Shown piece after piece: positions 1 to 64,000 of a DNA stretch of 64,000 nucleotides. Made by a program: the position numbers and the translations under genes. The number at the start of each line of letters is the position of its first letter. The first letter of the stretch is position 1. Location: the NCBI GenBank assembly GCA_903879335.1, contig CAIRLC010000011.1:62001-126000 (forward strand). The letters are read 5' to 3'. Source of the DNA: an uncultured Pseudomonadota bacterium. Lineage in GTDB: Bacteria > Pseudomonadota > Gammaproteobacteria > Steroidobacterales > Steroidobacteraceae. The notes under the pieces were generated by a model. The model saw only the letters and a list, made by a program, of their open reading frames with translations, made no database searches and had not been told where the DNA came from.

Positions 1-513
1 CCGCAGGTATTCACAGACGTCTTCCATGCGCCCACCAAAATGGCACCGAGCTTTGCAGCCGCGGCCGGCCTGATGGGCGTCGGCTCCTATGCCAACGTGA
101 AGATCGTCGAACGATTTGGGATGCATCGGATCTCTCACGTCGCTTTATTGTGCTTGTTGACTTTCAGCGCGACGCACGTCGCGATCTCGACGTGGTCACA
201 GGAAGGTCTGCTGACCTTTACGCTGCTGCAAGGCACGACCATGATGTGCTTTGGCCTGTCCCTGTCCAATTTTGGTGCGATCTCGATGCAGCCCATGGGC
301 GCGGTCGCGGGCAGTGCCGCGTCGCTTCAAGGCATGGCCATGAGTTTAGGTGGCGCTTTGATCAGCGCGGCTTGTGGCAGCTTCTGGCACGGCTCGCTCG
401 TTCTGTTGCCCTTGTCGTTTTTGCTGTTGGGCTTGGTGGCATTGTCTTTTATCTTGATTGCCGAGCGCGGCCGGTTATTCCACAACCACTTCGGTGCGTT
501 GCGCGGCCACTAA
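1..513 (+). CDS. Bcr/CflA-type multidrug efflux MFS transporter, C-terminal part
   Basis: The reading frame is open from base 1, so the N-terminal half lies outside the window. The visible 170 residues contain about four hydrophobic segments separated by short basic loops, including a RLVERxGMxRxSH-like loop (VERFGMHRISH) that I associate with the Bcr/CflA drug:H+ antiporter branch of the major facilitator superfamily. It would be an inner-membrane exporter of small drugs. It ends immediately before a hairpin and converges on the YceI gene. Substrate cannot be inferred. Confidence 0.8.
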   Translation, partial: PQVFTDVFHAPTKMAPSFAAAAGLMGVGSYANVKIVERFGMHRISHVALLCLLTFSATHVAISTWSQEGLLTFTLLQGTTMMCFGLSLSNFGAISMQPMGAVAGSAASLQGMAMSLGGALISAACGSFWHGSLVLLPLSFLLLGLVALSFILIAERGRLFHNHFGALRGH

Positions 514-537
514 AAAAGAACCCCGCCGAAGCGGGGT
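514..537 (-). terminator. Rho-independent terminator of the yceI-like gene
   Basis: A 7-bp GC stem, ACCCCGC/GCGGGGT (520-526 with 531-537), with a CGAA loop is flanked at 514-519 by A residues. On the minus strand this reads as a GC hairpin followed by a T-rich run, 30 nt after the minus-strand stop at 568. The same hairpin may also stop plus-strand transcription from the efflux gene, but without a U-tract on that side. Confidence 0.8.
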
Positions 538-567
538 CCTCCGTCTGCGCGTAGAAACGGCGCCAAC

Positions 568-1146
568 TTACTGCTTGATGCCTTCGACCTGTATGCGCAA
601 GGTGACGGCCATATCAAAGCCATAAGCTTGGCCATAGCTCACGCCGAAATCAGCCCGGTTCAGCGTACCTTCGGCATCCGCGCCGCAGACTTCCTTGCCG
701 AGCATCGGATTCACTTTGCATAAGAACTTGTTGATTTTAAGGTTCACCGGCTTCGTTACACCGTGCATCGTCAAGTTGCCGTGGACTTCAGTGGGCTTGC
801 CGTCTTTAAATGCGGCCAGCGTGCCGGCATAGGTCGCCGTCGGAAACTTCACGACGTCAAACATCTCCGCCGACTTGGCGTGTTCATTCATCTTGTCGTG
901 ACCAAAGTCGATGGTGGCGGCATCGATCGTGACCGTCACTTCGCCCTTCTGTGCATCTTTGTCAAAAACCACTTCGCCGCTGGTGGAGCGGAACTTGCCG
1001 CGCCACACCGACAGCCCACCAAAATGGTCGGCCTCGAAACTTGGGTAGGTGTGACCTGGATCCAGTGTGTAAGTGGCTGGCGTTGCCGTTGCGATCGCCG
1101 CGCTCAAGAGCGCCGCGCCTAAAAGTGCCGTTCGAACCATCGTCAT
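568..1146 (-). CDS. YceI family periplasmic lipid-binding protein
   Basis: This 192-aa protein has a hydrophobic signal peptide (MTMVRTALLGAALLSAAIATA) followed by the YceI beta-barrel pattern: YTLDPGHT near the mature start, an FxxDHFGGLSxxxGKF segment, a central HGNLTMHGVTKPV block and a C-terminal NRADFGVSYG motif. YceI proteins are lipocalin-like and bind isoprenoid-type lipids in the periplasm. The frame is open upstream to 1326, but that would run into the next gene. ATG 1146 has an AGGAGA Shine-Dalgarno 8 nt upstream, so I use it. The gene is followed by a clear terminator. Confidence 0.9.
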   Translation of the reverse strand: MTMVRTALLGAALLSAAIATATPATYTLDPGHTYPSFEADHFGGLSVWRGKFRSTSGEVVFDKDAQKGEVTVTIDAATIDFGHDKMNEHAKSAEMFDVVKFPTATYAGTLAAFKDGKPTEVHGNLTMHGVTKPVNLKINKFLCKVNPMLGKEVCGADAEGTLNRADFGVSYGQAYGFDMAVTLRIQVEGIKQ

Positions 1147-1192
1147 GAAATCCGTCTCCTCAAACTGTCTATTAGCGTTGTCTGCCAAGTCA

Positions 1193-1558
1193 TCAGCCGG
1201 CGTAGTAGACCGCCAACTTATTCCCATCCAAATCCCGGAAATATCCGGCATAGAAATTATCCCCGCGCGGACCTGCGGGACCTTCGTCTTGGGCACCGAG
1301 CGCAATCGCCCGCGCATACACCGCATCCACGTGTGCGGCTGAGGTGGCGCCTAACGAGACCATCATGCCGTTACCGACGGTAGCCTCACGCCCATCGATT
1401 GGCTTGATGATCAGCAGCATCTGGCCATTGGTGAAATTCCAAGCCAGATAACGCTCCGATTCCCAACCACGCTTCGCCCCAAACTCGGCGAGCAGCGCAT
1501 CATAAAATGCAGCGGCACGCGTCATATCGTTCGTGCCCACGGTAACGTATCCAATCAT
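1193..1558 (-). CDS. VOC (glyoxalase/bleomycin-resistance) family protein
   Basis: This 121-aa protein has the paired beta-alpha-beta-beta-beta pattern of the vicinal oxygen chelate fold: MIGYVTVGTNDMTRAAAFYD at the N terminus and a C-terminal FYAGYFRDLDGNKLAVYY block, where the terminal acidic or aromatic metal-ligand position is expected. Small VOC proteins of this type are metal-dependent lyases, dioxygenases or binding proteins; I cannot name a substrate. An AAGGAGA ribosome site lies about 7 nt before the ATG. It is probably cotranscribed with the YceI gene 46 nt downstream. Confidence 0.85.
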   Translation of the reverse strand: MIGYVTVGTNDMTRAAAFYDALLAEFGAKRGWESERYLAWNFTNGQMLLIIKPIDGREATVGNGMMVSLGATSAAHVDAVYARAIALGAQDEGPAGPRGDNFYAGYFRDLDGNKLAVYYAG

Positions 1559-1625
1559 GATGCAGTCTCCTTAGATTCAGACTATTGCGTGACACCAGTA
1601 TGCCCGAAGGACGCCACGAAAGGCC

Positions 1626-2777
1626 TCAGCGAGTGCCCAAGACGCCACGCGCGATAATGGTGCGCTGGATCTCCGAGGCCCCCTCATAAATGCGCAGGAT
1701 GCGCGCGTCCCGGGCCATCCGCTCGAGCGGCAGGGTGCGCGTGTAGCCATAGCCGCCGTGGAGTTGCAGAGCAGTATCGACTACGAACGCGACCATCTCA
1801 GAAGCATACAACTTGGCCATGGTCGACTCCTGTGAAAAGGGCTGACCCGCCGCCCGCCGCGCGACCGCCTGCATCGCCAGCGCCCACGCCGCTTCGAGGC
1901 GCACTTTCATATCGGCCACCATCCACTGGATGCCTTGCTTGCGCGCGAGGAGCTCACCGCCCACTCGGCGTTCGTTCAACCAACGGACGGTGAGGGCGAG
2001 TGCACTCTCCGCAATGCCTAAAGAGGTCGCCACAACATCCAGGCGACTGTTATCCAAGACGCGCATCGCGATCCGAAACCCCGCGCCTTCGTCGCCCAAA
2101 CGATCGGCCACTGGCACACGCACGCCATCAAAGCGCACCGGATGCGACGGCGCCGAGCGTATGCCCATCAACTTTTCCGGCGGACCTACGGCCACACCTG
2201 CGGCCGTGGCATCCACGACAAAAGCGCTCACACCCCGCGGGCCGGCGGACGGATCGGTTTTCGCGAACACGACCAAGCGGTCCGCGGCGCCGGCATTCGA
2301 GATGAACTGTTTAGCGCCATCAATCTGATAATGATCGCCGTGCCGTGTCGCGCGCGTGGTCAAGTCCGCCGGATTCGAGCCGCCACCGGGTTCAGTCAAG
2401 GCAAAACCATAGAGGTGCTCACCCGTGGCGGCGTGGGGCAACAGGCGTTGCCGTTGGGCCTCATCGCCCCCCAGGTACACGGCATCCGTACCCAAATAGT
2501 GGGCACCGATCATCGATGAGGTCGCCGCACAGTGCTTCGACACTTCAACCAACGCCAACAACAGGCCAGCAGGGCTGGCACCGGGGCCACCGAGATCAAC
2601 CGGCAGATTGAGGCCGAGCAAGCCCATGGCGCCGAGTGCCGGCACATGCTCCAGACACGAGCCTTCAGTCTCATCGAGCATCGCCGCGCGTTCTGCCAAG
2701 GGGCCCGCAGCAAATCGCGCCACCGCCTCGACCAGATCCATATCCTCAACGGTCACGCCTTGTCGGTGAATGCTCAT
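1626..2777 (-). CDS. Acyl-CoA dehydrogenase
   Basis: This 383-aa protein is full length for the acyl-CoA dehydrogenase family, FAD enzymes that form an alpha,beta double bond in acyl-CoA thioesters. Visible signatures are ALTEPGGGSNPADL (FAD and substrate loop, near 128), the GAKQFISNAG strand near 154, a GGYGYTRTLPLERMARDAR segment and the C-terminal RIYEGASEIQ motif with the usual catalytic glutamate position. Its ATG overlaps the stop of the CoA-transferase gene in an ATGA arrangement, so the two are translationally coupled. The pair may activate and desaturate a carboxylic acid; the substrate is unknown. Confidence 0.92.
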   Translation of the reverse strand: MSIHRQGVTVEDMDLVEAVARFAAGPLAERAAMLDETEGSCLEHVPALGAMGLLGLNLPVDLGGPGASPAGLLLALVEVSKHCAATSSMIGAHYLGTDAVYLGGDEAQRQRLLPHAATGEHLYGFALTEPGGGSNPADLTTRATRHGDHYQIDGAKQFISNAGAADRLVVFAKTDPSAGPRGVSAFVVDATAAGVAVGPPEKLMGIRSAPSHPVRFDGVRVPVADRLGDEGAGFRIAMRVLDNSRLDVVATSLGIAESALALTVRWLNERRVGGELLARKQGIQWMVADMKVRLEAAWALAMQAVARRAAGQPFSQESTMAKLYASEMVAFVVDTALQLHGGYGYTRTLPLERMARDARILRIYEGASEIQRTIIARGVLGTR

Positions 2778-3994
2778 GCCATGTGTCCTCGCTCACCAAA
2801 AAGTCCAGCCGCCGCCAATTCGGCGATACGTTCAGCGCCTAAGCCCAAGAGTTCAGCCATCACTTGGTCGGAGTGTTCCCCCAGGCCCGGCGCCCGAGCC
2901 GCCACATTCGCCGCCGAGCCGGTAAATTTCACCGGCTGCAACGGGAGCCGCAAACCGGGCAGACGCTCATCGTCTATGGGCGTGAGTAAACCACGCGCCT
3001 GCGCTTGTGGCGTCGTCAACGCCTCCGCCAAGGACGCCAGTGGCGCTGCGGGCACTTGCGCCGCTTCTAAGGCGGCGCAAACCTCAGCCACGCTGCGCGA
3101 CTGCGACCAGGCTTCGATGCCTGCGCGCAAGATCGGCTCGTTCTCCAGTCGCCCAGCGTCGGTGAGGAAGCGCGCGTCTGAAGCCCAGTCGGGTCGACCA
3201 ATCAGCCCTGCGAGGGCGGTAAAGAAGCGGGTGTTCAGCACGGCCAGCACGAACGGCCCGTCCTGCGCTTGAAAGACGCCGAAGGGTGCGGATAGGGGGT
3301 GGCGATTGCCCACGCGTTCCGGCACCACGTCGGTGAACAAATACCGCGCGAGGGACGTGATGAGAAATGAAATCGTCGAGTCGTACATCGCCACATCGAC
3401 GTGCTGGCCGCGGCCCGTGCGTTCGACCTGCAGCAATGCCGCTAGGATCGCCCACGAGGCATAGAGGCCGGTGACCACATCGGACACCACTTCGCCCACC
3501 AACGTCGCCTCACCCTTTGGGTCGCCCGTCACGTGCATGAGACCGGTCGTTGCCTGCATCACAATGTCGTAGGCCGGTCGCGCCGCCCAAGGCCCAGTCT
3601 GGCCATAGCCGGAGACGCTGACATAAACGAGCCGAGGGTTCGCGCCCGTGACCTCCGCCGCGCCGATGCCGAGCCGGTCGGCGACCCCCGGTCTGAAATT
3701 TTCGACCACCACCTGTGCTGTGGCGATCAGGTCTCGCGCCAAAGCCTGCGCCGCCGGCTCCTTTAGGTCGAGCACCACACTGCGCTTGCCACGATTAACG
3801 ATCGTGAAGAGCGCACTTTCACCGTTGCGAAAGGGGCCGATGGCCCGATAATCATCGCCCTGCGGTGGCTCGATCTTGATCACCTCAGCGCCGAGATCCG
3901 CCAGCAATGCGGTCGACAAGGGCCCCGCGAGGACGCGGGTAAAATCGACGATACGGATGCCCTCAAGCGGTCTTGGACCCGGCGCTGTATTCAT
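2774..3994 (-). CDS. CaiB/BaiF family (class III) CoA-transferase
   Basis: This 406-aa protein has the class III CoA-transferase signatures: an N-terminal LEGIRIVDFTRVLAGPLST motif, LADLGAEVIKIEPPQGDD, NRGKRSVVLDLK and a PAYDIVMQATTGLM segment that carries the catalytic aspartate. These enzymes move CoA between a donor thioester and a carboxylic acid. It is the first gene of a two-gene operon with the acyl-CoA dehydrogenase (4-nt overlap). I cannot decide between carnitine-, succinate- or formyl-type donors from sequence alone. Confidence 0.9.
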   Translation of the reverse strand: MNTAPGPRPLEGIRIVDFTRVLAGPLSTALLADLGAEVIKIEPPQGDDYRAIGPFRNGESALFTIVNRGKRSVVLDLKEPAAQALARDLIATAQVVVENFRPGVADRLGIGAAEVTGANPRLVYVSVSGYGQTGPWAARPAYDIVMQATTGLMHVTGDPKGEATLVGEVVSDVVTGLYASWAILAALLQVERTGRGQHVDVAMYDSTISFLITSLARYLFTDVVPERVGNRHPLSAPFGVFQAQDGPFVLAVLNTRFFTALAGLIGRPDWASDARFLTDAGRLENEPILRAGIEAWSQSRSVAEVCAALEAAQVPAAPLASLAEALTTPQAQARGLLTPIDDERLPGLRLPLQPVKFTGSAANVAARAPGLGEHSDQVMAELLGLGAERIAELAAAGLFGERGHMA

Positions 3995-4092
3995 GGCTAC
4001 CTCGGTAAGTCCACTAGTGTCGCGCGTCCGGCCGGGCCGGGGAAGTTAAAAAGTGCGCGCGCGATCCCCCTCGGCGTGTCTAAAATCATCCC

Positions 4093-4569
4093 ATGAATTA
4101 CAAATCGCACCCCTTGCCCGGACTGATGCGTTGGCTGACCCGCTTCGAAATCGGCGTCAACGTCGTGCTCCTATTGCTGATGGTCATCATCGTCAGCCTA
4201 TCGATCGTGGATCTCGCCAATATCGTCTGGTCGTCGATCGCCAAGCCGCCCTACGGGCGCATTGATGTCAGCGAACTGATCGGCCTGTTCAGCGACTTTT
4301 TGCTGGTCCTGATCGGCGTTGAGCTGGTGGAAACCGTGCGCAGTTATATCCAGGACCGCACGATCCACGTTGAGGTCATCTTGGCGGTGGGTCTCGTGGC
4401 CATCACGCGCAAAATCATCGTGCTGGAACCGGCACACCTCGAACCACTCGCGATGATCGGTATCGCCGCGATCATCATGGCGTTGGCCATCTCGTTTTAT
4501 CTCGTCCACAAGACGCTGCGGGATGATGTGGAATCCGAAAGCGCGCACACGGAAAGCGATCCCTCATGA
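4093..4569 (+). CDS. PsiE-like small inner-membrane protein
   Basis: This 158-aa protein has four predicted membrane helices (roughly residues 20-42, 58-80, 95-112 and 117-137) and a charged C-terminal tail. The spacing of helices and the ELIGLFSDFLLVLIGVELVETVR and ITRKIIVLEP segments resemble the phosphate-starvation-inducible PsiE family, whose biochemical role is unknown. Its last codons overlap the start of the downstream hydrolase in an ATGA, so both are probably in one transcript. A possible -10 element TAAAAT lies just before the start. Confidence 0.7.
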   Translation: MNYKSHPLPGLMRWLTRFEIGVNVVLLLLMVIIVSLSIVDLANIVWSSIAKPPYGRIDVSELIGLFSDFLLVLIGVELVETVRSYIQDRTIHVEVILAVGLVAITRKIIVLEPAHLEPLAMIGIAAIIMALAISFYLVHKTLRDDVESESAHTESDPS

Positions 4570-5870
4570 CCAGTCTGTTACGGCTTGCGGCCGCGCTCTG
4601 CTTCGCGTTCAGTGTCGCCTCCACTGCAGCGCCACCGAGCATTCCGCCCATCGACGCGCCAGAACTCGCCGCGCTCGGTGGCGCTCAGGTCGGCGTGCGC
4701 ACCCTCAAGTTCGTGGATCGAGACCAGGACGACGTCTTGGCCACCGATCCGAAAACCGGGGTTGTGCCACGGCATGATCGCCATCTGACGGTCGATGTCT
4801 GGTACCCGGCCCACTACCCAGCGAGCGCGCAGCCTGAAACCTACGCAGACGCCTTGCCGTCCGAGCCGCCGGCGCCGCCGGCACGGTTTACGGTGCCCGG
4901 GCTTGCCGTTCGTGATGCCGCCGCCGCGATTGGGCGCCACCCACTCGTGATCGTCTCGCATGGGTATTCGAATGTCACGGTGGCGTTGTCATGGTTGACG
5001 GAGAACCTCGCCTCCAAAGGCTATGTGGTTGCCGCGATCCGTCATGAGGATCCGATGATCGGCGATCGCACGACCTTCGCAGGTCCCTTGCTGCGGCGGC
5101 CGCTCGACATCGCCTTTGTTGCCCGTGAATTGAGTCGGACGCTCAGTGCCGAGGGTTTGATCGACCCCGAACGCGTCGCCCTCGTGGGTTACTCGATGGG
5201 CGGCTACGGCGTCTTGACAGCCGCCGGCGCTGAACTCGATCCGAATGGACCTGCCCACCTAGTGCCGGGCGGCGCCATGTTGCCTTATGCCAAAGGTGGC
5301 CCGAAGGCCGCATCCATCGTGGTGCCCAATCTCAAGGCGGTGGTGGCGCTAGCGCCTGCCGGTGGCGGTACGCTCAAGGTCTGGGGCGACCGTGGCCTCG
5401 AAGGGATCCGAAGCCCCTTGCTGCTCATCGCGGGTGATCACGACCTCACGGTCGACTACACCACCGGCGCCCATGCCTTTTTCGAGCGTGCAGTGCACGC
5501 GCCACGTTACTTGCTGACCTTTCTCGGTGGCGGTCATGGCATCGGACTCAACCCCGCGCCACCTGAGATGGCGACGGATTTGTGGAACTTCAGTTGGTTT
5601 GAAGACCCGCTCTGGCGTAAGGACAAGATCATTGCGATCAACTTGCACCTGATCACGGCCTTTTTGGATCGCTACGTGCAGGGCAACGAGTCGCGCGCGG
5701 CCTACCTAGACGGCCTGACCCCTCGCATCGACGATACGGTCTGGCCTGCCGATCTCGCGCCACGCTTTGATATGACCAGCCAGGGTGTGGCTCCGATCAC
5801 GCTGTGGAAGGGTTTCAAACGGCGCTTTTCGACGGGTCTTGAGTGGCGCGCCGCGCCGGCCACGCCTTAA
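4566..5870 (+). CDS. Exported alpha/beta hydrolase (dienelactone hydrolase/PAF-acetylhydrolase-like)
   Basis: This 434-aa protein starts with a signal peptide (LLRLAAALCFAFSVASTAA), so it is exported. The alpha/beta-hydrolase core shows an HPLVIVSHGYSN oxyanion segment, the nucleophile elbow GYSMGGYG near residue 216, an LLLIAGDHDLTVDY acid strand and a late GGGHGI histidine motif, a complete Ser-Asp-His triad. Length and layout resemble platelet-activating-factor acetylhydrolase-like or dienelactone-hydrolase-like esterases. Substrate is unknown. It is coupled to the PsiE-like gene upstream and converges with the next minus-strand gene, sharing its last four bases. Confidence 0.82.
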   Translation: MTSLLRLAAALCFAFSVASTAAPPSIPPIDAPELAALGGAQVGVRTLKFVDRDQDDVLATDPKTGVVPRHDRHLTVDVWYPAHYPASAQPETYADALPSEPPAPPARFTVPGLAVRDAAAAIGRHPLVIVSHGYSNVTVALSWLTENLASKGYVVAAIRHEDPMIGDRTTFAGPLLRRPLDIAFVARELSRTLSAEGLIDPERVALVGYSMGGYGVLTAAGAELDPNGPAHLVPGGAMLPYAKGGPKAASIVVPNLKAVVALAPAGGGTLKVWGDRGLEGIRSPLLLIAGDHDLTVDYTTGAHAFFERAVHAPRYLLTFLGGGHGIGLNPAPPEMATDLWNFSWFEDPLWRKDKIIAINLHLITAFLDRYVQGNESRAAYLDGLTPRIDDTVWPADLAPRFDMTSQGVAPITLWKGFKRRFSTGLEWRAAPATP

Positions 5871-6130
5871 CGAGATCGCCGTCCGCGCGTGAGGCCATAG
5901 ACCGCCAGCACGAGCCAAATGAGGTTGAGCGTCATCGACGGGTACGCGTGGTTCCAGGCGCCATTGATGGCAAAGCCGATGGCGCCGATGACGTTCATCC
6001 ATTGGTAGATGGGTGAGGTCGAGACGAGCCGATGGGTGGTGAGTAGGCCGTACGACAGCAGGATAAGCGTCGCTCCGACCCAACCCGCCACCTCGACCGC
6101 CACTTCTACCACGTTGATTCCGACCGTCAT
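5867..6130 (-). CDS. CBU_0592 family small membrane protein
   Basis: This 87-aa protein has three hydrophobic segments and the motif pattern GWVGATLILLSYGLLTT ... YQWMNVIGAIGFAING followed by a C-terminal helix and a basic end (GRRSR). This matches small membrane proteins annotated as CBU_0592 family, of unknown function. It is monocistronic on the minus strand and its 3' end overlaps the convergent hydrolase by 4 nt. Confidence 0.75.
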   Translation of the reverse strand: MTVGINVVEVAVEVAGWVGATLILLSYGLLTTHRLVSTSPIYQWMNVIGAIGFAINGAWNHAYPSMTLNLIWLVLAVYGLTRGRRSR

Positions 6131-6328
6131 GCGCTGCGCCCCTTCCGCTGCGGACTAGGATGGGCTATCCGGCGCCGAGTGGAAAGCCATACCGAACCGT
6201 GAGCGGCTCAGTCACTACGGGCATGGGGCGCAGACCGTCGCGGGACCTAGCAAGCACAACGGGCAGAGCGGGTTCCGGTAAACTAGGCCCTGGGCACTAG
6301 ACGCCAGACGATCGCATTGAGGCGCCGG

Positions 6329-7381
6329 ATGAGTAATCGATTGACCGATTTGTTGGCCGAACGAACCTACCTGCTGGCCGACGGAGCCATCGGCAGTAAC
6401 CTGTTCGGTATGGGACTGATCTCGGGCGATGCGCCCGAGTTGTGGAACGTCCAATACCCCGAGCGCATCCAACAGCTGCACCAGCAGTTTGTGGATGCCG
6501 GCGCCGACATCATCCTCACCAACAGTTTCGGCGGCACCCGCTACCGCCTGAAACTGCACGCCGCCGACAGTCGCGTGCATGAACTGAACGCAACCGCGGC
6601 ACGCCTTGCGCGCGCGGTCACGAGCAAAGCCGACCGTGCGGTCTTAGTCGCCGGTAGCATCGGTCCCACCGGTGAAATCTTAGCGCCGATTGGGACGCTG
6701 TCGATCGCCGATGCGAAGGCGGCCTTTGCGGAACAAGCCCAAGCATTGGCAGACGGCGGTGCTGACCTGTTATGGATTGAGACGATGTCATCTCGCGAAG
6801 AGGTGGAGGCCGCCATCGAGGCGGCGCAATCGACCGGTCTACCCGTGGTCAGCACCCTGTCATTCGATACCAACGGGCGCACGATGATGTCGCTCACGCC
6901 CGCCGACCTGGCCGCCGTCGCGCGGCAACACGGGCTCGCCGGGTGCGGCAGCAACTGTGGTGTGGGCCCCTCGGAACTGATCGCCTCGATCTTGAACTTA
7001 GCGAGCGCGGCCGACGCAGACGCTATTCTGGTGGCCAAAGCCAACTGCGGCATCCCGCAGTATGTCGACGGCGCGATCCGCTACAACGGCACACCCGAGC
7101 TTATGGCCACCTACACCCACCTGGCGCTCAATGCCGGCGCGCGGGTGATCGGCGGCTGCTGCGGCACCTCAGCGGAACATCTGGCCGCGATGCGTCACGC
7201 GATCGACACGCACGTTCCGGGCGCCAAGCCGGAGGTCGCGGACATCGAAGCGGCACTCGGGCCGCTCTCACAAGGGTCACGGGCGCAACTCGCCGGTCAC
7301 CTCGATCGCGCCGCAGGCGCCGCGGCTGGGGCCACGCTACGGCGGGGTACGGGTCGCCGCGGCAGCCGACCCGAGGCCTGA
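6329..7381 (+). CDS. bmt: Betaine-homocysteine S-methyltransferase
   Basis: This 350-aa protein belongs to the homocysteine S-methyltransferase family of zinc TIM-barrel enzymes. It resembles the alphaproteobacterial Bmt type: LLADGAIGSNLFGMGL at the start, SGDAPELWN, ILTNSFGGT, VAGSIGPTGE, GSNCGVGP and the terminal GGCCGTSAEH that supplies two zinc-binding cysteines. The expected reaction transfers a methyl group from glycine betaine to homocysteine, giving methionine and dimethylglycine. I chose ATG 6329 (TGAGG upstream) over the upstream TTG 6317. The last 30 residues are low-complexity Ala/Arg/Gly. It ends one base before the TmpB-like gene, a tail-to-tail pairing with genes that would make betaine. 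Confidence 0.82.
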   Translation: MSNRLTDLLAERTYLLADGAIGSNLFGMGLISGDAPELWNVQYPERIQQLHQQFVDAGADIILTNSFGGTRYRLKLHAADSRVHELNATAARLARAVTSKADRAVLVAGSIGPTGEILAPIGTLSIADAKAAFAEQAQALADGGADLLWIETMSSREEVEAAIEAAQSTGLPVVSTLSFDTNGRTMMSLTPADLAAVARQHGLAGCGSNCGVGPSELIASILNLASAADADAILVAKANCGIPQYVDGAIRYNGTPELMATYTHLALNAGARVIGGCCGTSAEHLAAMRHAIDTHVPGAKPEVADIEAALGPLSQGSRAQLAGHLDRAAGAAAGATLRRGTGRRGSRPEA

Positions 7382-7936
7382 TCAGCGCAGCAAGGCCGCA
7401 ATGCGCTGTCGATATGTCGATAGCGCCGGGGCCGAGAAGCCCAGCACCTTGCCCTGCTCATCACACAGGCGCAGCAGCACCGCGTCCCGATGAAAGGGAT
7501 TCGCTTCGAAGGCCGCCACCTCAACGGCGGACATCGGCCCGCCCTGGAGCTTCAGCGTGTGGACGGAGGCCGGCGAGAGGCGCGCGTAGTAATCCGGGTC
7601 GGTCGCACACAGGTAGCGTTTAGCCGCCACATGCAAGCGCACCGGCTCCGTGACGGCAGGCCCGAAATACGGCGCCAACCAATCAGCGCCCGTCTCCTCA
7701 TGTCGGGCATCCTCCGTCCAATCGGCGAGATCCTCCGGCACATCAACAACGAGGTGACCAATGTCGTGCAACAGCGCGGCGATGATGACCGTCTCCGCGG
7801 CACCCCCAGTTTCGGCGAAATAGGCGCATTGCAGACCATGCTCGAGCTGGGTGATGGCTTCACCGAAATAGTTTCCCAACGCACGCGCGGCGTAGAGCTG
7901 TTCAATCTCGGTCACGATTGCGGGGCATTCACTCAT
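7382..7936 (-). CDS. tmpB: TmpB/PhnZ-type HD-domain phosphonate oxygenase
   Basis: This 184-aa protein matches the PhnZ/TmpB branch of HD-domain mixed-valent di-iron oxygenases. The expected residues fall at almost the same numbers as in PhnZ: Y23 and E26 of the gating loop, H33, H57-D58, H61, H79, H102 and D159, with K106 after H102. These enzymes cleave the C-P bond of an alpha-hydroxyphosphonate. TmpB converts (R)-1-hydroxy-2-(trimethylammonio)ethylphosphonate to glycine betaine and phosphate; PhnZ uses the non-methylated amine. I favour TmpB because the neighbour is a gamma-butyrobetaine-hydroxylase-like enzyme, 9 nt upstream in the same operon. The substrate needs assay. Confidence 0.78.
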   Translation of the reverse strand: MSECPAIVTEIEQLYAARALGNYFGEAITQLEHGLQCAYFAETGGAAETVIIAALLHDIGHLVVDVPEDLADWTEDARHEETGADWLAPYFGPAVTEPVRLHVAAKRYLCATDPDYYARLSPASVHTLKLQGGPMSAVEVAAFEANPFHRDAVLLRLCDEQGKVLGFSAPALSTYRQRIAALLR

Positions 7937-7945
7937 CTTCGCTCC

Positions 7946-9064
7946 TCAGGGCAATTGAGCGGCGTTGCTGAGCACGCTGTCGCGCGTCAAATAACAGCCT
8001 TGTAAATGTCGGGGGTGGCGCAGGCTTTCGAAGCCGGTGCGGCCGTGCAAGGTCCGGCGGTTATCAAAGACGACGAGTTCGCCGGCCGCCAAACGCCGCC
8101 GCAATTGAAATTTGGGCTCCAGCAACAGGCGCGCGAAACGGCGGTAAGCCACATAGAAGGTCTCCGCCTCAGCCGCGCCTAAACGCAATGGCGCGATTGA
8201 TCGATTGTTGTAGTGCACCGCACGCACTGAGCCATCCACCGCCAACTCGATGATGGGCTTCACGGAGCACAAGTCCGCATCCGCGGAGCGATAGTGGAAC
8301 GGCACCGGCGTCTGCGTGAGCACCGAAAAGGCGGCGGCATCCGTGCGGCGCAAATGTTCTGCGAGCGCAAGGCCGTCTGCAAAAAGACTATCACCTCCGT
8401 CCGGTGCAGCGACCAGCACGTGCAGCGCTTGAAAGCCGGGGACCGGATCGCGGTAGGGGTTGTCGGTGTGTAAGCCCAGACCAAGATCCGTGTACGCCAG
8501 ATTTTCCGGTGATGGTACCGCACGCACATCGAACAATAGACCGTAATTGGTGTGTGGCACTTCTCCCATCAGGCGACAGGTGGCGACGACTTCGCCCTCG
8601 ACACCGGGCACCGCCGTAAGGAAGGCAATGCCATCTCGCGCCAGACGTCTTAACCAGACACCACGGATGGCCGCATCGGTTGTGAATTGCGCATGCGTCG
8701 ACCACGCAAAATCACGCCTCGCATCGAGTTGCGCGCCAAAAAGCCACGGATGTCGATCCAATTCCGCACGCTCGGCGGTGATTGGGCCGAGCGTGCGGCG
8801 CAGCCATGACAATTGGCGTTCAAAGGCCGCCACGCCATCGGCAAATTCAACCCGCAGCGTATCGCCCAGGAGGTGCGCGGCTTGAATCCGAACATCCTCC
8901 GGAATATCCATGATGTCGATCAGGCGTTGACCATTCGCGTGCCGGTCGTGAGCACGGTTATCCGCCAGCCATACGGCGGCAAATTCACCCTGCACGCCAT
9001 GCCCCCAGTCGACGATCAGTCGGTTGTCCTCGACCGCGAGAAAGGGTGTTTGCTCATCGCTCAT
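7946..9064 (-). CDS. tmpA: TmpA-like Fe(II)/2-oxoglutarate dioxygenase
   Basis: This 372-aa protein has the two-domain layout of gamma-butyrobetaine hydroxylases: a small N-terminal domain (about 1-90) and a TauD/TfdA double-stranded beta-helix domain. The iron triad is H199, D201 (LHTDNPYRDPVPG) and H340 (NRRTLHGR), followed by a basic RHPRHLQGCY 2-oxoglutarate segment. The N-terminal domain lacks the cysteines that bind zinc in eukaryotic enzymes. TmpA hydroxylates 2-(trimethylammonio)ethylphosphonate at C1, the step before TmpB. A GGAG site precedes ATG 9064. Carnitine biosynthesis is the alternative, but the HD-oxygenase partner argues for phosphonate use. Confidence 0.75.
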   Translation of the reverse strand: MSDEQTPFLAVEDNRLIVDWGHGVQGEFAAVWLADNRAHDRHANGQRLIDIMDIPEDVRIQAAHLLGDTLRVEFADGVAAFERQLSWLRRTLGPITAERAELDRHPWLFGAQLDARRDFAWSTHAQFTTDAAIRGVWLRRLARDGIAFLTAVPGVEGEVVATCRLMGEVPHTNYGLLFDVRAVPSPENLAYTDLGLGLHTDNPYRDPVPGFQALHVLVAAPDGGDSLFADGLALAEHLRRTDAAAFSVLTQTPVPFHYRSADADLCSVKPIIELAVDGSVRAVHYNNRSIAPLRLGAAEAETFYVAYRRFARLLLEPKFQLRRRLAAGELVVFDNRRTLHGRTGFESLRHPRHLQGCYLTRDSVLSNAAQLP

Positions 9065-9077
9065 CGTCCGACTCCAG

Positions 9078-10388
9078 TCACTCGCGCGCTGCCTGCGCCT
9101 GTGCGTACATCAAAAATCCCGCAGCGACCGCTGATGCAGTCGCCACCGCGGCTAAGCCCACGAATACGCCGTGCCAGCCGTAGACGACTGACAAGCGCGC
9201 AACACCGGCACCGGCGAGTGTACCGCCCAAATAGCCGACGCCATCGATGAGACCCGAGGCGATCGCGCCGCCTCGCGCGCCACCGAAATCAAGCGCGAAT
9301 GCACCCCCCAGATAGGAATAGGGCCCGAGTAAACAAAACGCGACTAGCCCAATCAACGCGACCGTCGCTGTGCGACCGATCAGATCCGGCGGCAGGCCGT
9401 ACAAAGCCATGAGCGTCACCGCCGTAGCGGCGAGTCCTGCAAACAACAACGTCGCCCGACCCGAGACACCCAGGCGATCGCCTAGCCACCCGGTGAGCAG
9501 CACCGACACCGCGCCGACCGCCGGAAAAATGGCCGATAAACTCGCTGCCCCTGCGGCGTCATAACCCGCCCCTTCTTTTAAAAATAGGGGCATCCAGACA
9601 TTGAAGGCCTCGCGCACGACGGTGCACCCGAAGGACAACAGACAGACCAAGCGAAACGATGGACTCGTGACTAAAGGCCCCAGCAGTCCCAGCAAGGTCG
9701 TGCGTCCATCGGGTTGGACAGACTTCGAATACAGATTGGTTGGATTGACGGTGGCGGGGTTGAAACCGACTTCGACGCGACTATCCCGCAACCACAGCAG
9801 ATTGAAGATCAAGAGCGCCGCCAGCACGAGCGCCGCGAAACGATAGACATCGACCCAGCTCGCCCCATGCGCCAACAGCATGCCCATGGATTGGCGCGCG
9901 AGGGCATCGCCGATCAGGTAGCTGACCGAGAGGATCGCAATCACCGAGCCGTGGTGGCGAAAATCAAACCAACGGCCGGTGACTTTAATCAGTCCCGCCC
10001 AACCAATGGACTGGGTCAGTCGGTTGCCAATCCAGGCGAGCGTGAATAGCGGCAATCCACCGCCCAGCGTAAAAAGCATCGTAAAGAGCGTGGCTCCGCC
10101 TAAGGCGACGAGGAAGGAACACCGGCCACCCCAAAAGTCCCCAAGGCCGCCCAAGAACATCTTGCCGAGTGCATAGGCCAGTACACCGAGCGAATAAACG
10201 CCGCCCAAGCGCACCAAGGCGTCTTCCGGTGTGAGACCTCGGCGCACCAACTCATCCACCAAAAGAGGCATGGTGACCGAAAAATTGGCGCGCCCGAAAT
10301 AGCAGGCCGCATAGCCGCCAAATAGCAGCAGCAGTATCACGACCTGGCGCGAGAGCAGCGTACGGCCTGTGGCCGAGCCCATCGTCAT
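9078..10388 (-). CDS. GlpT/UhpT-like (organophosphate antiporter family) MFS transporter
   Basis: This 436-aa protein has 12 predicted helices. It starts with the FGGYAACYFGRANFSVTMP block and continues with GLTPEDALVRLGGVYSLGVLAYALGK and LGDFWGGR, a pattern typical of GlpT/UhpT-type organophosphate:phosphate antiporters. It is the first gene of the operon with the TmpA- and TmpB-like genes (13-nt and 9-nt gaps), so uptake of a phosphonate such as trimethylaminoethylphosphonate is a sensible inference. I start at ATG 10388, preceded by GGGGAAG. The frame stays open to 10433 but that would enter an inverted repeat. Confidence 0.8.
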   Translation of the reverse strand: MTMGSATGRTLLSRQVVILLLLFGGYAACYFGRANFSVTMPLLVDELVRRGLTPEDALVRLGGVYSLGVLAYALGKMFLGGLGDFWGGRCSFLVALGGATLFTMLFTLGGGLPLFTLAWIGNRLTQSIGWAGLIKVTGRWFDFRHHGSVIAILSVSYLIGDALARQSMGMLLAHGASWVDVYRFAALVLAALLIFNLLWLRDSRVEVGFNPATVNPTNLYSKSVQPDGRTTLLGLLGPLVTSPSFRLVCLLSFGCTVVREAFNVWMPLFLKEGAGYDAAGAASLSAIFPAVGAVSVLLTGWLGDRLGVSGRATLLFAGLAATAVTLMALYGLPPDLIGRTATVALIGLVAFCLLGPYSYLGGAFALDFGGARGGAIASGLIDGVGYLGGTLAGAGVARLSVVYGWHGVFVGLAAVATASAVAAGFLMYAQAQAARE

Positions 10389-10422
10389 ACAAGGCTTCCC
10401 CGCTCCGTAAACACCGGCGCGG

Positions 10423-10453
10423 AAGCCTAGCACGGGCTTGTGATGCTAGGCTT
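10423..10453. promoter_or_regulatory. Inverted repeat in the divergent tmp/SDR promoter region
   Basis: A perfect 10-bp inverted repeat, AAGCCTAGCA (10423-10432) and TGCTAGGCTT (10444-10453) with an 11-nt spacer, lies between the divergent starts at 10388 and 10479. Half-site centres are 21 bp apart, two helical turns, as expected for a dimeric operator. No regulator gene is adjacent. Confidence 0.5.
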
Positions 10454-10478
10454 TCGGCTTTCACGGCGAGGCAAGCCC

Positions 10479-11258
10479 ATGACCGACTCCCCTTTAACCG
10501 CACTCGTGACCGGCGCATCACGCGGTATCGGCGCCGAAATCGCGCGTCAACTTGCAGCGCGCGGCGTGACGGTCGCACTGCACTATGGTCAACAGGCGGA
10601 CCTTGCAGAAAAGGTCAGGGCAGGTCTCAACGGCCGCGGTCATACCCTGCATCAGGCGGCATTAGAGGATGCAAGGGCTGTAGACCGTTTGTGGGCCGAG
10701 GTGACCGCCGCACATTCCCGCATCGACATCCTGATCAACAATGCCGGGCTGTTCCGTGATCATCCACCGCTGAGCACCCAAGCCAAGGACTGGTTGTCGG
10801 CATGGCAACTGACCCTTGCAGCCAACCTCATCGCGCCGGCGCAACTGGCGCGCCACGCGGCCGCGCATATGGCCGAGCACGCGCCACACCACTCAGCCTT
10901 TGGTCGAGGCCGACTCGTGCAGATCTCCTCGCGCGGCGCGTTTCGGGGTGAACCGGATGCGCCCGCCTATGGCGCTTCCAAGGCTGGCCTCAACGCCATG
11001 AGCCAGTCGCTGGCCAAAGCGCTCGCGCCGGCGGGGGTGTACTCCTACTGCCTCGCCCCGGGCTGGGTCGCGACCGATATGGCCGCCGGACACGTTGATG
11101 GGCCTGGCGGCGTGGAAATCTTGGCGCAACATCCACTGGGGCGCATTACCCGGCCCGATGAATTGGCCGCGGCCGCCGTGTGGTGCGCACTCGAGGCGCC
11201 TGCTGCGATGACGGGGTCGATTCTGGATGTGAACGGCGCAAGTTACTTAAGGACTTGA
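10479..11258 (+). CDS. SDR family NAD(P)-dependent oxidoreductase
   Basis: This 259-aa classical short-chain dehydrogenase has a TGASRGIGAEIA nucleotide-binding loop near residue 10, NNAG near 88, the catalytic serine in VQISSRGAFRG and the YGASK motif, then a PGWVATDM loop. It most resembles 3-oxoacyl-ACP reductase-type SDRs; the substrate is unknown. It heads a two-gene unit with the PLP enzyme 6 nt downstream and is divergent from the phosphonate operon across a shared inverted repeat. The ORF extends upstream to 10440, but ATG 10479 avoids reading through the repeat. Confidence 0.85.
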   Translation: MTDSPLTALVTGASRGIGAEIARQLAARGVTVALHYGQQADLAEKVRAGLNGRGHTLHQAALEDARAVDRLWAEVTAAHSRIDILINNAGLFRDHPPLSTQAKDWLSAWQLTLAANLIAPAQLARHAAAHMAEHAPHHSAFGRGRLVQISSRGAFRGEPDAPAYGASKAGLNAMSQSLAKALAPAGVYSYCLAPGWVATDMAAGHVDGPGGVEILAQHPLGRITRPDELAAAAVWCALEAPAAMTGSILDVNGASYLRT

Positions 11259-11264
11259 ACGGTT

Positions 11265-12425
11265 ATGACCCTGGACATCACTCGCCTACGGCGCGATACG
11301 CCACACTGCGATCAGACCCTACACTTTAATAACGCGGGGGCAGGCTTAATGCCGAACGCCGTGGCTGACGCGGTGCTGGCGCATCTTGATCTCGAGCGTC
11401 GCATCGGCGCGTATGAAGCGGAGGCGGCCGCCGCGCCTGCCCTCAGCGATTTTTACGATGCCTTTGCTGAACTGCTGCACTGCGACCGCGACGAAATCGC
11501 CTGGGTTGAAAATGCGACCCGCGCGTGGGATCTCGCCGTGCACGCGTTGCCCCTCAGCCAGGGCGATCACATCCTGGTGCATGAGTCCGACTACGCCTCA
11601 AACCATCTTGCGTTGTTGCAACTGGCGCAACAACGCGGTCTGGTGCTGGACCCGGTTGGATCAACTGACGATGGCACGGTCGACATCGAGGCGCTCGAGC
11701 GCGCGATCGGGCCGAGGACGCGTGCGGTGATGATGACGCATTCACCAACGCACGACGGCATGATTAATCCCGCCGAGGCCATTGGCGCGGTCGCCCGTCG
11801 GCACGGGCTTTGGTATGTCCTCGACGGCTGCCAATCGGTCGGACAATTGTCGGTAAATGTTCGACAGATCGGCTGCCACATCTATTCAGGCAGCGGACGC
11901 AAATTCCTCCGTGGCCCCAGAGGAACGGGGTTCTTGTACGTGGAGCGCGCGGCCTTGGCGCAGATGAATCCACCCTTCATCGACCTGCACTCCGGCCACC
12001 ACACCGACGGGGGTTATGCCTTCATCGATGGCGCACGCCGCTTCGAGTGTTGGGAGTCCTACGTGGCCGGTCGAATCGGCGAAGCGGCGGCCGTGCGCTA
12101 CCTACTCGATTGCGGTGTAGATGCCGTCACCTCCCGCATCGCCACGCTTGCCGTCCAACTGCGCGAGGCGCTCGCGAGCGTATCGGGGGTGACAGTCTTG
12201 GACCGAGGCATCCAGCGCGGCGGCATCGTGACCTTCGCCATGGATAAGGAACCCGCCCAAGCCACGCTGTTGCGATTACGGGCACTTGGCGTCAATACGT
12301 CCGTGACCGGGCCGGTCGCGGCACCCAACGCACCCCAGTGGCGCAAGCACAGCGCGGCCGTACGAGCGTCGGTGCATGCCTACAACACGGACGAAGAAAT
12401 CGAACGCTTCATACGACTGCTATGA
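11265..12425 (+). CDS. Class V aminotransferase-fold PLP enzyme
   Basis: This 386-aa fold-type I PLP enzyme is related to cysteine desulfurases and isopenicillin-N epimerases. The N terminus has LHFNNAGAGLMP. D187 (YVLDGCQSVGQ) should contact the pyridine nitrogen, and K213 in GSGRKFLRGPRGTGFLYV should be the Schiff-base lysine. The motif KFLRGPRGTGFL is shared with hercynine-sulfoxide-lyase (EgtE)-like and epimerase-like members, so a lyase or epimerase is as likely as an aminotransferase. No conserved desulfurase cysteine loop is visible. Probably cotranscribed with the SDR. AAGGA lies upstream of its ATG. Confidence 0.78.
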   Translation: MTLDITRLRRDTPHCDQTLHFNNAGAGLMPNAVADAVLAHLDLERRIGAYEAEAAAAPALSDFYDAFAELLHCDRDEIAWVENATRAWDLAVHALPLSQGDHILVHESDYASNHLALLQLAQQRGLVLDPVGSTDDGTVDIEALERAIGPRTRAVMMTHSPTHDGMINPAEAIGAVARRHGLWYVLDGCQSVGQLSVNVRQIGCHIYSGSGRKFLRGPRGTGFLYVERAALAQMNPPFIDLHSGHHTDGGYAFIDGARRFECWESYVAGRIGEAAAVRYLLDCGVDAVTSRIATLAVQLREALASVSGVTVLDRGIQRGGIVTFAMDKEPAQATLLRLRALGVNTSVTGPVAAPNAPQWRKHSAAVRASVHAYNTDEEIERFIRLL

Positions 12426-12467
12426 GGCGCCATCAATGATGACTCAGACTTGGCGAGCCGGTTAAGC

Positions 12468-12917
12468 TCAGTATTCGGCCGCGATCTCGGTCTCACTCAC
12501 GCCTGCGGCACGTAACAGACGCGTCCGCTCAAGCTCTACACCTACCATCGGGCGTCGGCGCGCCGCCTGTATTTCTGCGGCCGTGAAAGCAGATGTTGTC
12601 GCCGCGGCCTCTGGCGCAAATCGCTTCACCACGCGATTCAGCACGTCGGCCAAGCGCGCATCGTCGAGCTGCGAATTGGCAATACCCGGCACTCGCAGAA
12701 TAAAATCACGCCCGCCCTCAACGCCCAGGTAGAGGCCGAGACGCCCAGCCAATCGCGGGATCTTGTGCGGCAGTCCAGCACCGGTCTCACCGTGGCAGCC
12801 GGCACAAAAAAGCGTGTAATTCTGCGTTGCATCGTCGGTGGCGGTGCGCTCTAAAGCATGAGCGCTGCCGGCGACAGCGCACGCCACCCAAACCGCAACC
12901 CACAGCGCACGCATCAC
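12468..12917 (-). CDS. Periplasmic mono-haem cytochrome c
   Basis: This 149-aa protein has an N-terminal signal peptide (MRALWVAVWVACAVAGSAHA) and one haem site, CAGCH (FCAGCHGETGAGLP), with a later RVPGIANSQLDDARLADVLN segment. It is the last gene of the amine dehydrogenase operon, overlapping the previous cytochrome gene by 4 nt. It probably carries electrons from the quinoprotein to the respiratory chain. The C-terminal region after residue 110 (AAEIQAARRRPM) aligns in pattern with the other cytochrome in the operon, suggesting a duplication. Confidence 0.85.
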   Translation of the reverse strand: MMRALWVAVWVACAVAGSAHALERTATDDATQNYTLFCAGCHGETGAGLPHKIPRLAGRLGLYLGVEGGRDFILRVPGIANSQLDDARLADVLNRVVKRFAPEAAATTSAFTAAEIQAARRRPMVGVELERTRLLRAAGVSETEIAAEY

Positions 12918-13378
12918 GGCAGCGCGGCAATAACCGCAGCGCGATGGGCGCGAACCGCCGCGCCATCGACCGCATTCGCGCGTTCACGGGCGATGTCCTC
13001 AACCGTGAGTGGCGCGACGGCCGCATCGAGATGAGCAAGGTCGAACAGCACGTGATTTAAAACGTCGGCCAAGGTGGCGTCATCAAAACGACTGAACTCG
13101 GGCATTTTGAAGTTGTAACGCCGTTCCGCCACGGTGATTTCACCGTACATGCCGTAGAGGACCGTCATCGCCAATTGGCGGCGTCCTTCAGCGCTCTGCG
13201 CAAACTTCGGCGCATCCGCAATCACCGGCGGCGCCAATCCGGGGTTCCCTGCGCCGTTCGCCCGATGGCATACGGCACAGTTTGCCTGGAAGGTGTCAGC
13301 CCCTACGCTGTAACGCGGCTCGTCGGCCATGACAGCGGTCGCGACGAGCGCCACCGCCAATCCCAACACGGACTTCAC
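12914..13378 (-). CDS. Periplasmic mono-haem cytochrome c
   Basis: This 154-aa cytochrome has a signal peptide (VKSVLGLAVALVATAVMA) and a CAVCH haem site (NCAVCHRANGAGNPGLAPP), then FKMPEFSRFDDATLADVLNHV, where the methionine is a likely distal ligand. GTG 13378 overlaps the TGA of the light-chain gene (GTGA), which fixes the start; the upstream ATG at 13444 would read deep into the light-chain gene. Likely first electron acceptor of the amine dehydrogenase, in place of the azurin or amicyanin used elsewhere. Confidence 0.86.
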   Translation of the reverse strand: MKSVLGLAVALVATAVMADEPRYSVGADTFQANCAVCHRANGAGNPGLAPPVIADAPKFAQSAEGRRQLAMTVLYGMYGEITVAERRYNFKMPEFSRFDDATLADVLNHVLFDLAHLDAAVAPLTVEDIARERANAVDGAAVRAHRAAVIAALP

Positions 13379-13956
13379 TTCTCGGCCACCCCAAGAATCA
13401 CGGACACCGAGCAGTGATAGTTCGGGTTGTCGTTCGCCATGCACCAGTTCACGTCGTTGTTGAGCGACATCCGATACATCGGCTTCTCACCCTCGTTGCG
13501 CACGCAGGTGCAGGCGCCACAGGTGGTGCGACCGCAGCAATCGTTATACGACACGAGGTAGTCGCGGCCGTCCGTCGGGTTTTGGCAGGTCCCGATCCAG
13601 GTGATCGGTGAAGGCTCGGTACCCGGAGGACAGGTCGTCGACGTGCCGCCGCAGCAGGCGCACAAGAATCCATCGATCGCGCAGTATTTCCAGTATTCGC
13701 ACGAGCTCGGGTCGGTCACGATCTTCGGCTTGGTCGGCGCACCCGCCTCTTTACCGGCCGCGCCGGTGGGCTTCGCTGGCAATTCGGCAGCCTCAGCCAC
13801 CGAACCGCGACGCACCGGCAACAGCGGCAAGGCCGCAACGCCGGTGATCGCCATCGCAAACGTGCCGAGGAATCCACGGCGTGAGGACCGTCTCGCCACC
13901 GAGCGCGACGCCAATTCCACCAGGCGGTCAAAGCGCGCCTGCATCGATATCGTCAC
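13375..13956 (-). CDS. aauA: Aromatic amine dehydrogenase light (TTQ) subunit
   Basis: This is the small catalytic subunit of a tryptophan tryptophylquinone amine dehydrogenase. Counting from GTG 13956, the two tryptophans that crosslink to TTQ are W120 (SPITWIGTC) and W171 (DVNWCMAN), and the catalytic aspartate is D139 in YNDCCG. Fourteen cysteines follow the family disulfide pattern. An SRRGFLGT twin-arginine-type signal is near residue 26. WIGTC, NDVNWCMAN and the CCGG and CCGRTTCG segments resemble aromatic amine dehydrogenase more than methylamine dehydrogenase. The GTGA overlap with the heavy-chain stop supports GTG 13956; ATG 13974 and ATG 13944 are alternatives. Confidence 0.85.
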   Translation of the reverse strand: MTISMQARFDRLVELASRSVARRSSRRGFLGTFAMAITGVAALPLLPVRRGSVAEAAELPAKPTGAAGKEAGAPTKPKIVTDPSSCEYWKYCAIDGFLCACCGGTSTTCPPGTEPSPITWIGTCQNPTDGRDYLVSYNDCCGRTTCGACTCVRNEGEKPMYRMSLNNDVNWCMANDNPNYHCSVSVILGVAEK

Positions 13957-15116
13957 GGGTTCTGCATGTACCACAGCGATTGCCCCAATTTTGGTTCGGT
14001 GTGAAGGACTCGACCACTGCGTGCGTCGAGCACCTGCAGGGCCGATTTATCGGTTGCGACATAGAGCAGCGGCTTGTCGTCGCGGGTCGCGAGCAGCGCA
14101 ATCGCGCCGCCGTGTTTGGCGACATTCATCGGCCAACGAGCAACACGCTGATGCGAGGCACCATCAAATACCCAGATTTCGCTTCCCGACTCTTTGTGGG
14201 ATCCCTCGCCGCCCTGATGCATCACGACGAAGTAGCGATTCAACGGAACGTTGTAGGCCAACATCTGCTGCCCGCCCGGGCGCCAGTGACCACGCTCAGT
14301 CTTGCTGACCACGGACCACAACGGATCAAAGCGCGGCTTATCTCCCGTCAGATCGACCGCGTGAACATCGCCCAAGAAGGAGATGAACGTGACGCCCGCT
14401 GGGGTTGGCACCGATTGCAGGAAGACGGGGTCTTTGTCGACGTCAAAGAACTTATCCGAGACCGCACGCGAGGCCTCATGGCCGCTCTCATCGATCGCGA
14501 CGGTCAGCAGTCGACCGTTCTCACAAATCGCCGTGAAACGATGCGGTGCCGATGGGATCGCCTGGACGCAGCCGTCCGTATCAACTTCAGCGGTGACCGT
14601 GTTCTTCGGCACGTCGATGATCGACACCGACGACGCCGGCGTCAGATTGGTCGAGTACAGAAAACGACCATCGGCACTGTAGGCGAGATTAAACGGCGTG
14701 ATCGCACCCACTTGGGCACGCTTGGCCGGCAAGATCAGTTCGCCGCGGGGCTTAAGAGTCTGATTGTCATACCACTCAACGACTTCCGTGCGGGTGCCGT
14801 GACCACCACGGGACCAGTAGGTCGCCGCCAGAGCCGACGTTTTGCCGTCCGGCGACTCGGCAAAATTGCCGTAGTAGCCGAGGTCCATCATGCCCAGCAG
14901 GCGACCCGCGTCACCGTCGTAGACGTAGACACGTTCGTCGATGTAGTTGCTCCAGGACACGTCGAGCAAATACGCCCAGTGGGGCGACCGTTTCGGCAGT
15001 TTTTCAATGCCGATATGCTCAGGCGCCAATGGCGCTGGAGTGGATCCAACAGCAGCGGCGAGCACGGCGGCCGGAACAATGGCAGCCAGTGCAACACCTA
15101 GACGAGCCAAGCGCAT
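13953..15116 (-). CDS. aauB: Amine dehydrogenase heavy (beta-propeller) subunit
   Basis: This 388-aa protein has a signal peptide (MRLARLGVALAAIVPAAVLAAAVG) and the seven-bladed propeller motifs of the large subunit of TTQ amine dehydrogenases: RVYVYDGDAGRLLGMMDLGYYGNF, YWSRGGHGTRTEVVEWYD, FLYSTNLTPASSVSIIDV, GHWRPGGQQM and a C-terminal LHTEPKLGQSLWYM. It is the first gene of a four-gene operon (heavy, light, two cytochromes), all junctions being 4-nt overlaps. The frame is open to 15269, but ATG 15116 begins the signal peptide. Primary amines such as tyramine or tryptamine are expected substrates. Confidence 0.88.
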   Translation of the reverse strand: MRLARLGVALAAIVPAAVLAAAVGSTPAPLAPEHIGIEKLPKRSPHWAYLLDVSWSNYIDERVYVYDGDAGRLLGMMDLGYYGNFAESPDGKTSALAATYWSRGGHGTRTEVVEWYDNQTLKPRGELILPAKRAQVGAITPFNLAYSADGRFLYSTNLTPASSVSIIDVPKNTVTAEVDTDGCVQAIPSAPHRFTAICENGRLLTVAIDESGHEASRAVSDKFFDVDKDPVFLQSVPTPAGVTFISFLGDVHAVDLTGDKPRFDPLWSVVSKTERGHWRPGGQQMLAYNVPLNRYFVVMHQGGEGSHKESGSEIWVFDGASHQRVARWPMNVAKHGGAIALLATRDDKPLLYVATDKSALQVLDARSGRVLHTEPKLGQSLWYMQNP

Positions 15117-15224
15117 GAGAACCCCCCAGTTAGCTCGGTGTAATAGCGCGATTCTGCCACAACGTTGCCCAACTTGCCGCATCGACCGTAGCGCCGAGAT
15201 CAAAACGCATGGATACTCAATGCC

Positions 15225-16514
15225 ATGCATACCCAAAGCGCACCGGTTGCGAGCACCGGTTTGTATCACGGTTGGAAAGTGCTCATCGCGCTCTTCCTGG
15301 CAGGTTTCTTTGTTTACGGCGGCGGACTCTATTGTTTTGTCCTGTTCGTCACGCCGCTGACCGCAGAATTCGGCTGGAGTCGCGCGAGCACTGGCGGCAT
15401 CGTGTCGGCCTTTTGGCTATCTTTCCCGCTGTTGTTAGTGGGCGGTTATGCGATCCGACGCTTCGGCGTGACTCGCATGCTCGCTTTTGGCATTGGCATC
15501 GAAGCCATTTGCGTCATTCTGCTCGCCACCGTCTCTGCGCTACCGCAGATGTATTTGCTGCGCGGCGCAATGGGTTTTGGAAAGATACTGTTCGCCGCTT
15601 CGATACCGGTGACCTGCGCTCGCTGGTTCTCACGGCATTTTGGTCTCTCGCTCGGGATCGCTTGGGCCGGTTGGCATATTGGGGGCATGGTGCTCGCCCC
15701 GGTCACGTCCATGATCATTGCGCATTCCGGTTGGCGGATGGCCTGCGTCTCTCTCGGCATCGCCCTGCTGACGCTCGCGCTGCTCCCGATTCTCTGGGTA
15801 CAACGCATCGACTCACCGGCGAGTCTTCACCTTGGGCTCGACGGCGATCCATTGGATGCCCCCTCAAATGCCATCGCCCAACCGACCAAGGCCAACGCAC
15901 CCAATCTTGCTGCGACGGGCACGCTGCCAGACCTCCTGGGGTCCCCGACCTTTTGGTTGATCGCCCTCGCGACCTTATTTTTCTACACCACCTATGGCGG
16001 AGTCTTAGCGCACGAAGGCGCGATCGTCGAGGCCGCCGGATATTCAGCCACCGCCTCCTCGTTGGTGTTGAGTCTGACAACTGGGTTTGCAGCCCTCGGT
16101 AGTGCGATATCCGGTTGGTTATTGGATCGCTGGAGTCTGTCACGGGTGGGCGTACTCATGCATCTGCTGCTCATCGCCGGCACCAGCGCCATGTTCATGG
16201 TGATGGGGGCGCCGTCACTGACCGCGCTCGCCATCTATGGCGTATCGTTCGGCTTGATGATCGGTGGTTCCGACGTGTTTTTTGTCGCTTTTGTGCGCGA
16301 CCGCTTCCCGCATGTCGGTGTCGGCTTTCAATACAGCACGTGGTACTTCGTTGAACTCGGCACCTTATTAGTGGCCCCAGTCATCGCCGGTCACATTTAT
16401 GACGTGTTCGGCAACTATCGAACCACGCTCGGCATCCTCGTCATTTGCGCCACCGTCGCATTGGCCTTGTCGGCATTGGCGCTACGCACGAAGCGACCAA
16501 TCATCGCCGCATGA
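15225..16514 (+). CDS. MFS transporter (monocarboxylate/oxalate-formate antiporter-like)
   Basis: This 429-aa protein has 12 predicted helices, a YHGWKVLIALFLAGFFVYGGGLYCF start and a GWSRASTGGIVSAFWLS segment typical of the monocarboxylate-porter/oxalate-formate antiporter branch. No Shine-Dalgarno is obvious. It is divergent from the amine dehydrogenase operon (109-nt gap) and its stop overlaps the start of the FAD oxidase (ATGA), so the two are coupled. It likely imports the oxidase substrate, an amine or amino acid. Confidence 0.82.
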   Translation: MHTQSAPVASTGLYHGWKVLIALFLAGFFVYGGGLYCFVLFVTPLTAEFGWSRASTGGIVSAFWLSFPLLLVGGYAIRRFGVTRMLAFGIGIEAICVILLATVSALPQMYLLRGAMGFGKILFAASIPVTCARWFSRHFGLSLGIAWAGWHIGGMVLAPVTSMIIAHSGWRMACVSLGIALLTLALLPILWVQRIDSPASLHLGLDGDPLDAPSNAIAQPTKANAPNLAATGTLPDLLGSPTFWLIALATLFFYTTYGGVLAHEGAIVEAAGYSATASSLVLSLTTGFAALGSAISGWLLDRWSLSRVGVLMHLLLIAGTSAMFMVMGAPSLTALAIYGVSFGLMIGGSDVFFVAFVRDRFPHVGVGFQYSTWYFVELGTLLVAPVIAGHIYDVFGNYRTTLGILVICATVALALSALALRTKRPIIAA

Positions 16515-17794
16515 GTGATTCACGACCGTTCGACTCGGTCTATAGGCACGACGCGCACGCGGCGCCGATGACTCGCGCCTTGATCGGCGAGCATCGCGGT
16601 GATCTCGTGGTTGTCGGCGCCGGCTATACGGGTCTGTCGACCGCGCTGCATGCTGCTGAGCGCGGCTTGCGCGTGATCGTGCTTGAAGCGCACGAACCTG
16701 GTTTCGGTGCGGCGGGCCGCAACGGCGGCCAGGTCAATCCAGGCTTGAAACACGAACCCGATGACATTGAAGCCCATTTCGGGCCTGAACTCGGCGGCCG
16801 TCTCGTCGCGATGGCGGGCGATGCGCCGCAATTCTTATTCGACTTGGTGCAGCGCCTAGGTCTGCACTGTGAAGCACGACAGACCGGTACGCTGCGGGCG
16901 GCGTATCGCAGCGAGAGTCTAGCGGCGCTCGATACTCAGGTCGCGCAGTGGAGTCGTCGCGGAGTGACCCTCGAACGTCTGGATGCCGACGGGGTCGCGC
17001 GGATCACCGGCACGGGCCGATACGTGGGTGCCACGCTCGACCGTCGAGGGGGAAGCCTGAACCCGCTCGCCTATGCCCAAGAACTGGCCCGTGCGGCCAT
17101 CGCAGCCGGCGCCACGGTTGCCGGCCAGAGCCCTGCGATTGCGCTCACCTCAACTGGCCGGGAGTGGCGCGTGACGAGCGCGCAAGGCCAGGCCATCGCG
17201 CCGCAGGTGGTCATCGCCACCGACGGTTACAGCGACCACATATGGCCTGGACTGCGGCGCAGCTTTGTGCCGGTCTACAGTTCCATCGCGGCGACGGTGC
17301 CCCTACCGGAGGCCTTACGGCAACGGATTCTGGCGAGCGGCGAAGTCGTGTACGAATCCGGGCACGTCACCACCTACTATCGGATCGATGCCGTCGGGCG
17401 CCTGTTGATGGGCGGCCGCGGTGTGCAGCGTCCAGTACGCAGCCTCATGGACCATCGTCACCTCACCGACTATGCGGCTCGGCTGTGGCCGGAGTTAGGC
17501 CACGTGGCCTGGCCATACGCGTGGAACGGCCAATTCGCACTGACGCCTGACTTTTATCCGCGACTGCATGAGCCCGCGCCGGGCCTGTTGATTGCCCTTG
17601 GGTACAGCGGACGAGGCGTGGCCTTAGCAACGCGCTTCGGCGCCGCTTTAGCGGCGGCGGTGGGTGGCGATGGGGCCTCGGCGTTACCGTTGCCCATCAC
17701 ACCGATTAGACCGATCCCACTGCATCGCTTCTGGCGTACCGGCGTGTATCTCGGCGTCGCAATAGGCCGCTTGCGCGACCATATGGGTCTCTAG
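16511..17794 (+). CDS. FAD-dependent amine/amino-acid oxidase (PuuB/DadA-like)
   Basis: This 427-aa protein carries an N-terminal Rossmann dinucleotide motif, DLVVVGAGYTGLSTALHAAERG, then LEAHEPGFGAAGRNGGQVNPG, which is characteristic of gamma-glutamylputrescine oxidase-like members of the DAO family. The C-terminal flavin-binding GLLIALGYSGRGVALATRFG is present. It oxidises C-N bonds of amines or amino acids in the cytoplasm. ATG 16511 overlaps the MFS stop by 4 nt; the longer ORF from 16445 would overlap the transporter by 70 nt. Position beside the amine dehydrogenase suggests a second amine route. Confidence 0.85.
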   Translation: MSDSRPFDSVYRHDAHAAPMTRALIGEHRGDLVVVGAGYTGLSTALHAAERGLRVIVLEAHEPGFGAAGRNGGQVNPGLKHEPDDIEAHFGPELGGRLVAMAGDAPQFLFDLVQRLGLHCEARQTGTLRAAYRSESLAALDTQVAQWSRRGVTLERLDADGVARITGTGRYVGATLDRRGGSLNPLAYAQELARAAIAAGATVAGQSPAIALTSTGREWRVTSAQGQAIAPQVVIATDGYSDHIWPGLRRSFVPVYSSIAATVPLPEALRQRILASGEVVYESGHVTTYYRIDAVGRLLMGGRGVQRPVRSLMDHRHLTDYAARLWPELGHVAWPYAWNGQFALTPDFYPRLHEPAPGLLIALGYSGRGVALATRFGAALAAAVGGDGASALPLPITPIRPIPLHRFWRTGVYLGVAIGRLRDHMGL

Positions 17795-17798
17795 GGGC

Positions 17799-18230
17799 TC
17801 AAGCGCGCTTGCGCCCGCCGGATCCTTCGTAGGCGGCCCAGCCCAACACGATCCCAATCCCGATACCGAATAACACCCGGGCCGCCGAGTTCATCGCCGA
17901 GCCGACCGGCAACTCAACGCCGTGGCCGAGATCGGCACGGGTGAGATCCGACAGCCGCGACAAGACGATGCCCACGACAGTAAAAGCCACCAAGACCACC
18001 CAGCGCGACGGCCGACGCGCACTGGCCTCGGCCATCACGCTGCCGCCCTGCAAGCCGCTGCCGACCAAAAGCCCGCCCAAGGCACCCATCAACCAGCGTG
18101 GCGCGGCGACTTGTTCCGCAATACCCGGCAAATCTCCGGCGGTCATGCCGAGGAGGCCTAAGCCGGCCATGATCAGGCCGAGCGCCGCAATGTGCGGCAG
18201 GTGGGTATCGGATGGGGACTTGGACGACAC
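17799..18230 (-). CDS. Small membrane protein of unknown function
   Basis: From GTG 18230 this is a 143-aa protein with three or four hydrophobic helices (about 12-31, 46-66, 78-92 and 117-133) and a basic C terminus (GGRKRA). GAGG lies 6-9 nt before the GTG. The open frame continues to 18683 but there it opposes the glycosidase gene and has no membrane or domain features. I do not recognise a named family; the glycine-rich helices resemble small YeeE/YedE- or DUF-type proteins, but that is a guess. Confidence 0.6.
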   Translation of the reverse strand: MSSKSPSDTHLPHIAALGLIMAGLGLLGMTAGDLPGIAEQVAAPRWLMGALGGLLVGSGLQGGSVMAEASARRPSRWVVLVAFTVVGIVLSRLSDLTRADLGHGVELPVGSAMNSAARVLFGIGIGIVLGWAAYEGSGGRKRA

Positions 18231-18356
18231 AGGACACCTCTGGACCACGACGGTCGACTCTGATTCTAGCGCTCCCGGCCCGCGACGCCAGCGTTGCCGT
18301 TGCTGACCGCGGTCGCGCGGGCGATCATGCGACGACTTTTGGGGGGAGTAGTCAGA

Positions 18357-20840
18357 ATGACGATGCGGATAGTGGCGCTGTGGGCAGGCCTCGTTCTTGG
18401 GGCCGCGAGCCTGGCTGACAGCTTCGATTTTGCGGGCCGTCAGGCGACGATTGAGCGGGCCGGCGTCGCTGATGCGCCGGCGGCCTACAACTTCACGGTC
18501 CGCGATCCGGATGGAACGCTGCGTCGGCGCCGAGTGCTTGAGATCGCCGGTCAACCGCGCGTGCGCACCAACGACCTCTATTTGGATGGTGTCTACGCGA
18601 TGGCCCTGGAGGAGGCTGCTGGCAATTCGGTGGAATCCATCGAAGACGGTCAATTTGATCGGGGGGCGCCGATGCCCTGCCACTGCTTCAAGACCGGTGT
18701 GAAGTGGCCCTATGTCTGGACCCGCGACACTTCGTACTCATCCGATCTCGGCGCGGGGCTCTACGACCCGGTTCGGGCGCGCAATTCGCTCGCCTTTAAG
18801 CATTCGGACTTGGATCCTGCGCTGCTCGCGACTGGGCGGACGAACGAGCGCAGCGTGGCCCAAGACACGGGCAGCGGTGGGAGTTGGCCGATCAGTTCGG
18901 ACCGCGTGGTCTGGATCCATGCGGCGAGCCACTTGGTGCCGCTGTTGGACAGTCACGACGGACAGGCGTGGGAGGATGACGTCTATCGCACCGCGATCGA
19001 TACGCTCGCTCAAGAACGGCGCTACGTCTTCGATGAAGCCAGCGGCCTCTATCGCGGCGAAACGTCGTTTTTAGATTGGCGTGAGCAGACCTATCCGCAT
19101 TGGACGCACGATGACACCCTAGCCATCGCCTCCTCGTATTCGCTGTCGACCAATGTCTTGCACTACCTCGCGTTACGCGACACCGCAGCGCTGGCCGCGC
19201 GCCGCGGCGATCCCAGCGCAACGGAACTCCAAGCACAGGCCGGCGCGCTCGGTGCCGCGATCCTACGCCACTTCAAGAGTCCGTCTACGCCGCTTTACGC
19301 CAGCTACCTCTTCCATGACCTCGCGCCGATCGAGGCTTACGATTTGTTAGGGCTTGCGCTACTCACGGAATCTGAGCTTTTGGATGACGCCAGTGCCCAG
19401 CGACTGTTAAGCGCCTACCCCATGAGCGAGGGTGGACCACCAGTGATCTGGCCGGAGCAGGCGAACGAAGCGATCTACCACAACCGCGCGATCTGGCCGT
19501 TTGTCACCGCCTACGCGTTACGCGCTGCTGAACGGGTCCATGACAGCGCGCATGCCGTCGCCTATGCGCGTTCGCTGATTCGCGGCGCAGCGCTGGCCTT
19601 GTCGCACCAAGAAAACGCTGAATTCTTGACCCTCTCGCCGCATTTTGAGGATGGCGCCCGTTCAGGTCCCGTGATCAATTCTGAGTCGCAGCTCTGGTCC
19701 GTAGCCGCCGCGCTTGATCTCGTGGTTCGCGACATTTTTGGCGTGACGGTTGCCATGGATGGCGTGCATGTGGCGCCATCGTTTCCCGCGTTAATGACAG
19801 GACACCTTCCAGCGGCCGGTAGCGACTGGACGTTGACGGGCTTAGCGCTGGGCGGGGGTCGGACGACCGTCACGCTGCATTTTCCTGCTCATCTGAACGC
19901 GCAAGATTGGTTAGACGCCGAGCGCATCACAGTCGATGGCCGCGTGCTGGACCGCGGTGCTGTCTTGGATTTAACGAGTCCGCCGGAGCACATTGACGTT
20001 GAACTGATCGCTCATCCTGCACCCCACACATCCATAGACCTCGTGCAGGTGGCGAATCCTACAGCACTCACGGTCGCTGAGCGTGCGCGCCTATATGCGC
20101 CACCACCGCCCGCCGTTGATGCGATCGCGGATAACAATGGACAGATCCGCGTCGCGGTGTCGGGCATCGAGGAAGGATTCAGTTGGGAACTGTGGCGCGA
20201 TGGCACAAAGGTCAGCACGGGCCATGGAGCGATTGCGCACGATCATCTGCACCGCAGTCACGGCACAGTCTGCTACAGCGTGCGTCAACAACACGCACCT
20301 GGCCATCAATCCTTACCCTCGAAGGAGCGCTGCCTCACTGCCACTGAGGGCGTCATCGAGATCTCGGCCGGAGACGTGTCGCTACAGACGCAAGGCCCCG
20401 CGCGACGGGCACTCGATCCGACACGGCTGGCACTTTGGGCTGCGCAGGCGTCCTCTCTGACGCTACCGATCAGCATTCGCGTCGGCGGACGTCAACGCTT
20501 CACGGTGGAGTATCGCAACGATGGCCGGATCAACACCGGCATCACCGCAAGTATCAAGTCGGTCACCGTGGCCTGCGGCTCGACCGAGCGCACGGGCACC
20601 CTTGTGATGCCGCAGCTGGGCGACCCGGTGCGGCGAGGGCGATCGACGCCGATTGAGTTTGATGCGCCAACAGGAGCGAGTTGTCAGATCAAGCTTGAGG
20701 ATGGTCTCAACATGTCCTATCTGGCACTCTTTCGGCACTACACCGCCGGTCGGGGCGGTAGCGAAGGCCCGGAGAACACGGCCGATCTATTGAGTTTTAG
20801 AGTTGAACCTCTCGAACACGCACAGCAGCCGAACCGTTAA
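18357..20840 (+). CDS. Exported six-hairpin glycosidase-like protein
   Basis: This protein of about 827 aa has a signal peptide (MTMRIVALWAGLVLGAASLA). The central part (about 90-480) has the alternating helical pattern of (alpha/alpha)6 glycosidases, with KWPYVWTRDTSYSSDLGAGL, SSDRVVWIHAASHLVP, FLDWREQTYPHWTHDD, IWPEQANEAIYHNRAIWPF and NSESQLWSVAA, rich in Trp, Asp and Glu as in GH78/GH63-type or glycogen-debranching-like catalytic domains. A beta-rich C terminus follows. Substrate is unknown. GGGGGAG lies 9 nt upstream of ATG 18357. A hydrolase gene follows 27 nt downstream. Confidence 0.75.
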   Translation: MTMRIVALWAGLVLGAASLADSFDFAGRQATIERAGVADAPAAYNFTVRDPDGTLRRRRVLEIAGQPRVRTNDLYLDGVYAMALEEAAGNSVESIEDGQFDRGAPMPCHCFKTGVKWPYVWTRDTSYSSDLGAGLYDPVRARNSLAFKHSDLDPALLATGRTNERSVAQDTGSGGSWPISSDRVVWIHAASHLVPLLDSHDGQAWEDDVYRTAIDTLAQERRYVFDEASGLYRGETSFLDWREQTYPHWTHDDTLAIASSYSLSTNVLHYLALRDTAALAARRGDPSATELQAQAGALGAAILRHFKSPSTPLYASYLFHDLAPIEAYDLLGLALLTESELLDDASAQRLLSAYPMSEGGPPVIWPEQANEAIYHNRAIWPFVTAYALRAAERVHDSAHAVAYARSLIRGAALALSHQENAEFLTLSPHFEDGARSGPVINSESQLWSVAAALDLVVRDIFGVTVAMDGVHVAPSFPALMTGHLPAAGSDWTLTGLALGGGRTTVTLHFPAHLNAQDWLDAERITVDGRVLDRGAVLDLTSPPEHIDVELIAHPAPHTSIDLVQVANPTALTVAERARLYAPPPPAVDAIADNNGQIRVAVSGIEEGFSWELWRDGTKVSTGHGAIAHDHLHRSHGTVCYSVRQQHAPGHQSLPSKERCLTATEGVIEISAGDVSLQTQGPARRALDPTRLALWAAQASSLTLPISIRVGGRQRFTVEYRNDGRINTGITASIKSVTVACGSTERTGTLVMPQLGDPVRRGRSTPIEFDAPTGASCQIKLEDGLNMSYLALFRHYTAGRGGSEGPENTADLLSFRVEPLEHAQQPNR

Positions 20841-20867
20841 GATGAATCGCATTACGGAGTATCAGCC

Positions 20868-21785
20868 ATGAACCTTATCCGCGTTGGGCGACCCTTGTTA
20901 GCCGTCCTGCTGTGCGCTTTGAGCTGGAGTGCGGTTGCCGCGTCAACCACGCTCGACATCGACGGTTTCGATCGTCTGAAGCACACCGTGCGGCTGCCGA
21001 ACGGCATCACGATGGGCGTCATCGAGATGGGCCCGAAGACCGGTCGTCCCGTAGTCCTGATCCACGGCTATACCGATAGCGCACGGGATTGGGCGCCGGT
21101 GGTGTCGTCGCTCGATCCATCGTGGCGATTGATCATTGTCGATATTCGTGGGCACGGCGCATCCAGCAAACCCGAGTGTTGCTACGACCGCATCGATTTC
21201 GCGTACGACCTCAAATTGCTGCTCGACCAACTCAAGATCGGGCGCGCGACGATCGTCGGGCATTCGCTCGGCAGCATCATTTCGCAGACCTTTGCAGAGT
21301 TCTGGCCGGAACGCACCGAGCGTTTGGTCCTGGTCTCGTCCACCGGCGGCACGCGCGCGTCGTGTCCGGACGATGGCAGCAAGACCATGGATTTCCGCAG
21401 TGAAATCGTGAAGCTGAAAGACCCCATTGACCCCGATTCGGCCTGGATGATCGAGTGGTGGTCCTCACCGACACCGGTACCGGAGGAGTTCATTCGCCGT
21501 CAGCGTGTGGATTCGGCCAACATGCCGGTTAAAGTGTGGCTGGCTGTGCTTGAGCAAGGGTTATCGGGATCCGATTTGCAATCCACGTTGCCGAAAATCG
21601 CCGCGCCGACCTTGATGTTGTGGGGTGAAAAAGATCCCATCTTCGGTCCCCGCGATCGCTGCTCACTGATTCAAGCGCTACCGCAAGCCCAAGTGCATAT
21701 TTTTGAAGGCCTCGGTCACAACCCCTTCTGGGAACAGCCAAAAGGCTTCGCAGCCGTCCTAGTGCCGTTCATCAACGGGCACTGA
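20868..21785 (+). CDS. Exported alpha/beta hydrolase
   Basis: This 305-aa protein has a signal peptide (LLAVLLCALSWSAVAAS). The fold shows VVLIHGYTDSARDW (oxyanion), VDIRGHGASSKP, the nucleophile elbow GHSLGSIISQ (serine near residue 131), LMLWGEKDPIFGP (acid) and GLGHNPFWEQP (histidine). This is a classic esterase or hydrolase of the Abhydrolase_1 type with four extra cysteines that may form disulfides in the periplasm. It follows the glycosidase gene closely and may deacylate the same polymer. Confidence 0.85.
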   Translation: MNLIRVGRPLLAVLLCALSWSAVAASTTLDIDGFDRLKHTVRLPNGITMGVIEMGPKTGRPVVLIHGYTDSARDWAPVVSSLDPSWRLIIVDIRGHGASSKPECCYDRIDFAYDLKLLLDQLKIGRATIVGHSLGSIISQTFAEFWPERTERLVLVSSTGGTRASCPDDGSKTMDFRSEIVKLKDPIDPDSAWMIEWWSSPTPVPEEFIRRQRVDSANMPVKVWLAVLEQGLSGSDLQSTLPKIAAPTLMLWGEKDPIFGPRDRCSLIQALPQAQVHIFEGLGHNPFWEQPKGFAAVLVPFINGH

Positions 21786-21804
21786 GACCCATCGCAGCGG
21801 CGGA

Positions 21805-21824
21805 GTCGACCATGCCCGGTCGAC
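21805..21824. terminator. Weak hairpin between convergent genes
   Basis: GTCGACC (21805-21811) and GGTCGAC (21818-21824) form a 7-bp stem with a 6-nt loop between the hydrolase stop and the TetR stop. There is no T-run on either side, so termination is only a possibility. Confidence 0.3.
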
Positions 21825-21855
21825 CCGCTCGCAGCCCGCAAGGCGTCATGGTCGT

Positions 21856-22530
21856 CTAGCGCTCGCGGATGGGTGCTTGGAAGACCGTCGCGTGGGTTGG
21901 GAACAGAGCGGCCAACTGCCGATACGCCAGCGCATGCAGTGTCTCTCGACTCGGTTTTGGATTACCCGTCAGCAGTTCAAGCCACAAGCCATAACAGGTG
22001 GAGGTCACCAACTTGGCCAACGCGGCCGCATCACCGCCGTCTCGTCCCGCAGCGCGCAATAGATCGCTCACCAAGGCCTGTACGGTCGCGTCGTGCGCCC
22101 GATCGTGTTCTTCACACACCGAGCGGTATTGAGGTTGGGCGCGAACCTCCCCCCAAAAAGCAAACCAGACGGCCACCTTGCGGCGCTGACCCGTCGTCGC
22201 GTCAAAGTACGCATCCACATAGCCACGTAAGCGCTCGGCTGGTGAATTTCCGGAGGCCGCCAGTCGCTCAGCGACTCGGGATGCGAATTCTGTCGCGATC
22301 GAATCCAGCGCCGCGGTGTACAGCGCCTCCTTCCCGGCAAAGTACTGACTGATGGAGCCTGCCGCCATGCCCGCGGCCGCGGCAATGTCCTGCACCGTTG
22401 TTTCCCGCAATCCCAAGGTGGCGATGCAGTCGAGGGTCGCCTCGATCAAACGCCGCTCGCGATCGCGCCGCCTGCGCTCTTCGCGGGCCGAACCTACAGG
22501 TAGAATGGAAATCTTGTTCGTAAGATTCAT
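21856..22530 (-). CDS. TetR-family regulator, BetI-like
   Basis: This 224-aa protein has an N-terminal TetR helix-turn-helix (RLIEATLDCIATLGLRETTVQDIAAAAGMAAGSISQYFAGKEAL, residues about 27-70). The ligand domain contains a YFDATTGQRRKVAVWFAFWGE segment similar to the BetI-type domain of choline regulators. It is divergent from the MttB-family gene, with an 18-bp palindrome in the 77-nt gap, so it probably represses that gene and itself. ATG 22530 has a poor ribosome site; no better start is visible. Confidence 0.82.
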   Translation of the reverse strand: MNLTNKISILPVGSAREERRRRDRERRLIEATLDCIATLGLRETTVQDIAAAAGMAAGSISQYFAGKEALYTAALDSIATEFASRVAERLAASGNSPAERLRGYVDAYFDATTGQRRKVAVWFAFWGEVRAQPQYRSVCEEHDRAHDATVQALVSDLLRAAGRDGGDAAALAKLVTSTCYGLWLELLTGNPKPSRETLHALAYRQLAALFPTHATVFQAPIRER

Positions 22531-22565
22531 TTGTCGATTCTATTTAAGATGTTACGATCTTTCAA

Positions 22566-22583
22566 TGAATGAATATTCATTCA
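22566..22583. promoter_or_regulatory. 18-bp perfect palindrome, likely TetR/BetI-type operator
   Basis: TGAATGAATATTCATTCA is its own reverse complement. It lies 36 nt upstream of the TetR start and 25 nt upstream of the MttB start, in the only gap between the two divergent genes. It contains a TGAAT..ATTCA core like many TetR-family operators. Confidence 0.7.
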
Positions 22584-22607
22584 AAATTTGCACTGCGGAG
22601 CGCTGCC

Positions 22608-24188
22608 ATGTCGAGCCAACCTGAACGTCCAAGTCGCGGCCGTGGCCGTGAAGCCCTGATGGCTGCGCGCCGCTCTGGCGCGCGCTCCGCGGCCGTGCGG
22701 CCCGGACTCCGTGGTGGCCTTTACCGACCGCTCTCGGAGCACGACATCCAGCAAATCGCCAACACCGCTTTTCGCATTCTGGCGGAGATCGGCTTTGGCG
22801 CCTTCACGGACGAGGTGCGCGACTACGCACTGGCCGGCGGCGCCCATCTGACTGATGAAGGTCGACTGTGCTTTCCCCGCGCCATGGTGGAAGACCTCTT
22901 GGCCGGGGCGTGCAGCGAAATTGTGTATCACGGTCGCGACGAAGCACGGACGATCCGCTCCGGCGGCAACCGCGTCTACTTCGCCACCTCCGGCGAGGCC
23001 GTCCGGGTTGTCGACCCCATCACGGGCAAGTACCGACCCTCGCATCTGATCGACTTGTACGACTTCTTCCGAATGGCCGATCATCTCGACCATATCGATT
23101 TTTGTGGTCAGACCGTCGTGGCCAACGACATCTGCGAAGACGCACGCCTACACAGTCTCAACATCGCCTATGCGGGCACGGCAGCCACCACCAAACCGTT
23201 CAGCATTTCGCTCGCGGACGCCTCGACCGTCGCTGATGTCGAAGCCTTATTCGACGAAGTTCTCGGTGGCCAAGGTCGCTTTCGCGAGCGCCCCTTCGCC
23301 GCGATCGGCGTGTGCCCTGTGGTATCGCCACTGCGCTTTGGTCCCGACACCTCAGCGGTGCTCTGTGAAGCGGCACGCCGCGGCTTACCGATCTCGGCCT
23401 GTACCGCGCCGCAGTCAGGCGCCACGGCCCCAGCGGCGCTGGCCGGCGCACTCGCGCAGTGCACGGCCGAAGCACTCGCCATCGTGGTGCTCGCCAACCT
23501 CATCAACCCAGGTCACCCGATCGACTTCGGGGCATGGACGTTCGTGGCCGACCTGCGCACGGGCGCCTTCACCGGCGGTAGCGGTGAAGAAGCGGTACTG
23601 CAAGCCGCGGCGGCACAGCTGGCCCGTCACTTTGGTCTGCCTGGCGTCGTCGCCGCAGGCATGACGGACGCAAAGCGCCCGGACTATCAAGCCGGTTACG
23701 AGAAGGGTCTCACCATCGCGCTGTCCGCTCTGGCGGGCGGCAATATGATTTGCGAAACCGCGGGCATGATGGGCAGCTTGATGGGGTGCTCACTTGAATC
23801 CATGTTGCTGGACAATGATCTGATCGGTGCGGTCCAGCGCACCTTGCGTGGCATCGAAGTCAGTGATGAAACCTTATCGTTCGACGTGATTGCCGCGACG
23901 GTACGGGGACCTGCGCACTATCTAGGCGCACCGCAAACCCTAGAACTGATGCAAAGTGAATATCTCTACCCGGCGGTCGGTGATCGCACCTCATTGTCGG
24001 AGTGGGAATACCGCGGATCGCCCCATCTCATGGAACGCGCGCGCGAACGCGTGGCGGAGATCATGGCCAGTCATTATCCCAAGTACCTGAGCGACGAGAT
24101 CGACGGGCGCTTGCGCGCCCGCTTTGATATCCGCGTGCCCGAACACGCGATGCGGCCGGGCAACGATCGCTGGCCGAGTCGCGCCTAA
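22608..24188 (+). CDS. MttB-family (trimethylamine/glycine betaine) methyltransferase
   Basis: This 526-aa protein matches the MttB superfamily: RPLSEHDIQQIANTAFRILAEIG at the N terminus, a YHGRDEARTIRSGGNRVYF segment, TTKPFSISLAD and a C-terminal block ending SEWEYRGSPHLMERARERV. The frame has no internal amber codon, so it is a non-pyrrolysine member; characterised non-pyrrolysine members demethylate glycine betaine or other quaternary amines. Such enzymes pass the methyl group to a corrinoid protein, but none is encoded nearby. CGGAG precedes ATG 22608. The upstream ATG 22569 lies inside the palindrome and is rejected. Confidence 0.82.
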   Translation: MSSQPERPSRGRGREALMAARRSGARSAAVRPGLRGGLYRPLSEHDIQQIANTAFRILAEIGFGAFTDEVRDYALAGGAHLTDEGRLCFPRAMVEDLLAGACSEIVYHGRDEARTIRSGGNRVYFATSGEAVRVVDPITGKYRPSHLIDLYDFFRMADHLDHIDFCGQTVVANDICEDARLHSLNIAYAGTAATTKPFSISLADASTVADVEALFDEVLGGQGRFRERPFAAIGVCPVVSPLRFGPDTSAVLCEAARRGLPISACTAPQSGATAPAALAGALAQCTAEALAIVVLANLINPGHPIDFGAWTFVADLRTGAFTGGSGEEAVLQAAAAQLARHFGLPGVVAAGMTDAKRPDYQAGYEKGLTIALSALAGGNMICETAGMMGSLMGCSLESMLLDNDLIGAVQRTLRGIEVSDETLSFDVIAATVRGPAHYLGAPQTLELMQSEYLYPAVGDRTSLSEWEYRGSPHLMERARERVAEIMASHYPKYLSDEIDGRLRARFDIRVPEHAMRPGNDRWPSRA

Positions 24189-24442
24189 TCCTCGCGACTG
24201 GTGACGGTCCCGCCGAGCACCTTCAACACGAACACTGCTCGGTCGGGGCCGCCAAGCGTTGGATGCATCTCAGCGGTGAGCGCGGCCATCACGACATCGT
24301 AATCACCGCGGACTTGCGTGCTCATCGCATTGGTCTCAACTGTGATACCCGGTTGCGCATTGAGTCGCGCAATGAAATCCTTAATCGGCGGCACATAGTC
24401 GCCATTCAGCGGATACAAACTGATATCGACCGCTACTTGCAC
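24185..24442 (-). CDS. YkoF/MTH1187-type thiamine-binding-fold protein
   Basis: This 85-aa protein has the beta-alpha-beta ferredoxin-like pattern of MTH1187/YkoF proteins: VAVDISLYPLNGDYVPPIKDFIARLN, VETNAMSTQVRGDYDVVM and a C-terminal AVFVLKVLGG strand. Family members bind thiamine or hydroxymethylpyrimidine. It starts at GTG 24442, overlapping the end of the gamma-glutamyltransferase gene by 10 nt, and its last bases overlap the convergent MttB gene by 4 nt. Confidence 0.68.
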   Translation of the reverse strand: MQVAVDISLYPLNGDYVPPIKDFIARLNAQPGITVETNAMSTQVRGDYDVVMAALTAEMHPTLGGPDRAVFVLKVLGGTVTSRED

Positions 24443-26115
24443 GGACAGTCCCTCTCTTTAGGAATCACCACGGACGCGCCCCGCCCGCGTGGATCCGAGG
24501 CCGCCTCCACATGTTCTGGCGTCACCGAGATCGCCTGCACATCACCCATGGACCAACCCTGATCTTCGAAGCGATAGCCTTTGCCGCTCAGGGTATTCAT
24601 GACCTCAGCATCCAAAAATCGGTTCGGCTCAAGGAAGATCACGGAATCCGGCAAGAGTTGATGATGGAAGCGCGGTAACGCAACGGCATCCACCAGCGAC
24701 AAGCCAGCATCGCGCCAGTTCGCGATCACTTGGAATACGGTGGTGAAGATGCGCGATCCACCCGGCGTGCCGACCACCAAGGCCACTTTGCCGCCTTTGG
24801 TGAGAATGGTTGGCGTCATGGACGACAATGGACGCTTACCTGGCGCGATCGCATTCGCATCGCCGCCGACGACACCGTAGATGTTCGGCACGCCAGGCTT
24901 AATCGAAAAATCATCCATTTCATTGTTGAGCAAGAAGCCAGCGCCTCGGACGACCGCGCCACTGCCAAAGGTATCGTTCAAGGTGTAGGTGATCGCAACC
25001 GCATTCCCGTCGCGGTCCAAGACCGAGTAATGCGTCGTCTGATGATGTTCCTTCAAGCCCGGCAACACTTGATCGGTCGGGCTCAGCTTCTGTGGATCGA
25101 TCTCGCGGGCACGCGCGGCGATGTAGGCGGGATCCGTCAGCGCCGCAACCGGCACCGAGACAAAATCAGGATCTCCCAAATACTCGGCACGATCGGCAAA
25201 TACCCGCTTCTCGATTTCAGCCACACGATGGACATAGTCCACTGAGTTCGGCGGTACGCCAGCAAAATCTGCCGAACGCGCCGACTTCATGCCTAACAAC
25301 TGCAGCAGCGCAATACCGCCTGAACTCGGCGGCGGCGCCGTGATGACATGGTAGCCGTCCGTCTCCGCCTGCAGCGGCGCGCGCCAAATTGCCTTGTAGT
25401 CCGCAAGATCTTGCGCATCGATCAGGCCATGGTCCTGACGCATCGTGCCCGTGATGAGTTTCGCAGTCTGCCCACGATAAAAATCGTCGGGCCCGGCAGC
25501 CGCAATTCGTTTCAACACGGCCGCGAGCGCCGGTTGGCGAAACCGTTGGCCGGCATGGATGCGGAAGTACTGCCCGAAATTGGTGCGACCCCGCATCGCC
25601 TGAGTTTCTTCAGCGGCCCCCGCGGCCAACGCTTTCGAGGCAACGAAGCCTTGTGAGGCTAGGCGGATCGCTGGTGCGACATCTGCAGACCACGACAGGA
25701 CACCAAAGCGGTGGTGCAGTTCGTATAACCCAGCGACGCTGCCCGGCACGCCCGCGGCCAAGGCCCCGATCGTGCTCGCGTTCGGAATCGGGTTCCCCTG
25801 AGCGTCCAGATACATGGTTGCGGTCGCCCGATGCGGGGCGCGCTCACGGTAGTCGAGAAAATAGGGCTCGCCATTCATCCAGAGGGTCGCAAGCCCGCCA
25901 CCGCCTAAATTACCGGCTTCCGGATAGGTGACGGCCAACGCAAAGCCGGCGGCCACCGCAGCATCGACTGCGTTGCCACCGGCGCGCAGCACCTCTTCGG
26001 CCGCCGCCGTGGCATGAACATCGGCCGTGGCCACTGCCGCGCGACCGGCGAACGCCGCACTGCTGTAGACCGCCAGCAGCAGCACACCCAGTCTCATAAT
26101 TTTTCGCATATCCAT
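24433..26115 (-). CDS. ggt: Gamma-glutamyltransferase
   Basis: This 560-aa protein is a periplasmic gamma-glutamyltranspeptidase that hydrolyses or transfers the gamma-glutamyl group of glutathione. It has a signal peptide (MRKIMRLGVLLLAVYSSAAFAG), the AAVATADVHATAAAEEVLRAGGNAVDAAVA start of the large subunit, and the autoprocessing site at the HQTTHYSV segment, where the second threonine becomes the N-terminal nucleophile. FGSGAVVRGAGFLLNNEMDDF and the conserved LSSMTPTIL and GTPGGSRI loops follow. ATG 26115 has GGAG upstream and clears the SDR stop; the ORF from 26163 would overlap it. Confidence 0.92.
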   Translation of the reverse strand: MDMRKIMRLGVLLLAVYSSAAFAGRAAVATADVHATAAAEEVLRAGGNAVDAAVAAGFALAVTYPEAGNLGGGGLATLWMNGEPYFLDYRERAPHRATATMYLDAQGNPIPNASTIGALAAGVPGSVAGLYELHHRFGVLSWSADVAPAIRLASQGFVASKALAAGAAEETQAMRGRTNFGQYFRIHAGQRFRQPALAAVLKRIAAAGPDDFYRGQTAKLITGTMRQDHGLIDAQDLADYKAIWRAPLQAETDGYHVITAPPPSSGGIALLQLLGMKSARSADFAGVPPNSVDYVHRVAEIEKRVFADRAEYLGDPDFVSVPVAALTDPAYIAARAREIDPQKLSPTDQVLPGLKEHHQTTHYSVLDRDGNAVAITYTLNDTFGSGAVVRGAGFLLNNEMDDFSIKPGVPNIYGVVGGDANAIAPGKRPLSSMTPTILTKGGKVALVVGTPGGSRIFTTVFQVIANWRDAGLSLVDAVALPRFHHQLLPDSVIFLEPNRFLDAEVMNTLSGKGYRFEDQGWSMGDVQAISVTPEHVEAASDPRGRGASVVIPKERDCPCK

Positions 26116-26134
26116 CTCTTTCTCCACGCCGTAC

Positions 26135-26884
26135 TTACTTACCGGCGGAATACCCAAAATCAATTGACAATAAGGCCCCAGTGATTGCTGCCGCTTCGGG
26201 CCGCGCCAGATACTCGATCAGCGAAGCCACTTCGTCGGGTTCGATGAAGCGCGCCCGAGCGCCCTGCGGATAGCCAGACAACAAGCGCTGATAGTAAGCC
26301 TCTGGGTCGCCACCGCCATAGCGTTCCGCTTGAAAGGCCAACATCGGTGTCTTGACGTCACCGGGGCACACCGCCAACACCCGCACGTCACCGGCAAGCT
26401 CAAGCGCCAGCGCTTTGGTAAACAGCGAGACCGCGCCTTTAGATGCGCAGTAGAGCGCGGCGCCGGTGTTACCCTGTATCCCCGCATCGGATGACAAATT
26501 GACGATGAGGCCCGATCGGTCGCGCAGATGTGGGATTGCCGCCGCGGATAGAAAATACAGCGCCTTGAAATTGACCCCCATCACGAGGTCGAAGTCGTCT
26601 TCCGACGTCAGCTCAGTCGGTCCTTCGCGCCAAACGCCTGCCACATTGACCAAGACATCCAACCCACCGGCGCTCGCCACCGCCCAATCAACCACCGCGC
26701 GACACGAACCCGGTGTGCGCAGATCGGCGGCGTAGGCGCTCACCTGCAGACGCTCGGCCAGCGCATCAAGCGCAGGGCCAGGCAAATCCGTGATCAGCAC
26801 TCGATCGCCAAGGCGTGCAAACCGTGCCGCAACCGCCGCACCAATGCCGCCGGCTGCGCCCGTCACCAACACGACGCGCGTCAT
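26135..26884 (-). CDS. SDR family oxidoreductase
   Basis: This 249-aa classical SDR has VTGAAGGIGAAVAARFARLGD as cofactor loop, NVAG near residue 80, a catalytic serine in IVNLSSDAGIQG and YCASK. The acidic residue at ITDLPG after beta-2 suggests NAD preference. The C-terminal region (ARFIEPDEVASLIEYLARPEAAAITG) is typical. It is coupled to the next SDR by an ATGA overlap. Substrate unknown. Confidence 0.87.
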   Translation of the reverse strand: MTRVVLVTGAAGGIGAAVAARFARLGDRVLITDLPGPALDALAERLQVSAYAADLRTPGSCRAVVDWAVASAGGLDVLVNVAGVWREGPTELTSEDDFDLVMGVNFKALYFLSAAAIPHLRDRSGLIVNLSSDAGIQGNTGAALYCASKGAVSLFTKALALELAGDVRVLAVCPGDVKTPMLAFQAERYGGGDPEAYYQRLLSGYPQGARARFIEPDEVASLIEYLARPEAAAITGALLSIDFGYSAGK

Positions 26885-27636
26885 GGGCGTGACTCAACGA
26901 TGGAATTACCGCCATCCACCACGAGCATTTGGCCGGTGATGTACGAGGCTGACGAACTGGCTAGAAAGGCGATCGCCGCCGCCACCTCAGCCGGCCGGCC
27001 CGAGCGCTCGAACGGCGTAGCACGCCCCGCCGCCACCTCCGCTGGCGTTTGTGAGCCCGTCGCGATCCAGCCCGGGGCGATCGCATTCACCGTAATTCCG
27101 GCGGTCGCGACTTCCAGCGCCAACGACCGCGTGAATCCAAGCAACCCGGCCTTCGCTGCCGAATAGGCCGCATCGCCGGCAACCCCCGCCACAGCGCCGG
27201 TGGTGGAGGAAATGTTGACAATGCGGCCGTAATGGCGCGACAGCATCCCGGGGAGCACGGCCTGTGTCACCAAAAACGCGCTGGTGAGATTGCGATCAAC
27301 GATGCCGCGCCACAGCTCCAGTGACATCGTCGCCACCGGCAGTTGCGCATCAACCACGCCGCCTGATGCCATCCCCGCATTGTTGACGAGGATATCGACG
27401 GGGCCTGCGTGAGCGATCAGGTCGTGAACAACCGTGGGGTCGGTCAAATCGCCGACAAAGGCGCAGGCGTCATAACCTTGGGCCACCAATTCAGCGGTGC
27501 GCGCCTGAACGCGGTCGCTTAATCCCGCCAAAATCAGCCGGTGGCCCGCCTTCGCGAGCGCTTCAGCGGCCGCGTAGCCTATGCCGTCCGGGCTCCCGGC
27601 GCCCGTCACTAGGGCGCCGCAGGTCGATGGGGCCAT
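26881..27636 (-). CDS. SDR family oxidoreductase (FabG-like)
   Basis: This 251-aa SDR has the cofactor loop VTGAGSPDGIGYAAAEALAKAG, which carries a two-residue insertion relative to the usual TGxxxGIG, then NNAGMASGG, IVNISSTTGAVAG and YSAAK. The end is SYITGQMLVVDGGNSI. It is the first gene of a two-SDR operon whose products may act on successive steps of one alcohol/ketone conversion. The inserted residues are the only oddity. Confidence 0.87.
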   Translation of the reverse strand: MAPSTCGALVTGAGSPDGIGYAAAEALAKAGHRLILAGLSDRVQARTAELVAQGYDACAFVGDLTDPTVVHDLIAHAGPVDILVNNAGMASGGVVDAQLPVATMSLELWRGIVDRNLTSAFLVTQAVLPGMLSRHYGRIVNISSTTGAVAGVAGDAAYSAAKAGLLGFTRSLALEVATAGITVNAIAPGWIATGSQTPAEVAAGRATPFERSGRPAEVAAAIAFLASSSASYITGQMLVVDGGNSIVESRP

Positions 27637-27663
27637 GGCAGCCCTCCAAGTGATGGGCCGCCA

Positions 27664-29673
27664 TTATAGGCCGGCTGAGGGCGTCGACTGCGTCGGGGCG
27701 TACTTACTGAGGAATGTTTCGACCTCACGCAACATCAGTGCTCGGTCGCTTTCTTTGTGCAGCGAGTGGTCGGCGCCCGGCAGCTTGACGTAGCGGTGAG
27801 CCTTGCCGGCCTTGGTCAGCGCCTTATCCATCGCGTCGCCCTGATGGGCGGGCACCTGCGCGTCCATATCGCCTTGGAAAAAGAGTACCGGCACCTGGAA
27901 GTCGGCGGCGTGTTCGCGCGGCGAATCGCGGCGTAATTTTTCCCGATCGGTGCCGATCTGGCGCTGAATGATCTTGGCATCCACCCAGTTATAGCCATCA
28001 TCAAAGAGCATGGCGAGATCACTGATCCCGGCAATACTGATCGCACACCGATACAGCTCTGGATTGCGTTGCGCGCCCAAGAAGGCCTCATAGCCGCCAA
28101 AACTCCACCCCAAAATACAAATTTTCTCAGGGTCCGCGATACCTTGCGCAATCGACCACCGCGTGGCGTCGGTCACGTCTTCAAAGGTCACGCCACCCCA
28201 ATCCTGATGGGCGGCAAAAAACCAATCAGAGCCATAGCCGCTCGATCCGCGAAAATTCATCTGCAACACCGCGTAACCGCGTGACGTCAGGAACTGTGTG
28301 AGGAAAAAATATCCCCACGTGTCGCGTGCGATCGGGCCGCCGTGCGGCATCACCACGAGCGGTAAATGTTTGGCCTCCTGACCGATCGGTATCGACAAAT
28401 AACCGGGTATCGAGGTGCCATCGCGAGCGGGGTATTGGATGGGCTGCATCGACGACATCGCACTGGCGGGCAGCTCGGGTGGCATCGCATTCACGACCGT
28501 CAAGCGCTTGGTGTCTAAGTCGAGCACACGAAAGGCCGGCCAAGCCTTATCGCTACGCGATTCGATCAGGTATACGCGATGGCTATCAGAACTGCCTGCT
28601 ATCGTGTTGAAGGTATCCGGCAACAATTTATTGACTGCCGTCAGGATGTCCTCGACGCGCGGATCGATGGCGTAGAACGTCGGCTTTTCACCCTCGATTT
28701 CAACACCCTCCAAGCTGCCATCTTTGGCGAATTGATAGCTGGAAATATCAAAGCGGGTGCTGGAGAACACCGGCTGGGGTTCGTCCTTACCGGTCAGGTC
28801 ATAACGCCATAAAGCCTCACGACTGCCGTGAGCGGACGCGGACGTCGCATACACCTCATTGGCCTGCGTGGCGGAAAACGCGATCGGCGAGAAACTGCGG
28901 TCTCGGCTGAAGGCCTCCCAACGCTCAATACGCTTCAAATCAGATTCGCCAGCGAGACGGGCGTAATACATCTCAGCCGTACCAGACACACCAAATCCTA
29001 AGCGCACGAGGCCATCCGAGTCGGTCAACCAGTGCCGAATGGGCGGATGGGCGGATTGGCGCATCTTCAGGCGGCCGGTCCGGATGTTGAGCTCAAAGAC
29101 CGCCGGGGCCGCGTGAGTGCCCACGTTACCGAGGACGCCGGCGACGGAACTGCGCTGACCGTGGGCATCAAAGCCTTCATCGGCCTCGATCAGTACGGTA
29201 TCCGGCACGCCGGTATGCCATTGCAACACTCGGTCCAGGAACTGGCCCTGCACCATGGTCGAATTCTGCAGCAACACCAGCATGTTGCTGCCCGAGGCAT
29301 CTACCGCCACGAGGCGCGTAACGCCGTACACCAGACCACCGTCCTGCGTCAGCCCGGCAAGACTACAGAGCAGTCGTTCATTCGTCGCGAACTTGCACCA
29401 CTGGAAGCGAAAATCGGCGGGCTCTGAGATCACCACACGCGGCGCGTTTTCGGGGTGCACTCGATCAATCACCACCACCCCCGCTCTGCCCTTCGTGGAT
29501 TTAATCAACGACAGGTATCGAGCATCCGGCGAGATCGCCACCTGCGACACTGGAGGGCGTGCGGCCAACGCCTCCAGAGGCAATGGGTCGGCCATTACGG
29601 CCTGCAGCGCAAGCCCGCCCGCCACGAGGCCAAGGAGCCAAGCCTGGGTGAACGGTAAGTGCTGACTGCGCAT
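27664..29673 (-). CDS. S9 family prolyl-oligopeptidase-type peptidase
   Basis: This 669-aa protein has a signal peptide (FTQAWLLGLVAGGLALQAVMA), a beta-propeller N-terminal domain (about 35-410) and a C-terminal alpha/beta-hydrolase peptidase domain. The nucleophile elbow is GWSFGGYEAF; the acid lies in FFQGDMDAQVP and the histidine in LPGADHSLHKESD. Such enzymes cleave dipeptides or acyl-peptides in the periplasm. AAGGAG precedes ATG 29673; the ORF from 29709 adds a cysteine-rich tail without signal features. It is divergent from the choline-sulfatase gene. Confidence 0.9.
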   Translation of the reverse strand: MRSQHLPFTQAWLLGLVAGGLALQAVMADPLPLEALAARPPVSQVAISPDARYLSLIKSTKGRAGVVVIDRVHPENAPRVVISEPADFRFQWCKFATNERLLCSLAGLTQDGGLVYGVTRLVAVDASGSNMLVLLQNSTMVQGQFLDRVLQWHTGVPDTVLIEADEGFDAHGQRSSVAGVLGNVGTHAAPAVFELNIRTGRLKMRQSAHPPIRHWLTDSDGLVRLGFGVSGTAEMYYARLAGESDLKRIERWEAFSRDRSFSPIAFSATQANEVYATSASAHGSREALWRYDLTGKDEPQPVFSSTRFDISSYQFAKDGSLEGVEIEGEKPTFYAIDPRVEDILTAVNKLLPDTFNTIAGSSDSHRVYLIESRSDKAWPAFRVLDLDTKRLTVVNAMPPELPASAMSSMQPIQYPARDGTSIPGYLSIPIGQEAKHLPLVVMPHGGPIARDTWGYFFLTQFLTSRGYAVLQMNFRGSSGYGSDWFFAAHQDWGGVTFEDVTDATRWSIAQGIADPEKICILGWSFGGYEAFLGAQRNPELYRCAISIAGISDLAMLFDDGYNWVDAKIIQRQIGTDREKLRRDSPREHAADFQVPVLFFQGDMDAQVPAHQGDAMDKALTKAGKAHRYVKLPGADHSLHKESDRALMLREVETFLSKYAPTQSTPSAGL

Positions 29674-29818
29674 CACGAGCTCCTTGCAATGACAGCCGCA
29701 GTGTCCCACCGCTTCACGCTGCGCCGCAATCGGGTTCGCCGGCGACGCAATCCGCTCTCAAGATCGAGCCTATTCGTGCGAGGATCCGCTTTACTTCATT
29801 TTTGCCCACGACCGCATC

Positions 29819-31336
29819 ATGCCCAAGCGCCCGAATATCCTGATCATCCAGGCCGACCAACTGACTGCAGGGGCGCTGAGCTGCTACGGCGGAACGGTGG
29901 CCAAAACACCGCATATCGACCGATTGGCCCGCGACGGGGTCGTCTTCGAGTCCTTCTACACCAACAGCCCCCTGTGCGCGCCATCGCGGTTTTCGATGAT
30001 GTCGGGCCAACTGCCCTCCGCAATCGGTGCCTACGATAACGCCGCCGAATTCGGCGCGGACGTGCCGACCTTTGCCCATTACTTGCGTGCAGCCGGTTAC
30101 CAGACGTACTTGTCCGGCAAAATGCATTTCTGCGGACCCGACCAACTGCACGGTTTCGAGCAGCGCCTCACCACGGACATCTATCCCGCCGATTACGGCT
30201 GGACGCCGAACTGGGACAACTTCGCCGAACGCCTATCGTGGTACCACGTGATGAACTCCGTCACGGAGGCCGGTCCCTGCACGCGTACCAACCAGATCGA
30301 TTTTGACGACGAGGTGGTCTTTGCCGCTCGGCAGAAAATCTTCGATATTGCCCGTGGTAAAGATGACCGGCCGTTCTGCCTCGTCGTATCCATGACCCAC
30401 CCGCATGATCCCTACACCACCCCCCAGGAGTACTGGGATCGATACGATGGCGTGGATATCCAACCGCCGACGGTCAGCCTTGAATGGTCCGAGATGGATC
30501 CGCATTCCCAACGCATCCATCACGTCATCGGTCTCGGTGAAAAGACACCGGCACCGCAGCAAATCTTAGCTGCGCGCCGCGCCTACTATGGCTCCATCGC
30601 CTACGTTGATGATCAGGTTGGCGTGTTGCTGAAGACCATCAAAGACGCCGGGATGGCCGATGACACGATCGTGATCTTCACCAGCGATCACGGCGACATG
30701 CTCGGAGAGCGCGGTCTGTGGTTCAAGATGAGTTTCTTTGAAGGCGCTGCCCGCATCCCATTTATCGTGCACGCGCCCAAATGTTATGCCGCCCAACGCA
30801 TCGCCACGCACGCCTCATTGGTCGACCTCGTACCGACGTTGGCCGAAATCGCGACAGGCGAGACCTTTAAACCCGTCGTCCCCATCGAAGGCCAAAGTTT
30901 GTTGCCCGCCTTACAGGGCAAGACCATTCGGGATGAAGTCATCGGCGAGTTCATGGGTGAAGCCTCCATCGCGCCGATCATCATGCTCCGACGCGGCGCG
31001 CATAAATTCATTCATAGCCCGGTCGATCCAGACCAACTCTATGATCTCGCGCTCGATCCATTGGAGCGCGTGAACCTTGCGCACGATCCGAAGTACGCCT
31101 CGGTGGTGGCAGACTATCGGGCCGAGATTGCCGCACGCTGGGATCTGGCTGCGCTGCACGACCGTGTCGTGGCAAGCCAACGGCGACGGCATTTCGTCTA
31201 CGGGGCCTTACGGTCCGGCCGTTACACGCCTTGGGACCATCAGCCCTTTCAGGACGCCGCCAAGGCCTACATCCGCAACGATCAGGAACTCAATGATCTC
31301 GAAGCGATGGCTCGATTCCCGCGCCTGGCTCCTTAG
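29819..31336 (+). CDS. betC: Choline-sulfatase
   Basis: This 505-aa type I sulfatase has C53 in CAPSR, the site converted to formylglycine. N-terminal QADQLTAGALSCYGG, SPLCAPSRFSMMSGQLPSAIGAYDNAAEF and the C-terminal HFVYGALRSGRYTPWDHQPF domain are characteristic of BetC, which hydrolyses choline-O-sulfate to choline and sulfate. The enzyme is cytoplasmic (no signal peptide). Its 3' end overlaps the start of a choline-type ABC transporter gene by 44 nt, which supports uptake and use of choline sulfate or choline as one unit. Confidence 0.92.
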   Translation: MPKRPNILIIQADQLTAGALSCYGGTVAKTPHIDRLARDGVVFESFYTNSPLCAPSRFSMMSGQLPSAIGAYDNAAEFGADVPTFAHYLRAAGYQTYLSGKMHFCGPDQLHGFEQRLTTDIYPADYGWTPNWDNFAERLSWYHVMNSVTEAGPCTRTNQIDFDDEVVFAARQKIFDIARGKDDRPFCLVVSMTHPHDPYTTPQEYWDRYDGVDIQPPTVSLEWSEMDPHSQRIHHVIGLGEKTPAPQQILAARRAYYGSIAYVDDQVGVLLKTIKDAGMADDTIVIFTSDHGDMLGERGLWFKMSFFEGAARIPFIVHAPKCYAAQRIATHASLVDLVPTLAEIATGETFKPVVPIEGQSLLPALQGKTIRDEVIGEFMGEASIAPIIMLRRGAHKFIHSPVDPDQLYDLALDPLERVNLAHDPKYASVVADYRAEIAARWDLAALHDRVVASQRRRHFVYGALRSGRYTPWDHQPFQDAAKAYIRNDQELNDLEAMARFPRLAP

Positions 31337-33110
31337 TGCGCTGACGCTGCTGGCGGGTGGCTTCGTCGCAGCACCGGTCGGCGCCGCGACGGATCCACCG
31401 TCGTGTCAGGCGGTGCATTTTGCCGATGTCGGCTGGAGCGATGTGACGGCGACGACCACGCTGGCCATGACCGTGCTTGCCGACCTCGGCTATACGCCCG
31501 ATGCCACGATGGTGTCGGTGCCGGTGACCTACGAATCCATGAAGGCAGGACACATCGATGTGTTCCTCGGCAATTGGATGCCGGCGCAGGTCGACACCCG
31601 ACGCCCCTATGTCGAGGACGGCTCCATTGAAGTGGTGCGCGCGAATCTGACCGGGGCAAAATTCACGCTCGCGGTGCCAGCTACGCTCTATGCCCAAGGG
31701 CTGCACGATTTTCGCGATATTCAGCGTTTTGCCGACGTGTTGGATCACCGGATATTTGGCATTGAACCGGGCAATAACGGCAACCGCATCGTGCAGGGCT
31801 TGATCGATCAGAACCAATTCAATTTAGGGTCTTTTCGCTTAGTCGATTCCAGCGAACAGGGTATGTTGGCGGAAGTGGCACGGGCAACGACGGCCCGAGC
31901 CCCCATCTTGTTTCTCGCCTGGGAACCGCACCCCATGAACATGCGGTTTCCAATTCGCTACTTGAGCGGTGGAGACGCCACCTTCGGTCCTAATTACGGT
32001 GGCGCCACGGTTTGGACGCTGGCCCGCCGCGGACTCACACTGCGCTGCCCGAACCTCGCGCGGTTTTTGGGTAACCTCGAGTTCTCCACGCGCGGAGAAG
32101 ACGAAGTGATGGCGGCCGTGCAGGCGATTGCTTCGTCCGACCAAGCTGCCCGCCAGTGGCTCGACACTCACCCCGATGTCCATGCAGCATGGTTGCTCGG
32201 GGTCACGACATTCGACGGCAAAGCGCCGCCGTTACGAGCCTTGTCGCGGCGGGCAGGAACCGCCCTCGGTCTGGAGGCCTGGTTAAGCGGGCACAAGATT
32301 CCGGTGGGGACGGCCATCGCTGCGGCAATCGACTGGATTAAGACGCGGGGAGCCGGACTCTTCGGTGCGATTTCGGCGGCCACAAACGGCAGCGTTGCCG
32401 TCGCGGTCACGGCCCTAAGGTCGATCCCGCCGACCGTCATCGTTGGCCTGTTTGCCGTCCTTGCCTGGGGCTTGCAACGGTCATGGAAACTCGTGGTCTT
32501 CGTGATCAGCGCCCTCCTATTCATCATGAATCAGGGCTATTGGTCGGCCACCTTAGAGACCTTGGCACTGGTGCTCGTCGCGGCATTGATCACGTTGACG
32601 GTCGGGATCCCGCTGGGCATCGCCACGGCCCATCGACCGCGTCTGCATGCGGCGCTGCAGCCGGCGCTTGATCTCATGCAAACCTTGCCGACCTTCGTCT
32701 ACCTGATACCGACCCTCGTGCTGTTCGGGCTAGGGGTCGTCCCCGCGATCATCTCCACTGTGATTTTTGCCCTGCCCGCGCCCGTGCGGCTCACCCAATT
32801 GGGCATCGCGTCGACGCCCAAGGCCTTAATTGAGGCCGGCGATGCATTTGGCGCCACGCCTTGGCAACGCCTCGTCAAAATCGAACTGCCCTCGGCCTTA
32901 CCCTTGATCCGGGAAGGCATCACGCAATGCATCATGCTGTGCCTATCGATGGTGGTCATCGCCGCGCTCGTCGGTGCCGGTGGCCTCGGCGTGCCGGTGG
33001 TTCGCGCCCTCAATACCGTACAAGTCGGTATGGGCTTCGAAGCAGGTCTGACTATCGTGTTGCTCGCGATCGTTTTGGACCGCATCGCCCGACGGCGCGG
33101 CGACCGATAG
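31293..33110 (+). CDS. Fused choline/betaine ABC substrate-binding protein and permease
   Basis: This 605-aa fusion has a signal-like N terminus (AWLLSALTLLAGGFVAAP), then an OpuAC/ChoX-type binding domain (about 28-310) with DVGWSDVTATTTLAM, HIDVFLGNWMPAQ and FLAWEPHPMNM, rich in cage-forming aromatics. The C-terminal half is an OpuAB/ChoW-type permease, about 395-600, with the LLxxxGxGxPIGI-like TVGIPLGIA, LPTFVYLIPTLVLFGLG and the EAA loop GDAFGATPWQRLVKIELPSALP. No ATPase gene follows. ATG 31293 lies inside the sulfatase gene. The organism must supply an ATPase from elsewhere or the transporter is incomplete. Confidence 0.85.
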   Translation: MISKRWLDSRAWLLSALTLLAGGFVAAPVGAATDPPSCQAVHFADVGWSDVTATTTLAMTVLADLGYTPDATMVSVPVTYESMKAGHIDVFLGNWMPAQVDTRRPYVEDGSIEVVRANLTGAKFTLAVPATLYAQGLHDFRDIQRFADVLDHRIFGIEPGNNGNRIVQGLIDQNQFNLGSFRLVDSSEQGMLAEVARATTARAPILFLAWEPHPMNMRFPIRYLSGGDATFGPNYGGATVWTLARRGLTLRCPNLARFLGNLEFSTRGEDEVMAAVQAIASSDQAARQWLDTHPDVHAAWLLGVTTFDGKAPPLRALSRRAGTALGLEAWLSGHKIPVGTAIAAAIDWIKTRGAGLFGAISAATNGSVAVAVTALRSIPPTVIVGLFAVLAWGLQRSWKLVVFVISALLFIMNQGYWSATLETLALVLVAALITLTVGIPLGIATAHRPRLHAALQPALDLMQTLPTFVYLIPTLVLFGLGVVPAIISTVIFALPAPVRLTQLGIASTPKALIEAGDAFGATPWQRLVKIELPSALPLIREGITQCIMLCLSMVVIAALVGAGGLGVPVVRALNTVQVGMGFEAGLTIVLLAIVLDRIARRRGDR

Positions 33111-33197
33111 AAATCCATCCGGTCAGTAGCCTAGGAGCGGCCTCACGGTGGTAAGATCAGACATCATGCTTTTTTCACCGGATCGGGGTAACAGACC

Positions 33198-33614
33198 ATG
33201 GACCGCAGACACCTACTGATGACCGCCGGCGCCGCTCTTGCGGCCACCACCTTGACAGCACACGCAGGGGAGCATCACCACGATCACGCGGCATCCCCCC
33301 TCCTGGCCTCGGCGACGCACTGCGTGGAAACCGCCAATGTGTGCCTCGCACACTGCCTCGATCGATTGGCCGACGGCGACAAAGACATGGCCAACTGCGC
33401 CCGCTCCGTCACCGGTCTGATCGCTGTGTGCAATGCCTTGGCCGTGCTCGCCGCCCAGCACTCGCCCTTGCTGCCCCGCTATGCGACCGTTGCAGCTGAC
33501 GTGTGCAAAGCCTGTGAGACTGAGTGCAACAAGCACTCGGAGCATCCGCCCTGCCACGCTTGCGCCGAAGCCTGCAAGGCCTGCGCAGCGGAATGCGCGA
33601 AAATCGCGGCCTAA
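33198..33614 (+). CDS. Exported four-helix-bundle copper storage protein (Csp-like)
   Basis: This 138-aa protein has a twin-arginine-like start (MDRRHLLMTAGAALAATTL), a His-rich stretch (EHHHDH) and then about 13 cysteines on amphipathic helices with CxxxC spacing (CVETANVCLAHC, CKACETEC, CHACAEACKACAAEC). This is the Csp/DUF326 four-helix bundle that binds many Cu(I) ions through cysteines lining its core. Export suggests a Csp1-like periplasmic copper store. It begins a small copper locus with the next two genes. Confidence 0.85.
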   Translation: MDRRHLLMTAGAALAATTLTAHAGEHHHDHAASPLLASATHCVETANVCLAHCLDRLADGDKDMANCARSVTGLIAVCNALAVLAAQHSPLLPRYATVAADVCKACETECNKHSEHPPCHACAEACKACAAECAKIAA

Positions 33615-33672
33615 TCGACACTACAGGGTCACCCGCCTTGCCCTCGCGCCTGACGCCGGGGTAAAACGGGTT

Positions 33673-34038
33673 ATGGTTCCCATGTCCCGCCTATCCCGCC
33701 GGTTCTCGCTGTGGATCGCGGCGGCTCTATTGCCGCTGCTGTTCCTGCGGGCGCTTGTGCCTGTGGGATTCATGGCCAGCGCGACCGGCGGGAGCGTGCA
33801 CTACACGTTTTGCGGCGGCGACACCGCAAGCCCGAATCATCATGCGGGCAACACCGATCACGCCTGCCCGTTTGCGCAGAGCGCTGGTGCAGCGCCACTG
33901 CCGCTCACGCGCATTCTCCCGCCCGTACAGATTCTTGCGGCGTTCGCGCCGGTGTCGTTCCAGTCTCAGGCCCTGTCCCTGTCGGGACCACGGCGTACGG
34001 CGGGCAGTCGCGCCCCGCCTCCTTTCTCTCTCGCCTGA
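33673..34038 (+). CDS. DUF2946-like membrane-anchored protein
   Basis: This 121-aa protein has an N-terminal hydrophobic segment (FSLWIAAALLPLLFLRALVPVGFMA), then YTFCGGD, a His-rich NHHAGNTDHACPFAQSAGA segment and a second weaker hydrophobic stretch. The CxGD ... HHxG ... CPF arrangement resembles DUF2946 proteins, often found beside copper and TonB genes. ATG 33673 (CGGG upstream) or ATG 33682 may be the start. The frame is open far upstream, but that part overlaps the copper storage gene. Confidence 0.6.
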   Translation: MVPMSRLSRRFSLWIAAALLPLLFLRALVPVGFMASATGGSVHYTFCGGDTASPNHHAGNTDHACPFAQSAGAAPLPLTRILPPVQILAAFAPVSFQSQALSLSGPRRTAGSRAPPPFSLA

Positions 34039-34112
34039 CATCACCAGACGTCTTACGGACGTCCAGCCGACATGTGTCGGCCTTTTGTCCCTGTTACAAG
34101 AGAGAAACGTTT

Positions 34113-35069
34113 ATGAACTCATCGTCCATGCACCGAGTTGCGCTGGCAGCTCGGACTACCCTGCTCGCCGCCTCGCTCCTGGTCGGCGCGACGTTCGTCC
34201 CGCTAAGCGCACACGCTTGCGCGTGCGGTTGCGGAGTTTTCGACGTCGGGACCGGCTCCATGTTTCCGGACGGCTCCGGCGGCACCGTGTTCGTCGAAGC
34301 GGATTTCGTTAACCAGAATCGCAACTGGAGTGGCACGTCATCGGCACCAGCCGATAACAACGCCGACAAACTCGTCCGCAGCGAGTTTTATACGGCGGGT
34401 GTGCAATACATGTTCAATCGACGTTGGGGGATCCAAGTCGATGTGCCGTATTGGAACCGCAAATTCACGACCCAGGACGACACGGGCGATCTGTCGACGA
34501 ATGAGCACGCCGCCTTAGGAGACATCCGCATCCGTGGTGTCTACACCGGCTTCTCACCGGACATGTCCTCAGGCTTAACCTTCGGCCTGAAACTACCGAC
34601 AGGCGACTCCAACTACCCCAATTTCGACCCGGACACGGAAATCGGTTCAGGCAGCACCGACCTGTTGTTGGGTGCGTTCCACCGCGGCCATCTGTCCAAA
34701 GATGGCAAGGTCGGCTATTTCATTCGCGGCCAATGGCAGGAGCCTTTGCAGACGAAGTCGAACTACCGGCCGGGCAATGAGTTGATCGGTGTGGCGGGCG
34801 CGTATTACCAAGGCTGGACGCATGCCGACAGCTTTGCCATTACGCCCATCCTGCAGGTCACTGCGGCCTACCGTGGGCATGACGGCGGCATCGACGGTCA
34901 TCCTGAAGACTCCGGCTACACTCGACTGATCGTAGCACCTGGGCTTGAATTGCATTTCTCGAAGATTCGCGTCTACGCCGAAGCGGGCTTTGCCGTACAC
35001 GATAACGTCAGCGGCAATCAGTTGGTCTCGCGCCAAAATTACAAACTGACAGCGTTCTATTCGTTCTAA
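34113..35069 (+). CDS. Outer-membrane beta-barrel protein of copper locus
   Basis: This 318-aa protein has a signal peptide ending SAHA, a striking CACGCGVFDVGTG motif right after cleavage, and then alternating amphipathic beta strands finishing in aromatic YSF, the usual outer-membrane barrel signature. Motifs such as YMFNRRWGIQVDVPYWNR and GLTFGLKLPTGDSN resemble transporter-like barrels of the phenol MetA-like group. The cysteine cluster and the neighbours suggest a metal link; function is otherwise unknown. Confidence 0.72.
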   Translation: MNSSSMHRVALAARTTLLAASLLVGATFVPLSAHACACGCGVFDVGTGSMFPDGSGGTVFVEADFVNQNRNWSGTSSAPADNNADKLVRSEFYTAGVQYMFNRRWGIQVDVPYWNRKFTTQDDTGDLSTNEHAALGDIRIRGVYTGFSPDMSSGLTFGLKLPTGDSNYPNFDPDTEIGSGSTDLLLGAFHRGHLSKDGKVGYFIRGQWQEPLQTKSNYRPGNELIGVAGAYYQGWTHADSFAITPILQVTAAYRGHDGGIDGHPEDSGYTRLIVAPGLELHFSKIRVYAEAGFAVHDNVSGNQLVSRQNYKLTAFYSF

Positions 35070-35083
35070 GGCGACGCGTAAGG

Positions 35084-35108
35084 GGGGCTGACATCCGGTC
35101 GGCCCCCG
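35084..35108 (+). terminator. GC stem-loop after the copper locus
   Basis: A 10-bp stem with one G-U pair (35084-35093 with 35099-35108) and a 5-nt loop lies 15 nt after the barrel-protein stop. It lacks a U-tract, so it could be a weak terminator or RNA-stabilising hairpin. The remaining bases from 35109 to 35344 hold no gene or motif I can support. Confidence 0.4.
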
Positions 35109-35344
35109 CAGTCCGCAGCACGCGGTGAGACGCGCCTAAGCTTTCTCAAGCCGGACTACGCCACACGCGTTGAGCTCTTAAGGTCCGCAACCGACCCCCC
35201 TCACGGGCCAGCCTCACCGCCGTCAAACGCCACGAGGTTGCGGCGTCACGAACCGGATCGATCCAGGGGCAATCCCGCCGGCTGATCGGCGCTCGCCGTT
35301 CAGGCGCTGTTCCCTTGATGCCGGTGACTCCCCAACGAGCGCGC

Positions 35345-35374
35345 AAAAAAAAGGCGGGCCACAAGGCCCGCCTT
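35345..35374 (-). terminator. Rho-independent terminator of the TonB receptor gene
   Basis: AAGGCGGGCC (35351-35360) pairs with GGCCCGCCTT (35365-35374) around an ACAA loop. On the minus strand the 10-bp stem is followed by a run of eight T residues. It lies 36 nt beyond the receptor stop at 35410. Confidence 0.9.
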
Positions 35375-35409
35375 CCTGCTGCCGAAGCAGCAACGATGTC
35401 CAATAAGTC

Positions 35410-37947
35410 TTAGAACTTCTTCTTGATCGTCACAGCCCACTCACGCGGGCGACCTGGCGAACCGCTAATCGCGCCGGCGCCAGCGCCGGTGAGATCGAAT
35501 TTCGACAAGAAGTAGTACTTGTCGGTCAGGTTCGTGATTTCGAGCGCGACGTTAAGATCATGAGTCGGGTTCACCCAAGTGAGACGGGCATTCGCGACCG
35601 TATAGGCATCCACCGCGCCGTAGATTGCCGAAGGCGAACCAGGAGCCGCGGCCACTACGCTCGCGCCCAATGCGCCCTGATAGATCGCATCCAGACGTGG
35701 GGTCAGCGTGCTGCCATTGCTGAGCTGCACGTCGTACTGGATACCACCACTCCACTTGGACTTCACAACGCCCGGCGGAGTCTGGTTCAGGAGGCTGACC
35801 ACGGCTGGATCGCTCGAGCATGGGCCCGACGCACCGCCTACGACAGCCGGATTGACGCAGGTCCAATCCCAATTGAGGTAGGAGCCCGACAGGTCAATCT
35901 GCAAGCCGTCGACGGGAACCGCCGTCAGCTCAAGCTCAGCACCCTTAACCTTGGCGTTGCCGGCGTTCTGCGGCAGGGCGCAAGGGCCCGGGCCGCCGTA
36001 CTGCGGGCAGGACAGCAAGGTCAACTGGGCATCCTTGAAGTCGACATAAAACGCCGCGACGTTCACGCGCAGGCGCCGATCCAACAGATCGGTCTTCAGG
36101 CCGAGTTCATAGTTGGTCAGGGTCTCGGAGCCGAACGGACGCGCTTGCGCAGCGTTGAACGGACGTGGGCCGATACCACCGGCCTTGTAACCCGTCGATA
36201 CCGTGGCGTAGCCCAAGACCGAAGGATTGAAGCGATAGTCGAGGCTGACGCGATAGTCGGTGTGCTTACCTTCAAATGTCGGCGCACTGCCAGATAATGC
36301 CGCAATCGGATTGCCATTCGCATCCGTACCCACGTAACCGATCCCGTTTGCCGCGCCGACGCCATCCAGGAATGGATTGATCGTCTGGCCGTCGAGATTG
36401 TAACGATAGAACGTGTACTGCTTGGAATCGTCGGTAACACGTAGACCGACCGTTAAGGTCAATGCATCGGTCAACTTGTCAATGACCGTCGCGTAGGCCG
36501 CTTTGGACTTGGTGCGCACGGGATCGTTCTGGATGAACTGCAGCGGGAAGATGGGCAGCGAGATCGTTGGCAAGTTCACCGCGACGTAGCGGATGTCCTG
36601 CAGCGAGTAATAGGTCGTCTGTTCGTCCGAGTAGTACGCACCGAGCGTGCCCGAAATTTGATCATTGAACTCAGCGTTCAAGCGGACTTCTTCGCTCTTG
36701 AACCAATGGTTCAGCGCATTAATTCCGAGTCCCACCTGCGCAGGGGAAAGATCCGTATCAACACTGAACTCCGAATCCCACTTGCGGAAGCCGGTGATCG
36801 AAGTCAGCTTAACCTTGTCGGACAAGGCGAGTTCCACGTTCAAGGAGGTGCCCCAACCTTGATAAGTGGAGAGCGGGCTGCCTGAGGTCGCGGCCATTGG
36901 TAAGCCCTGCAGCGGCGGAATGATACCGGCTTGGAATGGTGCCGCAGACTGCGACATCACGCCGTAATTGCACCACTGACCGCAGATGAAGCTTGAGTCA
37001 AACGGAAGGCCGGCGCCGGATGTGGTCGGTGCAACCGTGTTTGGATTCAGGTTGCGGCCATACAGCAGCACTTCCGCGCCGTTGTGGTGCACATCGCGCA
37101 CGTAGTCCGCGCTCAACGTGACATCAAGGGCTGCCGATGGGTTATAGCGCAGGATGCCGCGCATGGCGCGGTAACCGGTATCACCCAACGAATACTGCGT
37201 GCACTTCACCCCGCCGCTGGCCGAGGCAACGCCGCTGCTTGGGTGGGCGCAGCCATAATCGATCACGTCGACGTAGCCACGCTGGTCGCCGTAAGCGCCC
37301 GACAAGCGTGCGCTCCAACCGTCGGCCAACTTGAAGTCCGCACTCGCGCGCAGATTCACGCGATCGCGACTGCCGTACGTTGCCGAGACATAGCCTCCAC
37401 CGTCACCGGTCGGCTTACGCGTCACGAAACGAATCGCGCCGCCTTCCGAATTACGGCCGGTCAGCGTGCCTTGTGGACCGCGCAGGACTTCCACACGATC
37501 AACGTCGAGCAAATCGAAGTTGGCCCCGGTCAGTCGCGGGTAGTACACGTCATCGATATACAAGCCTACACCCGGCTCGTAGGCCGGGTTGAAGTCGCCC
37601 TGACCGAATCCACGAATCGCGGCGCTGATCGAATTACCGAACGCGGCCGACGCTGGACGCAAGGTGACACTTGGTGCGGTCGCCGCGACGTCGGCGAGAT
37701 TGACCGCGCTGCGCTGCTCGATCGATGCCGCGCTGAATGCCGAAATCGCGATCGGAGTATCTTGGAGTTTCTGCTCTTTATACTGAGCGGTCACCACAAT
37801 TTCAGCCAGAGAATTTTGCGCATCGGGCGCTGGCGCCGTTTGTGCCTTATCAGCAACGGCCGGACCAGCCGCCAACATGGCGCCAGCTAACGTGGCGCCC
37901 GCCAACGTCAGAAAGCGCTTCGACAATCGATAGGATGTGAATTCCAT
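35410..37947 (-). CDS. TonB-dependent outer-membrane receptor
   Basis: This 845-aa protein has a signal peptide (FLTLAGATLAGAMLAAGPAVA), a plug domain with the TonB-box-like EIVVTAQYKEQKLQDTPIAIS, SIEQRSAVNLADVAATAPSV and VEVLRGPQGTLTGRNSEGGAIRFVT, then a barrel ending in VTIKKKF. It is the iron-siderophore-like type, widely used for aromatic or terpenoid uptake in catabolic loci. ATG 37947 follows a TGGGGGGG ribosome site; the ORF from 38064 has no signal peptide at its start. Two operator-like repeats lie about 100-130 nt upstream, matching those of the aromatic island, so it probably imports the island's substrate. Confidence 0.92.
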   Translation of the reverse strand: MEFTSYRLSKRFLTLAGATLAGAMLAAGPAVADKAQTAPAPDAQNSLAEIVVTAQYKEQKLQDTPIAISAFSAASIEQRSAVNLADVAATAPSVTLRPASAAFGNSISAAIRGFGQGDFNPAYEPGVGLYIDDVYYPRLTGANFDLLDVDRVEVLRGPQGTLTGRNSEGGAIRFVTRKPTGDGGGYVSATYGSRDRVNLRASADFKLADGWSARLSGAYGDQRGYVDVIDYGCAHPSSGVASASGGVKCTQYSLGDTGYRAMRGILRYNPSAALDVTLSADYVRDVHHNGAEVLLYGRNLNPNTVAPTTSGAGLPFDSSFICGQWCNYGVMSQSAAPFQAGIIPPLQGLPMAATSGSPLSTYQGWGTSLNVELALSDKVKLTSITGFRKWDSEFSVDTDLSPAQVGLGINALNHWFKSEEVRLNAEFNDQISGTLGAYYSDEQTTYYSLQDIRYVAVNLPTISLPIFPLQFIQNDPVRTKSKAAYATVIDKLTDALTLTVGLRVTDDSKQYTFYRYNLDGQTINPFLDGVGAANGIGYVGTDANGNPIAALSGSAPTFEGKHTDYRVSLDYRFNPSVLGYATVSTGYKAGGIGPRPFNAAQARPFGSETLTNYELGLKTDLLDRRLRVNVAAFYVDFKDAQLTLLSCPQYGGPGPCALPQNAGNAKVKGAELELTAVPVDGLQIDLSGSYLNWDWTCVNPAVVGGASGPCSSDPAVVSLLNQTPPGVVKSKWSGGIQYDVQLSNGSTLTPRLDAIYQGALGASVVAAAPGSPSAIYGAVDAYTVANARLTWVNPTHDLNVALEITNLTDKYYFLSKFDLTGAGAGAISGSPGRPREWAVTIKKKF

Positions 37948-38046
37948 ATCCCCCCCCAGTAAATGTACGAAAACTTCTCGATTCGCTTCTTCGAGCGCTC
38001 GACGTTTTGTCAGTAGAGCAAACAAATTTTTTGATTGCAATACCCA

Positions 38047-38077
38047 AACAATTGTTAGCGTCACGCAAACACTTGTT
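38047..38077. promoter_or_regulatory. Tandem operator-like repeats upstream of the TonB receptor
   Basis: AACAATTGTT (38047-38056, perfect palindrome, followed by AG) and AACACTTGTT (38068-38077, one mismatch) are 21 bp apart centre to centre. They lie in the 330-nt gap between the receptor start and the upstream gene. The same core recurs at 40740 and 43524. Confidence 0.6.
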
Positions 38078-38143
38078 GCGCCGCAGCCACATTAAATCCT
38101 CTGCGAATACCCCTCTAGAGCACCGTAATTTCAGCCTTCCGTC

Positions 38144-38157
38144 TCGCTAATTAGCGA
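38144..38157. promoter_or_regulatory. 14-bp perfect palindrome
   Basis: TCGCTAATTAGCGA is a perfect palindrome in the 37948-38277 gap, about 197 nt upstream of the receptor start and 121 nt after the stop of the Tat-exported protein gene. It may be an operator or part of a terminator. No other feature is seen in this gap apart from the tandem repeats. Confidence 0.4.
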
Positions 38158-38277
38158 ACCAGAACTCTTCAAAGAAGGATCTCGCCACATAAACAGCGCG
38201 GGACGCAGAACGATCGGTAAGTCGGAAGCCAACGGTGGTCGATCAACCCCGGAGGTCACCCGATTCGCATCATCCAC

Positions 38278-38631
38278 TTAAGCCATTTCCCAATAAAACA
38301 ATGAACCGACGCGTTGGATGCGCCGGACTCGTTTGCCGGTCGATTCCAGTGCCGCCCGCACCTGGAGGTGATCGCTCCACAGGGTGAGGCCTACGATTGC
38401 ACCGGCGTGCCGGAGCTCTCTCAGTCGCTTCCAACGGGTACCCCGTTCAGCACCCAATTCGAGACGGGACGTGGCTCCATTCGCCAGCTCCCGGCTCGCC
38501 GGATATCGGTCATCAAACACCACGAGCGTGCCGGCACCGGGCGTTGCCCTCGCTTTGGAGAGCAGTGCGCCGGCAGGCATCGCCGCGGCTAACAAGAGCC
38601 CTTGCAGTACAGTGCGGCGGCGCATAGTCAC
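38278..38631 (-). CDS. Tat-exported protein of unknown function
   Basis: This 117-aa protein has a clear twin-arginine leader (RRRTVLQGLLLAAAMPAGALL) and a mature part of about 85 residues with a LVVFDDRYPASRELANGA start and a basic centre (RWKRLRELRHAG). No cofactor motif is seen. It overlaps the cytochrome gene by 4 nt and is the third gene of the flavocytochrome operon, so it may help assemble or interact with that enzyme. I do not recognise the family. Confidence 0.7.
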   Translation of the reverse strand: MTMRRRTVLQGLLLAAAMPAGALLSKARATPGAGTLVVFDDRYPASRELANGATSRLELGAERGTRWKRLRELRHAGAIVGLTLWSDHLQVRAALESTGKRVRRIQRVGSLFYWEMA

Positions 38632-39041
38632 TGCCCCGCTTTGCCAAGAAACTTGGCAATGGCATCTAACTCGCTGTCCGTCACATCCACACGGGTTTGA
38701 CGCGGCATCGCCAGTTTGCCGTAGCGCACAACCGTCTTGACGTAGAGTTCGGTCAGATCTTGACGGTTGGTCAGCATGCCCATGGCGGGGGATTCACCCA
38801 ATTGCATCCGCTCCTTAGTCAGCAGATTGGTCCCCATGCCGCCGAGCAGGTGACAGGCGCCGCACCGGTTAGAGAACAGGGTCTGACCGTTCGCGGTAGT
38901 CGCCGTCCGATCGCCCGCGGGTAAACGCTCTCGCATTTGATACAACGGGGGCCCCGGCGGACCCGGTGGAGGATCAGCCGTCGCAGCCAACATGGGTCCG
39001 GTCAGCGATAGGACGCTCAATAGATAAGTCAGGCGACGCAT
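38628..39041 (-). CDS. Cytochrome c subunit of p-cresol-methylhydroxylase-like enzyme
   Basis: This 137-aa protein has a signal peptide (LTYLLSVLSLTGPMLAATA), a proline-rich stretch and a haem site CGACH, then a KLAMPRQTRVDVTDSELDAIAKFLG region where the methionine is the likely distal ligand. Its position 12 nt after a VAO/PCMH-family flavoprotein identifies it as the PchC-type electron-accepting subunit. Electrons from benzylic oxidation would pass through it to the respiratory chain. Confidence 0.85.
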   Translation of the reverse strand: MRRLTYLLSVLSLTGPMLAATADPPPGPPGPPLYQMRERLPAGDRTATTANGQTLFSNRCGACHLLGGMGTNLLTKERMQLGESPAMGMLTNRQDLTELYVKTVVRYGKLAMPRQTRVDVTDSELDAIAKFLGKAGQ

Positions 39042-39053
39042 CGTGGTGACTCC

Positions 39054-40619
39054 TTAGGACTTCCGAGTCCGGTAAACGCTCGGCCATACGCCCTGTTTGC
39101 CCGGCGCCAAAATCCCGTTCGGATCGAGTGCGTCTTTGACCTTCTCATTCAGGCGGCGTTGCGCCTGATGATTGAAGTCAAACGTCTCGGCCACGGGATC
39201 CATCCAACCCAAGTGGGTGCGGTATTCGCCGTATCCCGCCTTAGCCGATTCAGCGATCAGCGCATTGAAGAGGCGCCGGATATTGTTCACTTGGTGATCG
39301 TTATCGCGGTCATACATCAACATATTGATATTGGTGGCGTAGCGACCGCCGATCGTAAAGCTGGCATAGAAATCGACGTCATGTTCAGCAATGATCTTTC
39401 GGCTTCGGTGCAATTGTCCGAGGACGTGACTCGATTTCGCCGGAACAATCGGTGAGAAGCCCATATGCGCACCGCGACCGCCGACCCAATCCCCCATCTG
39501 CAGGGCCACGGCCGACGGAACGCCCATCGTCATTTCATACTGGTTGATCGGTTCGCCGGCCTTCCAGTGGGTCTCGACAGGAGGCGCGTCGATATGCGGC
39601 TTGAACGCTCGCTTGAGGATATCGGCACGCGCCTTGTTGAGGCTTTCCTCCCCGTAGAGGCGTATCTGCACCTGCCAATAGCCGAGGTTATGCTCCTTCA
39701 GGAGTTCCTGGACCCGCCATTCTGGTATCGCGCCGGGCTTATCCCAGAAATCTTTACGTTGCCCTTTGAGCACAATCTTCCCGAGCCAAGACGGAATGAA
39801 TACATTCTGCTCAATCACGCCACTGATTTTGAGAGGGGTAATGGTGTCCACGACCCAGCCGATATCCTCCTCCTTGGGAATGTCCCACGAGAGGAGCGTC
39901 GAGGCTTGAGGTGCCGGTTGTAACCACAATCCAGCCTTGGTCACGATACCCAAGTTGGATTGGGTGAACATCTGCGTCCAATCCGGACCAAAACTCGACG
40001 GGAATACGTGCCAGCTCGGGTTGCCATTCATGGCACCCATACCCGTTCTAACCAGATCACCGTCGGGCAGCACAGCTTCGATGCCGCACAGATTACGAGA
40101 ATGCAGTCCGTATGGGGTGTAGCCGATGCCGTGATCCAGTGCGTTACCGATCACCGATCCCCATGCATTACCGGGCACCGACATCCACAATGGCGCATTT
40201 TCTCGTTGGATATGCTCGTACAAGTCGAAGAAGCCTACACCTGGCTCGAGTACGCAATAGCCAAGCGTCGTGTCGAGTTCCAGAATTCGATTCATCCGGC
40301 CCAGATCAAGTACAACCGTGCCGGGCAACCGGGGCGCGTTCGCACCGTAGCCGAGATTCTTGCCCCTCGACACCGGCCACAGCGGCGTCTTGAATTCATT
40401 GGCTAAACGGACGATGGCCTGCACTTCTTCGACGTTAGCGGGCGCAATCGCGGCCGAAGATGGCCATTCGCTCTCTGAGCCTGGCGCATAGATATCGCTG
40501 TAGGCGTCGCGATCCTCGTCGGTGGACAGAACCCACGCTTTTCCGACTACACCTTCAAATGCTTTCAGGGCCTGATTAAACCGTGCCAACGATACTCGCG
40601 GCGGTAGGGTGAGTTTCAT
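39054..40619 (-). CDS. VAO/PCMH-family FAD-binding 4-alkylphenol oxidase or hydroxylase
   Basis: This 521-aa protein is full length for the vanillyl-alcohol-oxidase/p-cresol-methylhydroxylase family. The FAD domain shows WPVSRGKNLGYGANAPR and VLDLGRMNRI; the substrate-domain end has GYGEYRTHLGWMD, RRLNEKVKDALDPNGILAPGKQGVWP, near-diagnostic for this family. The region that holds the covalent FAD residue reads YATNIN, not the VAO histidine pattern, so a PCMH-type tyrosine link is possible. With the downstream cytochrome it should oxidise the para side chain of phenols such as cresol, eugenol or a dimer. An operator-like site precedes it. Confidence 0.88.
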   Translation of the reverse strand: MKLTLPPRVSLARFNQALKAFEGVVGKAWVLSTDEDRDAYSDIYAPGSESEWPSSAAIAPANVEEVQAIVRLANEFKTPLWPVSRGKNLGYGANAPRLPGTVVLDLGRMNRILELDTTLGYCVLEPGVGFFDLYEHIQRENAPLWMSVPGNAWGSVIGNALDHGIGYTPYGLHSRNLCGIEAVLPDGDLVRTGMGAMNGNPSWHVFPSSFGPDWTQMFTQSNLGIVTKAGLWLQPAPQASTLLSWDIPKEEDIGWVVDTITPLKISGVIEQNVFIPSWLGKIVLKGQRKDFWDKPGAIPEWRVQELLKEHNLGYWQVQIRLYGEESLNKARADILKRAFKPHIDAPPVETHWKAGEPINQYEMTMGVPSAVALQMGDWVGGRGAHMGFSPIVPAKSSHVLGQLHRSRKIIAEHDVDFYASFTIGGRYATNINMLMYDRDNDHQVNNIRRLFNALIAESAKAGYGEYRTHLGWMDPVAETFDFNHQAQRRLNEKVKDALDPNGILAPGKQGVWPSVYRTRKS

Positions 40620-40634
40620 CGACCGGGCCCCCCA

Positions 40635-40657
40635 ATAGATCTATACGACAATTATTG
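40635..40657. promoter_or_regulatory. Palindromes just upstream of the flavoprotein start
   Basis: ATAGATCTAT (40635-40644) is a perfect 10-bp palindrome 15 nt before the minus-strand ATG. CAATTATTG (40649-40657) has CAAT/ATTG arms like the shared operator core. Their closeness to the start suggests a promoter-blocking site. Confidence 0.4.
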
Positions 40658-40739
40658 ATATTCGACCGCTACCCGGCGCCTAGGCCCGGCATGCGCTCGT
40701 TCATTCTTTCCCAAAACCGCGGAGCAGCGCAAGACCCTC

Positions 40740-40750
40740 ACAATTGTTAG
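40740..40750. promoter_or_regulatory. Operator-like ACAATTGTTAG site between flavoprotein and MarR genes
   Basis: ACAATTGT (40740-40747) is a perfect 8-bp palindrome continued as TAG on the right. It is 85 nt upstream of the MarR ATG and 121 nt upstream of the flavoprotein ATG, so it could control both divergent units. Confidence 0.55.
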
Positions 40751-40834
40751 TGTTCAAAGGCGAGTCGGAATGTGACCGGCGAGCCTCGTATAGAGAATGT
40801 AGAATGAAGGCCGTCACACCGGGAGTCATGATTG

Positions 40835-41326
40835 ATGAAGAAGACGGTAAAGCGCGTCTCCTCCTCTGCAGAAGTGCATCTTCTGATTGCTCTTCTGCGT
40901 TACGCGACGCTTATCGGGCGCCCGATGCGGGATAGCGTGGGTGATCCGGCGGATTTGAGCTCCAATGAGCTCAGAATCCTGATTGCCCTATCCGGGGAAG
41001 GTGAGGCGGCGGGCCATGATTTGGCCGAGATGATGGGCATGCACGCAATGAACGTGAGTCGGGCCTTGGCCTCTCTTCATCAACGCAAATTGGTTGAGCC
41101 TGCACCCGACCTATCCAGCCGTCGCCGTCGGCCGTATCGATTGAGCAAGAACGGCGCCGCCGCGCGGGCAGCCCTGGAGCCTCGCTTAGCCGGGGCCGCA
41201 CAATTTTTATTCGGCGGTCTGTCCACGCGCGAACGCGCTACATTGGAAAAGATCTTGGCCAAACTGTACGCCACCGTTCTGACGTGGGAGCCCACGGGTC
41301 CTGGTCATCACGTCCCGCGAGCCTAA
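40835..41326 (+). CDS. MarR-family transcriptional regulator
   Basis: This 163-aa winged-helix protein has the MarR layout: an N-terminal dimerisation helix, SSNELRILIALSGEGEAAGHDLAEMMGMHAMNVSRALASLHQRKLVEP as helix-turn-helix, and the wing SSRRRRPYRLSKNG, followed by a long C-terminal helix. ATG 40835 has GGGAG upstream; the TTG before it is less likely. It is divergent from the flavocytochrome operon with the motif site between. MarR proteins usually respond to phenolic ligands, which suits an aromatic-degradation cluster. Confidence 0.87.
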   Translation: MKKTVKRVSSSAEVHLLIALLRYATLIGRPMRDSVGDPADLSSNELRILIALSGEGEAAGHDLAEMMGMHAMNVSRALASLHQRKLVEPAPDLSSRRRRPYRLSKNGAAARAALEPRLAGAAQFLFGGLSTRERATLEKILAKLYATVLTWEPTGPGHHVPRA

Positions 41327-41999
41327 GCATTCGACAGCTTGGGCGCTATGAGCGGGCCGATACCAATGCGCACCAAAGCGCGGCCGGGAAAATTCCTAGG
41401 CTAATCTTCTCGATGAGGCCAAGTTCTCCAGATATCGGGGTCCCACAAAATGCCATCAGGGGGCTCAAGATTTTGGGGGTCGCTTTTTCGCAGCCGGTTG
41501 CAAGGTTGCAATAATCTTCGGCGTGACCGTCGCAATGCGGATGACATTCTGCCGTTGAACGCGATCAATCAGGCGCGCATCAACGGATCCAATCACGCAA
41601 GGCCTTAATTCGCTCCGGCCCGACGTGCCATGCTGACGCCCACCCTCGTTCGGCAAGAACATGAAAACCTCACCGACCGCAAACAACTGAAAACGCTCTT
41701 CGGCGCGATCAAAGTCGGTCGAATACCCCGATGCCCCGTTGAGCCGCCGACTTGCACGGAGTCTTTGATTCGGGCGACCCGAGGTTCAAGCAAATCGAGA
41801 GGGGTTGCCAGTGCTTGCTTTGGCGGTCGCCTACGCTGTAGTAATACAGGTCTTGCTATCAAATGTTAGCGATTGAGGCGAGGAACACGGGGGTTGAGGG
41901 GTTTTACCGCGAAGGCGAAGTCCTTGGCCTCTAGATTCCCTTGAACTCGAATTTCGATTTAATCGCGACAACAGCGCCATTAATCTTAAGGATTTCGAA
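41327..41999. other. 673-nt gap without a supported gene
   Basis: Only short overlapping ORFs on both strands occur here, with no domain, signal peptide or good ribosome site. A TGTTAGC half-motif is at 41864-41870, about 130 nt upstream of the aldehyde dehydrogenase. An AAGGA ribosome site lies 10 nt before ATG 42000. The stretch could be a decayed gene, but I cannot identify it. Confidence 0.6.
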
Positions 42000-43469
42000 A
42001 TGTTACCTGCTGGCGTTCATATCAAGCATCCGCACTCCCTCTGGATTGACGGACAGTGGCAGTCAGCCCATTCAGGCCGTGTCATCACCGTAATCTGCCC
42101 AAACACCGAACAACCGATCGCTTTGGTTGCGGAGGCGGATGAGGCCGACATGGACCGTGCAGTGGATGCCGCTCGACAGGCGTTTGAGTCAGGGCCATGG
42201 CCGAAATTAACGCCGGCGGACAGGCTCATGTTGCTGCGAAAAATGAGTTCACATCTGCATAGCCGGACAGGGGAAATCGCCCTCGCCTGGACCGCGCAGA
42301 TGGGCGGCCTCGCCAGTTTCGCCGGGCCCATGACCGGCGGTTCGACGTTTGCGTTCACCCAGTTCTTGGAGGCGTGCGCGAACTTTGCCTTCACCGAGCC
42401 GCGCCCCTCCAGTGCGGCCGCCGCCGCCATCGTGGCGCATGAGCCCGTGGGTGTCGTCGCCGCCATCGCCCCATGGAATGCACCCTACGGCATTATGTTA
42501 AATAAGGTAGGGTATGCTCTAGCAGCAGGTTGCACCGTGGTCATGAAGCCTGCACCCGAAACGCCGTTAGAGGCTTACATCATCGCCGAGGCTGCAGAAG
42601 CGGCCGGCATTCCCGCAGGCGTCGTCAATTTAGTCTGTGGACTCCGCGAGGCCAGCGATCACCTGATCTCCAACCCGGCGGTCGATAAGGTCAGCTTCAC
42701 CGGATCGACTGCGGTCGGGCGTCGGATCGCCAGTGTCTGTGGTGACCGAATTGCCCGTTGTACATTAGAACTCGGTGGAAAATCAGCGGCCATCGTCCGT
42801 GACGATTTTCCGATCGAAGCGGCAGCGAAATTGCTCACCGGCACGATCACGCTCATGAGTGGACAAGTCTGCGCGATGCTGAGCCGCGTGCTGGTCTCTC
42901 GCGCTCGCCATGATGCGCTTGCCGAGGCCATTGCACAGGAGATGCGGCAGGTGGTCATCGGCCACTCGACCGCCCCGACGACCCAGCTAGGACCGGTCGC
43001 CATGAAGCGCCAATTAGAGCGCGTGAACCTCTACATCGAGGAGGGTAAACAGTCTGCCAACCTCGTCACCGGTGGCCAAAAGCCGAAACATCTGAGCTGT
43101 GGCTACTTCGTCGAACCGACGTTATTCGCCAACGTTGATAACTCAAGCCGCATCGCCCAGGACGAGATCTTCGGACCGGTCCTGAGCTTGATCCCCGTGG
43201 ACGACGACGAACACGCGGTCGAAGTCGCGAACGCCTCGCGCTACGGCCTGAACGGGTCGGTACTGACCTTAGACGCCGACGCCGCCTACCGCATCGGCCG
43301 ACGCATTCGCGCCGGGTCAATCGGCCAGAACGGTCTCCGCTTGGATTTTGGCCTGCCTTACGGTGGCTTTAAGCAATCCGGCATCGGCCGCGAAGGCGGG
43401 ATGGAGGGACTCAGCGCCTATTTAGAAACGAAGACGCTGCTTCTGGACGGCATGCCCAACCAACTCTAG
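42000..43469 (+). CDS. Aldehyde dehydrogenase
   Basis: This 489-aa protein has all hallmarks of NAD(P)-dependent aldehyde dehydrogenases: APWNAPYGIML, KPAPETPLEAYIIAEAAEAAGIPAGVVN, FTGSTAVGRRIA, the general-base glutamate in LELGGKSAAIV, and the nucleophile C291 in GQVCAMLSR. The C-terminal YGLNGSVLTLD and GLPYGGFKQSGIGREGG are standard. It resembles aromatic-aldehyde enzymes; a substrate such as vanillin or a dimer aldehyde would fit the neighbours. It stands alone between the MarR gene and a motif-bearing promoter. Confidence 0.92.
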   Translation: MLPAGVHIKHPHSLWIDGQWQSAHSGRVITVICPNTEQPIALVAEADEADMDRAVDAARQAFESGPWPKLTPADRLMLLRKMSSHLHSRTGEIALAWTAQMGGLASFAGPMTGGSTFAFTQFLEACANFAFTEPRPSSAAAAAIVAHEPVGVVAAIAPWNAPYGIMLNKVGYALAAGCTVVMKPAPETPLEAYIIAEAAEAAGIPAGVVNLVCGLREASDHLISNPAVDKVSFTGSTAVGRRIASVCGDRIARCTLELGGKSAAIVRDDFPIEAAAKLLTGTITLMSGQVCAMLSRVLVSRARHDALAEAIAQEMRQVVIGHSTAPTTQLGPVAMKRQLERVNLYIEEGKQSANLVTGGQKPKHLSCGYFVEPTLFANVDNSSRIAQDEIFGPVLSLIPVDDDEHAVEVANASRYGLNGSVLTLDADAAYRIGRRIRAGSIGQNGLRLDFGLPYGGFKQSGIGREGGMEGLSAYLETKTLLLDGMPNQL

Positions 43470-43521
43470 GGTTTGCGCGGACGAAGGCTTGCCTCGCAAG
43501 CGGAGATTGCCGGGCTGAACC

Positions 43522-43533
43522 TAACAATTGTTA
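43522..43533. promoter_or_regulatory. 12-bp perfect operator palindrome TAACAATTGTTA
   Basis: The sequence is a perfect palindrome, the most symmetric copy of the shared motif, 47 nt upstream of the start at 43580. It lies where a promoter for the two following genes would be expected. Confidence 0.65.
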
Positions 43534-43579
43534 TACTCGAAACATTACTAGGGGGACGACCATCGGTCGTGGGTAGTTC

Positions 43580-44437
43580 ATGGATAGGCAGTCTTTATAC
43601 CTCGCGCTCGAGCGTTATTTGCATGCCCTCGCCCAGCGTGACGCCAGCGCCATTGAATGGGCGTCGAAGGCACTGACATCTGAGAACAATGTGATGCTGC
43701 CGATCGGTGAAGGTCTATGGGGCACCATTGAGCGCATGGGGGATTATCAGCTGCGGTTTGCGGACCCTTCGACGCGCCAAGTCGGCTATTTTGGCACGGT
43801 GCACGAAGCGATTGAGGAATCCGCCTTTAGCCTCCGCCTGAAGTTCGACGCTGATGGACGAGTGGTCGAAGCAGAGAGCGTCGTGGTCCGTCAGTCCGAC
43901 TCCGGGATCAAATTTGAGAACCCGCGGTATTGGGATAAGCCCATCCTCAACGCGAATGTCTTAGACGGCTCGCCGCGCGCCGAAATGATTCGCCTGTCCA
44001 ATGGCTATTTCGACACGCTGCAATTAAACGACGGAACCATTCATACGCGTTTTCACCCGGACTGTCAGCGCGTTGAAAATGGCGTCCAAACCACCCGCAA
44101 TCCGGATTTCGGAAAAATTGTTCCTGTAGCAGCGCTCGGCTGCGAAGAACAGTTTCGCATGGGCAATTATCGCTACGACGATCGACTGCGCGGACGGCGC
44201 TTTCCTATGGTCGATGAAGAACGTGGCCTCGTCCTTGCCTTCGGGTTCATCGATCACTCGGGGCGACTTGCAGAATATCAATTGACCGATGGCCGAACCG
44301 TTCGCTCGCCTGTGCGCCGTCCGCATAGTTTTTACCTGGCTGAACTGTTCAAAATCGACGGTGGCGCAATCTGCCAGATTGAGGCGAACTTCATCACCGT
44401 GCCTTACTACATGCCTAGTCCTTGGGACGCGTTATGA
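43580..44437 (+). CDS. Uncharacterised NTF2-like/DUF8021-type protein
   Basis: This 285-aa protein has no signal peptide. The N-terminal part (SLYLALERYLHALAQRDASAIEWA) and the C-terminal FYLAELFKIDGGAICQIEANFITVPYYMPSPW look like the first helix and last strands of an NTF2/SnoaL cone fold, and a long mixed middle section separates them. The end resembles DUF8021 proteins. It overlaps the PQQ dehydrogenase start by 4 nt and has an operator palindrome upstream. I infer a cytoplasmic lyase, isomerase or hydratase of the island, but no catalytic residue can be assigned. Confidence 0.7.
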   Translation: MDRQSLYLALERYLHALAQRDASAIEWASKALTSENNVMLPIGEGLWGTIERMGDYQLRFADPSTRQVGYFGTVHEAIEESAFSLRLKFDADGRVVEAESVVVRQSDSGIKFENPRYWDKPILNANVLDGSPRAEMIRLSNGYFDTLQLNDGTIHTRFHPDCQRVENGVQTTRNPDFGKIVPVAALGCEEQFRMGNYRYDDRLRGRRFPMVDEERGLVLAFGFIDHSGRLAEYQLTDGRTVRSPVRRPHSFYLAELFKIDGGAICQIEANFITVPYYMPSPWDAL

Positions 44438-46611
44438 AGCACGCTGGATTATTATTAATGCTCGCACTCCTGAGTGCGTTCATCACGATGAATTCCGCAA
44501 TGTCGGCGCCGGCCGATAACTGGTCGACCAGTGGCGGTGATGCGGGCAAGTCGCACCATTCACACCTCACACAACTGAACGCGGCGAATGTTGATCGCCT
44601 CGGCGTTGCTTGGGTTGCGAATCTTGGTACCAATCGGGTCTTAGAGGCGACGCCGATCGTTGTCGATGGTGTGCTCTATACGAGCGGAGTAGCCGGTCGA
44701 GCTTACGCCTTTGATGCCGCCAGTGGGCGACGTCTATGGGAATTCGATCCGCCGGTGGACATGCAGGTCAATCGGGCGGCGTGTTGCGACATGGCCAATC
44801 GGGGCGTCGCAGTCGCCAACGGACGCGTGTTCGTGTCCGCGCTCGATGGATGGCTTTATGCGCTCAATGCTCGAACCGGAAAAGTGCTTTGGAAGGCGGA
44901 TGCGGTGACCGACCGCCATCGAGGCTATACCTCGACCGGTGCGCCGGAAGTCGCTGGCGACGTGGTCGTGATCGGCAACGGCGGCGCGGAATACGACACG
45001 CGCGGTTACGTCAGCGCCTATGGCGTTAAAGATGGCCTGCTCAAATGGCGTTTCTGGATTGTTCCCCGCGACCCAAAGCTAGGGCCACAAGATCACCCGG
45101 ATCTCGAACCCGCTGTCGCCACGTGGGATCCAGACAGTCGGTGGGACATCGGCGGCGGCGGTACGCCTTGGGATGCAATCAACTACGACCCAGAAACCGG
45201 CCTCGTCTTGGTTGGCACCGGCAATGGCGGCCCCTATCACACGTCGAAACGTTCCCCGAAAGGTGGCGCTCAACTCTATCTCGGTAGTCTGATTGCGCTG
45301 GATCCCCGGACAGGCCGCCTCAAATGGTACGTCCAACAAACGCCAGGGGATATGTGGGACTTCACCTCCACCCAACCGATGATCTTGACGCACCTAGACG
45401 TCGACGGTGTCAACCGACCCGTGATCCTACACGCGCCGAAAAACGGCTTTCTTTACGTCATTGATCGTCGAGATGGAACGCTATTACGTGCCAATCCGAT
45501 TGTGCGCACGAACTGGGCCTCTTCGGTGGACCTGAAGACTGGCAAACCCGCACTCGATCCCGAGGCATCAGATTACGGCACGTCGCCCAAGATCATCTTT
45601 CCAGCCACGCCAGGCGCTCGGAATTGGCATCCCGCATCCTATGACGCAGCGACAGGCCTGTATGTCGCACCAGTCCTCGATATGGGCAATCTGATGTTTA
45701 CCACCCCAGGTCAAAAGCCTCGGGTCGCAAAAGCCCTGAATAATGACGCAGCGCTCATTTTTTCACCGGACCTTGAAGCGGCACTGCCCACGCTGCCGCC
45801 GCCAATGCAGGCCGCCATCAAGGCGCTACCTGCCTTCGAGGAAGTCAAACGGCTGCCCTACAGCTCAGAATTGCGAGCCATTGATCCACTGACCGGCAAA
45901 ACACGATGGGCGAGCCCACTCGCCGGTTGGCAAGATCGAGGTGGCGTATTGAGCACCGATGGCGGGTTGGTTTTTGAAGGCAGTGTTGACGGCACGCTGA
46001 GAATTCACGACTTGCACTCTGGACGCCTCCTCCGGTCAATCAATATCGGCACGTCCATACTGGCGGCCCCGATGACCTATCGCGTTAAAGGTGAGCAATA
46101 CGTGGCGGTCATGGCCGGTTGGGGTGGCGGCGGCTTCCCATTTGTTCCGAGCTATGCGGCCGCGTACCGCTACGGCAATGCGAACCGCCTATTGGTGTTT
46201 AAGTTGGATGGCGGCCCGGTCAAGATTCCACCCGAACTGCCACCGCTTGAAGTGGCACCCGAGCCCCCCGCACAGGCGGCTGGCGTGACGAATGACACCA
46301 TCGCTAAAGGCCGCGGTCTATTTTTCAGTAGCTGCATCCTGTGCCATTCGAACCAACACCGCTCCATCACGCCGGATTTGAGACGCATGCCGCTCGGCAT
46401 TCATGCCGCCTTCAATGACATCGTCATGCGCGGCGCATTGCTGCCAAACGGAATGCCGCGTTGGGATGACGTCCTCTCCCAGTCCGATGCGGACGCGATC
46501 CACGCCTATTTAATCGACCTGCAGTCCATCACTCGCCGGGATGAGTTGGCGAAACAAAAGGCCGGTGTGGCGCTTGATGCTCCCAGCCTGGCGATTTTGT
46601 CGAACTACTGA
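44434..46611 (+). CDS. PQQ-dependent alcohol dehydrogenase with cytochrome c domain
   Basis: This 725-aa quinohaemoprotein has a signal peptide (LLLMLALLSAFITMNSAMS), eight-bladed PQQ-propeller repeats (VDRLGVAWVANLG, AFDAASGRRLWEFD, YALNARTGKVLWKAD), the vicinal disulfide C117-C118 (NRAACCDM), a PGDMWDFTSTQP active-site strand, and a C-terminal cytochrome domain with CILCH near residue 635. It oxidises alcohols in the periplasm and feeds electrons through its own haem. In this cluster it could oxidise the gamma-alcohol of lignin dimers; similar quinohaemoproteins are reported to take part in dehydrodiconiferyl alcohol oxidation in sphingomonads. Confidence 0.92.
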   Translation: MKHAGLLLMLALLSAFITMNSAMSAPADNWSTSGGDAGKSHHSHLTQLNAANVDRLGVAWVANLGTNRVLEATPIVVDGVLYTSGVAGRAYAFDAASGRRLWEFDPPVDMQVNRAACCDMANRGVAVANGRVFVSALDGWLYALNARTGKVLWKADAVTDRHRGYTSTGAPEVAGDVVVIGNGGAEYDTRGYVSAYGVKDGLLKWRFWIVPRDPKLGPQDHPDLEPAVATWDPDSRWDIGGGGTPWDAINYDPETGLVLVGTGNGGPYHTSKRSPKGGAQLYLGSLIALDPRTGRLKWYVQQTPGDMWDFTSTQPMILTHLDVDGVNRPVILHAPKNGFLYVIDRRDGTLLRANPIVRTNWASSVDLKTGKPALDPEASDYGTSPKIIFPATPGARNWHPASYDAATGLYVAPVLDMGNLMFTTPGQKPRVAKALNNDAALIFSPDLEAALPTLPPPMQAAIKALPAFEEVKRLPYSSELRAIDPLTGKTRWASPLAGWQDRGGVLSTDGGLVFEGSVDGTLRIHDLHSGRLLRSINIGTSILAAPMTYRVKGEQYVAVMAGWGGGGFPFVPSYAAAYRYGNANRLLVFKLDGGPVKIPPELPPLEVAPEPPAQAAGVTNDTIAKGRGLFFSSCILCHSNQHRSITPDLRRMPLGIHAAFNDIVMRGALLPNGMPRWDDVLSQSDADAIHAYLIDLQSITRRDELAKQKAGVALDAPSLAILSNY

Positions 46612-46690
46612 CCGAATCGGAACTGAGGCCTAGAGTCATAGACACTGAGATGCGCGGCCGAAAACCTTTGTGCCTATGCGTACATGGGCA

Positions 46691-46717
46691 TTCATGAGTT
46701 CGCTCATGGATAATTTT
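46691..46717 (+). terminator. UUCG-loop hairpin after the PQQ dehydrogenase
   Basis: TTCATGAG and CTCATGGA pair (6 perfect bp plus a G-U and an A-T) around TTCG, followed by TAATTTT. It is 80 nt after the stop, so a weak terminator. The rest of the gap 46612-46944 has no gene. Confidence 0.5.
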
Positions 46718-46944
46718 CGGAAATTCCGCCGTGTTAAAACGTGCATATCGTTCCGATTAACGTCTAGCGACCGGCGGTGCGTTGCCGGGTCGCGCCGTCT
46801 CGACGGCGTGGCTCGGCAAACAACCATCGCGGATGAGCGGACGTAGTCCGGATCAACCCACCAAGACGTCAAACACGCCACGTATAGATTGATTGCATTG
46901 TCCCACCGAACACTGTGTCTTCCACGACATTGATGGAGAGCCCG

Positions 46945-47649
46945 ATGACCGATATCTCAACCCTCACCGCCCGCCTGGATAAACTCGAGCACGAGCTCGC
47001 TATTCAGCAGGATATTCACCAGATCCGCCGCATCCAGTATGCCTACGGCTATTTCATTGATAAGTCGCAGTACAACGAGGTTGTTGATCTGTTCGCCGAT
47101 GACGGTGATGTATGGTTTCTCGGCGGAATTTATAAAGGCAAAGCCGGCGTTCGGCGCCTATATATTGAGCGTTTCCAGACGATGTTCACGCAAGGCCATA
47201 ACGGCCCGCGATACGGCTGGCTGCTTGACCATCCGCAGTTGCAAATGATCATTGACGTCGCCCCGGACCGGAACTCGGCCCAAGTCCGTGGTCGTTCAAT
47301 GATGCAGGCTGGCTTACACGACTCGGCTCAAGGCAACCCGCGGGCTTGGTGGGAAGGCGGCATCTATGAGAACGACTACGTCCGAGTCAACGGCGTCTGG
47401 AAGATTAAAGCGCTTCGCTACTTTCCATTCTGGCACGGCACCTTCGATGAGGGCTGGCAGAAGACCAAAATCGACTTCATTCCGATGGCCAGCGTGTGCT
47501 TCCCGACCGATCCATTGGGTCCTGACGAACTCATCACGCCGGCGCCTCGCCTGTGGCCTGCCACGGATACGGTGCCCTACCACTACGTCCATCCGGTCAC
47601 GTGCGCCCCAATCGTGATTGACAATAGCCGAGCCCGTGAAGGTTTCTGA
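46945..47649 (+). CDS. NTF2/SnoaL-fold protein, diarylpropane-lyase-like
   Basis: This 234-aa protein starts with a coiled-coil-like helix (LTARLDKLEHELAIQQDIHQI), then the SnoaL_4 pattern: RRIQYAYGYFIDKSQYNEVVDLFADDGDVWF, a GVRRLYIERF helix and an ENDYVRVNGVWKIKALRYFPFW strand pair. The fold is cofactor-free and serves lyases and hydratases. LdpA, the sphingomonad enzyme that deformylates diarylpropane lignin dimers to lignostilbene, belongs to this superfamily, and stilbene-cleaving oxygenases are encoded nearby, so a similar role is my inference. GGAGAG precedes ATG 46945. Confidence 0.72.
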   Translation: MTDISTLTARLDKLEHELAIQQDIHQIRRIQYAYGYFIDKSQYNEVVDLFADDGDVWFLGGIYKGKAGVRRLYIERFQTMFTQGHNGPRYGWLLDHPQLQMIIDVAPDRNSAQVRGRSMMQAGLHDSAQGNPRAWWEGGIYENDYVRVNGVWKIKALRYFPFWHGTFDEGWQKTKIDFIPMASVCFPTDPLGPDELITPAPRLWPATDTVPYHYVHPVTCAPIVIDNSRAREGF

Positions 47650-47770
47650 TAGGCTCTAATCCCCCTGCCTTGACGCGCGCGCGGCTCATGACCTGAGCCG
47701 CACGCGGGCTCGGCCGCGATGAACGCTGCAACGCAGCCATCGCTATCAAGTTCTTGAATTGGGGTCACGG

Positions 47771-48619
47771 ATGTCTACACCAATCACAGAAGTCAACACG
47801 ACGATCGACTATCTCATTCCCACCTCGCTCATTAACCGTCGATTTTGGGCGCCAGGAAAGGAATACAACACCGGCGTCTATTCCTCGTATCCCGTGACCG
47901 TGCGAAATGCACGTTTGGCCGGCCCATTCACGCTCGATACACACGGGTTCTGCCTGACCCACCACCATTCACAAATCACGGATTGGGGTAACAATTTCGG
48001 CCCAAAGTCGCCGTATGCGACCGAAGTCAGCGAAGCGGCAAAGAAGATTTGTGGCGCAGACTATGTCGTCCCGATGGGCGGCATGATCCGATCAACCGGC
48101 GTGACGGGCGAAGGCGTGCAGCCACCCGCGGCGGAGGCGCACGTCGACTTCACCCAGAGCTGCGCTGAGCGCATCGCGAACGCCATCTATCGCCGAGCGA
48201 ACCCGGAAGGCCCGGGCTATCACCGATTCATTGCTTTTAGTCTCTGGCGGTCGTTGTTGCCGCCACCACAGAATATGCCACTCGCCTTCTGCGAGGCGGG
48301 CTCCGTCCGCGACGACGAAGGCACACCCAATACGAAGGTGGACGTCGACGAAATCCCGACGGGGGATGCACTGTTTGCGCCTATTGAGGGTGAAGGGAAC
48401 ATGGCCGCAGCGACGATTTTCCATTTTTCGGAAAATCATCGGTGGTGGTATTTTCCCGACATGACCATTGACGAAGTCGTGTTCATCAAGTTTTATGACT
48501 CGGATCGCAGCCGTGCGTGGCGTTGTCCACACACCGCTTTTCGCGACACGAGCCGCCCAGACGCCGTGGAGCGCATGTCCATGGAATTCCGTGCCATAGC
48601 GTACTTCTCGAATGTCTGA
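47771..48619 (+). CDS. CmcJ/NvfI-family putative Fe(II)/2-oxoglutarate oxygenase
   Basis: This 282-aa protein resembles CmcJ/NvfI-type enzymes of natural-product pathways. H124-x-D126 (AEAHVDFT) and distal H254 (RCPHTAF) give a facial triad as in Fe(II)/2-oxoglutarate oxygenases; LWRSLLPPPQNMPLAFCEAGSV and HRWWYFPDMTIDEVVFIKFYDSD are family blocks shared with the gene at 51638. It overlaps the following DUF3237 gene by 8 nt, so the two are coupled. Role could be hydroxylation, desaturation or O-demethylation of a lignin-derived ring; this is inference. Confidence 0.78.
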   Translation: MSTPITEVNTTIDYLIPTSLINRRFWAPGKEYNTGVYSSYPVTVRNARLAGPFTLDTHGFCLTHHHSQITDWGNNFGPKSPYATEVSEAAKKICGADYVVPMGGMIRSTGVTGEGVQPPAAEAHVDFTQSCAERIANAIYRRANPEGPGYHRFIAFSLWRSLLPPPQNMPLAFCEAGSVRDDEGTPNTKVDVDEIPTGDALFAPIEGEGNMAAATIFHFSENHRWWYFPDMTIDEVVFIKFYDSDRSRAWRCPHTAFRDTSRPDAVERMSMEFRAIAYFSNV

Positions 48620-49115
48620 TCAATACTCGACGCTTGAATTGCCTCGCCTAGAATTCGTGTTTGAAGTGCGACTGCAGTTCACGCGAGTGATGGCGGTACC
48701 CAACGTCCCGAATGGCGGATTCCGTTCGGCCGTGCTGCTGGACGGCGGCACCTTCGAAGGTCCGCACCTGCGAGGTCGGGCCATTCCGAATAGTGGCGGT
48801 GACTACGCGCATTTTCGTGCCGATGACACAGCCGTATTTGATGCGCGCTATCTCTTAGAAGTCGACGATGGATCGATCATCTATATGCAGAATAAGGGCT
48901 TCTTGTGGGGTCGGAAGCCAGATTCGATGCAGCGGTTGCGTGCGTGGGCGTTTCAGGGAGGGCCGCCCGTCGCCCATGAGGACTACTATCTGCGTGCGCA
49001 GCCTACGTTTGAGACTTCAGTCGGACCACACGATTGGTTGACGCGGCATGTTTTTATCGGCGTCGGCGAGCGCAAACCCGATGGTAATGTCGTTCGCTAC
49101 TATAAGCTGGCGTAA
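48612..49115 (+). CDS. DUF3237 family protein
   Basis: This 167-aa DUF3237 protein has the barrel-like pattern LEFVFEVRLQFTR, LLDGGTFEGPHLRGRAIPNSGGDY, YLLEVDDGSIIYMQNKGFLWG and YYLRAQPTFETSVGPHDWLTRHVFIGVG. As I recall, the sphingomonad PhcF and PhcG decarboxylases, which turn carboxylated phenylcoumaran dimers into stilbenes, carry this domain, so decarboxylase activity is a plausible inference. It is the second gene of a pair with a CmcJ-like oxygenase and only distantly similar to the second DUF3237 protein at 57506. Confidence 0.83.
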   Translation: MSDQYSTLELPRLEFVFEVRLQFTRVMAVPNVPNGGFRSAVLLDGGTFEGPHLRGRAIPNSGGDYAHFRADDTAVFDARYLLEVDDGSIIYMQNKGFLWGRKPDSMQRLRAWAFQGGPPVAHEDYYLRAQPTFETSVGPHDWLTRHVFIGVGERKPDGNVVRYYKLA

Positions 49116-49178
49116 CGCCAACCGATCGCCGATCGGCTGGCGTTAGCCAAAACGATAAGCCGTTTTTTATAACGGCTT
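49114..49178. terminator. Two hairpins between convergent genes
   Basis: AACGCCA and TGGCGTT plus an inner CCGATC/GATCGG stem (49114-49144, one mismatch) follow the DUF3237 stop at once. AAGCCGTT/AACGGCTT (49157-49178) with a TTTTAT loop overlaps the end of the NmrA gene. Together they look like a bidirectional termination zone. Confidence 0.55.
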
Positions 49179-50093
49179 CACCGCGCGTAAGAGATCGCGA
49201 TTGGCCTCAATCATTGCTCTCACAGACCGCGCGGGGCGACCGGTGAGTTTTTCGACATCGCCGGTGCAAATATCCAAATGCCCCCCTCGGATGGCTTGCT
49301 CGAAGCTCACCATGTCTTCGCTATTCCAAGGAATACCCGCGACACTCAAGTCATCCACGGGTTTGCGCGGAATCCCCATCGCATCAAAATGTGCATACAT
49401 GCCATCGTCGGTGGTCTCCTCCAACTGCACGGGATGGCCGCTGACTTCGCTCAACATCTCGGCGACTTCGGCAAAGTTTTCGCGATTGGGCCCAGTGATT
49501 TCGTAGACCTGGTTTTCATGTCCAGGTGTGGTTAACACCGCAACCGCGGAATCGACGCAGTCTTCGCGCCACACCATAGCTTCGCGGCCTCCAGCGGTGC
49601 TGGTCAGCCATCGGCCAGAGGCAATAAAGCCTGGCCCCGCATTCAAGATCATGGCATCCGCGTAGTGAGCGTCACGCAGGAAAGTGTAGTCCAGGCCGGT
49701 TTCCTGAATGATGCGTTCCGTTTCCCGATGATCCTCGGTCACGATGGCCGGGTTCTCAGGGCTCACGTTCAAGAAGCTCGTATAGACGATGTGCCGAACC
49801 CCCGAGCGCACCGCGGCGTGAATGGCCGCCTCATGTTGACGAATTCGCGCACCAACGCGAGTACCTGAAATCAGTAGCAGCTTGTCTGCCCCGTCGAAGG
49901 CGTACTTCAAGGACTCAGGGTGGTCGAAATTCCCCGCGCGAACTGCGCAACCGACATGCGCACGATCAGCCAATTTAGCCGGCGTGCGCGTGACCAGGAT
50001 CAAATGCTTCGCATAGCCTTGGGCAATGAGCCGGTCCGTCGCCAACTGTCCGTAGTGCCCTGAGGCTCCGGTAATCGCGATTGTCGGCAACAT
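49167..50093 (-). CDS. NmrA-like NAD(P)-binding protein (QorB-type)
   Basis: This 308-aa protein is an atypical SDR with the cofactor loop ITGASGHYGQLATDRLIAQG, VTRTPAKLADRAHVG and AFDGADKLLLISG, as in NmrA/QorB quinone oxidoreductases. A later segment (FLRDAHYADAMI, EITGPNRENFAEVAEMLSEVSG) is also typical. It lies 4 nt after the stilbene-oxygenase-like gene in the same operon, and could reduce a quinone or an aldehyde made in the pathway. No catalytic Tyr-Lys pair of classical SDRs is evident. Confidence 0.85.
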   Translation of the reverse strand: MLPTIAITGASGHYGQLATDRLIAQGYAKHLILVTRTPAKLADRAHVGCAVRAGNFDHPESLKYAFDGADKLLLISGTRVGARIRQHEAAIHAAVRSGVRHIVYTSFLNVSPENPAIVTEDHRETERIIQETGLDYTFLRDAHYADAMILNAGPGFIASGRWLTSTAGGREAMVWREDCVDSAVAVLTTPGHENQVYEITGPNRENFAEVAEMLSEVSGHPVQLEETTDDGMYAHFDAMGIPRKPVDDLSVAGIPWNSEDMVSFEQAIRGGHLDICTGDVEKLTGRPARSVRAMIEANRDLLRAVKPL

Positions 50094-50097
50094 GACC

Positions 50098-51567
50098 TTA
50101 CACCGCCCCGGCTAGGTCTGTGGCGGCAACCCACCAGCCATGCACCTGAGGTCGCAAGCGATGCGGCACCGTGATTTTCGCAACCGGGCCCGCGCCTAGA
50201 TTGCCCGCATCGATGATCCACAGCGCGTGATGGAAATCATGAGGTCCAATCTGATGGTCAACGACGGTCAACAGCCACCCCTCATGGCTCGGGTCCGAGG
50301 CCGGCACATGCACGGGTTCATTGAAGCAATGGGCCGGCGGCAGGCCCAAGGCTTGCGGCGGCTTGCCGGTGTGATCGAGACGCAGAAGCAAATTAAACAT
50401 CGCGCCGACGGGACCGCCAGCAACCGGAGGCCCCTTCATCTGCGGATTCATCGTCAACATCCAACCGTGATCATAGGGTCGTCCTTGCTTGTTCGCAGGA
50501 ATGACTGGGAAGTCGCCCGGGGGACCGATGACCTGAGCGGTAACGGCAGTGCTGCCATCCTTGAGGTCCACCGTCCATCGCTCTAAGCGGCCTCCCGCTT
50601 GGTCAGGGGGCAGATTGAGCCCCGATGCCCGCTGAATAAACGGAAACGCATTGACGCTCGAGAGGCACTGATCAAAATGAATCCGGCCCTCGTTATCTTC
50701 GAAGGCATTCATCATGTGATAGCACGAGACGCCTTTAGGACCTTTAAACCAGCGCATCTCGGAGACGTCGCCGTAGCGCGGCAGAATGCCGAGCCAGCTA
50801 TCGCGCTCCATCTCATGGACCCAATGATCGCCGCCGGCACGGAGTCGATCCGCATCCGATGTGGTTGGATAGATCGGGAAGAGCGCGTAATGCTCAGTAA
50901 TCGTGAAGTCATGCATCATCGCGCAGTACGGCGCGTCGAACCATTGCTCGCTGATGAGATCGCCGTCTTTGTTCGCGATGCAGTAGGCGACCTTCGTCGA
51001 GGCTAGACCATCCGCCTCGTAGCCGAAGAAAAACAGCTCCCCGCTGACTGGATCCACCCGGACATGTGCAGTCACCGTTTGCGACTTCAGTTTTCCGCCG
51101 AAGTCGTATCGGCCGCGAGTCTCTAAGGTGGTGGGGTCAACCTGATAAGGGCGACCGTCTTCCTTCGTCATGAGCAGACGGCCGGCATGCCAAACCGGGG
51201 TGGTATTTGCCACGGTACGGTCTACACCGGCCACTTCCGGCCGATCGGTATAGGGATTTCGATACTTGCCGAATAAGGCCCGCCCGGCGGCAGCCTCCGC
51301 GAGGTGCCGCTCCGTCGCGACGTATCGGATCGCAAAGCTGGCTTTGCCATCGTTGAGGCGAAACGCAGAGATCATTCCATCCCCGGAAAGCACCGCACCG
51401 CCGTCTTCAAGGTAGGGGGGATACACGGGATCTGGCGTGGCTCTAAAAAACGACCCCTGAACATCGTCCGGGATAGCGCCTTCCACGGCGAGTTCTTGGA
51501 ATTCGTATTCGTCGCCGATCGGTGTGTTGAGCCCGATGTAGTCCAAAGTGGTCGGAAAATGACCCAC
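50098..51567 (-). CDS. Carotenoid-oxygenase family, lignostilbene-dioxygenase-like enzyme (paralogue 1)
   Basis: This 489-aa protein is a carotenoid cleavage oxygenase. The four iron histidines are H168 (TAHVRVDP), H219 (MMHDFTIT), H284 (YHMMNAFE) and H476 (QVHGWWV). Compared with lignostilbene dioxygenases the phenol-binding Tyr and Lys are present (Y102, K135), but the Phe59 position is Leu60. It cleaves a C=C bond between an aryl group and its partner, for example in lignostilbene or isoeugenol, giving aldehydes. A TAAC-N4-GTTA operator lies 20 nt upstream of its ATG. It forms an operon with the NmrA-like gene. Confidence 0.88.
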   Translation of the reverse strand: MGHFPTTLDYIGLNTPIGDEYEFQELAVEGAIPDDVQGSFFRATPDPVYPPYLEDGGAVLSGDGMISAFRLNDGKASFAIRYVATERHLAEAAAGRALFGKYRNPYTDRPEVAGVDRTVANTTPVWHAGRLLMTKEDGRPYQVDPTTLETRGRYDFGGKLKSQTVTAHVRVDPVSGELFFFGYEADGLASTKVAYCIANKDGDLISEQWFDAPYCAMMHDFTITEHYALFPIYPTTSDADRLRAGGDHWVHEMERDSWLGILPRYGDVSEMRWFKGPKGVSCYHMMNAFEDNEGRIHFDQCLSSVNAFPFIQRASGLNLPPDQAGGRLERWTVDLKDGSTAVTAQVIGPPGDFPVIPANKQGRPYDHGWMLTMNPQMKGPPVAGGPVGAMFNLLLRLDHTGKPPQALGLPPAHCFNEPVHVPASDPSHEGWLLTVVDHQIGPHDFHHALWIIDAGNLGAGPVAKITVPHRLRPQVHGWWVAATDLAGAV

Positions 51568-51586
51568 GGTACCCCCCTGTTAACCT

Positions 51587-51599
51587 TAACTAATGTTAG
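51587..51599. promoter_or_regulatory. Operator-like TAAC-N4-GTTA site
   Basis: TAACTAATGTTAG has arms TAAC and GTTA as in the 43522 palindrome. It lies in the 70-nt gap between the CmcJ-like gene's stop and the oxygenase start, suggesting a separate promoter for the oxygenase gene. Confidence 0.5.
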
Positions 51600-51637
51600 A
51601 ACAATAGGCGGGATGTCGGGTCGTTTGCAAGCCTCCT

Positions 51638-52435
51638 CTAGGCAAACCAAAGGGCGAGCGCTCGCATCTCCAGACTGCTCCGAGGAGCCACATTCGGCCC
51701 ACAGCGATGATCATCAAATGCAACGTGCGGCACGCACCGGGCACCGCTAAGGTCGCTATCGTTGGTCTTAAAGACAATAACCTCCGTGGGGTTCATATCC
51801 GGATACCAATGCCAGCGATGGTTTAGGTTGTGAGCAACCACTAAACCTTCGAACGACCATTCCGGTTGGCCGGGCGCATCAAAAATCGCATCAGCCGCGA
51901 TGAGGTCGTCCTCGGAGACGCTGCGGGCGTCACAAAGCGCTAGGGGCACATCCTGAGGGGGCGGAGAAATCACTCGCCAAACGTTGTAATGCGCGTAACG
52001 CCGAAGTTTGGAATTTGGCGGTGCAGCCCGTTGCGCGAATTCCTGCGCGGTACGGGAACTGATATCGACATGTGCAAAACGAGCCGGCCGTGAATTATTG
52101 AGTTGCCCCGACAATTCAGATTTCTCGCTGAAGCGTAAGATGCCCGGACTGCTGACAACGACTTGATCAGCACCACTGACCTGGCCAATCAATTTGATAA
52201 TTTCGTCGCGATGCCGGGTATTTACCTGCGTCGCGTCGGTGAAATCTTGCACGCCGCTGTGATGATTGAGGAGCACGAAGCCTTCGCGGTCGAGGCTCGT
52301 CTGCAGGCCACGGGCTGAATGGATGTCCATTTCCGTGGGCGCCATGTGCAGCAGATCGCGATCATGTTGATTGGCGTAATAGCGCGGCCTCGCCACGTCG
52401 CGACCGCTGTAAGCAATGATCCCTCGCGTATCCAT
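51638..52435 (-). CDS. CmcJ/NvfI-family putative Fe(II)/2-oxoglutarate oxygenase (second copy)
   Basis: This 265-aa paralogue of the gene at 47771 keeps the facial triad H122-x-D124 (ARFAHVDISS) and H237 (RCVPHVAFDD), and the NVWRVISPPPQDVPLALCDARSV and HRWHWYPDMNPTEVIVFKTNDSD blocks. ATG 52435 follows an AAGGGGGGG site. It is preceded 28 nt upstream by a MarR gene on the same strand and followed by the oxygenase operon, so a MarR-CmcJ-oxygenase-NmrA order. The function is unproven. Confidence 0.78.
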   Translation of the reverse strand: MDTRGIIAYSGRDVARPRYYANQHDRDLLHMAPTEMDIHSARGLQTSLDREGFVLLNHHSGVQDFTDATQVNTRHRDEIIKLIGQVSGADQVVVSSPGILRFSEKSELSGQLNNSRPARFAHVDISSRTAQEFAQRAAPPNSKLRRYAHYNVWRVISPPPQDVPLALCDARSVSEDDLIAADAIFDAPGQPEWSFEGLVVAHNLNHRWHWYPDMNPTEVIVFKTNDSDLSGARCVPHVAFDDHRCGPNVAPRSSLEMRALALWFA

Positions 52436-52463
52436 CCACCCCCCCTTTACGCTCACAAGGCAC

Positions 52464-52886
52464 TTAGGGCGCCGAGTCACCCCATAACGCCATCAGGATC
52501 GGTAAAACGTGCGCCCGCAGTGATGCCGGCACCTGATTCAGCAACGCCATCTCGTAGTCGTCAACCCGTTGGCGCGCCTGCGTCAGGATGGATTGTCCAT
52601 TCGGCGTTAATTGGAGAGCCCGTGAACGTCCATCGATTTGCTGGCGTTCGATCAAGCCCTGTTTTTCCAGTCGCGCGATGAACGGGACCATGTTGGCACG
52701 CTGAATATCCAAAATTCGACCCGCCTGACTCTGACTGACCCCGGGCTGCGCATCGATGAGCATCAGCAAGGCAACATCTGCATGGCGTAAATGCAACGGC
52801 TCTAAGCGCTCATTGAGCTTCGCGAGTGCCGCCGCAGAGGCGCGCCGAAGTACGTAGCCGGGATATCGAGCAAGTGGGTCCTGCAT
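52464..52886 (-). CDS. MarR-family transcriptional regulator
   Basis: This 140-aa protein has a MarR helix-turn-helix (HADVALLMLIDAQPGVSQSQAGRILDIQRANMVPFIARLEKQGLIER) and wing DGRSRALQLTPNG. It heads a minus-strand gene set including the second CmcJ-like enzyme and faces the hydratase-lyase gene divergently across 202 nt. Repeats in that gap (52934-52966) are candidate operators. It is distinct from the MarR proteins at 40835 and 55485. Confidence 0.87.
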   Translation of the reverse strand: MQDPLARYPGYVLRRASAAALAKLNERLEPLHLRHADVALLMLIDAQPGVSQSQAGRILDIQRANMVPFIARLEKQGLIERQQIDGRSRALQLTPNGQSILTQARQRVDDYEMALLNQVPASLRAHVLPILMALWGDSAP

Positions 52887-52933
52887 GGAGGGTCGATCCG
52901 AGTTGCCGAACCAAGGAAAATCCGTCTAGACTG

Positions 52934-52966
52934 TTATATCTTATATCATTCATCATCACTTGAATG
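52934..52966. promoter_or_regulatory. Repeat-rich divergent promoter region
   Basis: TTATATC is directly repeated at 52934-52940 and 52941-52947, and CATTCA (52947-52952) is inverted at 52961-52966 as TGAATG with an 8-nt spacer. The site lies 48-80 nt upstream of the MarR start and 122 nt or more upstream of the hydratase-lyase start. It does not match the AACAATTGTT core, so this MarR may use another operator. Confidence 0.45.
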
Positions 52967-53088
52967 GTATGCCACTTGAACGGGGGTTCGAGCAAGCCGC
53001 CTAGGCCGACTACGGTATAGGGAGCCCAGTAAAACGGGGCAATGTCGCTTGCTGGGGCCCACGCACCGACTCATCAACGGAGATTGCC

Positions 53089-53922
53089 ATGACTGAACGC
53101 ACAGAAGCCGATACCGTCGCCGTGACCGTGAAAGATGGCATTGCTTGGGTCCGATTCAATAGACCTGAGAAGCGAAATTGCATGAGCCCGAAGCTCAACC
53201 GTCAGATGTTGCGCGTGCTCACCGATCTCGAATTCCGTGATGACGTCGGCGTCGTTGTCCTCAGCGGCGAAGGCACCGCTTGGTCTGCGGGTATGGATCT
53301 CAAAGAATACTTCCGGGATACGGAGGCGCTTGGATTACCCGGCATTCGCCAATCACAACGTGAAGCCTATGCGTGGTGGGAACGCCTGCGCTGGTTCCAA
53401 AAAGTCACGATCGCGATGGTGAACGGTTGGTGCTTCGGCGGTGGTTACGGTCCGCTGTATTCGTGCGACCTTGCCTTCTGCGCTGACGAGGCGGAATTCG
53501 GCCTATCGGAAATCAACTGGGGCATTTTGCCGGGTGGCGGCGCGACCAAGGTGGCCGTCGAACTCATGCCTATGCGCAAAGCGATGTATCACGCGCTGAT
53601 GGGTGAAAACTTGACCGGTAAGCAAGCTGAGGCCGCGGGTCTCGTGAATGAATCACACCCGGTCGCCGCGCTAGAGGCACGCGTCAACGAGGTGGCGCAG
53701 AAATTATTGAAGAAGAATCTAGATACCCTCAAGGCTACCAAGGATGCCGTCCGTCGCGTGCGTGAGATGACCTATGACAATGCTGAGGACTATCTCATCC
53801 GCGCACAGGAAGCGCTGAACTTCCATGACAAGTCTGACGGACGCCACATCGGCATGAAGCAGTTCCTCGATGAGAAGTCTTACAAGCCTGGATTGGGTGA
53901 GTACGATAAGAAAAAGTCCTAA
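53089..53922 (+). CDS. p-Hydroxycinnamoyl-CoA hydratase/lyase
   Basis: This 277-aa crotonase has the features of feruloyl-CoA hydratase-lyase (Ech/HCHL/FerB): RPEKRNCMSPKLNR, WSAGMDLKEYF, TIAMVNGWCFGGGYGPLYSCDLA and FGLSEINWGILPGG, with E141 matching the catalytic E143 of the Pseudomonas enzyme, and the C-terminal GMKQFLDEKSYKPGL. It hydrates a hydroxycinnamoyl-CoA and splits it to an aromatic aldehyde and acetyl-CoA. The residue matching Ser123 of that enzyme is Gly121, a possible specificity change. GGAG precedes the ATG. A CoA ligase follows 35 nt downstream. Confidence 0.9.
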   Translation: MTERTEADTVAVTVKDGIAWVRFNRPEKRNCMSPKLNRQMLRVLTDLEFRDDVGVVVLSGEGTAWSAGMDLKEYFRDTEALGLPGIRQSQREAYAWWERLRWFQKVTIAMVNGWCFGGGYGPLYSCDLAFCADEAEFGLSEINWGILPGGGATKVAVELMPMRKAMYHALMGENLTGKQAEAAGLVNESHPVAALEARVNEVAQKLLKKNLDTLKATKDAVRRVREMTYDNAEDYLIRAQEALNFHDKSDGRHIGMKQFLDEKSYKPGLGEYDKKKS

Positions 53923-53957
53923 GCACATAACGTCGATCCACGCTGGAGCCATTGCTG

Positions 53958-55457
53958 ATGCCGTTGATTGATGCGGTCGCAACTCACGCTCGTTCACATC
54001 CCAATCAGCCGGCGCTGTGGGACCTTGAATCGGAGCGGCAATGGACTTACGCCGCGCTCGATGCCACGGTTGATCGTCTCGCCGCATGGTTGAGCGATCA
54101 TCTGGGCGCGGGTAGCGGCTCGCGTGTGGCGACACTCGCTAAAAACTGTGGCGAGATCGTCGCGCTACAGCTGGCCTGCGTGCGTGCCGGTGCGATCTTC
54201 GTTCCGCTCAACTGGCGCCTAGCCGCGGCAGAAATAACAGCGCTGGCGCACGATGCGGCGCCTGTGCTGTTATTTAAAGATGACGATTTTGAGGCCCCCG
54301 CGGCGATTCCTGAAGTGCTGCCGATTAGCGTGACGCTGACGCTCGGCCACGACGGATCAAAGCCCCCAGCGCAGGCTCGTCGACCATTTGAGGCCACGAG
54401 CACCTTGTTGTATTCCTCCGGCACCAGCGGACGCCCGAAGGGCATCATGCTGTCTGAGTCGAACGTTTTTTGGGGTTGTGTCAATTTCATTTATGGCTGT
54501 GCAGTCACGCGTACGAGTGTTTTTTTGTGTGATATGCCGCTGTTTCATACTGCAGGCCTGATGGCTGCGACGCGAGTCCCGCTCCAAGCCGGTGCATGCG
54601 TGCTGCTGACGAAAGGGTTTGATCCAACAAGAACGCTGCACCGGCTCGCCAATCCTGAATTGCGCGTCAGTCATTACTTTTCGGTCCCACAAATGGCGGC
54701 TCGGCTTTGGAACGAGCCGGGCTTTCAACCTCAGTCTCTGCGCCACATCGTTGCGTGGGCCATCGGCGGGGCGCCTAACCCAAAAGCGCAAAGCGAGCGA
54801 TTTGTGAACGCAGGCATTCGCATCTCCGAAGGCTTCGGGATGTCGGAGACGGGCTCTAACTTCGGCATGCCGACCCAAGATATTGATGTCCTGCGCCGCA
54901 AAGCGGGAAGCTCTGGACTGCCGTTCATGGCCATCGAAGCTAAAATTGTCGATGAAGAGGGTCACGATGTGGCGGCTGGCGAAGTCGGCGAGCTCTTGCT
55001 GCGCGGACCTTCCATCACGACGGGCTATTGGAATCAACCGGAGACCACGGCGAAGGCGTTTCGTGACGGCTGGTTCTGCACCGGAGATGCCGCGCGCAGC
55101 GATGAAGACGGCTTCTACTACATCGTGGATCGGCGCAAGGATATGTATATCTCAGGTGGCGAAAACGTCTACCCCGCAGAAGTTGAAGCAACCATTGCCG
55201 AAGTCACCGCGGTTGCGGAATGCGCCATTGTTGGCGTTCCCGACGAACAGTGGGGTGAAGTGGGTCGAGCTTATATTGTGCCGGTCGCCGGCGCGACGTT
55301 GACACCAGACACCATTCGCGAACATTGCTTGGCCCGACTGGCGAAATACAAAATTCCGAAAAGTATCGTCGTAACCGACACATTGCCGAGGACGGCGTCG
55401 GGCAAAGTCCAAAAGCACATCCTTCGTCAGCGGGCTTTGGACGAACTGTCCGGCTAA
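53958..55457 (+). CDS. Hydroxycinnamate-type CoA ligase
   Basis: This 499-aa acyl-adenylate enzyme has LLYSSGTSGRPKG (ATP loop), GMSETGSNFG, YIVDRRKDMYISGGENVYP and PRTASGKVQK, whose lysine catalyses adenylation. It is paired with a hydroxycinnamoyl-CoA hydratase-lyase, so it most likely activates ferulate or a substituted cinnamate. ATG 53958 has GGAG upstream; the TTG six bases earlier is less likely. A MarR gene on the other strand ends 28 nt after its stop. Confidence 0.88.
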   Translation: MPLIDAVATHARSHPNQPALWDLESERQWTYAALDATVDRLAAWLSDHLGAGSGSRVATLAKNCGEIVALQLACVRAGAIFVPLNWRLAAAEITALAHDAAPVLLFKDDDFEAPAAIPEVLPISVTLTLGHDGSKPPAQARRPFEATSTLLYSSGTSGRPKGIMLSESNVFWGCVNFIYGCAVTRTSVFLCDMPLFHTAGLMAATRVPLQAGACVLLTKGFDPTRTLHRLANPELRVSHYFSVPQMAARLWNEPGFQPQSLRHIVAWAIGGAPNPKAQSERFVNAGIRISEGFGMSETGSNFGMPTQDIDVLRRKAGSSGLPFMAIEAKIVDEEGHDVAAGEVGELLLRGPSITTGYWNQPETTAKAFRDGWFCTGDAARSDEDGFYYIVDRRKDMYISGGENVYPAEVEATIAEVTAVAECAIVGVPDEQWGEVGRAYIVPVAGATLTPDTIREHCLARLAKYKIPKSIVVTDTLPRTASGKVQKHILRQRALDELSG

Positions 55458-55484
55458 TAATCCTTTCAGCCCGCGCTGCGAAGT

Positions 55485-55973
55485 TCAATCCGTCGGAAAC
55501 CAGCCGTGGATCCGAGACAGCAGCTCAATCAATGTCGACACTTCGGCATCTGAGAAGCGTGACTTCAGCCACTCTTCGTGTTGATTGATCAGCGCCTTGG
55601 CTGAGGAGAGCACCTGGTTCCCGTCATCGGTCAAATAGAGCGCGTGTTTTCGACCATCATTCGGCGAGGGCTGCCGTTCCAGCAAGTTTCGCGCTTCCAG
55701 TCGATTCACCACCGCCATGGTCGTTGCCCGATCCATGCGCATCCGTCGGGCTAAATCGCTTTGAGCAATCTGGGGATGATCGCCGACTAACCACAACATA
55801 GAGACTTGTTTCTGGGTCAAATCCAGCGAGGTAAACGCTTCAGTAAAATGCCGATAGACAGCACCCTGTGCGAGTCGGATGTGAAATCCTACGATGTTGC
55901 GGATTTCGCCGAGGTCTTCATCCCCGGGACGAATCGGTTCCGGCGTTGCGAGGATTTTCTTCTTACGTGCCAT
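55485..55973 (-). CDS. MarR-family transcriptional regulator
   Basis: This 162-aa protein has a lysine-rich N terminus (MARKKKILATPEP), a MarR helix-turn-helix (LTQKQVSMLWLVGDHPQIAQSDLARRMRMDRATTMAVVNRLEARNLLER) and the wing NDGRKHALYLTDDG. It is divergent from the second stilbene-cleavage-type oxygenase and shares a 65-nt intergenic region that contains a TTGTTAGTG half-motif, a classic setting for autoregulation and control of that operon. Confidence 0.88.
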   Translation of the reverse strand: MARKKKILATPEPIRPGDEDLGEIRNIVGFHIRLAQGAVYRHFTEAFTSLDLTQKQVSMLWLVGDHPQIAQSDLARRMRMDRATTMAVVNRLEARNLLERQPSPNDGRKHALYLTDDGNQVLSSAKALINQHEEWLKSRFSDAEVSTLIELLSRIHGWFPTD

Positions 55974-55986
55974 CCGTCTATCCAAG

Positions 55987-56002
55987 CAATATTTGTTAGT
56001 GT
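55987..56002. promoter_or_regulatory. Half-motif between MarR and oxygenase genes
   Basis: CAATATTTGTTAGTGT resembles the shared site (CAAT...TTGTTAGTG); the right half TTGTTAGTG is identical to the one at 40744. It lies 37 nt upstream of the oxygenase GTG and 14 nt upstream of the MarR ATG. Confidence 0.5.
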
Positions 56003-56038
56003 AGCGTACAAAACCAAGTCATCTAGAGGGTGCGGGAC

Positions 56039-57502
56039 GTGGCTAACTATCCAAAATCCATGAGCTTCACGGGCTTTAATACGCCGTCGAGGGTTGAAGC
56101 CGACAGCTTGAATCTCGTTCACGAGGGTACCATCCCGGAAGGTCTGAATGGAGCCTTCTACCGCGTCCAGCCAGATCCTCAATTTTCCCCGCGACTCGGT
56201 GACGACATCGCATTCAACGGTGACGGGATGATCACCCGCTTCCATATCCATGATGGTCAATGTGATTTTCGCCAGCGTTGGGCACAAACCGATAAGTGGA
56301 AATTAGAAAGCGCCGCCGGTAAGGCGCTGTTCGGTGCGTACCGCAATCCACTCACGGATGACGAGAGCGTCGCCGGCAAAATTCGCGGCACGGCCAACAC
56401 CAACGCATGGATTTACGGCGGCAAGCTCTATGCGCTGAAGGAAGATTCTCCGGCGCTCGTGATGGATCCAGTGTCCATGCAGACCGAAGGGTACACGTGG
56501 TTCAACGGAAAAATGACCGGCCAGACCTTCACGGCACACCCGAAGGTCGATCCTAGAACGGGCAACATGATCGCTTTCGGTTACGCCTCCTCTGGTCTAT
56601 GCACTGATGATTGCACGTACTATGAGATAAATTCCGATGGCGAATTGATACGCGAATTGTGGTTCAAGGCGCCTTACTACTGCATGATGCACGACTTCGC
56701 GATTACCGAAGATTACGCGTTGTTCCATATCGTGCCGTCTATTGGCAGCTGGGAACGATTACGTAAGGGACTGCCGCACTTCGGTTTTGACACAACACTG
56801 CCGGTCTACTTTGGTATGCTCCCCCGTCGTGCCGGAGCGACAGCCGAGGATATTCGCTGGTTCATACGCGATAATTGTTTCGCCAGCCACGTCCTGAACG
56901 CTTATCAGGAAGGGTCGAAGATTCACTTCGACATACCAGAAGCGAAGAACAACATGTTCCCGTTCTTCCCGGACGTTCATGGCGCACCCTTCAACGGTCG
57001 CGAGGCGATGAGCTATCTGACACGTTGGACCTTTGACATGGATTCAAGCAGTGACTCATTTTCGAGCGTCACGCGCTTAACACAGACCGCAGCCGAGTTC
57101 CCTCGCATCGATGATCGATACACCGGTTTGCCATATCGGTACGGTTGGCTGCTCGAAATGGACATGCAACGCCCGGTAGATCTGCGCGGTGGTAGCGCCG
57201 GCGGCTTGCTGATGAATTGCCTGTTTCTTAAAGATATGGTCACGGGCGCCGAGCAGCATTGGTGGTGTGGTCCTGTATCGAGCCTGCAAGAGCCCTGCTT
57301 TATTCCGCGCCACAAGACGGCAGCCGAAGGCGATGGATGGATTATTCAGTTGTGCAATCGCCTCGACGAGCATCGAACTGATCTCTTGATCTTCGATGCA
57401 CTCGACATTGAGAAGGGACCGATTGCGACGATCAATGTGCCGGTGCGCATGCGTTTTGGCTTACATGGGAATTGGGCCGACGCAGATACCATTGGCCTCT
57501 AA
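56039..57502 (+). CDS. Lignostilbene-alpha,beta-dioxygenase-type carotenoid oxygenase (paralogue 2)
   Basis: This 487-aa protein matches lignostilbene dioxygenases residue for residue at key places. Counting from GTG 56039, F59, Y101 and K134, the phenol-binding set described for LsdA, and iron ligands H167 and H218 keep the same numbers; the others are H284 and H476. It should cleave the central double bond of 4-hydroxystilbenes to two aldehydes. AGAGGG lies before GTG 56039, and homology with paralogue 1 supports this over GTG 56030. A DUF3237 gene follows after 3 nt; a MarR gene is divergent. Confidence 0.92.
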   Translation: MANYPKSMSFTGFNTPSRVEADSLNLVHEGTIPEGLNGAFYRVQPDPQFSPRLGDDIAFNGDGMITRFHIHDGQCDFRQRWAQTDKWKLESAAGKALFGAYRNPLTDDESVAGKIRGTANTNAWIYGGKLYALKEDSPALVMDPVSMQTEGYTWFNGKMTGQTFTAHPKVDPRTGNMIAFGYASSGLCTDDCTYYEINSDGELIRELWFKAPYYCMMHDFAITEDYALFHIVPSIGSWERLRKGLPHFGFDTTLPVYFGMLPRRAGATAEDIRWFIRDNCFASHVLNAYQEGSKIHFDIPEAKNNMFPFFPDVHGAPFNGREAMSYLTRWTFDMDSSSDSFSSVTRLTQTAAEFPRIDDRYTGLPYRYGWLLEMDMQRPVDLRGGSAGGLLMNCLFLKDMVTGAEQHWWCGPVSSLQEPCFIPRHKTAAEGDGWIIQLCNRLDEHRTDLLIFDALDIEKGPIATINVPVRMRFGLHGNWADADTIGL

Positions 57503-57505
57503 GCC

Positions 57506-57967
57506 ATGATCAAACCGGATCTTGAGTTTGTCTACGAGGCGACTGGGCAATTAGAGGCGCCGATCCCTATCGGCGCGACCGCGGACGGCGTAAGACGCAT
57601 CATTCCAATTTTGGCCGGCGGCTCGGTCGAGGGGCCCAAGATCCGCGGCGCATTGCTGGGCAACGCCGCGGACTGGCAATTGACCCGTCCCGACGGCGTG
57701 ACAGTCGCTGATGCGATGTATGCGTTGCGTACCGATGACGGGGTCATCATCCAGATTCGCAATCGCGGCCTGCGCCACGGACCACCCGACGTGATGAAGC
57801 GCTTGGTCGCTGGGGAGACGGTAGACCCGGCGGAGTACTACTTCAGGACAGTGCCTGAATTCATTGCTCCCGCCGGGCCCTATGACTGGCTGAATCGCAG
57901 CATCTTCATCTGTTCGGGCGCTCGCTACGCCAGCAGTATTCGTTTGTGGGTGTGGCGCGTGCTCTAA
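57506..57967 (+). CDS. DUF3237 family protein (second copy)
   Basis: This 153-aa DUF3237 protein shows LEFVYEATGQLEAPIPIG, GGSVEGPKIRGALLG, YALRTDDGVIIQIRNRG and YYFRTVPEFIAPAGPYDWLNRSIFI. It begins 3 nt after the stilbene-oxygenase gene, clearly cotranscribed. A decarboxylase making the stilbene that the oxygenase then cleaves would fit the PhcF/PhcG precedent. It converges with the next MFS gene with a 4-nt overlap. Confidence 0.83.
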   Translation: MIKPDLEFVYEATGQLEAPIPIGATADGVRRIIPILAGGSVEGPKIRGALLGNAADWQLTRPDGVTVADAMYALRTDDGVIIQIRNRGLRHGPPDVMKRLVAGETVDPAEYYFRTVPEFIAPAGPYDWLNRSIFICSGARYASSIRLWVWRVL

Positions 57968-59568
57968 ACAGGCTCACCAGCCGCTTGTGCCCGGGCGAGC
58001 AATGAGGCCTCGTCACGCTTCACACGCAATGCCAACAACACCAGCATGGCCACAATGGCTGGAGCAACCCAATTGATCGACAAGATGGCATAAGCCAAAT
58101 TCCCGCCGGTCGCGTCGGACACCATGCCGACCATAAAGGGGCCGATGCCGAGCCCAAAGATCGTCGACAGGATCACGTAGGTGCTGCTCGTGATACCGCG
58201 CATTCTCGGCAGAACCTGATCAAACATGATCGCGTAGAGCGGCGGCAGCCAGCCGGTCAGCACGACGCTGTAGACGACGAAGCGCGTGTAAAACTCACTT
58301 GGAGATTGGGCGCTGTAAACCCAGAAGGCGATCAATGGCGATAAGCCCAGTGATACCAAGGTGACCCATGCGCGACCCGCGCCTGGGAGTCGTGCGTGCA
58401 GCTTATCCGACAGAGGCCCGGCAATCATGGGGCCGATGATGCCGATCACCGCCGATAGCAAACCGAACTGCAAACCGGTCGTGGCTGGGGATAAGTGAAA
58501 GGTCTTCATCAGGAAGGACGGCGTGAAGCCCATGATTCCGTAATTGATCATGGTCTGCAGCGACCCGATGGCCATACATAGGATCAGGGACGGCGACGTG
58601 GTCAACACCGCATGCGTCACGGGATCAGTCAATCGCAAGGTCTGATACAGATTGAAGACCACCGCCACACCAAATGCAACGACTCCCCATTGCAAGGCAT
58701 GGGGATTGATCTGCCATGAACCGATGTGCAGGAATGGCCGCGGAGATAGAGCCGACGTCCAGGTGGTCAGCGCCATGGCTAACGCAATAATCAACGCCAT
58801 CACAGAAAGATTGGCCAACCACTGGCGCGTTTTGGCTCGACGAACCACGAGCGCAAACCAGTTGCTGACGGGGGTGACGGAGGCCAACAGCCGCAAGCTC
58901 TCCATGAAGGGCCGCTCGAAGGTCTTTGAGGCGATGCCGTCTAATCGCCCGCGTACCGGCTCCGGCAATCGGAAGAGGAGCGCGCTCACCACAAAGCCCG
59001 GGATCGCAGCCAGCACGAAGGCGAACTGCCAACCGTGCAAGCCCAGTGGCGCGCTGTCGCTGGAGTAGAGGTGATCCCACCAATCGGCGGCCACGCCGCC
59101 GAGCACCGAGGAGCCACCTAAGCCCAAGGCAATCGCAGCCGCAATGACGGCCATGGCAAAACCGCGCTTAGGCTTTGGGTAGTGGTCGAACACCAACGAG
59201 GTTCCACCGGGTCCAGCGACACCCTCACCGATACCGACGCCCAGTCGTGACAGGGCCAACACGGAAAAGCCGTGGGCCATGCCAGCCAACGCGGTCGCCA
59301 CCGACCAGAAGGCAAGCGCAATGCTCAACAACCGCGTACGGATCCATGTATCCGCGAGGCGTCCCAAGGGGAGTGAGAACAGCGCATAGAAAAGAGCGAA
59401 GACGGTGCCGTAGAGCAAACCCATCTCAGCATCACCAATGAGCAGGTCCTTCTTGATGCGCGGGGCCAATATCGCGAGGATATTTCGGTCGAGCAGGCTG
59501 AGCGCATTGGTCAGTGCCACTAAGGTGAGCGCGTAACCGGCACTGGTCGAGAGTGTTTTTCGATTCAT
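57964..59568 (-). CDS. MFS transporter (last gene of ligW operon)
   Basis: This 534-aa MFS protein has NALSLLDRNILAILAPRIKKDLLIGDAEMGLLYGTVFALFYALFSLPLGRLADTWIRTR at the start, the pattern of spinster-like and aromatic-acid transporters. ATG 59568 overlaps the LigW stop (ATGA). It probably moves an aromatic acid across the inner membrane. A second MFS gene heads the same operon at 63417, so uptake and release or two substrates may be involved. Confidence 0.87.
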   Translation of the reverse strand: MNRKTLSTSAGYALTLVALTNALSLLDRNILAILAPRIKKDLLIGDAEMGLLYGTVFALFYALFSLPLGRLADTWIRTRLLSIALAFWSVATALAGMAHGFSVLALSRLGVGIGEGVAGPGGTSLVFDHYPKPKRGFAMAVIAAAIALGLGGSSVLGGVAADWWDHLYSSDSAPLGLHGWQFAFVLAAIPGFVVSALLFRLPEPVRGRLDGIASKTFERPFMESLRLLASVTPVSNWFALVVRRAKTRQWLANLSVMALIIALAMALTTWTSALSPRPFLHIGSWQINPHALQWGVVAFGVAVVFNLYQTLRLTDPVTHAVLTTSPSLILCMAIGSLQTMINYGIMGFTPSFLMKTFHLSPATTGLQFGLLSAVIGIIGPMIAGPLSDKLHARLPGAGRAWVTLVSLGLSPLIAFWVYSAQSPSEFYTRFVVYSVVLTGWLPPLYAIMFDQVLPRMRGITSSTYVILSTIFGLGIGPFMVGMVSDATGGNLAYAILSINWVAPAIVAMLVLLALRVKRDEASLLARAQAAGEPV

Positions 59569-60620
59569 AGGCGCAACCACCGCTCTGCATTGGTTTGCAT
59601 CAGCTTCTTCTTGGTGCTCAAGGGCACGTCGAGCAGATCGTGGACGCGTACCTCATCGGGTTCAAACTGATAGGGATAGTCCATCGCATACAAGACGCGA
59701 TCCTCGCCGATGACCTGCTGTAAAAAGCGGATCGCGGGTGCCCATGCCATGCCGCTGGTCGTGACGAGCACGTTGGACTGCAGGTAGCCCAAAATCGTCT
59801 TGTTGAGGGGCTTCATATGGGCATAGCGCTTGGAGCGCACGCCCGCCTGATGCATGTAATCCAAGCGGTAGGCCCAGTATGGCAAGGCTTCACCTGCATG
59901 GCCCACCATAATCTGCAGATCGGGGTAACGATCGAAGATCCCGGTGGTGATCAGTTTCAACAAATGCATCCCCGTTTCGACGCCGAAGCCGAAAATGGCA
60001 CCGTCCAAACCTGCTTCTAACATCGGTCCGATCATGGCATCCGGCGGCGTGGACGGGTGGATGTACAAGGGTTGACCGGTATCGGCCAAGGCACGAAAAA
60101 TGGGATCAAATTTAGGCAGGTCTAGATACTCGCCTTGTGTGTGACTGTTGATCTGGACGCCCTTGAAGCCTAGTTCGCGTGCACCGCGGCGTATTTCTTG
60201 CGCTGACCAGTCCGGGTCTTGGGGCGCGACAGTCGTCATACCGACGTAGCGGGTGGGATTGGCCTTGCAATGCTCGGCGAGGTAATCGTTCGCCCGTTGG
60301 GCGACGCCTTTGGCCTCCTCAAGATCCAGCATCGGCTGCGCGCCGGGAGCGGTCAGCGCCAAAATAGCGCGATCGATACCAGTCTCATCCATGTGCTGTA
60401 AGCGCGTGGGACCGAGATCCATCAAGCGCTCGAGCACCTGCGTCGCGCGGGCCGAAGGACTCGTGCCGTAAAAACCCCAGAGGGATTGCATGCCGCGATC
60501 GGCCGTACCATCCCGCACCATGCGCAAATAGATATCAACTTGCTCGCGAGTCGCAAACGCTTCTTCAGTGGCGATGCGCAGATAGCCTCGATCACCACCG
60601 GTTTTGAGTTCATGAGTCAT
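59565..60620 (-). CDS. ligW: 5-Carboxyvanillate decarboxylase
   Basis: This 351-aa amidohydrolase-superfamily decarboxylase matches LigW at the functional positions as I recall them: metal ligands E19, H188, H241 and D314, and substrate-binding R58, T90, F212 and R252, all at the same numbers. TEEAFATREQVDIYLRM, QINSHTQGEYLD and VLYAMDYPYQFEPDEVR are typical blocks. The reaction is 5-carboxyvanillate to vanillate plus CO2, with a Mn ion. It lies 3 nt after an aldehyde dehydrogenase gene, which could make its substrate from 5-carboxyvanillin. Confidence 0.93.
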   Translation of the reverse strand: MTHELKTGGDRGYLRIATEEAFATREQVDIYLRMVRDGTADRGMQSLWGFYGTSPSARATQVLERLMDLGPTRLQHMDETGIDRAILALTAPGAQPMLDLEEAKGVAQRANDYLAEHCKANPTRYVGMTTVAPQDPDWSAQEIRRGARELGFKGVQINSHTQGEYLDLPKFDPIFRALADTGQPLYIHPSTPPDAMIGPMLEAGLDGAIFGFGVETGMHLLKLITTGIFDRYPDLQIMVGHAGEALPYWAYRLDYMHQAGVRSKRYAHMKPLNKTILGYLQSNVLVTTSGMAWAPAIRFLQQVIGEDRVLYAMDYPYQFEPDEVRVHDLLDVPLSTKKKLMQTNAERWLRL

Positions 60621-60623
60621 GCT

Positions 60624-62051
60624 TCACCCTTCGTGAACGGTCTTGACCACCAAACACGCCATCAAGCCTTCAGGGCCATCTTCATGACCGTGACCGGACC
60701 ACTTCACACCACCAAAGGGCGCATCGGCACCCGCCATGATCGTCGTATTGATGCAGAACATGCCTGCTTCGACTTCACGAGCGAGTCGTTTCTGTCGTCG
60801 GGAATCTTGGGTCCAGCTATAGGCGGCCAATCCATAGGGCAGACGATTGGCTTCAGCAATCATCTCCTCCTCCGTGTCATACCCATTGATGAGTGCCACG
60901 GGACCGAATGGCTCTTCATTCATGATCGCTGTGGTCAAGGGAATCTCGGACAACACTGTCGGCTGATAGAAAAACCCACGGCCATCGATACGCTCACCGC
61001 CAGTGTGCAGACGGGCGCCAGCAGCCACCGCGCCATGAATCAAATGATCAATGGCCGGCGGGCGTCGCGGGTTGGCGAGCGGTCCCATTTGGATGCCCTC
61101 CGCCATTCCGTCGCCCACCTTCAGTTGGGCAGCGCGCTGGGTGAACCCCTTCCTGAATGCATCAAAAATGCCGGACTGGACGATAAACCGAGTAGGCGAC
61201 ACGCACACCTGACCCGCGTTGCGGTATTTTGACGCAACGAGTGCGTCCAACACTTGATCAATCAAGACATCATCAAACACCAGGACGGCGCCGTGTCCAC
61301 CCAGTTCCATCGTGGTTCGCTTGCAGTCATCGGCGGCCAATTTCATCAGGTGCTTGCCGACGACCGTTGAGCCCGTGAAGCTCAGCTTACGAATGATCGG
61401 AGACGCCAACAGATGACGGGACACTTCATCCGGGACACCGAAAACCGCCTGTCCGACTTCTTTGGGCAGACCGGCGTCATGCAAAGCCTGTAAGACCGCC
61501 AGCGCAGACGCCGGCGCTTCCTCTGAAGCCTTAAGGATCACGGAGCAACCTGCCGCAATGGGCGCACCCAGTTTTCGACCAGGGTTGCCGATGGGGAAAT
61601 TCCATGGGGCAAAGGCCGCGACCGGGCCTACCGGTTCATAGGTGACCGTGGAACGCATCCCGTGCGGGCGAACGAGTTGTCGACCGTAGATGCGCTGGCA
61701 TTCACCGGCGTAAAAATTAAATAAATTGACGACCATCATGACTTCGATGCGCGTCTCAGCCAGCGTTTTCCCTTCTTCCATCGTCGCGATGCGGGCAATC
61801 GACTCCTGCCGCTCCACCAATAACCGCGCAGCGCCGGTTAACACGGCAGCACGTTGCTGCGCCGTTGAGTGACGCCAAACCTCAAAGCCCCTCTTCGCGG
61901 TCTGCAGCGCCCGATCCAAATCAGCGGCATCGGCGAGTGGCAAGTCGGCAAGAATTTCACCGGTGGCCGGATTGATCACCGCATGCGAACGACGATGCCC
62001 AACCGGCACACGTTCGCCATCAATCAGCAAATGTAGAGTGGGGTACGTCAT
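60624..62051 (-). CDS. NAD(P)-dependent aldehyde dehydrogenase of the ligW operon
   Basis: This 475-aa enzyme has APWNFPIGNPGRKLGAPIAAGCSVILKASEEAP, FTGSTVVGKHLMK, the glutamate E249 in MELGGHGAV, and the nucleophile C283 in NAGQVCVSPTR. It resembles succinate-semialdehyde and vanillin dehydrogenase-type members. It is sandwiched between an MFS gene (4-nt gap) and ligW (3-nt gap), so oxidation of 5-carboxyvanillin or a related aldehyde is the best inference. Confidence 0.9.
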   Translation of the reverse strand: MTYPTLHLLIDGERVPVGHRRSHAVINPATGEILADLPLADAADLDRALQTAKRGFEVWRHSTAQQRAAVLTGAARLLVERQESIARIATMEEGKTLAETRIEVMMVVNLFNFYAGECQRIYGRQLVRPHGMRSTVTYEPVGPVAAFAPWNFPIGNPGRKLGAPIAAGCSVILKASEEAPASALAVLQALHDAGLPKEVGQAVFGVPDEVSRHLLASPIIRKLSFTGSTVVGKHLMKLAADDCKRTTMELGGHGAVLVFDDVLIDQVLDALVASKYRNAGQVCVSPTRFIVQSGIFDAFRKGFTQRAAQLKVGDGMAEGIQMGPLANPRRPPAIDHLIHGAVAAGARLHTGGERIDGRGFFYQPTVLSEIPLTTAIMNEEPFGPVALINGYDTEEEMIAEANRLPYGLAAYSWTQDSRRQKRLAREVEAGMFCINTTIMAGADAPFGGVKWSGHGHEDGPEGLMACLVVKTVHEG

Positions 62052-62055
62052 AGGG

Positions 62056-63417
62056 TTACCTAGCTGTATTGCCTAAAGCGTTTAATCGTTCAACTTCTAA
62101 ACCGTAGGGCTTGATGCCCCGAGAGATCGCGAACACTGCGATGGGCATCAGCACCGCCGCGGTTACAACCAAACTCTTCCAAAGCATCGCATCCGAATGG
62201 AATACCCGCTGGGTCAAGCTGCCAATAAGCTGTCCACCGAGCGCGCCGAATACGATGAACATAAAGAGATAGAAGGCCGTGACTTGGCCACGCATGCCAT
62301 TCGGCGTGATGCGTTGAATCGCGGAGTTCTGGGGAACTGCGGAGGCCAAGCCGCAGGTGCTGGCGACACCAATACAGGCGAGCGACAGTCCACCGTTCGG
62401 CATGAGTGGGGAGAGGATTTCAAACGGCATCGCGATCGCAAACAGGATTGTGGCAGCACGAACGTGAGCGTCCGCATAGCGCTTGGAGAGCCATTCGACA
62501 AAAAGCGTACCGGCAGCCGCTCCTATCAACGACGTCACGAGGAACACGAGCCCCAGCCAACGACCGATTTGCATCTCGTTCCAACCGTAGGAGCGAATCA
62601 TGAACGGCACGCGCCACACCTGCAAACCAAACGAGGTCGCCGCACTAAAGGCCAATCCAATGAACAATGGCGCATAGATGGCCCGGCGCGCATTGAGCTC
62701 GCGCAGCACCGTTCGTATGGGTAGCGGCTGACCATCCGCGGTCGCACCACGGCGTTTAGGTTCGGTCACACACAGGAGCAAAGCAGAAATGACCAGCCCA
62801 GGGGCGCCGACCATCATGAGCACCCATTGCCAGCCGTGAATGGTAAGACCCATCCAATGACTGACCGGCCATGACACCGCCAAGCCAATCAGTTGCCCGC
62901 CGAGCAAAATGCCGAGCGTGTTGCCGCCAATAAAGCCCAGCTGCAAGATGCCAATGGCTCGTGGCACCCGTTCGGGTGGGAAATAGTCCGCAATCATCGA
63001 GTACGCGCCCGGAGCGTGGGCTGATCCGCCCGCCCCGACTAACATTCGGCTCAAAAAGAGTTGCACGAAACTCTGTGCAAGACCGCCTAAAGCAGTGATC
63101 CCGCCGATCAAGGAAATACCCACCGCGAGGACGTATTTGCGAGGGTAGATATCCACGAGGCGCGCTAATGGGATGCCCACGAGCACGTAGAAAATCACGT
63201 TCGCAGGACCTATGAGGAAGCCCAGCTGCTCATCCGTCAATTCAAAGTCGATTTTGATGCGCTGCGCCATCATGCCGAAAACTTGCGCATCAAAGAAATT
63301 CAACATGGTCGCCAAAATGATCACGGCCAGTGCAAAGTAGGCCGCACGTGACGAGGGCCACGGTTGTTCGTTCACCGCTGAATTGAGCGTCATGGACCCG
63401 GTCACTTGGTCAGTCAT
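62056..63417 (-). CDS. MFS transporter (first gene of ligW operon)
   Basis: This 453-aa MFS protein has LATMLNFFDAQVFGMMAQRIKIDFELTDEQLGFLIGPANVIFYVLVGIPLARLVDIYPRK, the D1 helix pattern of aromatic-acid and spinster-like symporters. ATG 63417 follows AAGGGGG. It is the first of four genes (MFS, aldehyde dehydrogenase, ligW, MFS) with gaps of only 4, 3 and -4 nt. The promoter region carries an inverted repeat at 63456-63474. Confidence 0.88.
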   Translation of the reverse strand: MTDQVTGSMTLNSAVNEQPWPSSRAAYFALAVIILATMLNFFDAQVFGMMAQRIKIDFELTDEQLGFLIGPANVIFYVLVGIPLARLVDIYPRKYVLAVGISLIGGITALGGLAQSFVQLFLSRMLVGAGGSAHAPGAYSMIADYFPPERVPRAIGILQLGFIGGNTLGILLGGQLIGLAVSWPVSHWMGLTIHGWQWVLMMVGAPGLVISALLLCVTEPKRRGATADGQPLPIRTVLRELNARRAIYAPLFIGLAFSAATSFGLQVWRVPFMIRSYGWNEMQIGRWLGLVFLVTSLIGAAAGTLFVEWLSKRYADAHVRAATILFAIAMPFEILSPLMPNGGLSLACIGVASTCGLASAVPQNSAIQRITPNGMRGQVTAFYLFMFIVFGALGGQLIGSLTQRVFHSDAMLWKSLVVTAAVLMPIAVFAISRGIKPYGLEVERLNALGNTAR

Positions 63418-63455
63418 ACACACCCCCTTAAGACCTCCGCTTTACAAGTCGCGGA

Positions 63456-63474
63456 TTGTATGTGTTAGATACAA
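63456..63474. promoter_or_regulatory. TTGTAT-N7-ATACAA inverted repeat upstream of the ligW operon
   Basis: TTGTAT (63456-63461) and ATACAA (63469-63474) are perfect 6-bp inverted arms around GTGTTAG. The spacer has a TGTTAG half-motif. It lies 39 nt upstream of the MFS ATG, within the divergent promoter region shared with the SDR at 63556. Confidence 0.5.
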
Positions 63475-63555
63475 ACTGACTCGCATCGGTTTGTCTAGCT
63501 ATTTCTCAAGTTAGTCATTTATCGGTGCAATATTCTCAACTAGGGGGGAAGCCAG

Positions 63556-64000
63556 ATGCAAAATTTGCCTGGCAAGACTGCGTTTGTAACCGGTGGCGCT
63601 AGCGGCATCGGTCTTGGTATTGCGAAGGCCTTACTCGGCGCCGGCATGAATGTCGTGATTGCAGATATCCGCGACGATCATCTTCAATCCGCCACTAAAG
63701 AACTGGACGGCGGAACTCGTGTACTCGCCGTCAAATTAGATGTGACGGACCGCGCCAACTACGCGCGCGCTGCTGATGCGGCAGAAGCAGAATTCGGCAA
63801 GATTCATCTGCTCTGCAATAACGCCGGCGTTGCCGTGGTCGGGCCAGTCGAACTCGCGACCTTCGACGATTGGGACTGGGTTCTAGGCGTCAATATTGGC
63901 GGTATCGTCAACGGCATCGTCACCGTACTGCCGCGGATTCTGCGCCACGGAGAAGGCGGACACATCGTGAATACGGCTTCCATGTCCGGTTTGGTACCCC
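63556..64000 (+). CDS. SDR family oxidoreductase, LigD/LigL-like, 5' part only
   Basis: The frame is open to the window end, giving 148 residues of the N terminus. It has TGGASGIGLGIAKALLGAGM, VVIADIRDD, LCNNAGVAVVGPVE and IVNTASMSG. The DRANYARAADAAEAEFG and DDWDWVLGVNIGGIVNGIVT blocks resemble the C-alpha-dehydrogenases (LigD-type) that oxidise lignin beta-aryl ethers, although generic SDRs share parts of them. GGGGGGAAG precedes ATG 63556. It is divergent from the ligW operon. The active-site Tyr-Lys lies outside the window. Confidence 0.82.
   Translation, partial: MQNLPGKTAFVTGGASGIGLGIAKALLGAGMNVVIADIRDDHLQSATKELDGGTRVLAVKLDVTDRANYARAADAAEAEFGKIHLLCNNAGVAVVGPVELATFDDWDWVLGVNIGGIVNGIVTVLPRILRHGEGGHIVNTASMSGLVP

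Follow-up and report, generated by a model that had tools for sequence, protein, structure and literature searches.

The analysed window, a stretch of 64,000 nucleotides, contains on the forward strand a gene for an LsdD/NOV1/LSD4-type lignostilbene α,β-dioxygenase (56039–57502), followed by a gene for a DUF3237 protein (57506–57967). Both open reading frames are intact; that of the dioxygenase reaches from an alternative GTG start at 56030 to a stop ending at 57502 and, after a gap of 3 nt, the DUF3237 frame begins with the ATG at 57506, the arrangement that an earlier note on this DNA had described. The lsdD-linked DUF3237 protein, a proposed decarboxylative stilbene-forming enzyme, is termed DUFb, and the second DUF3237 copy of the window (48612–49115) is termed DUFa. 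An MFS transporter gene (57964–59580, reverse strand) is convergent with the DUF3237 gene, their 3' ends overlapping by 4 nt. On the same reverse strand, synteny places a LigW-type amidohydrolase decarboxylase gene (59565–60620; 63–75% identical to the full-length copies in loci L051, L055, L076 and L078), a FerD-type aldehyde dehydrogenase gene (60624–62051; 73–75% to the copies in the same four loci) and the MFS transporter gene of the β-5 cluster (62056–63423). On the other side of lsdD lie a MarR-type regulator gene (55485–55985, reverse strand), whose product shares 59% identity with DesR (SLG_12870), the MarR regulator encoded next to lsdD in SYK-6, and, both on the forward strand, genes for an AMP-binding enzyme (53952–55457), proposed as a feruloyl-CoA synthetase, and for an enoyl-CoA hydratase family member by Pfam (53089–53922), proposed as a feruloyl-CoA hydratase/lyase. 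By identity and synteny, lsdD, ligW and ferD occur together in the window as a β-5 cluster.

Between the MarR gene and lsdD, a site on the forward strand (55995–56009) resembles the SYK-6 DesR operator IR-R with 3 of 15 mismatches. Two such sites occur in the window compared with 0.73 expected, two being reached in 17 of 100 shuffles, and the second falls inside the DUF3237 gene; taken alone, 55995–56009 is a weak candidate for a DesR-like operator. Among 79 lsdD promoters, 63 carry a DesR-like site with at most four mismatches, against approximately 3% of mononucleotide shuffles. According to PMC6888825, SYK-6 DesR binds the SLG_12860–desR intergenic region, represses desB, ligM and desR, and has vanillate and syringate as its inducers.

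Started from the GTG at 56039, the dioxygenase has 487 residues in register with NOV1 and LSD4, whose structures (5j53 and 6xm6, respectively) are the nearest solved ones, and it matches the RPE65 family of Pfam with 434.7 bits. All 15 positions checked in NOV1/LSD4 numbering, drawn from the LSD4 structure paper (PMC8191317), are kept: F59, Y101, N120, T121, K134, E135, H167, H218, S283, H284, E353, S386, A387, E418, and H476. The set includes the four iron histidines, the three second-shell glutamates and F59/Y101/K134, so that the retention of the histidines and of these three residues, claimed in the earlier note, is confirmed by the alignment, and the DCA-S-contacting S283, S386, and A387 are all present. 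The enzyme is 75% identical over 487 residues to SYK-6 LsdD/LSD4, the sole member compared of the LSD1–LSD4/NOV1 clade, for which the cut-off was at least 57%. Judged by sequence, it is an LsdD orthologue of the LsdD/LSD4 type and is predicted to cleave DCA-S, with vanillin and 5-formylferulate as the products. All checked catalytic and DCA-S-contacting residues are common to LsdD/LSD4 of SYK-6, NOV1 of N. aromaticivorans and the window enzyme, and the desR-, ligW- and ferD-type neighbours are the same, whereas the window host lies on the gammaproteobacterial side.

DUFb matches the PF11578 (DUF3237) profile with 147.3 bits. Its AF2 model (pLDDT 94.9, pTM 0.86) superimposes on the solved bacterial DUF3237 protein 3c5o with a Z of 24.6 and an rmsd of 1.1 over 152 residues, and on the fungal structures 6jjs (PhnH in the PDB table; Z 18.8, rmsd 2.0, 128 residues) and 9m2y (Z 17.1, rmsd 1.4, 120 residues). 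The reaction of PhnH, closure of a dihydrofuran ring, is akin to the ring opening considered here but runs the other way. From the profile match and the predicted model, DUFb is a DUF3237 member with the barrel fold of the family. Dirigent-protein and allene-oxide-cyclase barrels also matched, but no homology is claimed for them, their Z of about 9 being near the level of unrelated barrels. A family core common to DUFb and to the PhcF/PhcG-type and DUFa-type proteins is formed by E7, G39, G43, P44, G48, D56, R61, Y72, D78, I82, G88, R99, Y112, P117, F119, G124, and W128, of which D56, Y72, and W128 are kept too in all eleven other aligned DUF3237 paralogues. The window protein shares 74–82% identity with 42 orthologues, and 35 columns are invariant in 44 rows; the structure alignment took in 42 of 58 DUFb orthologues and the tree 19 of 58.

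The nearest published chemistry belongs to other members of the family. PhcF and PhcG convert DCA-CC to the stilbene DCA-S, and together with PinX they are described as homologous decarboxylases in pathways that end in lignostilbene dioxygenases (PMC12997858). Deletion of PinX, a DUF3237 protein with 42% identity to PhcG and 38% to PhcF, causes lariciresinoate to build up (PMC12607616); ring-opening DUF3237 decarboxylases that form a stilbene-type double bond are represented in these two sources by PhcF/PhcG and PinX. The premise of the earlier note, that DUF3237 proteins decarboxylate phenylcoumaran acids, therefore holds for the family, but DUFb belongs to a different clade. DUFb has the family, the core residues and the partner types (GMC oxidase and lignostilbene dioxygenase) in common with PhcF/PhcG of SYK-6; however, it shares only 35% and 32% identity in the multiple alignment with the SYK-6 tandem pair called PhcF/PhcG from position alone, and it is linked to lsdD instead of phcCD/lsd7. 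The pair lies at C1:996932–997910 and lsd7 at about 1.004 Mb, and phcFGH is placed within about 5 kb of lsd7 in PMC8191317. The identification of the window DUFb as PhcF or PhcG was rejected, since the lsdD-linked DUFb orthologue of SYK-6 is found at 1.401 Mb and the tandem pair near lsd7.

In a DUF3237 tree of 43 rows, the DUFb clade has a support of 100/99 and stands apart from a second clade (98/93) that contains the SYK-6 pair, DUFa and others; DUFb thus groups neither with the pair nor with the PinX-like DUFa, the pair and the PinX-like copies being named by position. The identity table and the tree exclude the partial DUF3237 places in L107 and L108 (2 of 22), and the deeper joins are unsure because several long branches there carry warnings. 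DUFb and DUFa are 36% identical in the multiple alignment and 40% over the local BLAST alignment, and the substrate of DUFb is probably of the β-5 type and that of PinX β-β. The position of DUFb outside the clade of PhcF/PhcG and DUFa, with 32–35% identity to the pair, counts against the reading preferred below, namely that DUFb supplies LsdD with its stilbene. The same separation favours an alternative that is possible, though we would lean against it, in which another dimer is the substrate of DUFb or its step follows that of LsdD, the linkage reflecting a shared regulon and not consecutive steps on carboxylated DCA. Under this alternative, DUFb might take an S-type, H-type or side-chain-reduced β-5 acid, or serve as a helper for the PcfL quinone methide; it is also favoured by SYK-6, which has PhcF/PhcG for DCA-CC, yet keeps DUFb and a third GMC paralogue beside lsdD.

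The pairing is more than chance: among the best 80 of 232 lsdD loci, 58 have a DUFb orthologue (identity of at least 60%) on the 3' side of lsdD, in the same orientation and no more than 5.6 kb away. The gap is at most 100 nt in 31 of these 80 loci, 20 having a 4-nt overlap, and three of the 22 loci without a linked DUFb have less than 1 kb of flank. A frequent gene order is desR-type MarR, lsdD, DUFb, MFS, ligW-type, ferD-type, NTF2 and MFS, which, from sequence comparison, fits the published β-5 cluster. Ten open reading frames between lsdD and DUFb were scanned, comprising four GMC oxidoreductases of the PhcC/PhcD family, three beta-lactamase-fold proteins, and one each of zinc alcohol dehydrogenase, DEAD helicase and HAD hydrolase. 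The beta-lactamase-fold gene, perhaps encoding an esterase, is situated between lsdD and the DUF3237 gene in L038 (11536–12768), L028 (4003–5232) and L056 (11687–12883).

The partners of DUFb were tabulated for those 61 of the 80 loci whose downstream flank measures 9.9 kb or more, the 19 shorter ones being left out, and PcfL-type NTF2 genes were counted at 40% or more identity to the window copy. DUFb is accompanied by NTF2 without GMC in 27 loci, by GMC without NTF2 in 14 and by neither in 6; where DUFb is missing, NTF2 alone is seen in 11 loci, NTF2 with GMC in one, and none of the three genes in two. The 15 GMC-bearing loci hence consist of 14 with DUFb and without NTF2 and one with NTF2 and without DUFb, and a GMC oxidase of the PhcC/D family stands beside lsdD in 14 of the 22 loci without a PcfL-type gene there. 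These paralogues occur near lsdD–DUFb in L051 (13228–14847), L032, L033, L039, L056, L057, L064, L065, L066, L068, L072, L073, L075, and L081, and share 71–87% identity with the L081 copy. The SYK-6 copy shares only 37–40% identity with the presumed PhcC and PhcD, encoded by two GMC genes beyond lsd7; SYK-6 therefore appears to hold two parallel sets of GMC and DUF3237 genes. In the two loci without any of the three genes, L012 and L062, a DUFb orthologue (77–78%) is present elsewhere in the genome, so that all 61 loci have either NTF2 by lsdD or a genomic DUFb. The other 13 genomes searched yielded no DUFb orthologue (best 55%, over partial length), and the 12 of 61 loci whose genomes gave none all have the NTF2 gene by lsdD.

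For the 61 loci, Fisher tests, post hoc and ignoring kinship, gave p = 0.0025 for genomic DUFb versus NTF2 by lsdD and p = 1.8e-7 for GMC versus NTF2; DUFb versus GMC (p = 0.15) and DUFb versus NTF2 by neighbourhood alone (p = 0.064) were not significant. Parsimony on the lsdD tree, with three gamma loci and the window added by hand and the NTF2 state of L010 left open, infers eight losses of DUFb, all on NTF2-bearing branches (rough p = 0.017, post hoc). No phylogenetically independent pair test was significant, the pairs being too few for significance. Neither gene is visible in five of the 19 shorter loci (L010, L036, L054, L058, and L059), and the genomes of L010 and L059 gave no DUFb orthologue; these two may be exceptions to the pattern of a PcfL-type gene or DUFb. 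In addition, the four lsdD loci closest to that of the window, from gamma MAGs that are possibly incomplete, have no DUF3237 gene beside lsdD or elsewhere in the MAG; this, and the lack of a nearby GMC partner in the window genome, are observations against the preferred reading. The absence from these four loci, the eight inferred losses and an in vitro reconstitution of the pathway without DUFb, reported in PMC11323797, could also point to a non-catalytic DUFb that has a binding or an accessory role or whose gene hitch-hikes in the operon. Such a role is improbable in our judgement: the identity of 74–82% among orthologues, the 35 invariant columns and the fit of the modelled barrel to solved DUF3237 proteins speak against it.

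The N. aromaticivorans β-5 route comprises PcfL (Saro_0796), FerD (Saro_0797), LigW (Saro_0799) and LsdD (Saro_0802); deletion of pcfL accumulates DC-C one for one, and five extracts that include no DUFb convert DC-A completely in vitro (PMC11323797). DUFb is accordingly not required in that route as described there. The published deletion data suggest that the DUFb clade is unable to replace PcfL on the alcohol DC-C, and both the stall and the DUFb-free extracts fit a DUFb that needs an acid rather than the alcohol. PcfL deformylates an alcohol, whereas the reaction proposed for DUFb is the decarboxylation of an acid. The presence of DUFb in N. aromaticivorans is expected from N. subterraneum (L055) and the two gene numbers between ligW and lsdD. 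The stall in a strain expected to have the gene, and the DUFb-free conversion of DC-A, count against the preferred reading. The main text of PMC11323797 does not mention the conserved gene beside lsdD, and a literature search, mostly without subscription papers, retrieved no experimental work on the DUF3237 gene linked to lsdD, which is weak evidence of absence. Fitness data for N. aromaticivorans are announced in PMC11737130.

The lsdD, ligW and ferD cluster is the same in the window and in the PcfL route, but the PcfL/LdpA-type NTF2 gene of the window lies about 8 kb away (46915–47649, forward strand). Its SnoaL/NTF2 product is 51–54% identical to the lsdD-cluster copy of N. subterraneum compared with 46% to LdpA-like-looking copies, and its structure match is 8abt, which we take to be LdpA. 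Being nearer to the lsdD-cluster copy than to the LdpA-like copies, it may make PcfL chemistry available in the window genome. A PQQ dehydrogenase and an aldehyde dehydrogenase are encoded at 42000–46611. Within this region, a conserved protein without a Pfam match (43580–44437), situated upstream of the PQQ dehydrogenase, is 75% identical to counterparts in two Novosphingobium loci (L114 and L161).

Adjoining the β-5 cluster, a near-complete cluster at 38628–52480 with its own lignostilbene dioxygenase and DUF3237 genes is assigned to the pinoresinol type by synteny with contig C18 of N. capsulatum, a species named as a pin-cluster carrier in PMC12607616. It contains genes for the PinX-like DUFa (48612–49115, forward; 82% to the SYK-6 copy at 763 kb), a PinZ-like NmrA-family reductase (49167–50093, reverse; 62–63%), a PinU-like second lignostilbene-dioxygenase homologue (50098–51567, reverse; 64% to C18), a PinW-like FAD oxidase (39054–40619, reverse; 74–75%) and a small c-type cytochrome with one CxxCH motif (38628–39041, reverse). 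The PinW-, PinX-, PinZ- and PinU-like proteins share 62–74% identity with C18; by synteny, counterparts of pinU, pinZ, pinX, pinW and pinV thus occur together, that of pinV by position only. Against the SYK-6 pair, the C18 DUF3237 protein reaches 42% and 40% identity and a second one of N. capsulatum, beside another lignostilbene dioxygenase on C14, 45% and 40%. DUFa was taken as PinX-like because the C18 copy lies in a pin-type cluster and its 42%/40% is near the published 42%/38%. The pinoresinol pathway of N. rhizosphaerae LY likewise joins a DUF3237 decarboxylase and a lignostilbene dioxygenase, and a PinX/PinU-like pair is present in the window at 48612–51567. The window therefore holds two pairs of lignostilbene-dioxygenase and DUF3237 genes, and its genome has only two lignostilbene-dioxygenase-family genes that were found, both in the window, and four DUF3237 genes. 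Two similar-looking proteins without a Pfam match (47759–48619 and 51638–52480) lie inside the pin-type region; presumably they resemble a CmcJ/NvfI oxygenase-like family, and the latter is matched at 57% by a protein of the pin-type cluster of N. capsulatum (L161).

GyrA of the window genome is 69–71% identical to that of three gamma MAGs (64% and 79% to a fourth in two pieces) compared with 52–53% to five Sphingomonadales; rpoB was not found in this genome. The host, being nearer the gamma MAGs in this comparison, appears gammaproteobacterium-like, and the window lsdD groups with four gamma MAG copies in the lsdD tree. Orthologues of lsdD (best 43% over full length; 46% in one fragment) and of DUFb (best 54–56%) are absent from 59 relatives, including 14 congeners. 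A binning artefact was rejected: 14 kb past the window, this contig carries a gene, which we take to encode an ABC-F type ATPase, with matches of 70–90% identity in 13 of the 14 congeners (divided between two contigs in one of them; 41% in the fourteenth), so that the contig fits the genus. Lateral acquisition of the lsdD and DUFb genes is probably the simplest reading of these comparisons, repeated loss in the relatives being less simple. The authors of PMC12607616 saw no sign of transfer for their pin cluster.

Taken together, these observations suggest, with belief and doubt evenly balanced, that DUFb forms the stilbene for LsdD by decarboxylation in a probably laterally acquired β-5 lignin-dimer pathway, the lsdD–DUFb pair representing its stilbene end. 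The DUFb barrel would take a ring-closed dimer acid, a 2-aryl-dihydrobenzofuran-3-carboxylate or a close relative; the para-phenol would open the ether ring via a quinone methide and CO2 would be expelled to give a 4-hydroxystilbene, a decarboxylative ring opening such as a review suggests for PhcF/PhcG. LsdD, with O2, would then cleave the stilbene into vanillin and a formylferulate-type aldehyde, which FerD and LigW may convert to ferulate; from ferulate, vanillin would arise through the CoA synthetase and hydratase/lyase. Vanillate or syringate probably releases transcription through the DesR-like repressor. The acid may be supplied by a GMC oxidase in many relatives and by another dehydrogenase here. 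The DUFb route would run alongside that of the PcfL deformylase and would probably not duplicate PhcF/PhcG. Family, fold, core residues and linkage are observed; the reaction, the substrate and the order of steps are proposed, with decarboxylative ring opening considered most likely. Carboxylated dehydrodiconiferyl alcohol is one candidate substrate only, as PhcF/PhcG already serve DCA-CC in SYK-6.

Synteny with GMC genes and the complementarity to PcfL-type genes both speak for this stilbene-supplying role, and linkage and partner pattern support, without proving, decarboxylative stilbene formation upstream of LsdD. The action on another dimer, or after LsdD, considered above draws further support from the 27 of 61 loci in which DUFb occurs with NTF2 and without a nearby GMC gene. 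Against it, GMC, DUF3237 and lignostilbene dioxygenase genes recur in the pin set (PinY, PinX, PinU), the phc set (PhcC/D, PhcF/G) and the lsdD set, a similar gene logic of oxidation, decarboxylation and cleavage. The two-enzyme stilbene module of the earlier note is favoured as regards stilbene supply and is too narrow as regards its extent: an oxidising step must precede, and the lsdD-cluster GMC has no close counterpart in the window genome, the best matches being 41–42% and on other contigs. More tentatively, and with doubt somewhat outweighing belief, the DUFb clade may be a third kind of decarboxylative stilbene former, which has its own GMC paralogue in many Sphingomonadales, is evolutionarily interchangeable with PcfL and was acquired by a gammaproteobacterium together with a pinoresinol cluster.

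The β-5 and β-β units are common lignin and lignan linkages, and the window suggests that β-5 and pinoresinol clusters move beyond Sphingomonadales. Decarboxylation by cousin DUF3237 proteins is already known, and the complementarity with PcfL-type genes is the most informative result here. If the DUFb clade forms stilbenes, it would explain the conserved gene beside lsdD and provide a formaldehyde-free alternative to PcfL; lignin-dimer degraders would then have two alternative routes feeding LsdD.
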